Assembly (NCBI GenBank): GCA_009781855.1
Contig: WQUY01000018.1
Span: 1 to 37,822, forward strand
DNA: 37,822 nucleotides
From: Oscillospiraceae bacterium
Lineage (GTDB): Bacteria; Bacillota; Clostridia; Oscillospirales; Oscillospiraceae
Reading direction: 5' to 3'
Part shown: positions 1-37,822 of the stretch, one piece after another
Layout: every line of letters begins with the position of its first letter
Position numbering within the stretch: position 1 is the first letter of the stretch
Position numbers and translations under genes: made by a program
The notes under the pieces: model-generated
The model's database searches: none
Seen by the model: only the letters and a program-made list of their open reading frames with translations
Told to the model about the DNA's origin: nothing

Positions 1-1
1 T

Positions 2-118
2 CAAGCCGCAGGAATCATCCTTGGACATGCGGACGGAAGATTTGCCCCAAGAGACACCGCAACCAGAGCGGAAGTGTCGGCCGTCTTTGCAAGGTTTTTG
101 GAAGTTAGAGGCGGTTAA
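2..118 (+). CDS. SLH-domain protein, C-terminal fragment (cut by window edge)
   Basis: Only the last 38 codons are inside the window, in the frame ending with TAA at 116-118. The residues contain GIILGHADGRFAPRDTATRA followed by EVSAVFARFLE, the classic second half of an S-layer homology domain: GxxxGxxDGxFxPxxxxTRAE, then a helix. Such domains anchor exported proteins to secondary cell-wall polymers. The gene runs towards the SLH gene on the other strand (ending at 284), so two SLH genes converge here. Nothing can be said about the N-terminal part, which lies upstream of the window. Confidence 0.8.
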   Translation, partial: QAAGIILGHADGRFAPRDTATRAEVSAVFARFLEVRGG

Positions 119-153
119 CCATTCGGCGCAAGCCGAAGCCAACGAAAAAGAAA

Positions 154-189
154 GGAAAACCGGCATAGTATGAGCTATGCCGATTTTCC
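154..189 (-). terminator. Stem-loop between the two convergent SLH genes
   Basis: Positions 154-168 pair with 175-189 (14 of 15 pairs, one C/A mismatch) around a 6-base loop. Read on the minus strand the hairpin is followed by a T-rich run (TTTCTTTTTC), which fits a rho-independent terminator for the minus-strand SLH gene ending at 284. On the plus strand the downstream run is A-rich and weaker, so it may serve the gene ending at 118 only partly. Confidence 0.6.
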
Positions 190-283
190 ATCAAAAAACT
201 TTTCTTACAGCCGGGTATGTGCGTCCCGCTTTTTTGTTTTTATACAGACCCTTTTTATATTTTCTGTTAAGCAAATCGGCTTG

Positions 284-1396
284 TTATCCGATTTGCTCAG
301 TAAAATTCAATACGATTTGTGCAACCTCAGCCCTTGATGCGGTATTGCGCGGCAAAAGCCTTCCGTCTGCAGAACCTCTCATAACCTGCCACGTAACGGC
401 CCATTGCATCGGATCGACAGCAAAAACGGAAACACTAGCCCGGTCAGAAAATACATCAAGCGCACCAGGGGCGGCAGTCATGTCATGCCCCTTGAAATAA
501 GCATACCGATACATTATTGAGGCCATCTGCTCTCTGGTTACTGCTTGATTGGGCCTGAAGTTGCCGTCATCAAACCCACTGACAATACCATTGGTATTTG
601 CCCAAGCGACGGCTTGATAATAGAAAGTGCTCTGGTTCCTCACATCAAGGAATGCCGCGCCACCACCGGCAGGAGGCAGTCCGTCGAGTCTGTGTAAAAC
701 AGTTACGAACATTCCGCGGGTCATAGCGGTGTTTGGAGAAAACGTGGTTGTTGTAGTTCCGGCAAAAAATCCGTTATGGAAAACAAACTCAACGGCAGGG
801 AAAAACCATGCAGACCCCGATACATCGGTAAACGGAAGCCCGGTTTGTGGTGGAGGCTCCGGCCTTGGGGGCTCCGGCCTATGAGGTGGTGTTACAATTG
901 TGCCGCCGGGGTAATAAAACCCGTCAACCAAACCTGAGACGGAAGCACTTGCAGTGATGACCGCAATCGTGTTTTCTGTGCTGAAAAACCGCTGGTTTGC
1001 AGTCACAGCAGCACCAGATGTTACCGCACTTCCTGTCGAAACATTGATTACTTCACCATTGTTGACATGGAGCGCAGCCGATCCCGAAAGCAAAACAAAG
1101 CTTGCGCCGGGGCCTAAGGTTATAGCAGAGCCGGAGGGAATGGTTACAGGAGTGAACCTGCCTGCAAAGGTGTACCCTGCGGCCTCAAGATAGAGTTCAT
1201 TGAGTCTTGCTAAAGCTTGCCCGGTTGCGCCATCAAGCAAGTTGCGTATATCAGCGCTCAGCGCGTTTGAAAAAGCCCCCTCAAGGTAGCGTTGCGAAAT
1301 CAAAGGATTGCCGGTGGTGCCTGCCGGGGAAGCGGATGCCGTCACCATGCCGATGGCCATTACCAAAGTAAGGCAAGCGGCGATTACTCTCTTCAA
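284..1396 (-). CDS. Secreted SLH-domain surface protein (TTG start)
   Basis: I place the start at a TTG (1396) because AAGGGAG lies 9 bases upstream and the product then begins with a clean signal peptide (KRVIAACLTLVMAIG, cleaved near ASA). An ATG 22 codons further upstream in the same frame lies at or before the predicted transcription start and has no ribosome binding site. The mature protein (370 residues with the signal) has an N-terminal region of about 160 residues of unknown fold rich in Gly/Ser/Thr/Val, a short Pro/Glu/Arg linker (PHRPEPPRPEPPP), and three SLH domains. The first begins at LPFTDV, the second at AAFLDV, the third at LDVFSD, and each holds the TRxxF/EQ/EV-type helix. 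Role inferred: cell-wall-anchored surface protein. Confidence 0.85.
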   Translation of the reverse strand: MKRVIAACLTLVMAIGMVTASASPAGTTGNPLISQRYLEGAFSNALSADIRNLLDGATGQALARLNELYLEAAGYTFAGRFTPVTIPSGSAITLGPGASFVLLSGSAALHVNNGEVINVSTGSAVTSGAAVTANQRFFSTENTIAVITASASVSGLVDGFYYPGGTIVTPPHRPEPPRPEPPPQTGLPFTDVSGSAWFFPAVEFVFHNGFFAGTTTTTFSPNTAMTRGMFVTVLHRLDGLPPAGGGAAFLDVRNQSTFYYQAVAWANTNGIVSGFDDGNFRPNQAVTREQMASIMYRYAYFKGHDMTAAPGALDVFSDRASVSVFAVDPMQWAVTWQVMRGSADGRLLPRNTASRAEVAQIVLNFTEQIG

Positions 1397-1460
1397 AGGT
1401 TTGTGTCTCCCTTCCGAAAACTCGGATATTGCTTGAATAATGCATTGAAATATTTTACAC

Positions 1461-1489
1461 ACAATACCATATTACAGGAGAAAATTCAA
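1461..1489 (-). promoter_or_regulatory. Predicted sigma-70 promoter of the SLH gene
   Basis: On the minus strand TTGAAT (1489-1484) is followed after 17 bases by TATTGT (1466-1461). Transcription would begin near 1454, about 58 bases before the TTG start and downstream of the alternative ATG at 1462, which supports the TTG choice. Confidence 0.5.
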
Positions 1490-1576
1490 CTACCAAAATC
1501 ATACACAAAAATCGTGCTTCAACATGTGTGCTTTTAAAGGCAAGAAATAGTTCGAAAAGCTATTATTAAAAAATCC

Positions 1577-1605
1577 TTGACAGATGCAGTGGATTTGCAT
1601 AGAAT
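1577..1605 (+). promoter_or_regulatory. Near-consensus sigma-70 promoter
   Basis: TTGACA (1577-1582), a 17-base spacer, then TAGAAT (1600-1605). It lies 77 bases before the start of the Pro/Glu/Lys repeat gene at 1682 and probably drives that gene and the one after it. Confidence 0.75.
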
Positions 1606-1681
1606 TAGTGCAATCAAAAATATGCCCAGCAGGAACAATAACATCAAAATTTAAAAGATGTTAAACAGGGAGGTTTACGGC

Positions 1682-3145
1682 ATGCCCGATAAACAAAATA
1701 AAAATAAATTTATGGCAATGCTGGAACGCAAAGGAATAGTTCGCAGAGTTGATGAACCTGACTCGCCTGAGCCCGGTGCCGATAGTGCACGTCCGGAATC
1801 CGATTTGCAATCGATGTTAGGCCTCTCTGATGCGAAGCCGAAAAACGTAACACCAGCGCCACGCCAACCTGTTCCGGGCATGATAACGCCTATCATTCCT
1901 GCAGCTGCTACCCCAGAAAACAAGGACGAGGAAACACGCACACCAGAGCGGGTTGTAACGATTCAGAAGCCGGGAGCAAGCCCGAACGAACCTGCGGCGG
2001 TAAGGACTGAACCAACAAAGCCGGAGCCGGTCAAAGCAGAGCCGGTAAGGACTGAACCGGCAAAACCTGAACCCGCAAAGCCAGAGCCGCCGGTAAGGAC
2101 TGAGCCAATCAAACCAGCGCCGATAAGCGCCGCGCCGGTAGCACCCGCGCCAGTGGTGACTGCACCGACAACACCAGAACCGGTAAGGACTGAACCAACA
2201 AAACCGGAGCCGATCAAAGCAGAGCCGGTAAGGACTGAACCGATTAAACCAGAGCCAATCAAACCGGAGCCGGTAAGGACTGAGCCAATCAAACCAGCGC
2301 CGATAAGCGCCGCGCCGGTAGTGCCTGTGCCAGTGATGTCTGCACCGACAACGCCAGAACCGGTAAGGACTGAACCGGTAAAAGTGGAGCCGATAAAGGT
2401 AGAACCGATTAAGCCGGAACCAATAAAAATAGTAGAACCAATCAAACCAGAACCAATCAAGCCAGAACCGATAAAGGTGGAGCAAATAAAACCAGAGCTA
2501 ATCAAACCAGAGCCAATAAGACCGGAAGCGCCCATGCCTGTAGTTACAATGCAGGTCGAGTTTGATAAAAAACCCGATGCAAGCGTGCAGCCGACACCAC
2601 ATGTTGCTGCGGCGAAGCAATATGATGAGGAGCCTAATGAAGTGAATCCTTATGCTACTTTTGTTGAGACACCAACATATGGAAGTCCTCATCCTGTACA
2701 GCCGCCTGAGCCGCCTGTAGAGAGAACGACAGAAAGATATCTCGACATTGAGGAGCTATATAGAACATTATCTATGCATTCGAAGCAAACAGACAGCATA
2801 TATCTCATTGAAGAATATTCAAAGACACTTCCCGATTCGCTTCCCGAAGAATCAAGACGGGAGATTGTTGCCAAGATTGTAGCAGCATCAGGCTTTGATT
2901 ATGACTTGCTGATGGGCGATGGCGTATTGCGTGTGAGAATGCTTAAGGAATATGCAGAGCGCTTTGCGCAACACACAGAGGAATATGTATCTTCACGTAA
3001 TGTTGAGCTTGAAGAGCTGGAACAACAGATGAACAGAATACGCACGCTGATTGAAAACCGCAGAGAACTGCATAAGAAGCAATTTTTTGCAATAGAAACA
3101 GAAGCGCAAAGGCTTAAAGAAATATTGACATTCATATCAGGATAA
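1682..3145 (+). CDS. Pro/Glu/Lys-rich repeat protein with C-terminal coiled coil
   Basis: Not recognised as a named family. The start at ATG 1682 is chosen for AGGGAGG at 1667-1673 with 8 bases spacing; an ATG eight codons upstream has no such site. The 487-residue product has no signal peptide or membrane segment, so it is probably cytoplasmic. Residues 1-110 are charged and disordered-looking. Residues about 110-285 consist of short units such as EPIKPEPIK, EPVRTEP and APISAAPV. Residues about 350-487 are a normal-composition domain starting near TERYLDIEELYRTL and ending in a Glu/Gln-rich coiled coil (VELEELEQQMNRI). The PEP-K/R repeats suggest an extended linker or spacer tethering the C-terminal domain. 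The following membrane-anchored acidic protein is 106 bases downstream and may be a partner. Confidence 0.75.
   Translation: MPDKQNKNKFMAMLERKGIVRRVDEPDSPEPGADSARPESDLQSMLGLSDAKPKNVTPAPRQPVPGMITPIIPAAATPENKDEETRTPERVVTIQKPGASPNEPAAVRTEPTKPEPVKAEPVRTEPAKPEPAKPEPPVRTEPIKPAPISAAPVAPAPVVTAPTTPEPVRTEPTKPEPIKAEPVRTEPIKPEPIKPEPVRTEPIKPAPISAAPVVPVPVMSAPTTPEPVRTEPVKVEPIKVEPIKPEPIKIVEPIKPEPIKPEPIKVEQIKPELIKPEPIRPEAPMPVVTMQVEFDKKPDASVQPTPHVAAAKQYDEEPNEVNPYATFVETPTYGSPHPVQPPEPPVERTTERYLDIEELYRTLSMHSKQTDSIYLIEEYSKTLPDSLPEESRREIVAKIVAASGFDYDLLMGDGVLRVRMLKEYAERFAQHTEEYVSSRNVELEELEQQMNRIRTLIENRRELHKKQFFAIETEAQRLKEILTFISG
2098..2392 (+). repeat. 180-bp tandem duplication inside the repeat gene
   Basis: The segment around 2098-2212 recurs 180 bases later at 2278-2392 with only scattered substitutions (the first 40 bases from 2101 and from 2281 are identical). 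It encodes the block from RTEPIKPAPISAAP to TTPEPVRTEP twice. Shorter 12- to 24-base units (GGTAAGGACTGA, AACCGAT-type) flank it from about 2000 to 2530. The pattern is that of in-frame expansion by slippage or unequal recombination within a coding sequence. Confidence 0.8.
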
Positions 3146-3251
3146 GATTCGGATTTGAGTTTTTAGGCGTTGCAGGGCGCTTGTGCTAGGTTACAAGACG
3201 TGACTGCACGGCCTACTCAGCACGTATTATGGACGAATGGAGTGAGATATT

Positions 3252-4139
3252 CTGAAAGGGTATAGACTGACCGACAAAGGGAAAATACTGGTCACTATTC
3301 TGCTTGTATTGCTACTGTTTCTTTTGCCTGCATTGATTCTTGTCCTCTCAGCCAATTCTGCCGGACTCACAGGAGTATTGCCGAGCAACCCAAGTTCTCA
3401 GGCAGAGGTTACGACACCCCCAAGCATTGATAATCCGTCGCCAAATGGCGGCGGATTTGACCTGCCTGCCCCAGATGAGCCCGGTGGCAGCGAAAATGGA
3501 GATGGCATCAATGACGAAAATGAGCAGACGAATCAAACAGACGGACAAGACGCCCAGACGGAAAGTCAAATCACTTTAAATCCCGCTGAAGGAGTCCTCA
3601 TATTCCTTTATCACGCATTGGCTGAAGGCGATTTGCAGGATAACGCGTTGGACGATGGAATTTTAGACATGCTTGACATGTTTTTGGAGTTGCCGCATAA
3701 TACACAGGAAAGCATTGTTGCTGTGGCTACGCCCTATAGGATACCGGAGGAGTTTCAACCGCTCGTTACAATGGTTTGTGACGCGCTATTGGCACGAGGT
3801 GCACAATATCAAATGCTTGTAGAAGATTTTGACGATACGACAGAAAATGATCGACTCCTATTCGCAATGACATTGTCGTTTGTTGCGCGTGAACCTGATG
3901 AAGAAAGTGACCCTGATGTTGAGGGCGACCTTGATATTGAAGAGGGTTCTAACTTTGAGGGAGATGACCCTACTGTCGAAAATGACACTGATGCTCAGAG
4001 CGACACGAATGCCGAAACTGACCCTGATATTGAGGGTGACCATAATGCCGAGAGCGCCCCGGGTATCGAGCGTGAACCTGATTTAGAAAATGCCCCTGAT
4101 GCAGGAGGCGACCCGGATGTAGACAGCATTCCTAAGTAA
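3252..4139 (+). CDS. Membrane-anchored acidic-repeat protein (probable CTG start)
   Basis: Not recognised as a known family. The reading frame opens after a stop at 3243. The best start is CTG at 3252 with GGAG 9 bases upstream, giving MKGYRLTDKGKILVTI followed by a strong hydrophobic segment (about residues 12-34), a typical positively charged N-terminus and signal anchor. CTG and TTG codons later in the same stretch would remove the charged N-terminus. After the anchor come a Pro/Asn/Gly/Glu linker (about 35-100), a helical-looking globular part (about 100-205, LNPAEGVLIFLYHALAEG), and a C-terminal tail of about 80 residues with repeated (D/E)(P/T)DxEGD-type acidic units. The product is predicted to face outside the membrane. 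Co-transcription with the upstream repeat gene is likely, as no terminator is seen in the 106-base gap. Confidence 0.65.
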   Translation: MKGYRLTDKGKILVTILLVLLLFLLPALILVLSANSAGLTGVLPSNPSSQAEVTTPPSIDNPSPNGGGFDLPAPDEPGGSENGDGINDENEQTNQTDGQDAQTESQITLNPAEGVLIFLYHALAEGDLQDNALDDGILDMLDMFLELPHNTQESIVAVATPYRIPEEFQPLVTMVCDALLARGAQYQMLVEDFDDTTENDRLLFAMTLSFVAREPDEESDPDVEGDLDIEEGSNFEGDDPTVENDTDAQSDTNAETDPDIEGDHNAESAPGIEREPDLENAPDAGGDPDVDSIPK

Positions 4140-4202
4140 GCCGTCACAAGAACCAACAAGAGGTAAACTTAGTGCAGTCTAGTTATTTTAAATGCGCTAT
4201 AC

Positions 4203-4237
4203 CAGGGGATGCGTAACAAAACGTTATGCATCCTCTG
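4203..4237 (+). other. 15-bp stem-loop upstream of the dehydrogenase operon
   Basis: Positions 4203-4217 pair with 4223-4237 (15 pairs, two of them G-U) with a 5-base loop. No T-run follows on the plus strand. It sits 63 bases after the stop of the acidic-repeat gene and 59 bases before the dehydrogenase start, so it could be a weak terminator of the former or a leader structure of the latter. Confidence 0.5.
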
Positions 4238-4296
4238 TCTGCTACAGTAATTATTTAATGCTGAAAACTAAAAATATACACAAGGGAGGATATTAT

Positions 4297-5358
4297 ATGA
4301 AGTCTGTGGCTGTGACCAAGTGTGGCCTCATAAATGCGGAAAACCAATCAGACAAAGGCATAATCGAAGTACGTGATATCCCGGAGCCGACACTACAGGG
4401 TGAGCAAGTTCGCATAAAAGTCGCTTACTGCTCAATATGTGGGTCTGATCCACACTGTATGGAAGAGAATATCTTCGGTTGGGATATCCCATTTGGAGTA
4501 GGGCATGAGATGTCTGGCGTTATTGTTGAAGTGGGCAAGAAAGCTACGAAGAGGGGATTGAAAGTCGGTGATCGAGTAGCAGGAAACTTCCTCAATTTTT
4601 GCGGCACATGTTATTATTGCGTTAACGGACAGGAACAGTTCTGCGAATTCTGCGCCGAATCGAATCAGCCATGTATGTCTGAAAATGTAACATGGCATGA
4701 ATCTCAAGTATATAAGCTGCCTGATGATGTCAGTCTGAAGAAAGGGTGCCTACTAGAGCCCGTTTCGGTTGTTGTAAGGGTAATGGACAAGCTCGGGCCG
4801 AAAATCGGTCAACGCATTGCGGTAAACGGCGGTGGGCCCATAGGTTTACTTTGCATTCAGATGCTCAAGATGATGGGCGCTGTGGATCTGACATTATTCG
4901 AGCCAATCTCTGACAGACGTGATTTAGGACGGAAATACGGCGCAGACCATTGCATTGACCCTACGGCTGTGGATATCGTTCAAAAAACAAATGATATTAC
5001 CGGCGGGCTGGGCTTTGATGCAGTCATAGAGGTTTCAGGCAACTTGAAAGCGGCATATAATATGCCGGAACTCATGGCAAAAGGCGGCACATTGATGTAT
5101 GTCGCAATGTATCCGAATGATTTTGAGATGCCACTTAATTTATGCAAAACCTTTTTTAACAAAGAGCTTACGTTAACAGGCACATACGTTTCGCCATATG
5201 CTTTCCCAAGAGCAACACAAATAATGCCAAGGCTGCAACTGGATGACTTCATAACATCGGTCTATGACATAGATGATGTCGCCGAGGCATTTGTTATGCA
5301 AAAAACAGGCAAATACCCTAAAGTACTGATCCGCTGCAATAATTTTGACGGCGAGTAA
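4297..5358 (+). CDS. Zinc-dependent alcohol/polyol dehydrogenase (MDR family)
   Basis: The product (353 residues from ATG 4297, AGGGAGG 6-7 bases upstream) is a medium-chain dehydrogenase of the sorbitol/threonine/butanediol dehydrogenase group. The catalytic zinc site is visible as C48 (CGSD), H70-E71 (GHE) and E154. The structural zinc site has C102, C105, C108 and C116. The Rossmann motif GGGPIG is at 178-183, and an acidic residue at the end of the second strand (E202) suggests NAD rather than NADP. The expected reaction is reversible oxidation of a secondary hydroxyl of a sugar alcohol or sugar acid to a ketone. It is the first gene of a four-gene operon with a split transketolase and a short-chain dehydrogenase, which points to a carbohydrate substrate. 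The exact substrate is not readable. Confidence 0.85.
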   Translation: MKSVAVTKCGLINAENQSDKGIIEVRDIPEPTLQGEQVRIKVAYCSICGSDPHCMEENIFGWDIPFGVGHEMSGVIVEVGKKATKRGLKVGDRVAGNFLNFCGTCYYCVNGQEQFCEFCAESNQPCMSENVTWHESQVYKLPDDVSLKKGCLLEPVSVVVRVMDKLGPKIGQRIAVNGGGPIGLLCIQMLKMMGAVDLTLFEPISDRRDLGRKYGADHCIDPTAVDIVQKTNDITGGLGFDAVIEVSGNLKAAYNMPELMAKGGTLMYVAMYPNDFEMPLNLCKTFFNKELTLTGTYVSPYAFPRATQIMPRLQLDDFITSVYDIDDVAEAFVMQKTGKYPKVLIRCNNFDGE

Positions 5359-5382
5359 CGCCGGGAAGGAGTGTTTATCTCA

Positions 5383-6252
5383 GTGAGAAACTATAACATT
5401 GATATCGAAATGGTCAAAGAACTTGAAGACAAATGCGTCAAAATCCGCAAGGATCTTCTAAACTTCATCTACCGCATCGGAATGGGGCATCTGGGCGGTG
5501 AGCTTTCTATTGTTGAAATGAGCGTCGCGCTTTATTACAAGTACATGAACTATGATGTCATGAATCCCACAATGGAGGATCGTGACAGGCTTGTACTCTC
5601 AAAGGCACATTGCTCCGAGACGCTCTATACTATTTTCTCAGATATGGGCGCTTATTCAATGGATTACATGGTAGAACATTTTGAGTCTCTCGAAACGGCA
5701 GTATTCGGTATGCACTGCAACCGTCTGTATTGCCCACAGATAGAAATCAGCGCAGGCTCGCTCGGCCACGGGCTTCCAATCGCATTAGGTCTGGCACTCG
5801 GGGCGAGGAAGCAGAAGAAAAACTGGCGCACTATTTGCATAACAGGAGATGGAGAGCTAAACGAAGGCACGAACTGGGAAGCAATAATGGCGGCATCACA
5901 TTATCAACTGGGCAATCTCGTATGGATTTGTGACAAAAACAAGGTTTCGATGACAGGCCATACCAAAGATGTTATGAACATCGACCCACTTGACGAGAGA
6001 GTGCGTGCTTTCGGCTGGGATGTCCGTGAAATAAACGGCAACAACATGTATGAATGTTGTGAAGTCTTGCAAAATCTGCCACCTGCAGAGCCGGAATATA
6101 GAAGAAAGCCCATATGCATCATTATGAATACAATCAAAGGCAAGGGCGTAGACTTTATGGAAGACGACTATAAATGGCATGGCGGCGGTATAGGTGATGA
6201 AGACCTTGTCCGTGCGCTTGAATCAGTAGAAAAAACCAGGAGGGTGAGATAG
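5383..6252 (+). CDS. Transketolase, N-terminal (TPP-binding) subunit
   Basis: Start chosen at GTG 5383 because AAGGAG at 5366-5371 gives 11 bases spacing and overlaps the alternative GTG at 5371. The 289-residue protein matches the first half of transketolase: GMGHLGGELSIVEM, the GSLGHGLPIALGLALG segment, and the thiamine-diphosphate/Mg motif GDGELNEGTNWEA followed by N in DKNKVSMTG. Two-subunit transketolases of this size are common in anaerobes and archaea. It transfers a two-carbon ketol unit between sugar phosphates or related ketoses. Its stop codon directly abuts the ATG of the C-terminal subunit, indicating translational coupling. Confidence 0.92.
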   Translation: MRNYNIDIEMVKELEDKCVKIRKDLLNFIYRIGMGHLGGELSIVEMSVALYYKYMNYDVMNPTMEDRDRLVLSKAHCSETLYTIFSDMGAYSMDYMVEHFESLETAVFGMHCNRLYCPQIEISAGSLGHGLPIALGLALGARKQKKNWRTICITGDGELNEGTNWEAIMAASHYQLGNLVWICDKNKVSMTGHTKDVMNIDPLDERVRAFGWDVREINGNNMYECCEVLQNLPPAEPEYRRKPICIIMNTIKGKGVDFMEDDYKWHGGGIGDEDLVRALESVEKTRRVR

Positions 6253-7227
6253 ATGTCAGTAAAAACTACTTTTAACTTTGATCAAATGCTCTCCAGTGCC
6301 CGCGAGGCATATGGCGAAGAGCTTTTCCGCATGGCAGAAGAGGGGCTGGACTTTGTATTTACATATACGGATAATGTCGCAGAATCAACATCAGCTGGCA
6401 AGCTTTTAAAGAAATATCCTGAGCGTTGCTTCAATTTTGGTATCGCCGAGCCCAACCAAGTTGGCGCATCGGCCGGTATTGCGCTTTCAGGGCAAATCGT
6501 ATTTGCGCAAGTTTTCGGCCCATTCCTCTCCCTCAGAGCAGCCGATCAGATTCATACAGACGTTGCATACAATGATGTCAATGTCCGCCTCATCGGCACA
6601 CACTCAGGTCTTACGGCTTGCGGTGGCCCTACTCATAACACAATCTGCGACCTTGCACTTTACAGAGCGATTCCGAACCTCACGATATGTGTTCCGGCGG
6701 ATGCTGACCAATGCTGCAAAATCATCCGGAAGTCAATGGAATTCCAAGGCCCTATGATTATCCGAATTGACCGCGGCGGCTCACCGAATGTCTATGCTTC
6801 AACTGATTATGAATATGTAATCGGCAAAGCTATTGAGACAATCCCGGGCGATGACCTTACAATAATCTCGGCCGGATCCAGCGTTTATTGGTCGATGATG
6901 GGCGCAAAGATTCTCAAAGAAACATATGGTCTTAACGCTCGTGTTATTGACATGCATACCATAAAGCCGCTGGATGTTGATATGATTGTAAAATGCGCTC
7001 GTGAAACAAATGTCATCATCACTGTCGAAGAACATTCAATAAATGGTGGTCTTGGCGGTGCTGTCGCCGAAGCGCTTCTTGAAGCAGGCTTTGACGGCAA
7101 ATTCAAGCGTATAGGTTTGCCGGATGAATTTGCGTTGCTGGGTGAAATGGATGCAGTTTACGCACATTACCGTATGGATCCGCAAGGTATCGCTGATCAA
7201 ATTGCTGAGCTTCTTGGCAAGAAATAA
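6253..7227 (+). CDS. Transketolase, C-terminal subunit
   Basis: This 324-residue protein covers the pyrimidine-binding and C-terminal domains. The catalytic glutamate region is visible as RCFNFGIAEPNQVGASAGIA, followed by GPFLSLRAADQIHTDVAYN and the THSGLTACGGPTHNTICDLA segment. The C-terminal domain begins near the TIISAGSSVYWSMMGAKIL region. AGGAGGG lies 8 bases before ATG 6253, inside the end of the preceding gene with no gap. Together the two proteins form the complete active site at the subunit interface. The pair is probably dedicated to the pathway of the flanking dehydrogenases rather than housekeeping, an inference from the operon. Confidence 0.92.
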   Translation: MSVKTTFNFDQMLSSAREAYGEELFRMAEEGLDFVFTYTDNVAESTSAGKLLKKYPERCFNFGIAEPNQVGASAGIALSGQIVFAQVFGPFLSLRAADQIHTDVAYNDVNVRLIGTHSGLTACGGPTHNTICDLALYRAIPNLTICVPADADQCCKIIRKSMEFQGPMIIRIDRGGSPNVYASTDYEYVIGKAIETIPGDDLTIISAGSSVYWSMMGAKILKETYGLNARVIDMHTIKPLDVDMIVKCARETNVIITVEEHSINGGLGGAVAEALLEAGFDGKFKRIGLPDEFALLGEMDAVYAHYRMDPQGIADQIAELLGKK

Positions 7228-7249
7228 TAAAAGCAGGGAGGACGAGACT

Positions 7250-8035
7250 ATGACAGAACCCATCAAGGAATTTTCTATGGATTTATTTAGCCTTAAAGGA
7301 AAAGTCGCGATAATCACCGGAGGCAATACAAATCTTGGTTTGGGATATTCAGTTGCCCTTGCTAAAGCCGGAGCGGATTTATTTATTGCACATTTTGAAG
7401 AAGATGTCTCAGAAGCAAAGCGTCTCATTGAAGCGGAGGGACGCAAGGTAAAGTTTTTGCGCGGAGACCTTTCAAGCAAGGACTATATCAACGCAATAGT
7501 CAAAGGATGTCTCGACGAATATGGAAAGATTGACATTTTAATCAATAATGCCGGTACAAATCATTTCGAGGATTTCAGGACTTTCCCAGACGAGAAATAT
7601 ACGCAAGTTATGGACATTAACCTCAATGCATGTTATTTCCTTGGAAATGAAGTTGCAAAAGTTATGGCCGACAATGGTGGTGGCAAAATAATCAACATAG
7701 GCTCTGTCCTATCATTTACAGCCGACATTATGTGTCCGGGTTACGCTGTTTCTAAACATGGTGTCATCGGACTCACACGTTACTTTGCAAACAATATGGG
7801 TAAGTACAATATCCAAACCAATGCGCTTTGTCCGGGCTTTATAAAGACCGAGATAAACGCTGATTTGAGTGACAATGTTGAATTTTACAATAAAATTACC
7901 AACCGTATTCCGGCGGGCCGCTGGGGTACCCCCGAAGACTTAGTTGGTACGGCGGTATTTCTTGCGAGTCGTGCCTCAGACTATCTAAACGGCTGGGCGA
8001 TATCTGTAGATGGCGGGTTTTCGACAACTTTGTAG
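7250..8035 (+). CDS. Short-chain dehydrogenase/reductase (SDR)
   Basis: Start at ATG 7250, preceded by AGGGAGG at 7 bases; a longer frame exists upstream but overlaps the transketolase gene. The 261-residue protein is a classical SDR: nucleotide motif TGGNTNLGLG near residues 20-29, NNAG near 97-100, catalytic Ser in GSVLSFTAD, and the Y-x-x-x-K pair in YAVSKHG, then PGFIKTE. It resembles gluconate 5-dehydrogenase and 2-deoxy-gluconate 3-dehydrogenase in length and ending (SVDGGFSTTL). It is last in the operon with the zinc dehydrogenase and transketolase, so two redox steps and one ketol transfer probably act in one carbohydrate pathway. Confidence 0.88.
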   Translation: MTEPIKEFSMDLFSLKGKVAIITGGNTNLGLGYSVALAKAGADLFIAHFEEDVSEAKRLIEAEGRKVKFLRGDLSSKDYINAIVKGCLDEYGKIDILINNAGTNHFEDFRTFPDEKYTQVMDINLNACYFLGNEVAKVMADNGGGKIINIGSVLSFTADIMCPGYAVSKHGVIGLTRYFANNMGKYNIQTNALCPGFIKTEINADLSDNVEFYNKITNRIPAGRWGTPEDLVGTAVFLASRASDYLNGWAISVDGGFSTTL

Positions 8036-8065
8036 AGATAAAGTGTTACTGATGGTTTTTTGAGA

Positions 8066-8100
8066 TTGGGGCTTCCTGAATCAAGTTCAGGAAGCCCCAA
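8066..8100. terminator. Perfect 15-bp inverted repeat between convergent genes
   Basis: Positions 8066-8080 are perfectly complementary to 8086-8100 around a 5-base loop. It lies between the end of the SDR gene (8035, plus) and the end of the MATE gene (8148, minus). Neither strand has a T-run directly after the stem; a T6 run precedes it on the plus strand. Its place and strength suggest a bidirectional transcription barrier. Confidence 0.65.
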
Positions 8101-8147
8101 TAACGAAGATACCCCAGACTTACAAGGTGTTGCTTATGATGCAAGCC

Positions 8148-9500
8148 CTACACCTCCGACTTCTTAGCAACAGCCTTAGTTTTCCACTTTCCGGTAAAAT
8201 ACCGAGCGCATAAAATCAAAGACACCACACCCCAACCCAGCGGCGTGGTCATCCATGCAGCACTATAACCAAGCACACCCAGATAAACAGCCAGATAACC
8301 CGTAGAAACACGTATAGCCAGCGCAATGAGCGTTGCCGCAGACTGCACAACAGTATCGCCGGCACCCTGCAACACCCCGCTGACCGTCATCTGCACAGCA
8401 AAAATCCAAACCCAAACAGACATAAACCGAACAATGCTGACACCAATCGGCAATGAATTGACTTCAAGCCCGAACACTGAAAGCAGTGTCCCGGCAAATA
8501 TATAAAACAGCACACTCACCACAGCAACAACACCTAAAGCCATTGCAAGAGTCACCCTAAAACCGCGCTTTACTCGGTCGAGCTGCTCTGCCCCGATATT
8601 TTGCCCAACAAAACTTGCAAGACCCGACTGGAAAGCCATGAGCGGCACAGCCAAAATCATATCCAACCTTGCAGCAGCAGTATATGCAGCCATAACTCCG
8701 GGAACGGTGCGCTCAAACCCATTAACAAGACGCTGCATCGCCCCATAACCAATTGAAACAAAGCTTATTTGAATTGCTACCGGAAGCCCAAGTTTTGTCA
8801 TGGTAAGGGCAATTTTCGCATCCCAATGAACGCCGGACTTCACAAAAGGGAATCGCTTTCTCATATATATGTATGAAACCACAGCGCACATAGCCTTAGC
8901 AATGAGCGTTGAAAACGCAGCCCCCGCAACACCCCATGGGATAACTACAATAAACAGAGGCGTAAGAATAGCGCTGAGTATCGTCGAAATCAGCAAGAAA
9001 TACAAAGTTGCTTTGGAATCGCCCACACTGCGCAGGATTGCCGCAACTGCGTTATACACGAATTGAAAAAACAAACCGATACTGTAAATACGAAAATAAG
9101 TGATGGAAAGAGATATCTTCTCCTCCGGCACACCGAGAATTTCCCTGAGCAAAAAAGGCGTGACAACGAAAGCGGTCATGCTGGTGAGCAGACCAAAAAA
9201 ACCGAGCAGAATAAGTGCAGTATCAATTGCCGAAGGCAGGCTGGATTCCTTTCCCGCGCCAAAATACTGAGAGATGACAACCCCAACACCGACAGAAAGC
9301 CCGGACGACACGCCCAAAAATAGAAACACCATAGACTGTGTCGTACCCACAGCGCCAAGGGCAAGCTCTCCGATTAAGTTTCCAACCAATATGCCATCAA
9401 CGATATTATATGTTTGTTGAAGCAGAAACCCGGCAAGAATAGGCAAGGTAAAGAGCAGAATCACCCTCCACTCTTTACCTTTTGTCATATCCTTTTTCAT
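8148..9500 (-). CDS. MATE-family multidrug/metabolite exporter
   Basis: The 450-residue integral membrane protein has about twelve hydrophobic segments and the family hallmark near the N-terminus, LPILAGFLLQQTYNIVDGIL, with the corresponding internal repeat in the second half (LPVAIQISFVSIGYGAMQRL). ATG 9500 is chosen over the GTG at 9509 because that GTG lies inside the AGGTGA ribosome binding site. MATE proteins export cationic or aromatic compounds using sodium or proton gradients. It follows the URO-D gene on the same strand but is separated from it by a terminator hairpin at 9524-9553. A functional link with the catabolic locus is possible but unproven. Confidence 0.9.
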   Translation of the reverse strand: MKKDMTKGKEWRVILLFTLPILAGFLLQQTYNIVDGILVGNLIGELALGAVGTTQSMVFLFLGVSSGLSVGVGVVISQYFGAGKESSLPSAIDTALILLGFFGLLTSMTAFVVTPFLLREILGVPEEKISLSITYFRIYSIGLFFQFVYNAVAAILRSVGDSKATLYFLLISTILSAILTPLFIVVIPWGVAGAAFSTLIAKAMCAVVSYIYMRKRFPFVKSGVHWDAKIALTMTKLGLPVAIQISFVSIGYGAMQRLVNGFERTVPGVMAAYTAAARLDMILAVPLMAFQSGLASFVGQNIGAEQLDRVKRGFRVTLAMALGVVAVVSVLFYIFAGTLLSVFGLEVNSLPIGVSIVRFMSVWVWIFAVQMTVSGVLQGAGDTVVQSAATLIALAIRVSTGYLAVYLGVLGYSAAWMTTPLGWGVVSLILCARYFTGKWKTKAVAKKSEV

Positions 9501-9523
9501 AGCGTTCACCTAAAAGCAAAAGG

Positions 9524-9553
9524 GGGGAGACTTATCTAACTTGAAGTCTCCCC
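9524..9553 (-). terminator. Rho-independent terminator downstream of the URO-D gene
   Basis: GGGGAGACTT at 9524-9533 pairs perfectly with AAGTCTCCCC at 9544-9553 with a 10-base loop. On the minus strand it is followed by CCTTTTGCTTTT, a good terminator tail, so it should end transcripts of the gene stopping at 9573. On the plus strand a TTGCTTTTT tail also exists. Confidence 0.75.
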
Positions 9554-9572
9554 TTGCTTTTTCCTTGTTATT

Positions 9573-10598
9573 CTACAACCCCTCGTAACACTTGCTGCTG
9601 TAATTAAACAACTCATCCTCAAAAGCAAAGTAGCTCTCAGGGATATTGCCGCTCAGCCGCACAACGATACCGGAACCCTTATGCTTGTGCGCCCCGAATC
9701 TGTCAACGAGACTGCGGGCATATTCTCGAGCCTGCTCAGCTGTGGTAGCAGGATTGTACATGATGTTAGGATCGGGCATGTATTCGACAGTCAATTTATC
9801 ACCATAGGTTTTGAGTATGCTGTCAACATCATTAATCGACTGAATCTCTATCAAATCAGCTTTCAGATCATTGACGATATATGGAAGCCAAGCCTCCATT
9901 TTGCCGCAAGTGTGGAACATTGTTCTTAGCCCCTGGGCACGAAACGCATCAAAGAGCCTAATCGTTGGTTCAAGCAGAGTCTCTTCAAAAAGTTCGCATT
10001 TGAAAAATTGACTCTTTGCATTAGACCAGTCATCATTATGACACACATAATCAAAGTTGTATACCTTTTGCTGCACATTTAAAAGATCGATTTTATAATC
10101 AACTAACCTGTTAAAGAAAGCGGCGCATTCTTCGGTTTCGACTAATAAATCATACAAACATTGCTCAAAACCTTCTAGAAAATGCAGTTGCTCGAATGTA
10201 CCATGGCCGAGACTGCGACATGCCAGTGCAAGATTTTTTTCTCTCTTGAAATGCTCATAACCCTCTGCCCAATCAAAATCATGCACATCAGGCCAGCGGA
10301 TATTGCGCCATGCACCAATTTCTTTCATTGGATAAGGTTTTATCGGTGTGACACCCTCCTGGAGCGGTTCATATCTATAACATGTGCCAAACCAATCTAC
10401 ACTGTCTCTAGCGCGATCATGTGCAACCCAGGAATAAGCTCTCGGAACAGCCCATTGGGTGGACTTGTACAAGCAAGGCATCCACAAGGGTTTTTCGTGG
10501 CGAAATGTTCTGAGCAGGTTTTCGCCCTCGGTTATTGGATAATCACGCTTTACGCTTTCCATCGGCGGTGGGAATACAGGAATCATAAAATCAGCCAT
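9573..10598 (-). CDS. URO-D-fold protein, methyltransferase-like, with HxCG metal motif
   Basis: The 341-residue product belongs to the uroporphyrinogen decarboxylase/MtaA superfamily (TIM barrel). It keeps the H229-x-C231-G motif (FHTCGKMEAW) that binds zinc in cobalamin-dependent methyltransferases such as MtaA and MtbA. It shares a HNDDW motif (187-191) with the URO-D-like protein at 12283 (HHDDW). It lacks the N-terminal RxPVWxMRQAGR signature of true heme-pathway HemE, so a haem role is unlikely. ATG 10598 has GGAGGT 9 bases upstream. The gene follows the dehydratase-subunit gene after 36 bases and is probably co-transcribed. Function is uncertain: methyl transfer from a methylated substrate is the leading idea, but no corrinoid protein is encoded nearby. 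Confidence 0.78.
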   Translation of the reverse strand: MADFMIPVFPPPMESVKRDYPITEGENLLRTFRHEKPLWMPCLYKSTQWAVPRAYSWVAHDRARDSVDWFGTCYRYEPLQEGVTPIKPYPMKEIGAWRNIRWPDVHDFDWAEGYEHFKREKNLALACRSLGHGTFEQLHFLEGFEQCLYDLLVETEECAAFFNRLVDYKIDLLNVQQKVYNFDYVCHNDDWSNAKSQFFKCELFEETLLEPTIRLFDAFRAQGLRTMFHTCGKMEAWLPYIVNDLKADLIEIQSINDVDSILKTYGDKLTVEYMPDPNIMYNPATTAEQAREYARSLVDRFGAHKHKGSGIVVRLSGNIPESYFAFEDELFNYSSKCYEGL

Positions 10599-10634
10599 TA
10601 ATAATTTACCTCCGCAAATATTTTTGTTTTATTT

Positions 10635-11948
10635 CTATTCAAGCATCTGTAGTCCGAGGCTCTCCATCCATGTGTCGAGTTGTTCAAGAAAACGCTTCTC
10701 GTCAAAATCCACACGGTCGCCAGGTTGTGCGCCCTCGTAACATAATACACTGTATCCGGCTTCGCGCAAGTACATGGCTTGCTCTTTACGCAAAAGTGTA
10801 CAGCCGACACCGGCACGCCACATGCCAAACAAAGCGCCGTCGGCATCAAATACATCGGCAAACTCATTGAGCGCTTTGGGGCGTATATATTCGTCAATCT
10901 TGAAGTGGTGTGGGAACCGCGCGTCAGGGCCGGTCATAAACCTTACGGCATCCTCACGTGTATTGAGTTCCATGGTGTCGGAATATACAGGATAATCACG
11001 ATCGCCTATGCTGCCATCGGGCTTTCTTTCGAGCTGTGACTGGGAGTGGTGGGTATATTGTGAGCCCAAACATACTGCACCGTATTGCTCCATGTAACGA
11101 TAATATTTGAGAAAATGCCATGAAGGTGGATGCGCCTCAATCCAGCGGAAGCGTTCAGTGCCAACAGCCGCTATTTTGTTTTGTACGCGCCACTCAACCT
11201 CATCACGAACAGTTTTCCAGAACTTGACAGAAAGCTCCGGCCCTATTTTTGCCAAACTTCCAAGTTGGAAAAACGAGTATAAATCCTTTACGGATAGTGG
11301 TGAGGGCGTAAAAGTCATGAAATAACTAACATCCTGCCTGTACTCTTTCAGCAGGCGGCAATTGCGGGCAAGCTCAAAGAGTGTTTCGTCGTCGAGCTTT
11401 TGGCCGAACACAGTTTCCATTTCATTGAGCATCTTCAGCGAATTGAAATTCCTGTGGTCAAGCATTGCGGCCTCTCTGGCCTCATCGCGCTCGCCAATAT
11501 ACATGGTAAAGTCATTAGTCCATCTGGAAATAGGCTTGAAGTCACGGCATTGCTGCCCGCGTTTTATATGGGAGTCACACACACAAGGAAATGGTACTGT
11601 AAAATGCCTTTCGGGAAACGGCTTGCCATCTGATGTGTGGCCTAGAAACTGCGCCCCCCAGCATGTGTTGTGATAGCCGCAAATCTCACGACCCCAGCCC
11701 CTGACCTCACTCGCAAGCCTCGCTTTGCGCGCAAAAGGCTCATCCTGAGCAGCCATCATTGCACCTACCGGATTATCTTCAATGACCTTGATCGCCGGAA
11801 ACGCGACTTGCCAATCCAGTGTGAAGCTGGTGTTGCCCTGGCCGAGGACACTTTCCTTTCCGGCAATGCCCTTGTCGTAGTTTTTCCTGATTTCCTTTGC
11901 AAGCGTCCAACATTCAAGCGGTTTGGTTTCCCACAGTTGGTTTTTCAT
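10635..11948 (-). CDS. 2-Hydroxyacyl-CoA dehydratase / benzoyl-CoA reductase family subunit (HgdA/BcrB-like)
   Basis: The 437-residue protein shows the D-family layout. A first cysteine region is EICGYHNTCWGAQFLG (C90, C96), then PFPCVCDSHIKRGQQC (C122, C124, C134), and a late cysteine is at GVGCTLL (C383). The C-terminus has the family pattern LCYEGAQPGDRVDFDEKRF. These cysteines are candidates for the [4Fe-4S] or double-cubane cluster ligands. Length fits the larger catalytic subunit (HgdA, BcrB or BzdO). ATG 11948 follows AGAGGTGA at 7 bases. Its partner, the HgdB/BcrC-like subunit, is encoded on the opposite strand at 14210, so the two catalytic subunits are made from divergent transcripts. 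The reaction is probably ATP-dependent one-electron reduction of a CoA thioester, leading to dehydration or ring/double-bond reduction. Confidence 0.82.
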   Translation of the reverse strand: MKNQLWETKPLECWTLAKEIRKNYDKGIAGKESVLGQGNTSFTLDWQVAFPAIKVIEDNPVGAMMAAQDEPFARKARLASEVRGWGREICGYHNTCWGAQFLGHTSDGKPFPERHFTVPFPCVCDSHIKRGQQCRDFKPISRWTNDFTMYIGERDEAREAAMLDHRNFNSLKMLNEMETVFGQKLDDETLFELARNCRLLKEYRQDVSYFMTFTPSPLSVKDLYSFFQLGSLAKIGPELSVKFWKTVRDEVEWRVQNKIAAVGTERFRWIEAHPPSWHFLKYYRYMEQYGAVCLGSQYTHHSQSQLERKPDGSIGDRDYPVYSDTMELNTREDAVRFMTGPDARFPHHFKIDEYIRPKALNEFADVFDADGALFGMWRAGVGCTLLRKEQAMYLREAGYSVLCYEGAQPGDRVDFDEKRFLEQLDTWMESLGLQMLE

Positions 11949-12282
11949 AACACATTCACCTCTTAGCTGGCGGGAGCCGAACTCCCATCGGTTTGAGACA
12001 AGGCGGGACGCTGCTTTGCTTAAACACGTCCCATCCGTTTGTTGCTTCTTTTGTATAACATCTAAAACTACTCAGAATATGTCTTTTGCGTGTTCAGACA
12101 TTCATACAACGAATAAGATACACTAACCAATTGAAAGTTACATTATGCCTTTAGCACAATAATTACATAAAAAATCTGGTCTGATGTCACATCGCATTGA
12201 ATAAGCAACTCTGATAGAATCGGAATGATTTTGGTGGTAATTGTCAGGATAAGAGGCTTTTGTAAAAGGAAGGGTCATAAGT
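11949..12282. other. Divergent intergenic region of the reductase locus
   Basis: These 334 bases separate the minus-strand reductase-subunit gene from the plus-strand URO-D operon and should hold both promoters and any operator. The half next to the minus-strand gene contains two related GC-rich hairpins (11969-12040). The middle and plus-proximal half (12041-12270) is AT-rich. I could not find a convincing -35/-10 pair for either direction, so both promoters may be activator-dependent. No coding sequence is evident. Confidence 0.6.
11969..12040 (-). other. Two tandem related hairpins in the leader of the reductase-subunit gene
   Basis: On the minus strand the sequence reads AAAC-G-GATGGGACG, a 16-base loop, CGTCCCGCC (12040-12002), then 7 bases, then AAAC-C-GATGGGAG, a 5-base loop, CTCCCGCC (11994-11969). 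The two units share AAAC(G/C)GATGGGA at the 5' side and TCCCGCC at the 3' side, while the loops differ. They would lie about 20 to 90 bases before the ATG at 11948. Whether they act as RNA leader structure or as DNA-binding sites cannot be told. Confidence 0.5.
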
Positions 12283-13266
12283 ATGCTTACAAAGAAACAA
12301 AACCTGCTGGAAACGCTGCGAGGTGGAAGCCCCGACCGGTTTGTAAATCAGTTTGAAGCTTTCGGATTTGTGGCAGACCCACATATGAAAAGGTCAAGAG
12401 GTATGCAACCGGGCACAGAGATGGTCAACGCTTGGGGCGTTACAATCCGATTCATTGAAGATACCCCCGGCCCATTTCCTGTGCACGATGAGCAGCATAC
12501 AGTACTCAAAGATATTACCCAATGGCGCGAGACCGTCACTTTTCCAAATCTTGATTTTTCAAAAGAGCAGTGGGATGAATGTCGTGCTGTGGGCAGCCAG
12601 ATAGATAGAAATGATAAATTTGCGACCTGCATGATTGTGCCCGGAGTTTTTGACCATCTGCATTACCTGATGGGTATGGATGCGGCGCTTATAAGCTTCT
12701 ATGAAGAGCCGGAAGCGCTTAAAGAGCTGATAGAAGCCATCACATTATGGGAACTTGAATATGCGAAGTTGCTTTGCGAAAACCTGCAGCCCGAAGCGCT
12801 GTTGCATCATGATGACTGGGGCAGCCAAATTTCGACATTTCTGTCACCTGATATGTTTGATGAGTTTATCTTCCCATCATATAAAAGGATATACGGCTAT
12901 TATAAAGACAATGGAGTAAAAGTCATTGTGCATCACAGCGATTCATATGCAGCGACGATTGTGCCGCACATGATAGAGGCCGGGATAGATATATGGCAAG
13001 GCTGTATAGATACAAACAACATCCCGGAACTGATAGAACAATACGGCGAAAAAATAACTTTCATGGGTGGAATCAACAACGGCATTGCAGATGTTCCGAA
13101 CTGGACGGAATCGCTTATCTCAGATGTTGTTGAAAAGACATGCCGGCAGTGTGGGAAATTATACTTTATACCAGGGCTGACAGCAGGCGGCCCATCAAGC
13201 ACATATCCCGGCGTATATGACACGGTTACACGTGAGATAGATCGCATGAGCAAAATTATGTTTTGA
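12283..13266 (+). CDS. URO-D-fold protein with HHSD motif
   Basis: A 327-residue member of the uroporphyrinogen decarboxylase-like superfamily. The HHDDWGSQ motif is at 175-182 and SPDMFDEFIFPSYKRI at 188-203. A VHHSDS motif at 216-221 stands where the methyltransferases of the family have the zinc-binding HxC; here the cysteine position is serine, as in a sizeable URO-D-like subgroup with HSDG-type motifs. It therefore probably does not bind zinc in the MtaA way. AAGGAAGGG precedes ATG 12283. It is first in the plus-strand operon, 42 bases before the activator ATPase gene. It differs clearly from the URO-D protein at 9573, so the two could form a heteromer or act on different steps. Specific function unknown. 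Confidence 0.75.
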   Translation: MLTKKQNLLETLRGGSPDRFVNQFEAFGFVADPHMKRSRGMQPGTEMVNAWGVTIRFIEDTPGPFPVHDEQHTVLKDITQWRETVTFPNLDFSKEQWDECRAVGSQIDRNDKFATCMIVPGVFDHLHYLMGMDAALISFYEEPEALKELIEAITLWELEYAKLLCENLQPEALLHHDDWGSQISTFLSPDMFDEFIFPSYKRIYGYYKDNGVKVIVHHSDSYAATIVPHMIEAGIDIWQGCIDTNNIPELIEQYGEKITFMGGINNGIADVPNWTESLISDVVEKTCRQCGKLYFIPGLTAGGPSSTYPGVYDTVTREIDRMSKIMF

Positions 13267-13308
13267 TTGCAGGCATTTGATATTTGCCATGGCTAAGGAG
13301 GCTTAAAA

Positions 13309-14193
13309 ATGGTTAAGGAATATGGAAAATGGCCGGAATTCTCGCAGGTTTCAAAAGAGATAGACTGGAAAGGTGCAAAGCTTATTGCAGCAGGCGTTGA
13401 TGTTGGAACAACAAGCGCACAGGCGGCGATACTATGCGATGGCAAGCTGTTTGGGTATGCAAATATCCATGCGGGCGTTGACTTTGAAAAAACGGCAAAA
13501 GACGTTATAGCATTAGCTATGGAAGGTTCCGGTATGGCGGCAAAGGACATCGGCATCATCAGTGCAACGGGGTTTGCAAAGAAAAACGTAAAATTTGCCT
13601 CGAAAACATTTGATGAGATACATTGCCATGCAAAAGGTGCACGATTCATGTTTGGGCCGGAAGTGCGCACAGTTGTGGACATGGGCGGCCAGACAGTAAA
13701 AGCAATAAGGCTTTTTGAGTGGGATCGTGTGCGCGACTTTATGCTCAATGACAAATGCGCCACAGGTTCGGGCAGAAACATTGAGGTGTTATGTGCGCAA
13801 TTGCATCAGGATATCACTGAAATAGGCTCGAAGTCTTTGGAGACAGAAAAAGACCCTGAGCCTGTCAGCACAACCTGCTGGGCATTTGCAGGAACAGAGA
13901 CACTCGGGCTATTCGGAAGGCCTGAGTACCGCAGTGAAAAACTAAGCGAAGCCGAAATTTACGCGTCGCATTTGTTTGCTATAGCGTGGAGAGTTATTGG
14001 CATCATAGGCAGGTTATCGCCTTTGGATGTGGGAGAGATCAGTGTAGATGGCGGTCTGGCATTTACCGGTGGGCTTGCAAAAAACCCCGGAATAACTGCC
14101 CGCATTGAGCGTGAGCTAGGTGTTGCTGCCGCTAAGAGTGATATTGATCCAATGCTTGCCGGTGCGATTGGCGCGGCGTTGCTGAGTGTATGA
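13309..14193 (+). CDS. HgdC/BcrA-type ATP-dependent activator, complete motif set
   Basis: This 294-residue protein is an ASKHA-fold ATPase of the BadF/BadG/BcrA/BcrD/HgdC family. Visible motifs are the phosphate-1 loop DVGTTS (31-36), the phosphate-2 motif DMGGQTVK (124-131), the cysteine motif NDKCATGSGRNIE with C150, and the second cluster cysteine C190 in STTCWAFAGTE. In HgdC the two cysteines of each monomer jointly hold one [4Fe-4S] cluster at the dimer interface. ATP hydrolysis there drives an electron into the dehydratase/reductase. About 25 residues precede the first motif, more than in many homologs. ATG 13309 has AAGGAGG upstream at 8 bases. The stop is 16 bases before the next start. 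Confidence 0.88.
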   Translation: MVKEYGKWPEFSQVSKEIDWKGAKLIAAGVDVGTTSAQAAILCDGKLFGYANIHAGVDFEKTAKDVIALAMEGSGMAAKDIGIISATGFAKKNVKFASKTFDEIHCHAKGARFMFGPEVRTVVDMGGQTVKAIRLFEWDRVRDFMLNDKCATGSGRNIEVLCAQLHQDITEIGSKSLETEKDPEPVSTTCWAFAGTETLGLFGRPEYRSEKLSEAEIYASHLFAIAWRVIGIIGRLSPLDVGEISVDGGLAFTGGLAKNPGITARIERELGVAAAKSDIDPMLAGAIGAALLSV

Positions 14194-14209
14194 AAAGGGG
14201 GTAGAGGTT

Positions 14210-15352
14210 ATGGACTTTAAGAAGCTGATTGCAGAGCGGCACGAATATGCACAAAAATGGAAAGAACGCACAGGCGGCAAAGTGCTGGGTTGGTTTGAGC
14301 CGTACTTCCCCGAAGAAATCGCATATGCTGCCGGAGTATTGCCTGTAAGAATAATAGCGCAGCACGAACCGGACGCGCTCAGTGACAAATGGATATACGG
14401 TGCATGTTACCCAGTCAAAGATATGACAAATCAGTTTTTGCTGGGCAGGATGGACTACATAGATGGATTGGTTAACGTTGAGGGTTGCCAATGGATTTTC
14501 AATGCGTATGAAGTCATAACAAATAATAAGCCCGACATGTTCAAGCACTATCTGTTTTTGCCCGACTACACAGAATCAAAAACCTCAAAAGATGTTCTGA
14601 AATCTGAACTTCTGGTGTTTAAGACCAAGCTTGAAGAGTGGACAGGCAATAAAATCACTGATGCAGCACTTGATAATGCGATAGATATTTATAACAAAAA
14701 CCGCACCTTACTCAGAAGAATTTGCGAACTCAGGCGTGCTGATAACCCCGTGATACTCGGCTCAGAATACATGGATATGCTGCTTGCCAATCAGGTAATG
14801 GACAAAGCACAAATGAATGGTATTTTGGAAAAATTCATAGAAGAACTCGAAAGTCGTGAGCCGGGCAAGGATATGATTAGACTGATGCTCATCGGCAGCG
14901 AGACTTGGGACAGCAACCTTGAAAAATTGATAGAATCATTGGGTGGAAATGTGGTTATAGACGAACTGGATAATGGGACATCCTATTTCTGGGATAATAT
15001 TTTCCCGCAAAAAGACAGGATGATGGCCGTTGGATTGCGTTACCTCGGACGACCGCGTCAGCCAATCAAAGAGAGCAACTGGAGAAGGCGGCCTGCGCAT
15101 ATTGCGGCTCTTGCTGAGGATTATCACATAGACGGAGCAATTATCGCAAAGCAAATCTATTGCCACCCGCACGGCACCGACAACTACGAAGTATGGAAGT
15201 TATTAAGGGAGCGCAATATTCCCTATCACTATTTTGAACGTGATATGTTTGTTCCGAATGACGAAACGACACTCAGGGTAGAAGCATTTCTGAATACAGT
15301 TCGTGCCGGGATTACACGTCTTGCAGGCTGGCACAACACGGTAGAGATATAG
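14210..15352 (+). CDS. 2-Hydroxyacyl-CoA dehydratase / benzoyl-CoA reductase family subunit (HgdB/BcrC-like)
   Basis: The 380-residue protein opens with the family signature GWFEPYFPEEIAYAAGVLPV (residues 27-46). It carries three conserved cysteines suited to be cluster ligands: C66 (YGACYPVKDM), C93 (VEGCQWI) and C318 (KQIYCHPHGTDNYE). The last motif resembles the CDPHE-type motif of BcrC-like subunits. The end shows the usual IPYHYFERD strand and amphipathic helix. Length fits HgdB and BcrC/BzdN (about 380). ATG 14210 is chosen for AGGGGGT 7 bases upstream; an in-frame codon at 14186 overlaps the preceding gene. It lies between two activator-type ATPase genes, an arrangement that fits one multi-subunit enzyme. 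Confidence 0.87.
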   Translation: MDFKKLIAERHEYAQKWKERTGGKVLGWFEPYFPEEIAYAAGVLPVRIIAQHEPDALSDKWIYGACYPVKDMTNQFLLGRMDYIDGLVNVEGCQWIFNAYEVITNNKPDMFKHYLFLPDYTESKTSKDVLKSELLVFKTKLEEWTGNKITDAALDNAIDIYNKNRTLLRRICELRRADNPVILGSEYMDMLLANQVMDKAQMNGILEKFIEELESREPGKDMIRLMLIGSETWDSNLEKLIESLGGNVVIDELDNGTSYFWDNIFPQKDRMMAVGLRYLGRPRQPIKESNWRRRPAHIAALAEDYHIDGAIIAKQIYCHPHGTDNYEVWKLLRERNIPYHYFERDMFVPNDETTLRVEAFLNTVRAGITRLAGWHNTVEI

Positions 15353-15364
15353 GGAGCGAAGAAC

Positions 15365-16135
15365 ATGATTATTGCTGGAATAGATGTAGGTGTTGAAAAC
15401 ACAAAAGTCGTAATAATTGACGATAAGAAAGTGGTCGGCTGTGCGGCTGTATCCACCGGAGGTGTAGAGCGCCCTACGCAGATAAGAAAAGCATATGAGA
15501 TGGCGCTTAGCGCAGCGGGCATCAGCGAAAAAGACGTAGGGGCAGTCATTGCCACAGGCAGAGGCAAGTTCGATGTCGATTTTGTGAGTGGCAGAGTCAC
15601 AGAGACCATAGCTGCAACATTTGCCGCACGGTTTTTATATCCGGACGCAACCTCTGTTATGAGTGTGGGTGCAGATGAAACGCTTGCTGCGACCATCGGC
15701 AAAGAGCGTCTGGTTGGCGAATACGTTGCAAACCAAAAATGCACCGCTGCACTGGGCACATTTTTGAAATTTCTCGCAAAACGGCTGGGTGTTGCACTCG
15801 AAGAATGTAAGCCCGAGGCAAAAGATGCCGGAGAAATAAACGAGGGTTGTGTCGTGTTTTCGGAGCTTGATGCACTCAGTCTTATAAATGACGGAGCAAA
15901 GCCTGAGGCGGTCATGGCATCGGCAATCAATGCTACAGCCATCCGAGCAGCAACGGTTATGAATGACTTAACAATTCCGAAAAATGAGCGGCCGATTTTG
16001 ATAGGGGGACTTGCAAAAAATGCGGCATTTGTGAGTGCTTTGGAAAAAGTATTGGGATTTAAGTTTATAATACCTGAAAATCCGGAATTTTGCGGTGCGA
16101 TTGGGGCAGCGGTCAGTGGTGGCAAAGTAGCGTAA
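15365..16135 (+). CDS. Second HgdC/BcrD-type ATPase, divergent phosphate-2 motif
   Basis: A 256-residue member of the same ASKHA activator family, shorter than the 13309 protein and clearly different from it. The phosphate-1 motif is DVGVEN (7-12). Where the family has DxGGQ it has SVGADE (100-105). The two cluster cysteines are retained: C126 in NQKCTAALGTFL and C162 in NEGCVVFSELD. The adenosine motif GGLAKN (214-219) is present. The pattern suggests a subunit that still helps hold the [4Fe-4S] cluster but may bind or hydrolyse ATP differently. Benzoyl-CoA reductases have two such non-identical ATPase subunits (BcrA/BcrD, BzdP/BzdQ), whereas simple dehydratases use a homodimer. AGGGAG precedes ATG 15365; the gap from the previous gene is 12 bases. 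Confidence 0.85.
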   Translation: MIIAGIDVGVENTKVVIIDDKKVVGCAAVSTGGVERPTQIRKAYEMALSAAGISEKDVGAVIATGRGKFDVDFVSGRVTETIAATFAARFLYPDATSVMSVGADETLAATIGKERLVGEYVANQKCTAALGTFLKFLAKRLGVALEECKPEAKDAGEINEGCVVFSELDALSLINDGAKPEAVMASAINATAIRAATVMNDLTIPKNERPILIGGLAKNAAFVSALEKVLGFKFIIPENPEFCGAIGAAVSGGKVA

Positions 16136-16168
16136 AACCACCGCTTACTTAAAAACGGAGGGAAACGA

Positions 16169-17737
16169 ATGAAAATCAATAAAATAATGAGCATTGAAGC
16201 GGCGCTCGATTTGATAAAAGACGGAGATACGGTTGCGATTTCATCTGCAAGCATGGTTGGATATCCTGATTATATAGTCAAATGCTTAGAAGATAGATAT
16301 ATTGAAACAAAGCATCCGGCGGCGCTGACGCTTTATGCGGGTTGTGGGCACGGAAACCCCGTCGGATATGGGGCGGATGACAGATTTGCGCATCCGGGTT
16401 TTTTGAAGCGTACGGTTTGCACCCATCCCCAAGTGGTTCCGAAACTTGGCAAATTTATCGACTCCGGGGAAATTGAAGCCTATGCATTCCCGCAGGGCGT
16501 TGTCAACCACTTGTACAGGTGCAGTGCAGCAAAGCAGCCGGGTCTTTTAACAAAAATAGGCATCGGAACATATTGTGACCCGCGTCAAGATGGCGGTAAG
16601 CTGAACAGTGCAACAACAGAAAATCTTGTTGAAGTTATGGTTGTTGACGGTGAAGAATATTTGTTTTACAAAAGCAAGCCCATAGATGTTGCGATTTTGA
16701 GGGGTACAACTGCCGATGAGCGGGGCAATATCACCATTGAGCATGAATCACTTAAACTGGAGATTCTTGAAATAGCGCTTGCAGCAAAATCATCCGGCGG
16801 TAAGGTCATAGTTCAGGCAAAAAGAACGGCTGCCGAAGGTTCGCTCAATGCAAAGGATGTTGTTGTTCCCGGAGAGCTTGTAGATGCTGTTGTGGTCTGT
16901 GAAGACGTGGAGCAATACCACCGCCAAACAGCCGGGACAGTGTATAGCCCATATATGAGCGGTGAGCTGAAGTGCCCGGCAGGAGCAGTGTCTGTACCCA
17001 AGGAAGTTTTGGAAGCTGATGATATTGTATGCCGCAGGGCGGTATCTGAAATATACCGTGATGCGGTGATTAATGTAGGCGTAGGCATCGGTGTTGGTGT
17101 CGGTGCTGTAGCTGATGTTGAAGGAATCATAAATGATGTGACATTCACACTGGAGCTTGGGGTTTTTGGAGGCACACCGCAGGCGATGCCGGATTTTGGC
17201 GCGGCAATCAATGCCACCTCATACCTTTCACACCCATCCATGTTTGATTATTACCACAGCGGTGGGCTTGATATTGCGTTTCTGGGGGCTGCGCAAATAG
17301 ATGCTGAGGGCAACGTAAATGTCAGCCGTTTCGGTGGGCGTGCCGCAGGGCAAGGGGGCTTTATCGATATAAGCCAAACGGCCAAAAAAGTTGTGTTTTG
17401 TACATACTTTAAAGCAAAAGGTTTTGAATCCTCGATTAGTGACGGAAAGCTTAACATCACAAACGAGGGCAAAGTGCCCAAATTTGTCGAGAAAGTTGAT
17501 CAAATAACATTTTGCGGAAAGCGCTCCAGAGCAAAGGGGCAAGAGGTGGTTATCTGCACTGAGCGATGTGTTTTTGAGCTTGTAGAACAGGGAGTTATGT
17601 TGACCGAAATCGCACCGGGCATAGATCTTGAAAAAGACATTTTAGCAAATATGGGATTTAAGCCCATCATAAGCAAAGCGCTGAAAGTAATGGATCAAAG
17701 AATCTTTATACCGGGACGCATGGGTTGCTTTGATTAA
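16169..17737 (+). CDS. Family I CoA-transferase (acetate/propionate CoA-transferase-like)
   Basis: The 522-residue protein has both halves of the family I CoA-transferases in one chain. The first half is MSIEAALDLIKDGDTVAISS to GTTADERGNI. The second half has the active-site glutamate in TLELGVFGG (E329), the residue that forms the glutamyl-CoA intermediate in propionate CoA-transferase. The GGFIDISQTAKKVVFCTYF segment is also characteristic. The expected job is to move CoA from acetyl-CoA or another acyl-CoA onto a carboxylic acid, here presumably the substrate of the reductase encoded next to it. CGGAGGG lies before ATG 16169, and the gene follows the second activator after 33 bases, so it belongs to the same operon. 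Acceptor specificity is not readable. Confidence 0.9.
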   Translation: MKINKIMSIEAALDLIKDGDTVAISSASMVGYPDYIVKCLEDRYIETKHPAALTLYAGCGHGNPVGYGADDRFAHPGFLKRTVCTHPQVVPKLGKFIDSGEIEAYAFPQGVVNHLYRCSAAKQPGLLTKIGIGTYCDPRQDGGKLNSATTENLVEVMVVDGEEYLFYKSKPIDVAILRGTTADERGNITIEHESLKLEILEIALAAKSSGGKVIVQAKRTAAEGSLNAKDVVVPGELVDAVVVCEDVEQYHRQTAGTVYSPYMSGELKCPAGAVSVPKEVLEADDIVCRRAVSEIYRDAVINVGVGIGVGVGAVADVEGIINDVTFTLELGVFGGTPQAMPDFGAAINATSYLSHPSMFDYYHSGGLDIAFLGAAQIDAEGNVNVSRFGGRAAGQGGFIDISQTAKKVVFCTYFKAKGFESSISDGKLNITNEGKVPKFVEKVDQITFCGKRSRAKGQEVVICTERCVFELVEQGVMLTEIAPGIDLEKDILANMGFKPIISKALKVMDQRIFIPGRMGCFD

Positions 17738-17769
17738 ATAGACATCAAAAACTTGGGGAGACAGTTGAG

Positions 17770-19752
17770 ATGGAATATAGAAAATATATTGCTGATAAAC
17801 TGCCAATGAAGTGGCCGTACCCAATTGCATACGACAAAGAAACAAGGGAAAACTGTGATGTCTTGATTATAGGTGGGGGGCTTGCAGGTGCGTTTGCAGC
17901 CATAACTGCTGCAAAAAGAGGTGCGCGTGTTGTTGTTCTTGACAAAGGAGCAATAGTCCGCAGCGGTGCTGCCGGTGTTGGGATAGACCACTGGGGAGGA
18001 GTGCATACAGCGCCGGGTTCAAAATACGCACCGGACGAAGTGATTAGAGCGCCATCCAGAGACAATTATGCTCCGGGTCATACCAAGTATATTGCGATAA
18101 AAGAAGCGTATGATGCGCTGCTGGAACTAGAAGAGTACGGCCTGAAAATCCGCGATGAAGATGATGAATTTCTGGGAGCGCCATTTCGTGATGACGAAAC
18201 GAAGCTCATGTTTGCATACGACTATGAAAGCAAGCATACAATACGCATCCCCGGCGGGGAACAAATAAAGGTTGTATTATATAACCAAATGAAACGCCTG
18301 GGTATCAAGATGTATGACAGGGTACATACCACTTCGCTCCTCACAAAAGACGCAGCAAGAGGTGCGCGTGTGGTTGGGGCGACCGGTGTAAACATCAGAA
18401 CCGGTGAGTTCTATGTGATGAGCGCAAAAACAACAATACTCTCCACAGGTTGTCCGCTCAGACTATGGGAATTTGCGACAGAACTGGTAGGCTCGAATGC
18501 GCATCACGATGACCCAAACTGCGCAGGCGACGGAAATGTCCTGGCATGGCGTGCCGGAGCGCAACTGATGATGATGGATAAAAGCCATTCAAGTTCCGGA
18601 GGGCGCAGATACCCGGCATATATGACAGCAAATGCCGACAACACGTGGAGACCATGCACAATAGTGGATGCCGATGGAAAAGAAATCCCATGGCAGAATC
18701 GTGATGGAGTTATTTGCGAGACATTTGACGATAGAAATAAGCTTGCTTCTGGGCAAAAGATGATGGCAAGCGGTGGCCAGAGATCACCATATGAACTGCG
18801 TACACCCACTATTATTTACGATTTGAAAGAGCGTATAGAGTCTGGTGAGTACAAACTTCCGTTTTATGCGGATATGACGCAAATGCCTGATGATGAGCGG
18901 CGTGTTCTGTTTGGTGTTATGCTTGGGAACGAAGGAAAGACCAGAGTTCCGGTTTTAGAAACGTTGCAAAATGCAGGATTCGACCCGGAGCAAGATATGC
19001 TTCAGGCCAATGTTCTGCCTCCTCAATATATGGGCACCGATGAGCCTTGGTGGGATGTGAAATCCCCCGGCATAGGAGGACACAATATACGTGACACGGC
19101 GTTTATAGGATATGGCGGTCTTGTAGTTGACTGGAACATGAGATGTTCGCTGGAGGGACTATATGCTGCCGGAAACCAAGTGGCAGGCGTGACAGGAGCA
19201 CCCTCTGCTGCTGCGACAGGCAGATATGCAGCACGCAACGCAGTGGAATATGCAAAGACGGCAGAGCAGTTCCCTGTGTCGGAAGCGCAAGTGGCCTATG
19301 AAAAACAAAGGGTATTGTCTTTTGTGAATCGGGATAAGGGCTATGGCTGGAAAGAAGTTCAGTTGGGACTTTGCAGAATAATGCAGGATTACTGTGGGGA
19401 CTACAGAAGCAAAGAAGTCATGGAAATGGGTCTGTGGTGGTTAAATTCCATTCGTGAAAACGAATTGGCAAACACCGTGGCATCCAATCCCCACGACTTA
19501 GGAAAAGTATTAGATGTTGATACCAGGCTGGCAATTGGCGAAATTATGTTGCATCAGTCTCTGAGCCGTGAATTTTCAAGCAAATCCATGGGTGTTGTCA
19601 GACTTGATTTCCCAAAAGACGGCGATGATTGCGGATACTACCAAACACTCAATCTCAAAGGTGACGAAATCGAAGTGGGCAAGCTGCCTTTTAACTACTG
19701 GCTGGAAAATGGAGATTACAACGAAGCCTACGAAAAAAACTGTTGCTTGTAA
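17770..19752 (+). CDS. FAD-dependent oxidoreductase, fumarate-reductase/AprA-like flavoprotein
   Basis: The 660-residue protein has a dinucleotide-binding motif GGGLAGAFAA at 35-44, ending with D58 (VVVLDKG). The flavin-contact stretch AIVRSGAAGVGIDHWGG follows, then the ATGR-type motif ILSTGCP, and GLYAAGNQVAGVTGAPSAAATGRYA as the second FAD-binding element. Architecture and a long C-terminal helical domain with a tail ending in NYWLENGDYNEAYEK place it near succinate dehydrogenase/fumarate reductase and adenylylsulfate reductase alpha (AprA). No signal peptide is present, so it is cytoplasmic. The ferredoxin gene 10 bases downstream is its likely electron partner, as AprB is for AprA. Sulfate reduction is not implied, since no other genes of that pathway are present. 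A role in reducing an enoyl or keto intermediate, or feeding the activator, is inferred. Confidence 0.83.
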   Translation: MEYRKYIADKLPMKWPYPIAYDKETRENCDVLIIGGGLAGAFAAITAAKRGARVVVLDKGAIVRSGAAGVGIDHWGGVHTAPGSKYAPDEVIRAPSRDNYAPGHTKYIAIKEAYDALLELEEYGLKIRDEDDEFLGAPFRDDETKLMFAYDYESKHTIRIPGGEQIKVVLYNQMKRLGIKMYDRVHTTSLLTKDAARGARVVGATGVNIRTGEFYVMSAKTTILSTGCPLRLWEFATELVGSNAHHDDPNCAGDGNVLAWRAGAQLMMMDKSHSSSGGRRYPAYMTANADNTWRPCTIVDADGKEIPWQNRDGVICETFDDRNKLASGQKMMASGGQRSPYELRTPTIIYDLKERIESGEYKLPFYADMTQMPDDERRVLFGVMLGNEGKTRVPVLETLQNAGFDPEQDMLQANVLPPQYMGTDEPWWDVKSPGIGGHNIRDTAFIGYGGLVVDWNMRCSLEGLYAAGNQVAGVTGAPSAAATGRYAARNAVEYAKTAEQFPVSEAQVAYEKQRVLSFVNRDKGYGWKEVQLGLCRIMQDYCGDYRSKEVMEMGLWWLNSIRENELANTVASNPHDLGKVLDVDTRLAIGEIMLHQSLSREFSSKSMGVVRLDFPKDGDDCGYYQTLNLKGDEIEVGKLPFNYWLENGDYNEAYEKNCCL

Positions 19753-19762
19753 AGGAGTCATG

Positions 19763-20077
19763 ATGCTTATGGGTAATGCGTATTTTTTGCCGAGCCCGGC
19801 AGCGCCGAATGAGTGCGTGACATTCGATGAAAGCAAATGCATTGGCTGCAATATATGCGTAGATGTTTGTCGCTGTGATGTGATGCTCCCGAATCCGCAG
19901 TGTGGAAAACCGCCAATCGTTACATATCCGGACGAATGCTGGTTTTGCGGCGCATGTGTCTCAGATTGTCCGATAGAAGGTGCAAATAGACTCAACCACC
20001 CGATAAACCAGCGCATAACATGGAAAAGAAAAGCTACCGGAGAAATATTCAGAGTCAAATACTGTTATATGAAATAA
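19763..20077 (+). CDS. Two-cluster [4Fe-4S] ferredoxin-type subunit (AprB-like)
   Basis: Start placed at ATG 19763, with AAAGGAG 5 bases upstream; ATG codons at 19760 and 19769 in the same frame are alternatives. The 104-residue protein carries two CxxCxxCxxxC motifs: C26-C29-C32-C36 and C59-C62-C65-C69P. A Pro/Asn-rich spacer separates them, with extra cysteines C38 and C47, and a basic C-terminal tail follows (ITWKRKATGEIFRVKY). Size and layout resemble the small iron-sulfur subunit partnering AprA-type flavoproteins. It is last in the plus-strand operon and converges with the PucR-type regulator gene, leaving 19 bases with no visible terminator. Confidence 0.87.
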   Translation: MLMGNAYFLPSPAAPNECVTFDESKCIGCNICVDVCRCDVMLPNPQCGKPPIVTYPDECWFCGACVSDCPIEGANRLNHPINQRITWKRKATGEIFRVKYCYMK

Positions 20078-20096
20078 AATACAGCAAAAGAATAGA

Positions 20097-21656
20097 CTAT
20101 TTGAAGAGCGTTCGCACAATAATACAGGATAACAGAATGCCCAATCGCTCATCAGGATCATTTAAATCCATTTCAACAATTTTTTCTATGCATTTTAGCC
20201 TATAGGTCATTGTGTTTTTGTGAATATACAATTGAGATGCGGTTTTGATTAGAGAATTGTTGTTCATCAGATAAGCTTCGAGTGTAGATAAAAAAGTTGT
20301 TCCATTTGTGACATCGTAGTTATTAAGACGGACAACAGCGCTGTTGCAAACAGTTTTTATGGGAAACACAGAGTCTAGAGTGTTTATGATATGTGCAGGC
20401 ATAATATCTCTATAGTAACGTATGCGCTTTTCGTTCGGCCCCTGTTTTATCGGCAAAACAGTCAAATCAAAATGGCTGGCAAGTTGTGAGAACTCGCAAA
20501 ACAAATTGCCGATGCTACAAAAACCATTATCAAGCTCCAACTGCTGCTCAATAAGTTCAAGTTGATGGTCAGTGATTTTGCAAGCTTCTCCGTGAAGCAA
20601 AAAAACAATGAGGTCATTATAATTGAGTGCGATGCAATCAAAATAGGATGTTGCGAAAATACGCTCATAATTATACAAATAATGACTTACATTATGACAT
20701 TCAGGAGGCAGTGAGACCAGCATAAGCCTATAATCATCGTCCGAACTCCACCGCAGCTGAGCAAGCACATCCTTTGCAGTGTTAAACATATTTCTACCAT
20801 TTTTTCTTGCAAGGTGCAGTGCAGTTGTGAGCGCATTTCTGGCATTGTTGCGCACATTCAGTGATGAATTATACCTTCTGGTTATTACCGGTGAAATGAG
20901 GTCGGCAATATAATCAACAAGCCAGTGCTGATTTGAAGTAAGGCTCTTATTAACACCCATTACAATCAGTGAAGCAAAACGCAAATCCCCATAATCAAAT
21001 GCCGTGACAAAATGCGGCTCAAAGTTATTCACTGATTCATGAAAAGTAGATTTAGGATATTTTTCAGGATTTTTAGGCAGAATTTTAGCTTTTTCCCTCG
21101 GATTCCGTTCAAAAGCAATTCGATTTTGTGTCTGAACTTCATTCCAAAAGACATTTGATTCAGGCGGCACAAAATTATCGCTGTGATCCAGCAGCAGGAA
21201 ACCAGAACTATATGAATTAAAGAGCATGATACAACCTTCAAAAAATTCGGCACAGCAATTCAAAATAGTTCGAGTAGATGCGTCGCCCAGCATGACGTTA
21301 AGCAGCTCATGTTCAAATGCTTCGAATTTACGGAAAACCAGCTGAAGTGCGTTTAAAACAATCAGCATATCCGCACAATCAGGAAAAATGATTCCTGAAA
21401 TATCATGCTTTTTAAAGAAGTCACGGGCTTTTTCGCCCCCACCTATACAGGAGACAAACCGTGGAAGCGACACCTTAATACCAGAAAGCGTTTTCCATGA
21501 TGTCACATAAAGAATATCCTCATCAAATTTACTGCCTGTAAAAAGAGGAACAGCGCAGCCTAGTGACATTATAGCATCCGGCTCTCCGATAAGAGCCTCA
21601 TGCTGAACAAAACCTGTTGGTAATGAATCTATTAAAAGTCCCAGATTCAGCTTCAT
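20097..21656 (-). CDS. PucR/CdaR-type transcriptional regulator
   Basis: The 519-residue protein ends with a PucR C-terminal helix-turn-helix: TFLSTLEAYLMNNNSLIKTA then SQLYIHKNTMTYRLKCIEKI. The N-terminal part (about 1-150) resembles a ligand-sensing region of purine-catabolism-type regulators, and the middle (about 230-400) a GGDEF-like/CdaR central region. PucR-family proteins usually activate catabolic operons on binding a substrate or intermediate. ATG 21656 has GGAGGG 8 bases upstream. The gene is placed between the reductase operon (convergent) and the ABC importer operon (divergent), so it probably controls one or both. Its own promoter overlaps an inverted repeat, suggesting autoregulation. 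Confidence 0.85.
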   Translation of the reverse strand: MKLNLGLLIDSLPTGFVQHEALIGEPDAIMSLGCAVPLFTGSKFDEDILYVTSWKTLSGIKVSLPRFVSCIGGGEKARDFFKKHDISGIIFPDCADMLIVLNALQLVFRKFEAFEHELLNVMLGDASTRTILNCCAEFFEGCIMLFNSYSSGFLLLDHSDNFVPPESNVFWNEVQTQNRIAFERNPREKAKILPKNPEKYPKSTFHESVNNFEPHFVTAFDYGDLRFASLIVMGVNKSLTSNQHWLVDYIADLISPVITRRYNSSLNVRNNARNALTTALHLARKNGRNMFNTAKDVLAQLRWSSDDDYRLMLVSLPPECHNVSHYLYNYERIFATSYFDCIALNYNDLIVFLLHGEACKITDHQLELIEQQLELDNGFCSIGNLFCEFSQLASHFDLTVLPIKQGPNEKRIRYYRDIMPAHIINTLDSVFPIKTVCNSAVVRLNNYDVTNGTTFLSTLEAYLMNNNSLIKTASQLYIHKNTMTYRLKCIEKIVEMDLNDPDERLGILLSCIIVRTLFK

Positions 21657-21724
21657 ACTAGCCGCCCTCCAACATTTGAAAGTGTCGTTGATGCAAGCGC
21701 TTGGTTTTTGAAATTACAGCAATT

Positions 21725-21753
21725 AATCTACCATATTATTTGAGTTTTATCAA
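21725..21753 (-). promoter_or_regulatory. Predicted promoter of the PucR-type gene
   Basis: Minus strand: TTGATA (21753-21748), 17-base spacer, TAGATT (21730-21725). Transcription would begin near 21718, about 60 bases before the ATG at 21656. Confidence 0.55.
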
Positions 21754-21755
21754 AT
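21738..21755. promoter_or_regulatory. Inverted repeat overlapping the regulator promoter, candidate operator
   Basis: ATTTGA-N6-TCAAAT is a perfect 6-bp inverted repeat that covers the -35 box of the minus-strand regulator promoter. It lies about 120 bases upstream of the substrate-binding-protein gene. It is AT-rich, so chance occurrence is not excluded. Confidence 0.4.
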
Positions 21756-21826
21756 CATTACTAAAAGTGTTTAGAAAGCAAGGGGGAAACGATATGATTT
21801 AGGCAAGACAATCAAACTTTAAAAAG

Positions 21827-21856
21827 TTGAGCAAACAGCACATGTTTAATTATAAA
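21827..21856 (+). promoter_or_regulatory. Possible promoter of the ABC importer operon
   Basis: TTGAGC (21827-21832) and TATAAA (21851-21856) are 18 bases apart; a shifted TTATAA gives 17. The predicted leader would be only about 12 bases, with the GGAGG site at its very 5' end, so the real start may lie further upstream. Confidence 0.35.
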
Positions 21857-21873
21857 AATTTGGAGGATTAAAA

Positions 21874-23535
21874 ATGAAAAACAGAAGAATGATCGCACTA
21901 CTTATCTCCCTGGTTTTATGCCTTGCGTTGATAGCGGCGTGTACCCCTGCGGGCACAGGAACTCCGGGTGACGGCGGGCAAACCGGTGGAACACAAGGCA
22001 CACAGCCTCCGCAAGCACAACCCCCTGCACCTCAGCCCGGCCCTGAGACCGGTGGCATTACACCGCCCGACCCGAATGCAAGATACGGTGGCGTGATGAG
22101 ACTCGTAACAACTGCTGAAGGCGCTGGCCCTATAGGTCTTCCGTGGGACATCGCAGCAAATGACGTTTGGTTTGCCGCCCCTGCTATGGAAACGCTTTTC
22201 AGAGAATATGCTGACGGCACTATAGTGCCGCTACTTGCAGAAGACTGGGAGCTCGATCACGACAGGAATATTCTAGTGATACATGTCAGGCCGAATGTGT
22301 ACTTCCATGATGGCACGAGAATGAATGCCGAAGTTGCAAAATGGAACCTCGACATGATCAATGAAGAAGGCACCCCTGCACTTACCTACGGCCCTATTGA
22401 AGTAATCAGTGAATATGTACTCGAAGTGTATATTCCTGGCGGGTTTGCAAATGCGACTGTTGCAGCCTTTGCACAAACAGGCTTTAGAATGATCTCCATG
22501 GAGAACTTTGTGAATAATGGCAGAGACCACGCTGCAAACAATCCTGTTGGAACAGGCCCGTTTATCATCACTGAGTACGTAACAGGGTCTCATATGAGAT
22601 CGGTTCGCAACGACAATTATTGGCAGCCCGGACTACCATACCTTGATGGTGTGGAATACTACATCATGGGTGATGTTATGACCCAGACACTGGCGCTTCA
22701 ATCACCTCATGGCCCCGGCTCAATTGACTCGCTGAGAACACATAACACAGAGCAAGTCCGTAGTTTTGTAGATAGAGGATATCAGCCAATATGGGTTCAA
22801 TCGCTTACACATATACTGGTTCCAAGCAGCGACAACCCAGACTCACCGTTCTACAGAAATCCATATCTGGGCAGGGCGATATCTGCCGCAATCGATCGCG
22901 ATGCGATTATAGCTGCTCAGGGACATGGTGTTTGGGGTGCGCTGTATCAACTTGCAACACCAGCACGTATCCCGCATATCCCGGAATCAGTTGACCCGAA
23001 CTATGGCACACCACGCTTTGATCCTGATTATGCCAGAGAGCTTCTTGCCAGAGGTGGATTCCCGGACGGCTTTGACACCACACTGATATTGCAGCCCGGT
23101 GCAACCAGCAGAGATGCAATAGTAGCAATGCAGAGTATGTTAGCTGACGTTGGAATAAATGCATCGCTGGAATTCCCGGAAACAGGCGGCTGGACAACAT
23201 TCCGTTCCGGTGGCTGGGATGGTTTGATTGCGACGAACGTCATAAACCACGTTTATTTTGAAAACACCTTGCTCAACATGTTCAGCAGAGGTCCGGACTT
23301 CTACCACTCATTCTACACCTCAGACGAACTGGAAGCGCTGATTCAGGGAAGCATGATTTTTGGCGACAACCTTGAACAAATGCGTGCAGCCAACGCTTAC
23401 ATGCATGACAATGGCCTGATTGTTCCGATGTGGGTTACAAACTCAGCAACAATTGTACGCCCCGGCATTCATGGTCTGCCAACAAGAAATCAATTCATCT
23501 GGCACGCCTATGTATGGTTTGAGTGGGAAGACTAA
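21874..23535 (+). CDS. ABC transporter substrate-binding lipoprotein (SBP family 5)
   Basis: The 553-residue product begins with a lipoprotein signal peptide ending in the lipobox LIAAC (C23). A Gly/Thr/Pro/Gln-rich flexible linker to about residue 68 follows, then a family 5 solute-binding fold (oligopeptide, dipeptide, nickel or glycoside type). Hallmarks are LAEDWELDHDRNILVIHVRP, FHDGTRMNAEVAKWNLDMI and NPVGTGPFIITEYV. TTTGGAGG precedes ATG 21874. It is the first gene of a complete five-gene importer and should capture the ligand outside the membrane. The ligand cannot be told from sequence; family members take peptides, opines, sugars, bile acids and other compounds. Confidence 0.93.
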   Translation: MKNRRMIALLISLVLCLALIAACTPAGTGTPGDGGQTGGTQGTQPPQAQPPAPQPGPETGGITPPDPNARYGGVMRLVTTAEGAGPIGLPWDIAANDVWFAAPAMETLFREYADGTIVPLLAEDWELDHDRNILVIHVRPNVYFHDGTRMNAEVAKWNLDMINEEGTPALTYGPIEVISEYVLEVYIPGGFANATVAAFAQTGFRMISMENFVNNGRDHAANNPVGTGPFIITEYVTGSHMRSVRNDNYWQPGLPYLDGVEYYIMGDVMTQTLALQSPHGPGSIDSLRTHNTEQVRSFVDRGYQPIWVQSLTHILVPSSDNPDSPFYRNPYLGRAISAAIDRDAIIAAQGHGVWGALYQLATPARIPHIPESVDPNYGTPRFDPDYARELLARGGFPDGFDTTLILQPGATSRDAIVAMQSMLADVGINASLEFPETGGWTTFRSGGWDGLIATNVINHVYFENTLLNMFSRGPDFYHSFYTSDELEALIQGSMIFGDNLEQMRAANAYMHDNGLIVPMWVTNSATIVRPGIHGLPTRNQFIWHAYVWFEWED

Positions 23536-23565
23536 ATACAACTATCACGGCATAAATGGCATTGC

Positions 23566-23598
23566 CGATGTACTGCTCACCTTGTGGGCAGTACATCG
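23566..23598 (+). other. Intercistronic 15-bp stem-loop after the binding-protein gene
   Basis: Positions 23566-23580 pair with 23584-23598 (15 pairs, one G-U) with a 3-base loop and no T-run after it. It lies between the binding-protein gene and the first permease gene. Such stems often protect the upstream mRNA so that the binding protein is made in excess over the membrane parts; this role is inferred. Confidence 0.65.
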
Positions 23599-23663
23599 CA
23601 AATAAAAAGTGTTGGACTGGCGGCAAAAAACGCTTTATGATTAACACTATTTAGGAGGGCTTG

Positions 23664-24635
23664 ATGACAAATTATATTATCCGGCGGCTGTTCTCATGTG
23701 TTCTGCTGGTGATTTTGGTCAGCATGGTTATATTTATGCTGATACGTATGTTGCCGGGAGACCCAATCGATTTGCTTCTGCCTCGTGAGGACATGATTGG
23801 TTTAACAGCGGAACAACTGCAAGCGCATATGGATGCCCTCAGGGCTGAGCACGGCCTAGACCGTCCACTACCGATACAATTCGGATATTGGTTTATCAAT
23901 ATGCTGCAAGGTGACTTTGGAAGGTCGATTGTCCGCGGGTTTGAAGTTGGGCCTGAACTTGCAAACCGAATGGCCGTGACACTATTTCTCGGCTCGCTGG
24001 CATTTATATTCAGTATAGTCTTTGGAATATTGCTCGGAACGATAAGTGCAATAAGGCGCGGCAAGTGGGTTGATACGGTTGCAACGGCTATCGCAAATAT
24101 TGGAATCACAGCGCCGGCGTTTCTCATAGCCATTTTATTGATTTATGTCTTTGGATTCAGGCTGAGGCTGCTTCCGATATTCGGCTATCATCTTCCCTGG
24201 AGGGGCGATTTTGTACAGAGTATAAGACAGACAATACTTCCGGTGTTTGTTCTGGCCTTGAGTCCTATGGCGTTGACCGCCAGACAGACGCGATCCAGTG
24301 TTCTTGATGTGCTCAATCAGGATCATGTAAGAACAGCTTGGGCAAAGGGCGGCAGAGAGCGGGCAGTTATATTTCGCCATGTGCTGAAAAATGCGCTAAC
24401 ACCCGTAATCACACTTCAAGGAAACAACGTTAGGCTGATTTTCGGCGGTTCGGCAATCATTGAGTCGATTTTCGTCATACCGGGTGTAGGCAGGCTATTG
24501 GTTGATTCAATGCTGTCGGCTGACTATCCTGTTGTGCAAGCAATAGCCGTAGTGTTGACGCTTATAACAGTTATAGCAAACTTAATTGTTGACCTGCTGT
24601 ATGGTTGGGTTGACCCACGTATTCAATACTCTTAG
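23664..24635 (+). CDS. ABC importer permease, DppB/OppB type
   Basis: The 323-residue membrane protein starts with the family N-terminus YIIRRLFSCVLLVILVSMVI and the LPGDP motif. It has six predicted membrane segments and the cytoplasmic EAA-type loop AWAKGGRERAVIFRHVLKNA that contacts the ATPases. ATG 23664 is preferred to the TTG three bases earlier because AGGAGGG then has workable spacing. It ends with the typical DLLYGWVDPRIQYS. It forms the translocation channel with the next gene product. Confidence 0.93.
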   Translation: MTNYIIRRLFSCVLLVILVSMVIFMLIRMLPGDPIDLLLPREDMIGLTAEQLQAHMDALRAEHGLDRPLPIQFGYWFINMLQGDFGRSIVRGFEVGPELANRMAVTLFLGSLAFIFSIVFGILLGTISAIRRGKWVDTVATAIANIGITAPAFLIAILLIYVFGFRLRLLPIFGYHLPWRGDFVQSIRQTILPVFVLALSPMALTARQTRSSVLDVLNQDHVRTAWAKGGRERAVIFRHVLKNALTPVITLQGNNVRLIFGGSAIIESIFVIPGVGRLLVDSMLSADYPVVQAIAVVLTLITVIANLIVDLLYGWVDPRIQYS

Positions 24636-24649
24636 AAAGGAGGCGGAGC

Positions 24650-25579
24650 ATGTCGGATTTAACAAAGAATTTGGATCATGTAGATAACACAGAAGAATTT
24701 GAAGTTCTGGAGGAAGCTGCGCTTCCAAAGGTCGATGAATTTAAACGCTTTGTGCGTGTGTTTTTCCGCAGGAAAATAGTCACATTCAGCTTCTGCCTTT
24801 TGATAATAATCGTGCTTGTAGCTGTATTTGCTGATTTTGTCGCCCCACATGGGTTTAATGAGCACAACTTACGTTATACGCTCCAGCCGCCGAGTGCGGA
24901 GTTTCTGCTTGGAACGGACGGACTCGGAAGATGTCTGCTCAGCAGAATTATCTATGGCTCCAGAATTGCATTGCTTGTTGGTATTGCCGCAGTTGCTATT
25001 GCAGCGACAATCGGGACAGTCATTGGGCTCATTGCGGGATTTTCAGAGGGAATCGTCGGCGGATTTATCATGCGTGTTACGGATGCAGTAATATCCATTC
25101 CACCCTTGGTGCTGATGCTTCTGATCGCCACGATTATAGGGGCAGGTGTTCCGGGTGTAATTATTGCTGTAGGTGTAGCTACATTTCCCGGATATGTAAG
25201 GCTGATATACGGACAGGTGCTGACAGTCAAGCAAAACGACTATATCACTGCGAGTCGTGCGATGGGTGACACAAAAGCACGCATTATATTTAAGCATATT
25301 TTGCCAAACTGCATCTCACCATTAATAGTCATGATGACCATGATGATAGGTACATCCATAATGATTGAAGCTGGACTTAGTTTCCTAGGGATTGGTATTG
25401 TTCCCCCGACACCGGCATGGGGAAGTATGACCCGTGATGGATATCAGCACCTGGCCAGTATGCCGCTGCTTTCTATCGCTCCGGGTATTGCCATTGTAAT
25501 ATTGGTGTTTGCGTGCAATATGGTAGGGGACGGCATCCGCGATGCGCTTGATCCTAAACTGCGCGGGTCGCTGGACTAA
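24650..25579 (+). CDS. ABC importer permease, DppC/OppC type
   Basis: A 309-residue permease with a charged cytoplasmic N-terminus of about 45 residues and six membrane segments. The DppC signature FLLGTDGLGRCLLSRIIYGSR and the EAA-type loop ASRAMGDTKARIIFKHILPN are present, and it ends DGIRDALDPKLRG. AAGGAGG lies 6 bases before ATG 24650, and the gap from the preceding gene is 14 bases. It is the second half of the channel. Confidence 0.93.
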   Translation: MSDLTKNLDHVDNTEEFEVLEEAALPKVDEFKRFVRVFFRRKIVTFSFCLLIIIVLVAVFADFVAPHGFNEHNLRYTLQPPSAEFLLGTDGLGRCLLSRIIYGSRIALLVGIAAVAIAATIGTVIGLIAGFSEGIVGGFIMRVTDAVISIPPLVLMLLIATIIGAGVPGVIIAVGVATFPGYVRLIYGQVLTVKQNDYITASRAMGDTKARIIFKHILPNCISPLIVMMTMMIGTSIMIEAGLSFLGIGIVPPTPAWGSMTRDGYQHLASMPLLSIAPGIAIVILVFACNMVGDGIRDALDPKLRGSLD

Positions 25580-25650
25580 ATATGAGCGGAGAATACTTGG
25601 TATCTATGATTGTAGTGCCAAAATCCTCATAGCGGAAGGGATAAACAAAA

Positions 25651-26634
25651 ATGGCGAGATTGTTGACAGTCAAAGACCTAACAACAGAGTTTAAAACTGA
25701 GCGCGGCACCGTCCGTGCGGTGGATCGTGTATCATATAGCGTTGATGAAGGCGAGATTTTGGGTATCGTTGGTGAATCCGGCAGCGGGAAATCTGTAAGC
25801 CAGCTTTCACTCATGCAGTTGGTACCGACCCCTCCCGGAAGAATTGTAGCAGGTTCCGCTGATTTTGAAGGCATTGATTTGCTGAAACTACAGAAAAAGA
25901 GCAAGGCAATGTGTGACATTCGCGGGAACAAGATTTCAATGATATTTCAAGAACCAATGACATCACTAAATCCTGCTATGACTGTTGGAAAACAATTGTG
26001 TGAAGTGCTTTTTACACATTTAAGTTTAGATAAGAAGACGGCTCGTGAGCGGGCAATTGACATGCTTAACCAGGTAGGTATTCCAGATCCATCAAAGCGC
26101 ATTGATGATTACCCTCATCACATGTCAGGCGGTATGCGCCAGCGTGTCATGGTGGCAATGGCAATGCTTTGCGACCCAAAAATGATTATAGCAGACGAAG
26201 CAACAACAGCTTTAGACGCAACGATTCAAGCACAGCTTCTGGAGCTCTTGTACAGCATCGTTGATAAGCACCAAGTTGCGCTTGTGATGGTTACGCACAA
26301 TCTTGGAGTCGTAGCGCGTTACGCCAATAGAATCAATGTAATGTATGCAGGCCGCATTGTTGAAACAGGTACAGTAAAAGAAATATGGGCAAACCCAATG
26401 CATCCATATACACAGGGTCTTATTGGTTGTGTCCCGGTGCTTGGGGAAAAATTGGATCCAATCAAAGGGATGCCGCCATCACTGATAAATCGTCCACCTA
26501 CCTGTGCTTTTCTTGCAAGGTGCAAGTATAGGACGAAAGCGTGTTTTAACGAGCCGGTTGTAGATTTGACATATTTTGATGGGCAGCACGCTACAGCATG
26601 TAATGTCCGGCTCAGGGAAGTAGGTAAGGCATGA
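25651..26634 (+). CDS. ABC importer ATPase, DppD/OppD type
   Basis: The 327-residue ATPase has Walker A GESGSGKS, the Q-loop in MIFQEPMTSLNPAM, the signature MSGGMRQRV, Walker B MIIADEATTALD and the H-loop VTHN. The C-terminal oligopeptide-transporter extension holds CAFLARCKYRTKAC, a cysteine pattern that in some homologs binds an iron-sulfur cluster. It overlaps the next gene by four bases (ATGA at 26631-26634), a sign of coupled translation. Confidence 0.94.
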   Translation: MARLLTVKDLTTEFKTERGTVRAVDRVSYSVDEGEILGIVGESGSGKSVSQLSLMQLVPTPPGRIVAGSADFEGIDLLKLQKKSKAMCDIRGNKISMIFQEPMTSLNPAMTVGKQLCEVLFTHLSLDKKTARERAIDMLNQVGIPDPSKRIDDYPHHMSGGMRQRVMVAMAMLCDPKMIIADEATTALDATIQAQLLELLYSIVDKHQVALVMVTHNLGVVARYANRINVMYAGRIVETGTVKEIWANPMHPYTQGLIGCVPVLGEKLDPIKGMPPSLINRPPTCAFLARCKYRTKACFNEPVVDLTYFDGQHATACNVRLREVGKA

Positions 26635-27659
26635 CGACAAATGAGAATGTTACTGTAAATACTGAGTTTTTTGAAAAATCAGAAAACGAAAAAATAGTTG
26701 ATGTCAAAAACTTGAAGATGTATTTTCCTGTCAAGCGAGGAATATTAAAACGCAAAGTTGGAGATGTCAAAGCGATTGATGATGTGAGCTTTTCGATAAG
26801 TGCAGGAGAAACACTTGGTTTAGTTGGTGAAAGCGGATGCGGCAAAACCACTGTAGGCAGGTGCCTCACGCGAATATACAAACCTTCTTCCGGGACAGTC
26901 GATTTCATGGGGGTGGATATAGCGTCCATGCCAGAAAAAAAGCTTCGCCCTATGAGGCGAAACATGTCCATCGTATTTCAGGATCCATACAGCTCATTAG
27001 ATCCCAGAATGAATTCCGGAAACACAGTTGGAGAGCCGCTTCTAATCCATAAACTAACAAAAGGACGCGGCGAGTATAGTGACAGAATTGATGAGCTGTT
27101 TAAAATGACCGGGCTGAGTCCTGATATGAAAGACAGATATCCGCACGAATTTTCAGGTGGACAAAGACAACGCTTATCAATTGCCCGTGCGCTTGCAGGC
27201 GATCCATCACTGATTATCTGTGATGAGCCGATTTCCGCACTCGATGTATCCATGCAGGCTCAGATACTTAACCTGCTTCAAGACCTTCAGGCAAAAAATT
27301 CCAAGATGAGCTATCTGTTTATTTCACATGACTTGCTTGCCGTGCAGTATATTAGCACCAGAGTAGCAGTCATGTACCTGGGTCGTATAGTCGAGACAGC
27401 GCCGTCTAGCATACTATATTCAAATACGTGCCATCCATATTCAAAAGCGCTTCTGTCGGCTCAGCCGCTCCCAGACCCAATCGCAGAAGAGTCGCGTCAG
27501 AGAATAATTTTGACAGGTGATTTCCCGACCCCATTAAATCCACCGTCCGGGTGCACATTCCACCCCAGATGCCCGGTGGCGACTGAAGAATGCGCGCAAA
27601 GTGCACCTCAGCTGAAAGCAGTCGGCACAGAACATTTTGTTGCCTGTCACAAAGTATGA
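26631..27659 (+). CDS. ABC importer ATPase, DppF/OppF type
   Basis: The 342-residue second ATPase has Walker A GESGCGKT, the Q-loop VFQDPYSSLDPRM, the signature FSGGQRQRLSIARAL, Walker B LIICDEPISALD and the H-loop FISHD. The C-terminal motif CTFHPRCPVATEEC mirrors that of the partner. It completes the importer and is followed within three bases by a strong terminator hairpin, so the operon ends here. Confidence 0.94.
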   Translation: MTTNENVTVNTEFFEKSENEKIVDVKNLKMYFPVKRGILKRKVGDVKAIDDVSFSISAGETLGLVGESGCGKTTVGRCLTRIYKPSSGTVDFMGVDIASMPEKKLRPMRRNMSIVFQDPYSSLDPRMNSGNTVGEPLLIHKLTKGRGEYSDRIDELFKMTGLSPDMKDRYPHEFSGGQRQRLSIARALAGDPSLIICDEPISALDVSMQAQILNLLQDLQAKNSKMSYLFISHDLLAVQYISTRVAVMYLGRIVETAPSSILYSNTCHPYSKALLSAQPLPDPIAEESRQRIILTGDFPTPLNPPSGCTFHPRCPVATEECAQSAPQLKAVGTEHFVACHKV

Positions 27660-27661
27660 TG

Positions 27662-27700
27662 AAAAACTATGGGGCGAACTGCGTTCGCCCCATAGTTTTT
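27662..27700. terminator. Strong bidirectional terminator
   Basis: Positions 27662-27678 pair perfectly with 27684-27700 over 17 bp with a 5-base loop. The stem starts with A5 and ends with T5, so each strand has its own T-run. It lies between the convergent DppF-type gene (ends 27659) and the murF gene (ends 27702) and serves both. Confidence 0.92.
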
Positions 27701-27701
27701 C

Positions 27702-29063
27702 CTACAAATTCCTCAAAACAGGCAGAAACTCTGCAAATTTCATCCCGTTGGATGCTTTGACCAAAACGGCATCGCCTTTTTTAATCAGCTCCGGAAAAGC
27801 AGCAACCATATCAGCCTTTGCAGAGAAATATAGAGCCTCCCCGACACCGGCAGACTGAAACCCATCATAGATGAACTTCGCCTCATCCCCACAGCAAAGA
27901 ACATAATCAATATGACACGCTGCTGCAAAAACACCAATCTCTCGGTGCAACGCATCAGACTCAGCGCCAAGATTCAACATATCACCAAGTATTGCAACCC
28001 TCCGGCCATTTAACGCCCCAAGCGATGTCAACGCAGCCTTGACAGAGTTGGGATTAGCATTATAACAATCATCGATAAGTGTTATGGAGCCGGTAAAGGT
28101 GGCATTAGCTCTGCCGCCCACAGGAGCATAGCTCATTAGCCCGCGACGTATTTCACTATCTTCCAGGCCAAGCAGCTTGCCGACAGCAGCAGCAGCAGGA
28201 GCAAGCGCAGCCAAATGGCTGCCATATGAAGGAATCCGCACAGAAAAAGATCCTTCAGCGCTTTGAATATCAAAATCAACGCAGTCTGTTCCGTCAGTGT
28301 GGATATTTACGGCTCTGAAATCATTATGCGCACCAAGTCCAAAAGTGATGGTCTTGCGTTGCGTATCGAAAGTGCGCAGCAAATCATCATCGCCATTCAT
28401 GATTGCAACACTATCCGGCTTCATATAAGCAAAAGCTTCAGTCTTGGCTTTGAGCACGCCATTGAGATCGCCAAGCTCTTTGAGATGGGCGTAGCCGATT
28501 TTAGTCATGATAAAAATATCCGGGCGAACCATTTCCGCCAAAATGCTCATATCACCAAAATCGCTAATGCCCATTTCTATGACTGCCGCTTCATGGTGCT
28601 CATCTAACGAGAGTAATGTCAAAGGGACGCCCAGTTCATTATTCAGATTCTCATGAGTTTTTAAAACACAGAATTTTGCGCTCAGTGCAGCTGCAACAAG
28701 CTCTTTTGCAGTGGTTTTGCCGACGCTCCCCGTTAGGCCGATAAACGGAATGTCAAATAAACTCCTATAATAAGCCCCGATTTGCCGTATAGATTCAAGC
28801 GTAGAATCTACTAAAACATAAGGGCCTTTGGCATCAGGGATAATCTGCTCGGCAAGACAACAAGCAGCGCCGGACTCAAAAGCGCTGTTTGCAAATGAAT
28901 GTCCATCGACCCTAGCGCCCTTTATACAAAGGAAAAGGTTGCCGGGATTTATATCTCGATTATCACGCGAAGCTCCGGAAATCCGGACGCTTCGGGCGCG
29001 ATTATCACCAACATATTTTCCGCCGGTGACAGTTGCAATTATGTTCGGTGTCAAATACTTCAA
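27702..29063 (-). CDS. murF: UDP-N-acetylmuramoyl-tripeptide--D-alanyl-D-alanine ligase
   Basis: The product is a Mur ligase with the ATP loop TGSVGKTTAKE (111-121), the MGISDFGDMSIL segment, the DDCYNANPNS motif typical of MurF, and GRRVAILGDMLNLG. It adds D-Ala-D-Ala to the UDP-MurNAc-tripeptide in cytoplasmic peptidoglycan synthesis. I place the start at TTG 29063 because AGGGAGG lies 6 bases upstream and gives 453 residues, the usual MurF length. A codon 41 positions upstream would add a hydrophobic stretch without family similarity and would lie before the predicted promoter. It is a stand-alone gene here with its own promoter. Confidence 0.93.
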   Translation of the reverse strand: MKYLTPNIIATVTGGKYVGDNRARSVRISGASRDNRDINPGNLFLCIKGARVDGHSFANSAFESGAACCLAEQIIPDAKGPYVLVDSTLESIRQIGAYYRSLFDIPFIGLTGSVGKTTAKELVAAALSAKFCVLKTHENLNNELGVPLTLLSLDEHHEAAVIEMGISDFGDMSILAEMVRPDIFIMTKIGYAHLKELGDLNGVLKAKTEAFAYMKPDSVAIMNGDDDLLRTFDTQRKTITFGLGAHNDFRAVNIHTDGTDCVDFDIQSAEGSFSVRIPSYGSHLAALAPAAAAVGKLLGLEDSEIRRGLMSYAPVGGRANATFTGSITLIDDCYNANPNSVKAALTSLGALNGRRVAILGDMLNLGAESDALHREIGVFAAACHIDYVLCCGDEAKFIYDGFQSAGVGEALYFSAKADMVAAFPELIKKGDAVLVKASNGMKFAEFLPVLRNL

Positions 29064-29114
29064 TGTGTACCTCCCTAAAACTCTGATAGAAAATTCTTCA
29101 AATAGATTCAATAC

Positions 29115-29143
29115 AATATACAACAAAAAGCAGATTTGTTCAA
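29115..29143 (-). promoter_or_regulatory. Predicted murF promoter
   Basis: Minus strand: TTGAAC (29143-29138), 17-base spacer, TATATT (29120-29115). It gives a leader of roughly 45 bases before the TTG start at 29063. Confidence 0.65.
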
Positions 29144-29159
29144 CTAAAGCTGACGGGAG

Positions 29160-29180
29160 TAAAGCCCCATCACCTGACGG
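29160..29180 (-). repeat. Copy of a 21-base sequence repeated in inverse orientation beyond the tRNAs
   Basis: On the minus strand this stretch matches 29620-29640 (plus strand) at 19 of 21 positions, with core CCGTCAGG-Y-GATGGGGC. It may be the edge of a dispersed element flanking the tRNA pair, or coincidence. Confidence 0.3.
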
Positions 29181-29289
29181 CGGCACTTTTCGATGATTTT
29201 TATTCCGTTGTCATCGCCTTGCCTCAGCAAGGCTGCTTCAAACATTGCCTAAATCTGCGAAAATCTGTGCAAAAATTAACAAAAACATA

Positions 29290-29318
29290 TTGACAATAAC
29301 CGCCACAGGCATTATACT
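29290..29318 (+). promoter_or_regulatory. Consensus promoter of the tRNA operon
   Basis: TTGACA (29290-29295), a 17-base spacer, TATACT (29313-29318), ending 24 bases before the first tRNA. This is a strong sigma-70 type promoter as expected for stable RNA. Confidence 0.85.
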
Positions 29319-29342
29319 GTCTTAGCTCATCAAGTTTTAAAT

Positions 29343-29419
29343 GGCGGCATAGCTCAGTTGGCTAGAGCACTCGGTTCATACCCGTGGAGTCGCTGGTTCA
29401 AATCCAGTTGCCGCTACCA
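29343..29419 (+). tRNA. tRNA-Met (anticodon CAT), elongator type
   Basis: The 77-base sequence folds as a cloverleaf. The acceptor stem is GGCGGCA with TGCCGCT, the D stem GCTC/GAGC, the anticodon loop TTCATAC, and the T arm GCTGG-TTCAAAT-CCAGT, with encoded CCA at 29417-29419. The anticodon stem has one mismatch (T-T) at its second pair. The loop and GGCGGC start fit elongator tRNA-Met of Firmicutes; tRNA-Ile2 (CAT modified to lysidine) is a less likely reading. Confidence 0.9.
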
Positions 29420-29424
29420 GCCAA

Positions 29425-29447
29425 AGGGGCGGACAACTCCCGCCCCT
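29425..29447 (+). other. GC-rich stem-loop between the two tRNAs
   Basis: AGGGGCGG (29425-29432) pairs with CCGCCCCT (29440-29447) around a 7-base loop. No T-run follows, so it looks like a processing spacer of the tRNA transcript rather than a full terminator. Confidence 0.5.
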
Positions 29448-29455
29448 GAAGATGA

Positions 29456-29530
29456 GGCCCGTTGGTCAAGCGGTTAAGACTCCGGCCTTTCACGCCGGCA
29501 ACACGAGTTCGAGTCTCGTACGGGTCACCA
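29456..29530 (+). tRNA. tRNA-Glu (anticodon TTC)
   Basis: The 75-base cloverleaf has acceptor GGCCCGT/ACGGGTC, anticodon loop CTTTCAC with anticodon TTC, T arm CGAG-TTCGAGT-CTCG, and encoded CCA at 29528-29530. The 5' half (GGCCCGTTGGTCAAGCGGTT) is typical of tRNA-Glu. It is transcribed with the tRNA-Met 36 bases upstream. Confidence 0.95.
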
Positions 29531-29932
29531 AAGATTTCAAAAGAAAACTCTGATAATCGACTAGGTTATCAGAGTTTTCCACTTTATACACCTTTGAGAT
29601 GGGACTCTTTCTTGAGCTGCCGTCAGGCGATGGGGCGTTATTATGATGCACGCGATTTTTCTGCTGTCAATGCAACTGAAGTCAGAGCGGCGATCTTGTC
29701 CCGGTTTCCAAATACACCGAATGGAATTATAAACTGGATGACTTGGTTTTTAGGATAACGCCAGCCTATATCGCAAACATTGATTAAATCCTTGTGGGCA
29801 GATTTAACCAGTGTTTACTTACGGCCCTCTGCACCACCATTTTCCACCTAACTGGTTTGAAAACTGTTGCAAAAACAAGCTAAATGTGGTTCAATGACTG
29901 TGTTAAATTATAATGTATGGAGAATAACTATT
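29531..29932 (+). other. Intergenic stretch after the tRNAs
   Basis: Besides the terminator at 29543-29579, it holds a second imperfect inverted repeat (29775-29790 with 29801-29816, 10-base loop). A 42-codon open frame (ATG 29630 to the TAA at 29757-29759) lacks a ribosome binding site and resembles no family I know. A 21-base match to the region before murF is at 29620-29640. A TATAAT box (29909-29914) lies just before the zinc-ribbon gene but has no good -35 box. Confidence 0.5.
29543..29579 (+). terminator. Terminator of the tRNA operon
   Basis: Positions 29543-29556 pair perfectly with 29566-29579 (14 bp) around a 9-base loop. The 3' arm ends in GTTTTC, so the T-run is part of the stem, as is frequent after tRNA genes. 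Confidence 0.75.
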
Positions 29933-31693
29933 ATGTTTTGCAATCAATGCGGAAATGCCCTAGGTGAAGGTCAAAAATTCTGCGGAAACTGTGGAGCCGT
30001 TACAACCATCGTGGAAACGCAACCGCAGCCGGAGTCAGTTGACCCCACACCAGCGCAACCCAACCAACCGCCCTCGGCTAAAGAAGAGCATCAACCGGAG
30101 CCACCCGCAGCAGAAGGGCATGAAACTGCGGCGCAACCGGAACCACCCGTGACAACAATGCAGCCGTCAGAGCCGCCTCCGGAAGATGGAGGGCACCAAG
30201 CAACACAACCACCAGAGCAGCCTCTCCACTATGCATACTCAGAGTCATTTCCACCGCCGGAACCTCCGGCAAAAAAAGGCATTGGAATGCTGCTGAAAAT
30301 CGGCGTACCAGCGCTTGCGGTAGTAATTATTGCCGTTATTGTCATACTTAGCGTCATGAGATCGTCTCCGCTTGCAGTCGTAAGCAGAGCGATGGCTAAC
30401 AATAACGCAGAAACGATGCAGCGCATAGAAGGAACACCATTTCGAGCAATCGAGCTATTAATGGACACCTTAGGAAATGGAGCAGTTAACGTAGATTTCG
30501 ACTATAGGGATCGATGGTCAGACGCAAATGGAACGGTGCAGTGGGTTTCAAACACCAGAAACAATGACCACTCATTTGCCGCTGAAATCACTTCGAATCG
30601 CCAGACATTAGAGGTTGAAGCATTTATAAATAGGGATAGACTGGCTGTGGGCTCAAGGAATCTAGACAATAATTACTACGGCATAACATTTGCCACATTC
30701 AGAGATGACCTCAGTATTTTCGGCAGAGAGGTCGGGCTGAGTTCGCGAGAAATGAATACAATTATCGACGTTGTAGAACTAATCGAAGATGTAATGCACA
30801 TAACAGGTGATAGTGACACACTGCTGCAACAATATATAGACCTACTCACCGACTTTATGACAAACCTTGAGCTGACATCAGAAAGAACGCAGATTACATC
30901 CGGTGGGTCAAATGTCAATGCAAGGAAAATCCAATTTATAATAACAGATGACGACATCTCTGACTTGCTCACAGACCTTATTGACATGCTCTCTGACGAT
31001 GAGCATATGCGGGAATACTTCAACGCAATAACCAGAAACGAAATAGTAGAAGAAATGTTTTGGCGTATGCAAATACCTAGCTATAGCGACCTCATGCGAG
31101 AGTTAAGAGATGCAGTCAGAGACTTAAATAGGCATCTCTCAGGTGAAATAACCATAACTTACTTTGTAGGCAGCAGGGACAGACTGCTGCGCATGGAGAC
31201 TGAAGCAGATTTGCGGATGGACAGAGAACGTGTGCGTATGAGCAGCTCATTCGATTTTGGTGAGTCAGCACAAGATCGCTGGGAAATTCAAACGTCGATA
31301 ACCTCTGACAACATGAGAGAAAGAACCAGAGTGGTATGGGATTACGAAGACTCATCAGGGCGAATCACGAATAGTATGGTCATAACAGCTGATGGAGACC
31401 GGATTTTCCTCGAGTCGGAATGGTCTCCGAGCAATGGTAGATTTACACTGTCCATGGATGATGGTCGATTTGAAGATGAAATAACCGGTGTGTTCAGAGT
31501 CAACAGAGATGGGTTTAATTTATCGATAGACAACCCATTTCCCCGAAACTCCAACGAGTTTTTAGAGTTTGAAATAACAACACAGACCGGAGTACGAGTC
31601 CGACAGATAGATTTTATTAACATGGATCTTTGGGATGAGGACTTGCTGTATGACTTTGAAGACTTGATTGACGAGTTGAATCGGAACTGGTAG
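29933..31693 (+). CDS. Zinc-ribbon, single-pass membrane protein with large outer domain
   Basis: Start at ATG 29933 (GGAG 10 bases upstream), which places a zinc ribbon exactly at the N-terminus: C3-x2-C6 and C17-x2-C20 (MFCNQCGNALGEGQKFCGNC). A Pro/Glu/Gln-rich linker of about 95 residues leads to one membrane segment (about 117-142, IGVPALAVVIIAVIVILSVM). A domain of about 440 residues follows, predicted to lie outside, rich in Asp/Arg/Asn and beta-like strands, with no recognised family. The zinc_ribbon-linker-membrane-outer-domain plan is common in Clostridia and Bacilli surface or signalling proteins of unknown role. It is a single gene followed by a terminator that mainly serves the opposing gene. 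Confidence 0.8.
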   Translation: MFCNQCGNALGEGQKFCGNCGAVTTIVETQPQPESVDPTPAQPNQPPSAKEEHQPEPPAAEGHETAAQPEPPVTTMQPSEPPPEDGGHQATQPPEQPLHYAYSESFPPPEPPAKKGIGMLLKIGVPALAVVIIAVIVILSVMRSSPLAVVSRAMANNNAETMQRIEGTPFRAIELLMDTLGNGAVNVDFDYRDRWSDANGTVQWVSNTRNNDHSFAAEITSNRQTLEVEAFINRDRLAVGSRNLDNNYYGITFATFRDDLSIFGREVGLSSREMNTIIDVVELIEDVMHITGDSDTLLQQYIDLLTDFMTNLELTSERTQITSGGSNVNARKIQFIITDDDISDLLTDLIDMLSDDEHMREYFNAITRNEIVEEMFWRMQIPSYSDLMRELRDAVRDLNRHLSGEITITYFVGSRDRLLRMETEADLRMDRERVRMSSSFDFGESAQDRWEIQTSITSDNMRERTRVVWDYEDSSGRITNSMVITADGDRIFLESEWSPSNGRFTLSMDDGRFEDEITGVFRVNRDGFNLSIDNPFPRNSNEFLEFEITTQTGVRVRQIDFINMDLWDEDLLYDFEDLIDELNRNW

Positions 31694-31758
31694 TGATGAA
31701 TTTTTAACGTGGATTCATAGTTTCATAAACCGCAAACCCACCTCAATAAACATAGAAA

Positions 31759-31791
31759 AAGGCTGTTGCACCGAAAATCTGCAACAGCCTT
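31759..31791 (-). terminator. Terminator between the zinc-ribbon gene and tag
   Basis: AAGGCTGTTGCA (31759-31770) pairs perfectly with TGCAACAGCCTT (31780-31791), with a 9-base loop. The minus strand continues with a T-run (CCTTTTTC), fitting termination of the tag gene; on the plus strand the tail is weaker. Confidence 0.8.
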
Positions 31792-31808
31792 AAAATTTCT
31801 CTGGAAAA

Positions 31809-32393
31809 CTATAGTTGACGAGGCTCGGTCAGTTCCTCATAAACAAAGCAATCTGGAAAATGGTCGTTCACCATGCCTGTGGCTTGCATAAACGCATAGA
31901 TTATAGTCGAGCCGACAAACTTAAAGCCTATCTTCTTCAAGTCCTTGCTTATCTTGTCAGAAATTTCTGTAGAGGCGGGCATATCTTCGAGCTTAGCAAA
32001 ATTTCCTACGATGGGCTTATTATCTACATACTGCCAAATGAACTTGTCAAAACTACCGTATTGCTTCTGTACTTCGAGGAACAACTTGGCATTGGTTATG
32101 GCAGAGGTTATTTTCAAACGATTACGGATTATACCCTCATTTGCCATAAGTTCCTCGACTTTTGCATCGCCGTAGCGTGCAACGATATTGGGGTCGAACC
32201 CATCAAAGGCAATGCGATATGCTTCTCGCTTTTTCAGGACGGTGATCCAAGAAAGCCCCGCTTGCGCACCCTCTAATATAAGCATTTCAAACAGCTTTTG
32301 GTCGTTATGCTCCGGGCGACCCCACTCGAAGTCATGGTAGTCTTTGAATATGGGAGGGTCACTTGCCCAGAAGCATCTGTTTTTGTCAATCAT
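31809..32393 (-). CDS. tag: DNA-3-methyladenine glycosylase I
   Basis: The 194-residue protein matches Tag closely: NRCFWASDP, YHDFEWGRP, LFEMLILEGAQAGLSWITVL, and FKFVGSTIIYAFMQATGMVNDH. The zinc-snap ligands C7, H20, H178 and C182 are all present. It excises 3-methyladenine from alkylated DNA, starting base excision repair. GGAGGG lies upstream of ATG 32393. Its upstream region holds a TGACA-N6-TGTCA site identical in half-sites to that before the neighbouring WYL regulator gene, suggesting shared control. Confidence 0.95.
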   Translation of the reverse strand: MIDKNRCFWASDPPIFKDYHDFEWGRPEHNDQKLFEMLILEGAQAGLSWITVLKKREAYRIAFDGFDPNIVARYGDAKVEELMANEGIIRNRLKITSAITNAKLFLEVQKQYGSFDKFIWQYVDNKPIVGNFAKLEDMPASTEISDKISKDLKKIGFKFVGSTIIYAFMQATGMVNDHFPDCFVYEELTEPRQL

Positions 32394-32454
32394 AAAAATT
32401 ATCCCTCCATAAATTGTTTTTTACGAACATGACATGAGTATATAAGTGCTAACT

Positions 32455-32470
32455 TGACAGCGTCGTGTCA
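32455..32470. promoter_or_regulatory. Candidate operator upstream of tag
   Basis: TGACA (32455-32459), GCGTCG, TGTCA (32466-32470): the same half-sites and 6-base spacing as the palindrome before the WYL regulator gene. A further TGACAT half-site lies about 30 bases nearer to tag (32430-32435). Confidence 0.6.
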
Positions 32471-32493
32471 TATTATGAAAAATCAACGCGAAA

Positions 32494-33396
32494 CTATGAA
32501 TGTTGCTCATAAATTTTTCTTGCTTTCTTCTGGATTATCTCACGTACATGTTGCGGCTCAAGAACTTCGATATGTTCGCCAAAAGAAAGAATAGTACCAT
32601 ATATCCAATTGTCTTCTGGCCAACAGATGGAAATAATGTAGCTGCCGTCTGGCTTCTGCTCCTCAACATATCCAGAAAACTCATCAAGCACACGATAAGC
32701 CATTTCGGATTTTATAAGGAGTCGCAAATGGACATCCGGCTTATGTTTTGACGAATTGCTATCATTATCTGTGATAGCAAGGAAATCCCTCTCGGAAAAA
32801 ACTTCTTCAGTAATTGCAAGGGTTCGTATCCTTGTCAACTTAAACAACCGCAAATCATTCTTGTCCAAATCATAAGCTTTCAGATACCATGATTTTGACT
32901 TAAACCACAGCTGTATCGGCTCAACACGGCGGTGGGTCTTTTCGCTATAGGTGCTGTAATAATCAAACTCCGCAACTTTTTTTTGCAATATTGCGTTCTT
33001 GAAACTGCCCCAATAATCCTCTCGTTCAAAACTCCAGTCAGAAAAATCGACCTCAAGCCATTTGGCGGCAGTCTTGTTAAAAATAGTGGACAGCTTTTGA
33101 AGCACAGGGTCTGAATTGGGAGATTGTATTTGAGAAAGCCCTTGCAAAGCTGAGAGAATTTCGCCCTGCTCCTGTTCAGTCAAAATCGACTTGTTTAGCA
33201 CAAATTCGGGCAAAAGACTGATTCCACCGCCTTTGCCCTTTTCTGTATAAATAGGGATTCCGGCCAAGCTGATGGTATCAATATCACGGTAAATAGTCCG
33301 CGAAGAAACATCAAACCGCTCGGCAAGCTCCTTTGCAGTCACACGCTTTTTGTTCAGCAAGAGATATATGATTTCAAATAATCGGCTCGTCTGCAC
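32494..33396 (-). CDS. WYL-domain transcriptional regulator (YafY type)
   Basis: The 300-residue protein has an N-terminal winged helix of DeoR/HTH_11 type (RLFEIIYLLLNKKRVTAKEL, SSRTIYRDIDTI). A central WYL domain follows, with the motif in SWYLKAYDLDKNDLRLFKLT, and a C-terminal WCX-type extension. The start is GTG 33396 with GGGTGA upstream. WYL regulators sense nucleic-acid or other ligands, and several control DNA-damage responses (PafBC, DriD). A perfect 26-base palindrome lies just upstream of its gene and a related site before tag, so autoregulation and control of tag are likely. It ends about 100 bases before the tag start, on the same strand. Confidence 0.88.
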   Translation of the reverse strand: MQTSRLFEIIYLLLNKKRVTAKELAERFDVSSRTIYRDIDTISLAGIPIYTEKGKGGGISLLPEFVLNKSILTEQEQGEILSALQGLSQIQSPNSDPVLQKLSTIFNKTAAKWLEVDFSDWSFEREDYWGSFKNAILQKKVAEFDYYSTYSEKTHRRVEPIQLWFKSKSWYLKAYDLDKNDLRLFKLTRIRTLAITEEVFSERDFLAITDNDSNSSKHKPDVHLRLLIKSEMAYRVLDEFSGYVEEQKPDGSYIISICWPEDNWIYGTILSFGEHIEVLEPQHVREIIQKKARKIYEQHS

Positions 33397-33426
33397 TATA
33401 CATCACCCATGGGTATTGTAGCATAA

Positions 33427-33452
33427 AAATATGACAACGGCATGTCATATTT
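33427..33452. promoter_or_regulatory. Perfect palindromic operator upstream of the WYL regulator
   Basis: AAATATGACA (33427-33436), a 6-base spacer, TGTCATATTT (33443-33452). It lies just upstream of a possible -10 box on the minus strand (TACAAT, 33420-33415), covering the -35 region. A regulator bound here would block or control its own gene. Confidence 0.75.
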
Positions 33453-33515
33453 GTGGCAAAAGATTTATGCTGTGGGCAACTGCCTAGTCGGTCACTACGA
33501 GTAATGCTATTCAAA

Positions 33516-34739
33516 TCAAAGCATTGTTATCGGAATAGATTTATCATTGCCTGCAACCGTAACAAGGTTATCATACGAGCAAACAACGCCGCCTTGCCCC
33601 CGCTTTACCGTCGGTATCTTGTCGATGACCCCAAACTTCTCAACATCTGACTTCAATGGATCGGCATGTTTCTTAATCTCAATCGGATACAGAGTACCGC
33701 CTTCTTCAATAAGAAGGTCAATCTCATTTCCGTCACGGTCACGATAAAAGTAAAGTGGTATATCCAATATTCCTTTGTTGGCATAGCTCTTTATGATTTC
33801 GCTAATTACAAATGTTTCAAAGAACGCCCCTGCCATTGCTCCATTTTTTAGCACATCCACCGTGTTCCAACGCGTAAGATAGGCTGCCAAGCCTGTATCT
33901 AAGAAGTAGAGCTTTGGTGTCTTGACCGTGCGTTTCGTGATGTTGTTGTGGTATGGCTGTAGCAAGTAAACCAAGTTAGATGTTACCAAAATTGAAAGCC
34001 ATCGCTGTGCCGTGGGCTGACTAACTCCAACATCACGAGCAAGTGAAGCTACGTTTAACAATTGACCTGTAAGGCTTGCAACCACGGTCATAAACTGCAA
34101 AAACTTCACTTCATCGCCGACCTGTGCCAAATCCCTCACATCTCGCGCAATATAGGTCGAAACATAGGCGGCGTAGAATACTCGCCAGTCAAAGTCCGAA
34201 TTGGCACAGAGTTCAGGAAAGCTGCCCCTGTGAACCATTTCCCAAACATCAGCGTATTCAATGTTTGCCTGTTCCTTTGCTCTGTTTGAGAAATACTCAT
34301 CCGTTGGCAAGAACGGCTCTCTAAAGGCAACATTACACCGCTCCCGCAAGGATAGTCCTAACAGATTGAGAATACCAAGCCGTCCGGCTAGAGACTCGCT
34401 CACATTTTTCATCATGGTAAATTGCTGAGAGCCGGATAGAAAGAACTGTCCTTTTTTCTTATCCCTGTCTAAAATGATTTTGATTTGCGGAAATAGGTTC
34501 GGAGCATACTGCACCTCGTCTACAAATACTGGCGGCGGGTTATCTTTGAAAAAAGTATTGCTCTGCTCAAATGCACTTGCAAGCTGAATCTTATCGTCCA
34601 ACGTAACATAGCTAGCATCGCCTGTAACTTCTTGAAGAAGTGTGGTTTTGCCGACTTGCCTAGCTCCTGTAACTAAGACAGCCCCAAACATCTTTGATAA
34701 CTTTGCAATCGCTTCATCTGCGTGGCGTTTATAATACAC
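33516..34739 (-). CDS. AAA-type ATPase with DUF4143 domain
   Basis: Start placed at GTG 34739, 6 bases after a full AAGGAGGTG ribosome binding site; an ATG 12 codons upstream lies before that site. The 407-residue protein has Walker A GARQVGKTT (about 25-33), Walker B VFVDEVQY (about 71-78), the sensor-like FLSGSQQFT, and a winged-helix-like middle (VSQPTAQRWLSIL). The C-terminal DUF4143 part has a nuclease-like NEIDLLIEEGGTLYPIEIKK (ExxD...ExK arrangement). Proteins of this family are very common in anaerobes, often patchily distributed and linked with mobile or defence regions. Their cellular role is not established. Confidence 0.9.
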   Translation of the reverse strand: MYYKRHADEAIAKLSKMFGAVLVTGARQVGKTTLLQEVTGDASYVTLDDKIQLASAFEQSNTFFKDNPPPVFVDEVQYAPNLFPQIKIILDRDKKKGQFFLSGSQQFTMMKNVSESLAGRLGILNLLGLSLRERCNVAFREPFLPTDEYFSNRAKEQANIEYADVWEMVHRGSFPELCANSDFDWRVFYAAYVSTYIARDVRDLAQVGDEVKFLQFMTVVASLTGQLLNVASLARDVGVSQPTAQRWLSILVTSNLVYLLQPYHNNITKRTVKTPKLYFLDTGLAAYLTRWNTVDVLKNGAMAGAFFETFVISEIIKSYANKGILDIPLYFYRDRDGNEIDLLIEEGGTLYPIEIKKHADPLKSDVEKFGVIDKIPTVKRGQGGVVCSYDNLVTVAGNDKSIPITML

Positions 34740-34780
34740 GCTTTGCACCTCCTTGTTCGGCAGATTTAATATCACATGTT

Positions 34781-34810
34781 ATTGTAGCCGAAACAATGCG
34801 AAAAAGTCAA
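34781..34810 (-). promoter_or_regulatory. Predicted promoter of the DUF4143 ATPase gene
   Basis: Minus strand: TTGACT (34810-34805), 18-base spacer, TACAAT (34786-34781), about 42 bases before the GTG start. Confidence 0.6.
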
Positions 34811-34876
34811 TATGAAATTGCTTTACGTTTATACCGATCAAAGAGATGATAGATTTTGAGCGACTTTGTGATATGA

Positions 34877-34984
34877 TTTTTCCGAAAATTACCTGATTTT
34901 TCAGTGGGTAACACTGAGGCAGTCTCAGCCGATGACCTCGCCCTCACAATCAAAATGCACAACATGGCCATGCGACAAATTTAA
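34877..34984 (+). pseudogene. Possible remnant of a protein-coding sequence
   Basis: An open frame of 35 codons without start codon context, ending TAA at 34982-34984. The residues (KLPDFSVGNTEAVSADDL and on to MHNMAMRQI) look like normal protein. It may be the C-terminal end of a decayed gene, or chance. Confidence 0.2.
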
Positions 34985-35131
34985 TCTCCACCAGTTACTA
35001 TAAAAGACAAAAGGTGGTATTACGATATTTTCATAGGCCGTTTTTTCTACACTTTTTAGATAACAGGACAAGTCAAAAAACACTTTTAAAAAATGCTACT
35101 GCGAAAATCAACCAGACCAGCTTACGTTTTA

Positions 35132-35160
35132 TTGACTTTCAAGCGATATTGCTCTATAAT
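35132..35160 (+). promoter_or_regulatory. Near-consensus promoter of the SPFH operon
   Basis: TTGACT (35132-35137), 17-base spacer, TATAAT (35155-35160). The leader to ATG 35210 is about 43 bases. Confidence 0.85.
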
Positions 35161-35209
35161 GGACTGCTGTATTATATCCTGAATGCAAGCAAGGAAAGGT
35201 GGTATTTTT

Positions 35210-36508
35210 ATGGCTGTTGTAGAAGTCATCAAATACAACGGAGGGCCGGATGTTTTTGCATGGAAATATCCAAGCGAAGAACTGGGTACATGGACACAGC
35301 TTATTGTGAATGAATCGCAAGAAGCAGTGCTATTTAAAGGCGGGCAGGCTCTTGATGTGTTTGGCGCAGGCAGACACACATTATCCACTGCCAATATTCC
35401 GATTTTAAATAAAATCATTAACCTGCCATTTGGCGGACGTTCGCCTTTTAAGGCAGAAGTTTGGTATGTAAACAAAATCCATTCTCTGGACATCAAATGG
35501 GGCACATCAACACCAATTCAGCTCAAAGACCCCAAATACAATATCTTCATACCCCTGCGCTCTTTTGGGCAGTTTGGTATTCAAATCGGCGATTCAAAGC
35601 AATTCCTTACCAAACTTGTCGGCACATTACCCAGTCTTGACAAAAACGATATCCTAAAATTCTTCAGGGGCGTGTATCTGACAAAAGTCAAGGATTCAAT
35701 ATCGTCATATCTGATTAATAAAGGCGTGAGTGTGCTTGAAATCAACGCCTATTTAGTCGAGCTCTCTGAGCATCTTAAAGAGCGCATTATGCCGACGATG
35801 GATGAATATGGCATCAATCTGCTGAACTTCTTTGTTAAGGACATCAATGTCCCGGAAGATGACCCTGCGGTTATAAAACTCAAAGAAGCTTTGGCAAAGA
35901 GAGCTGAAATGGACATTGTGGGCTTTAACTATGTGCAAGAACGATCATTTGACACATTGGAGGGCGCAGCCACGAACCCCGGCTCAGCCCAGTCGGGCAT
36001 GATGGGCGCCGGCATAGGCCTAGGCATGGGCTTTGGCGTCGGCGGAGCCATGGGCAACCAGGTCGGCGGATTGGCTCAGAATCTGAATGTTCAAGACACG
36101 AGAAGATGCCCAAATTGCAACCTTGAAATGGGTGCCACAGCGCGGTTTTGTCAATCATGCGGCTTTGATGTGCATAAGACAACTGCGGAAGTGGAAACAA
36201 TCGATATGACTGAGTGCAGCAAATGCGGCGCTGCATACTCAAAAAAATCAAAATTCTGTCCGGAATGCGGGGATTCATATAATCCATGCGCATCTTGCGG
36301 AGCAGACCTTGCAGTGGGCGCTACAGCTTGCCCCAAATGCGGCAAATCCGCACCCAAACCTTGTCCAAAATGCGGAACAAAGATTGAAAATGAAAATGTC
36401 AAGTTCTGCACCGAATGCGGGGAATCGCTTTTGAAAAAATGCGGTGAATGCGGTACCCAAATAGTCGGAGACCCAAAATTCTGCAATGAATGCGGGAATA
36501 AACTGTAA
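35210..36508 (+). CDS. SPFH/virion-core-like protein with five C-terminal zinc ribbons
   Basis: Start at ATG 35210 behind AAGGAAAGGTGG. The first about 250 residues of this 432-residue protein match the SPFH/Band-7-like virion core protein group (YdjI type): VEVIKYNGGPDVFAWKYPSE, QEAVLFKGGQALDVFGAGRHTL, LPSLDKNDILKFFRGVYLT. A Gly/Met-rich linker follows (about 265-290, GAGIGLGMGFGVGGAMG). Then come five zinc ribbons with paired CxxC: CPNC/CQSC, CSKC/CPEC, CASC/CPKC, CPKC/CTEC and CGEC/CNEC. Family members associate with membranes; YdjI of Bacillus is linked to envelope stress. First gene of a three-gene operon. Confidence 0.88.
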   Translation: MAVVEVIKYNGGPDVFAWKYPSEELGTWTQLIVNESQEAVLFKGGQALDVFGAGRHTLSTANIPILNKIINLPFGGRSPFKAEVWYVNKIHSLDIKWGTSTPIQLKDPKYNIFIPLRSFGQFGIQIGDSKQFLTKLVGTLPSLDKNDILKFFRGVYLTKVKDSISSYLINKGVSVLEINAYLVELSEHLKERIMPTMDEYGINLLNFFVKDINVPEDDPAVIKLKEALAKRAEMDIVGFNYVQERSFDTLEGAATNPGSAQSGMMGAGIGLGMGFGVGGAMGNQVGGLAQNLNVQDTRRCPNCNLEMGATARFCQSCGFDVHKTTAEVETIDMTECSKCGAAYSKKSKFCPECGDSYNPCASCGADLAVGATACPKCGKSAPKPCPKCGTKIENENVKFCTECGESLLKKCGECGTQIVGDPKFCNECGNKL

Positions 36509-36522
36509 GCGGAGGGATCAGT

Positions 36523-36963
36523 ATGCAAAATCGTAGTATTGTACCCATAGGGATAATCGGTCTGATTGTAATAGGCTTTACAATAGCGGGATTTTTTCTG
36601 TTGGAAATAGAAAGAGTTACGGTGAATATATGGGCGATTTCATTCCTGTTGTTTTCGCAGCTTGCACTGTTTGCAGGGCTGATTGGCATTCGTGCGACAA
36701 ACAATAAGCACAACAACGTCTTTCTCAAAGCAGGGATAACCACCTCATTGTTTTTATACTTTGTGATTACGCTGATCAGTGTGCTTTTTGCAGGAAGGTT
36801 TAGTGATAACCTGAATTTGTTTATACTCATCGAACTTGCAATCATAGCTGTTTTTGCGATAATCATTATTTCTGTCCTGGCGTGGTCACGCAGCATTGCA
36901 CGTCGCAATGAAGCGGACTTAGCCAAAGTCGGCACAAATGAACCCAAAAGAGGTGGATTCTAA
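36523..36963 (+). CDS. Small four-helix membrane protein
   Basis: The 146-residue product has four predicted membrane segments (about 6-27, 34-53, 65-88 and 93-114) and a hydrophilic C-terminal tail (RSIARRNEADLAKVGTNEPKRGG). No family is recognised. CGGAGGG precedes ATG 36523, and the gap to the SPFH gene is 14 bases. It is probably a membrane partner of the SPFH/zinc-ribbon proteins. Confidence 0.75.
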   Translation: MQNRSIVPIGIIGLIVIGFTIAGFFLLEIERVTVNIWAISFLLFSQLALFAGLIGIRATNNKHNNVFLKAGITTSLFLYFVITLISVLFAGRFSDNLNLFILIELAIIAVFAIIIISVLAWSRSIARRNEADLAKVGTNEPKRGGF

Positions 36964-37009
36964 CTCAGGCAGAAGCAGGATATGCATAAAATCTTTGGAG
37001 GTGCAAACC

Positions 37010-37639
37010 GTGGCACAAAAAGAAAAGAAACCGACATCGTGGGGCTGGATTATCTTTTGGTTTATTATATTTTGGCCGGTAGGGCTAGTTCTGCTCATCA
37101 AAAGATTATCAGTTGATAAAAGCGCAGCAATAAAAAATAATAAAGCGATTTCTATTGTGTCATATGTCCTTATGGGCATCGGTGCAATTTACCTCATCAT
37201 GGCCATTGCGGGAGAATCCGGCATGTGGGCAGCTGCAATCATTTTTGGAGGCGGCGGCATTTTAGTGAATCGCTATGCGCGAAAAGCAAAGCTCACGGGG
37301 GAGCGGTATAAAAACTATATCGGGCTGATAGTAAACCATAACCAGACCTCTATAGATAATATAGCTGCGGCGACCAACGTGCCCTATGACACCGTAGTAA
37401 AAGATTTGCAGAAAATGATCACTATGGGCTATTTTGTTGGTGCCCATATAGACATTGCCCAAAGAGAAATCGTATTAGCAAGACATGAGCCTATGCCGCA
37501 TCCGACAATGCCGTTTTCTGCCAATCAGGGGCAGGCTCAAATGCAGGAGCGTGTAGTAGTGTGCAGCAGTTGTGGTGCCAATAACAGAGTCGTAGGCTTC
37601 GTCGGCGAATGCGAATATTGCGGCTCGCCTTTGCAGTAA
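37010..37639 (+). CDS. Membrane protein with winged-helix-like and zinc-ribbon parts (GTG start)
   Basis: GTG 37010 is chosen because GGAGGTG lies 6 bases upstream; a longer frame from 36938 would overlap the previous gene. The 209-residue protein has three hydrophobic segments in its first half (WGWIIFWFIIFWPVGLVLLI; ISIVSYVLMGIGAIYLIMAI; WAAAIIFGGGGILV). A helix-turn-helix-like part follows (TSIDNIAAATNVPYDTVVKD then LQKMITMGYFVG, resembling PCI/wHTH modules), and a C-terminal zinc ribbon with VVCSSCG and CEYCGSPLQ. It is the last gene of the SPFH operon. Its combination of membrane, winged helix and ribbon suggests a scaffold or sensor role, not established. Confidence 0.78.
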   Translation: MAQKEKKPTSWGWIIFWFIIFWPVGLVLLIKRLSVDKSAAIKNNKAISIVSYVLMGIGAIYLIMAIAGESGMWAAAIIFGGGGILVNRYARKAKLTGERYKNYIGLIVNHNQTSIDNIAAATNVPYDTVVKDLQKMITMGYFVGAHIDIAQREIVLARHEPMPHPTMPFSANQGQAQMQERVVVCSSCGANNRVVGFVGECEYCGSPLQ

Positions 37640-37664
37640 GAAATTCTAGGAAAAAGATAAAATC

Positions 37665-37717
37665 CCCCAGCATTCAAAAGTGGCAGCGCAATGCTCCGCC
37701 AATCTGGAGTGCTGGGG
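37665..37717 (+). other. Branched stem-loop after the SPFH operon
   Basis: CCCCAGCATTC (37665-37675) pairs with GAGTGCTGGGG (37707-37717) with one G-U pair, and TGGC/GCCA plus AGC/GCT pair inside it. No T-run follows on the plus strand. It may end the operon transcript or form part of a structured repeat. Confidence 0.5.
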
Positions 37718-37760
37718 TGTTACTAATGATTTTCAGGGATGCTCTAAGCTTCCTGTGAAG

Positions 37761-37801
37761 ATTCCCCTCCTTGGAGGGGTGCCACGAAGTGGCGGGGTGG
37801 T
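37761..37801. repeat. Hairpin-rich element resembling a dispersed genomic repeat
   Basis: CCCCTCC-TT-GGAGGGG is directly followed by T and GCCAC-GAA-GTGGC, then GGGGTGGT. Double hairpins of this pattern (CCCCTCCxxGGAGGGGTGCCxxxxGGCGGGGTGGT) are familiar to me as repeats scattered through genomes of many Clostridia. Recognition is from memory; no second copy is visible in this window. Confidence 0.45.
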
Positions 37802-37822
37802 GCTCTTTTATCTCGCCCCCAA

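Follow-up and report, generated by a model that had tools for sequence, protein, structure and literature searches.

The window, i.e., the whole stretch of 37,822 nucleotides that was analysed, carries two divergent transcripts, O-UroD1 and UroD2-Q-N-P-CoA-transferase-flavoprotein-ferredoxin. The open reading frame list and Pfam matches yielded the following features, among them every gene that the first-pass annotation had named, each at the position given there:

4192..8035, plus strand: upstream operon with a zinc ADH (IolM/Tdh-like), transketolase N and C subunits and a KduD-like SDR
9573..10598, minus strand: UroD1, a URO-D-superfamily protein, downstream of O (PF01208, 2.8e-7)
10635..11948, minus strand: O, a BzdO-like catalytic subunit of 437 aa (Pfam HGD-D, 1.3e-12)
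11949..12282, no strand: divergent intergenic region of 334 bp between the O-UroD1 and UroD2-Q-N-P transcripts (from ORF coordinates)
12283..13266, plus strand: UroD2, a second URO-D-superfamily protein and the first gene of the plus transcript (PF01208, 3.8e-15)
13309..14193, plus strand: Q, a BzdQ-like BcrAD-type ATPase/electron activator subunit (PF01869, 8.8e-34)
14210..15352, plus strand: N, a BzdN-like HGD-D subunit (PF06050, 2.5e-60)
15365..16135, plus strand: P, the second ATPase/electron activator subunit (PF01869, 5.7e-27)
16169..17737, plus strand: fused family I CoA-transferase (PF01144, 6.7e-30)
17770..19752, plus strand: AprA/FrdA-like FAD flavoprotein (PF00890, 1.3e-28)
19769..20077, plus strand: ferredoxin with two [4Fe-4S] motifs, the AprB-like partner of the flavoprotein (Fer4, 2.6e-9)
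20097..21656, minus strand: PucR-type regulator adjoining the cluster, with a putative role in it (HTH_30, 5.3e-18)

The N reading frame spans 14186-15352, with an ATG at 14210, and that of the ferredoxin spans 19568-20077, with a likely start at 19769 that was set by the spacing of the GGAG ahead of it. The ADH-transketolase-SDR genes (4192-8035) were left out of the span described earlier; some of them recur beside other cassettes. The description of a "composite" locus with two activators was not borne out, as the two ATPases are the P/Q pair of one class-I-type complex. Together with the two HGD-D subunits, they form one Q-N-O-P set with the make-up of a Bzd-type class I benzoyl-CoA reductase, in which O has been relocated onto the divergent transcript. 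This make-up fits the multi-subunit, two-ATPase, low-potential CoA-thioester enzyme that had been suggested.

Bzd proteins provided the best NCBIfam models for three of the four subunits, in each case below the cut-off: TIGR03191 bzdO for O (1.2e-47, 163.1 vs the curated 448.6 bits), TIGR03190 bzdN for N (1.1e-69, 235.0 vs 453.8 bits) and TIGR03192 bzdQ for Q (4.8e-70, 236.3 vs 380.2 bits). For P, the general activase model TIGR00241 was the only one over cut-off (6.7e-44). The Bcr-type equivalogs BcrA, BcrC and BcrD were below cut-off (at best 77.1 vs 578, 83.8 vs 421.15 and 82.6 vs 312.85 bits), as was the model NF040772 for double-cubane-cluster proteins (DCCP; 137.7 vs 350 bits). Among solved proteins, the O sequence alone matched BzdO (8s02) at 1.6e-43 and HadB at 1.1e-6, which is the fair figure, since profile A2, composed of five clade O and three Bzd-group sequences, inflates the BzdO match. 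N matched BzdN at 1.1e-78 and HadC at 6.3e-31, and Q matched MbdQ (9gai) at 5.3e-39. Identity to Bzd-group proteins was about 30% for O and about 40% for N. O as modelled by AlphaFold (mean pLDDT 76) was nearest to 8s02 (TM 0.75). In three segments at or next to active-site positions (residues 60-68, 124-144 and 379-385), the pLDDT fell below 50; the model supports the predicted fold, not the cluster geometry.

Phylogenetic trees placed O in its own clade (100/100 support) beside the BzdO group, the fork joining the two having a support of 91/74, and N likewise in its own clade (100/100) beside the BzdN group (89/79). Both subunits thus branch outside the Bzd clade, and neither was grouped with HadB or HadC. 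The references were BzdO and HadB for O, and BzdN, MbdN, HadC and a DCCP for N; HadB and HadC were on long branches, so that their exact places are unsure. The O alignment was made without MbdO, and both alignments exclude identical copies as well as hits covering less than about 330 residues of the query. The first-pass annotation had proposed placing the catalytic subunits in a tree with HgdAB, FldBC, BcrBC/BzdNO and double-cubane proteins; the separation found here holds for the references just named, and the BcrC model scored far below that of BzdN (83.8 against 235.0 bits). Judged from sequence, the enzyme belongs to the class I benzoyl-CoA reductase/2-hydroxyacyl-CoA dehydratase superfamily as a separate clade beside the Bzd reductases. 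Literature searches found no description of this enzyme clade, in agreement with the earlier suggestion that the gene set may be undescribed, and the clade is apparently an undescribed branch of benzoyl-CoA-reductase-like enzymes.

The residue roles in BzdO (cluster ligands Cys95, Cys128 and Cys380; acid/base residues Glu65 and His131; Tyr97 and Tyr298) follow PMC11971306. Two of the three cluster cysteines and the catalytic histidine (Cys95, Cys128 and His131 in BzdO numbering), as well as the thioester-binding Tyr97 and Tyr298, were kept in 25/25 clade O sequences, which makes a CoA thioester the likely substrate. At the same time, the catalytic Glu65 is replaced by Asn and Cys380 by Gly in all 25, with the third cysteine found three residues on, at 383, and Leu302 of BzdO is lost; because the benzoyl-ring pocket is rebuilt in this way, dearomatisation cannot be assumed. 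In the window O itself, the residues are Cys90, Cys124, Cys383 and His127, with Asn59 where BzdO has Glu65. Cys122 of O was considered as a fourth cluster ligand on the basis of the first five clade sequences and was dropped after it was found in only 16/20 overall.

The window N has three cysteines for a cluster (C74, C101 and C326); the remaining three positions of the double cubane are without Cys. The six [8Fe-9S] double-cubane cysteines of BzdN, as picked from their conservation, were all kept in 32/32 Bzd-like N rows (31 of the sister group and L079), whereas among 22 clade N rows the C36 equivalent was lost in all, C263 in 20 and C293 in 19. With these cysteines lost, the window N also lacks the DCCP trait of six Cys for [8Fe-9S]. 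The double cubane of BzdN stores electrons. The activator cysteines are fully conserved in both ATPases (Cys150 and Cys190 of Q in 24/24 aligned sequences; Cys126 and Cys162 of P in 20/20).

BzdNOPQ of Aromatoleum sp. CIB (BzdNO structures 8S02, 8S1T and 8S2R; PMC11971306) is the nearest known system in sequence and fold, sharing O, N, two ATPases, the retained residues of O and the activator cysteines. It differs from the clade in the three O substitutions, in the double-cubane cysteines, in the over-cut-off Oah hydrolase that clade genomes lack (see below) and in gene order, which in the clade is Q-N-O-P, often with a CoA-transferase. The 3-methylbenzoyl-CoA reductase MbdONPQ of Thauera chlorobenzoica (9GAI, 9G87) likewise has four subunits with two ATPases, and MbdN is also without the extra double-cubane cysteines, but its N and O are much more distant from the clade, and the cysteine losses in clade N and MbdN look independent. 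The (R)-2-hydroxyisocaproyl-CoA dehydratase HadBC with its activator (3O3M, 4EHT) belongs to the same superfamily and is more distant in both sequence and fold. It has one activator type, not two. Like the window N, HadBC has no double cubane (PMC11971306).

The core neighbourhood was conserved, as had been expected: the Q-N-O-P quartet was complete in 19/23 relative loci, drawn from 14 genomes, and Q-N-O-P order with the CoA-transferase was seen in many clade loci. A homologue of the fused CoA-transferase (57-75%) occurred in 8/23 of these loci, one being a contig-end fragment. Among the matches listed for 300 family genomes, a CoA-transferase of at least 60% identity was found in three, two of which were the sole two of the 300 with a same-clade N (Fisher p = 7e-5). 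The gene arrangement thus exceeds chance, and no other accessory gene is as well linked to the cassette as the fused CoA-transferase. The other proposed partners, i.e., the URO-D and flavoprotein genes, did not co-occur to this extent (6/23 and 2/23 relative loci, respectively), and the URO-D genes and the flavoprotein-ferredoxin pair recur loosely. The nearest solved chain to the flavoprotein was the alpha subunit of PAPS reductase (8a8o, 1.9e-24), and no named AprAB/FrdA equivalog exceeded its cut-off (best PRK08275, 189.3 vs 587 bits). Flavoprotein homologues of at least 39% were present in six of the other 14 cassette genomes; in locus L083, a flavoprotein-ferredoxin pair (39% and 50%) directly precedes Q, and a closer pair, a flavoprotein of 58% with a ferredoxin of 76% directly behind it, lies about 7 kb before Q. 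The ferredoxin is the likely electron donor.

PF01208 exceeded its cut-off in the URO-D proteins. Neither of the two alone had a solved relative by sequence search (for UroD2, at E up to 1), and for UroD2 the PRK06252/MtaA-type models were below cut-off. A profile of 11 URO-D proteins (UroD1, UroD2 and nine from these genomes) matched CdmB (9rui) first, at 3.3e-12; the match is remote and covers only the C-terminal part of the profile (positions 200-338 of 344). The predicted model of UroD1 has the UROD fold, with UROD chains first (1jpi, 1.6e-9), and CdmB was not among the best 50 structure matches listed for it. CdmB and the O-demethylase methyltransferases MtvB/OdmB/VdmB belong to the URO-D superfamily according to PMC13222342. 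UroD1 is a candidate corrinoid methyltransferase (MT1, O-demethylase type), and the URO-D genes are possibly O-demethylase methyltransferases. The loci were searched with an HMM built from nine URO-D proteins found in this analysis. URO-D genes were weakly enriched near O, lying within 3 kb of 5/48 O genes (at most 2.0 expected, p ~0.05), within 6 kb of 6/48 (3.5 expected, p ~0.14) and within 10 kb of 12/48 (5.3 expected, p ~0.008); with the window excluded, p rose to ~0.14 (3 kb) and 0.02 (10 kb). For this test, the window UroD1, absent from the genome URO-D listing, was added by hand, and three URO-D rows below cut-off, the O fragment of G599 and all of G652 were dropped. Both URO-D genes had been considered as fixed partners; given the 6/23 loci and this weak enrichment, they were kept as a loose link. 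The mlp clusters (PMC10418091) were also considered as a known home of these genes and set aside, since benzoyl, dehydratase, CoA-transferase and flavoprotein are terms absent from its main text. Corrinoid genes lay within 3, 6 and 10 kb of 2, 3 and 4 of the 48 O genes (p ~0.09, 0.06 and 0.05). Genome G000 has, side by side (G000:C83), the genes for a corrinoid protein and for a methyltransferase of the CH3-H4F:corrinoid type, together with FolD-, FchA- and Fhs-type genes, so that the corrinoid and CH3-H4F components of an MT1-type system are available in the cell; its only PF02607 corrinoid gene is not on the contig of the cassette. In both G591 and G402, O genes have corrinoid and URO-D genes as neighbours, and one O gene of G591 lies among URO-D, methyltransferase and corrinoid genes.

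We tentatively propose, with somewhat less than even confidence, that the locus encodes an ATP-driven O-N-P-Q reductase for CoA thioesters of methoxylated or hydroxylated plant acids, working with URO-D-dependent demethylation. In this scheme, the fused CoA-transferase would convert a plant-derived carboxylic acid to its CoA thioester; reduced ferredoxin, probably with the flavoprotein, would load the cluster between the ASKHA ATPases P and Q; and ATP hydrolysis would drive single electrons through one N cluster to the three-Cys cluster of O, which would reduce the ring or the oxygenated acid held in the thioester. As corrinoid methyltransferases, the URO-D proteins, both of which we infer to act on this same substrate, would remove its O-methyl groups and hand them to a shared corrinoid protein and to folate enzymes whose genes lie at another place in the genome. 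Reduction as the direction of chemistry, methoxylated or hydroxylated aromatic acids as the substrate class, the cluster contents and the demethylase role are all presumed. The proposal as a whole is supported by the nearest BzdO/N/Q models, the modelled fold of O, the separate N and O clades, the retained residues of O and cysteines of P/Q, the CoA-transferase linkage, the L083 ferredoxin-flavoprotein pairs, the corrinoid genes of G000 and G591 and aromatic-type neighbours picked by eye at other cassettes: a UbiD/VdcC-like decarboxylase (L085) and a benzoate-CoA-ligase-family protein (L141), both below cut-off, and aldehyde oxidoreductases (L042, over cut-off; L187, below). The demethylation and flavoprotein parts are weakened by the low URO-D enrichment, the lack of solved relatives for single URO-D sequences, the two clade genomes of 14 without a URO-D match and the rarity of the flavoprotein.

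The rebuilt O pocket also speaks against this reading, as does an N whose cysteines suffice for one three-Cys cluster and no double cubane, as in HadC and MbdN. Such an N suits the main rival, a 2-hydroxyacyl-CoA dehydratase-type enzyme in which the electron is recycled and water is lost from a sugar-acid, cyclitol-acid or hydroxy-acid CoA thioester; we regard it as possible, though doubtful. The neighbours, again picked by eye, point the same way: the ADH, transketolase and KduD-like genes upstream in the window look sugar- or cyclitol-like, homologues lie near Q-N-O-P in L200 (ADH 53%, TkN 43%, TkC 34%) and L195 (ADH 54%), and HpaI-like and class II aldolases flank other cassettes. An SDR homologue (66%) was found in L043. 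However, both catalytic subunits are far closer to BzdO and BzdN than to HadB and HadC, the fold ranking agrees, and the Glu aligned between BzdO and HadB is Asn in clade O (a second alignment shifts the HadB Glu by one residue). Moreover, characterised 2-hydroxyacyl-CoA dehydratases use a single homodimeric activator, whereas two different ATPases are present in the window and in 19/23 relative loci. A sugar- or cyclitol-acid substrate is retained within the dehydratase alternative.

An ordinary benzoyl-CoA or 3-methylbenzoyl-CoA reductase of the known cyclohexadienoyl-CoA pathway would agree with the nearest named models and structures, which are Bzd, yet it is very improbable in view of the separate clade and the changes at Glu65, Cys380, Leu302 and the double-cubane cysteines. 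The ring-opening hydrolase Oah (TIGR03200) exceeded its cut-off in 0/14 clade genomes against 3/5 comparison genomes, with weak below-cut-off matches in 13/14 clade genomes, which argues against benzoyl-CoA itself and led to rejection of the benzoyl-CoA pathway as the main reading. The substrates are probably plant-derived acids other than benzoate. A role in which the complex acts on no CoA thioester and instead holds the corrinoid proteins of the URO-D methyltransferases at Co(I) is highly unlikely: corrinoid reactivation is ATP-dependent, and the corrinoid and URO-D neighbours of O genes in G591 and G402 would suit such a role, but the thioester-binding tyrosines are invariant in O, the cassette is linked to the CoA-transferase, and few O genes have corrinoid genes nearby.

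Within the proposed plant-acid reductase, a broader and rather unlikely extension can be formulated, namely, a third ATP-driven "Birch-type" branch in which one N-P-Q module would serve interchangeable O subunits and be coupled to corrinoid O-demethylation, so that gut anaerobes could reductively break down methoxylated and hydroxylated lignin-derived acids without benzoyl-CoA, double cubane or Oah. It is prompted by G591, a 2.0-Mb termite-gut genome with 12 near full-length O and six N genes; in three genomes, such O genes number between 7 and 12. Class I benzoyl-CoA reductases, known from pathways of the benzoate type, attain redox potentials close to the lowest that biology can reach. The clade keeps this ATP-driven four-subunit machine without the putative proton donor, the customary third cluster ligand, the double-cubane cysteines or the known downstream hydrolase and thus offers a natural experiment to learn what components this chemistry requires. 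Clade members occur in termite gut bacteria, among others, and, if the substrates are lignin-derived acids, they would offer a testable anaerobic route of aromatic breakdown in termite guts. Two Chloroflexota clade members, whose N subunits retain some of the lost cysteines, provide intermediates of the "sub-cluster loss" route proposed in PMC11971306.

All genes named for 9573-20077 in the first-pass annotation are present in the window. O, the gene of the BzdO-like subunit, and UroD1, one of the two URO-D-superfamily proteins, are separated by a divergent gap of 334 bp from the plus-strand genes, which follow in the order UroD2, Q, N, P, CoA-transferase, flavoprotein and ferredoxin.

Features of the window
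4192-8035, upstream: ADH-transketolase-SDR genes, with an IolM/Tdh-like ADH and a KduD-like SDR
9573-10598, minus strand: UroD1, located after O
10635-11948, minus strand: O, best NCBIfam model BzdO, far under the curated cut-off

The best NCBIfam models of Q and N were BzdQ and BzdN, with scores well under the curated cut-offs, and the second ATPase, P, passed the NCBIfam cut-off of the general activase model only. The activator cysteines were present in both ATPases, being Cys150 and Cys190 in all 24 aligned Q sequences and Cys126 and Cys162 in all 20 aligned P sequences. Due to these cysteines and the Bzd names, the earlier description of the locus as composite fails, and the genes are those of one class-I-type complex. 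No further HGD-D gene above the cut-off was found elsewhere in the window's genome, G000 (92% complete). Two ORFs at 1658-3145 and 3309-4139 (495 and 276 aa) matched nothing in Pfam (threshold 0.001) or NCBIfam (1e-15).

In the neighbourhood, the Q-N-O-P quartet (the cassette) was found together in 19 of the 23 relative loci, URO-D genes occurred in 6/23 and the flavoprotein in 2/23. The usual order is Q-N-O-P, with N-O-P-Q in both Chloroflexota loci and Q-N-P-O in L200, and the opposite-strand O sets the window apart from this layout. The incomplete quartets are L055, L057 and L083, cut or broken at N, and L036, which has O alone. A homologue of the fused CoA-transferase (57-75% identity) was located in 8/23 loci. 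Among the matches listed in a survey of 300 genomes of the family, CoA-transferases of at least 60% were confined to G000, G652 and G698, and G000 and G652 were the only genomes with a same-clade N (Fisher p = 7e-5 for co-occurrence with these listed matches). L083 carries a flavoprotein-ferredoxin pair (58% and 76% to the window's proteins) and, about 4 kb further on and directly before Q, a second pair, in which the ferredoxin has 50% and the flavoprotein 39% identity.

Scanning of one genome per species with the N alignment yielded 50 loci, of which 20 (two partial) showed at least 55% identity to the window's N; L089 was a 69-residue end fragment with 52%, and the other 29 reached at most 44%. 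In maximum-likelihood trees, each subunit formed its own clade with 100/100 support: 22 rows for N, on a stem of 0.9 changes per site, and 25 rows for O, on a stem of 2.0. These clades adjoin the groups holding BzdN and BzdO. The fork uniting them with the Bzd group was less supported (89/79 for N, 91/74 for O), and HadB, HadC and the other outer rows lie on long branches. Seven loci from four genomes belong to Nt197 and Th196, which stem from the gut of two humus-feeding termites, Neocapritermes taracua and Termes hospes (PMC7024585). According to record titles, L085 came from roe deer rectum, and L054 and L056 are Chloroflexota. Gx485 and Po218 are probably termite samples as well. Same-clade N was found in 2/300 genomes of the window's GTDB family and was absent from the five other genomes of its genus; O was found in 1/197 genomes of its order, and same-clade O proteins in 2/398 genomes sampled from the phylum. 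The cassette is an accessory trait and probably a mobile one.

In BzdNO, Cys95, Cys128 and Cys380 ligate the catalytic [4Fe-4S]-OH2 cluster, Glu65 and His131 act as the acid/base pair, the lining around the ring consists of Trp46, Leu302, Leu383 and Tyr97, and the thioester oxygen is bound by Tyr97, Tyr298 and Gln274; BzdN carries the double cubane (PMC11971306). When 25 O proteins of the clade were aligned with 25 of the Bzd core, Cys95, Cys128, His131, Tyr97 and Tyr298 were conserved in every member of both sets. Three positions that are uniform in all 25 Bzd proteins were replaced in all 25 of the clade: Glu65 by Asn, Cys380 by Gly (with a clade Cys at 383), and Leu302, which is Leu in 0/25. 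The position of Trp46 falls in a gapped loop of clade O, and its loss is not claimed because an invariant Trp (20/20) lies a few residues further along; Gln274 is aligned ambiguously. By this pattern of conservation and replacement, the pocket has kept its thioester end, and its ring end is rebuilt.

Six N positions are Cys in 32/32 Bzd-like rows and in DCCP, and, judging by this conservation, they would be the cubane ligands. Clade N retains the equivalents of Cys 73, 100 and 327 in 22/22 rows and has lost Cys 36 in 22/22, 263 in 20 and 293 in 19. Both Chloroflexota N proteins retain 263 and 293, which would fit intermediates, and the N of L050 retains 293 alone. Separately, the alignment shows additional variants among further Bzd-like lineages: L060, L065 and L079 lack a Glu65 or His131 equivalent. 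Bzd-like N was also present in Asgard, Bathyarchaeota and Archaeoglobales genomes (L061, L064, L067-L069, L072-L074, L076, L084 and the Bathyarchaeota/Archaeoglobales loci); the O proteins recovered at some of these loci carry Glu65 and His131 together with all three cluster cysteines.

The complex encoded in the window has the architecture of a class I benzoyl-CoA reductase and probably delivers electrons in the same way, but it fails several defining tests of the family and is best not classed as a benzoyl-CoA reductase. The ring-opening hydrolase Oah (TIGR03200) was above the cut-off in 0/14 clade genomes versus 3/5 comparison genomes. The best reading, a tentative one, is that the complex reduces CoA thioesters of O-demethylated plant acids; its main rival, dehydration by the same complex, is somewhat less likely. 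The cassette neighbours overall point both ways. A UbiD/VdcC-like decarboxylase, the benzoate-CoA-ligase family and aldehyde oxidoreductases suggest aromatic acids. The ADH, transketolase and KduD-like SDR genes, with ADH or transketolase homologues (34-54%) close to the cassettes L195 and L200, and aldolases among the neighbours, suggest sugar-like acids. An SDR homologue (66%) also occurs in L043. In L191 (3882-9364), a PFL2/3-family glycyl radical enzyme (under the cut-off) adjoins an O-P-O arrangement.

As to demethylation, CdmB was the first match among solved proteins for a profile built from 11 URO-D proteins, and MtvB, OdmB and VdmB, which are O-demethylases, are among its relatives (PMC13222342); UroD1 and UroD2 searched singly found no solved relative. 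G000 has 10 URO-D matches plus UroD1 and a single PF02607 corrinoid protein, whose gene cluster also includes a CH3-H4F:corrinoid methyltransferase gene and others of FolD, FchA and Fhs type. One carrier thus seems to serve many methyl-donor enzymes. The number of URO-D matches in a clade genome ranged from 0 (2/14 genomes) up to 19, and their enrichment near O was weak and varied with distance. One O gene of G591 lies amid URO-D, corrinoid and methyltransferase genes, and L186 (2432-6265) repeats the MATE-URO-D-O trio of the window (8148-11948); the two MATE proteins share just 23% identity.

Paralogues were numerous in three genomes, two of them from termite gut (G591, G592). G591 had 16 O matches, 12 spanning nearly the whole model, and 6 same-clade N genes; G402 had 13, again 12 of them nearly complete, and 8 such N genes, one with an in-frame stop; G592 had 8 (7 near full-length), with 6 same-clade N genes and a fragment. 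O clearly outnumbers N in G591 and G402, and such surplus O genes, which have no N of their own, suggest that catalytic subunits may be interchangeable. The genomes G604, G762, G810 and G850 of genus g375 each carry five to six HGD-D paralogues of about 30% identity, some with an in-frame stop.
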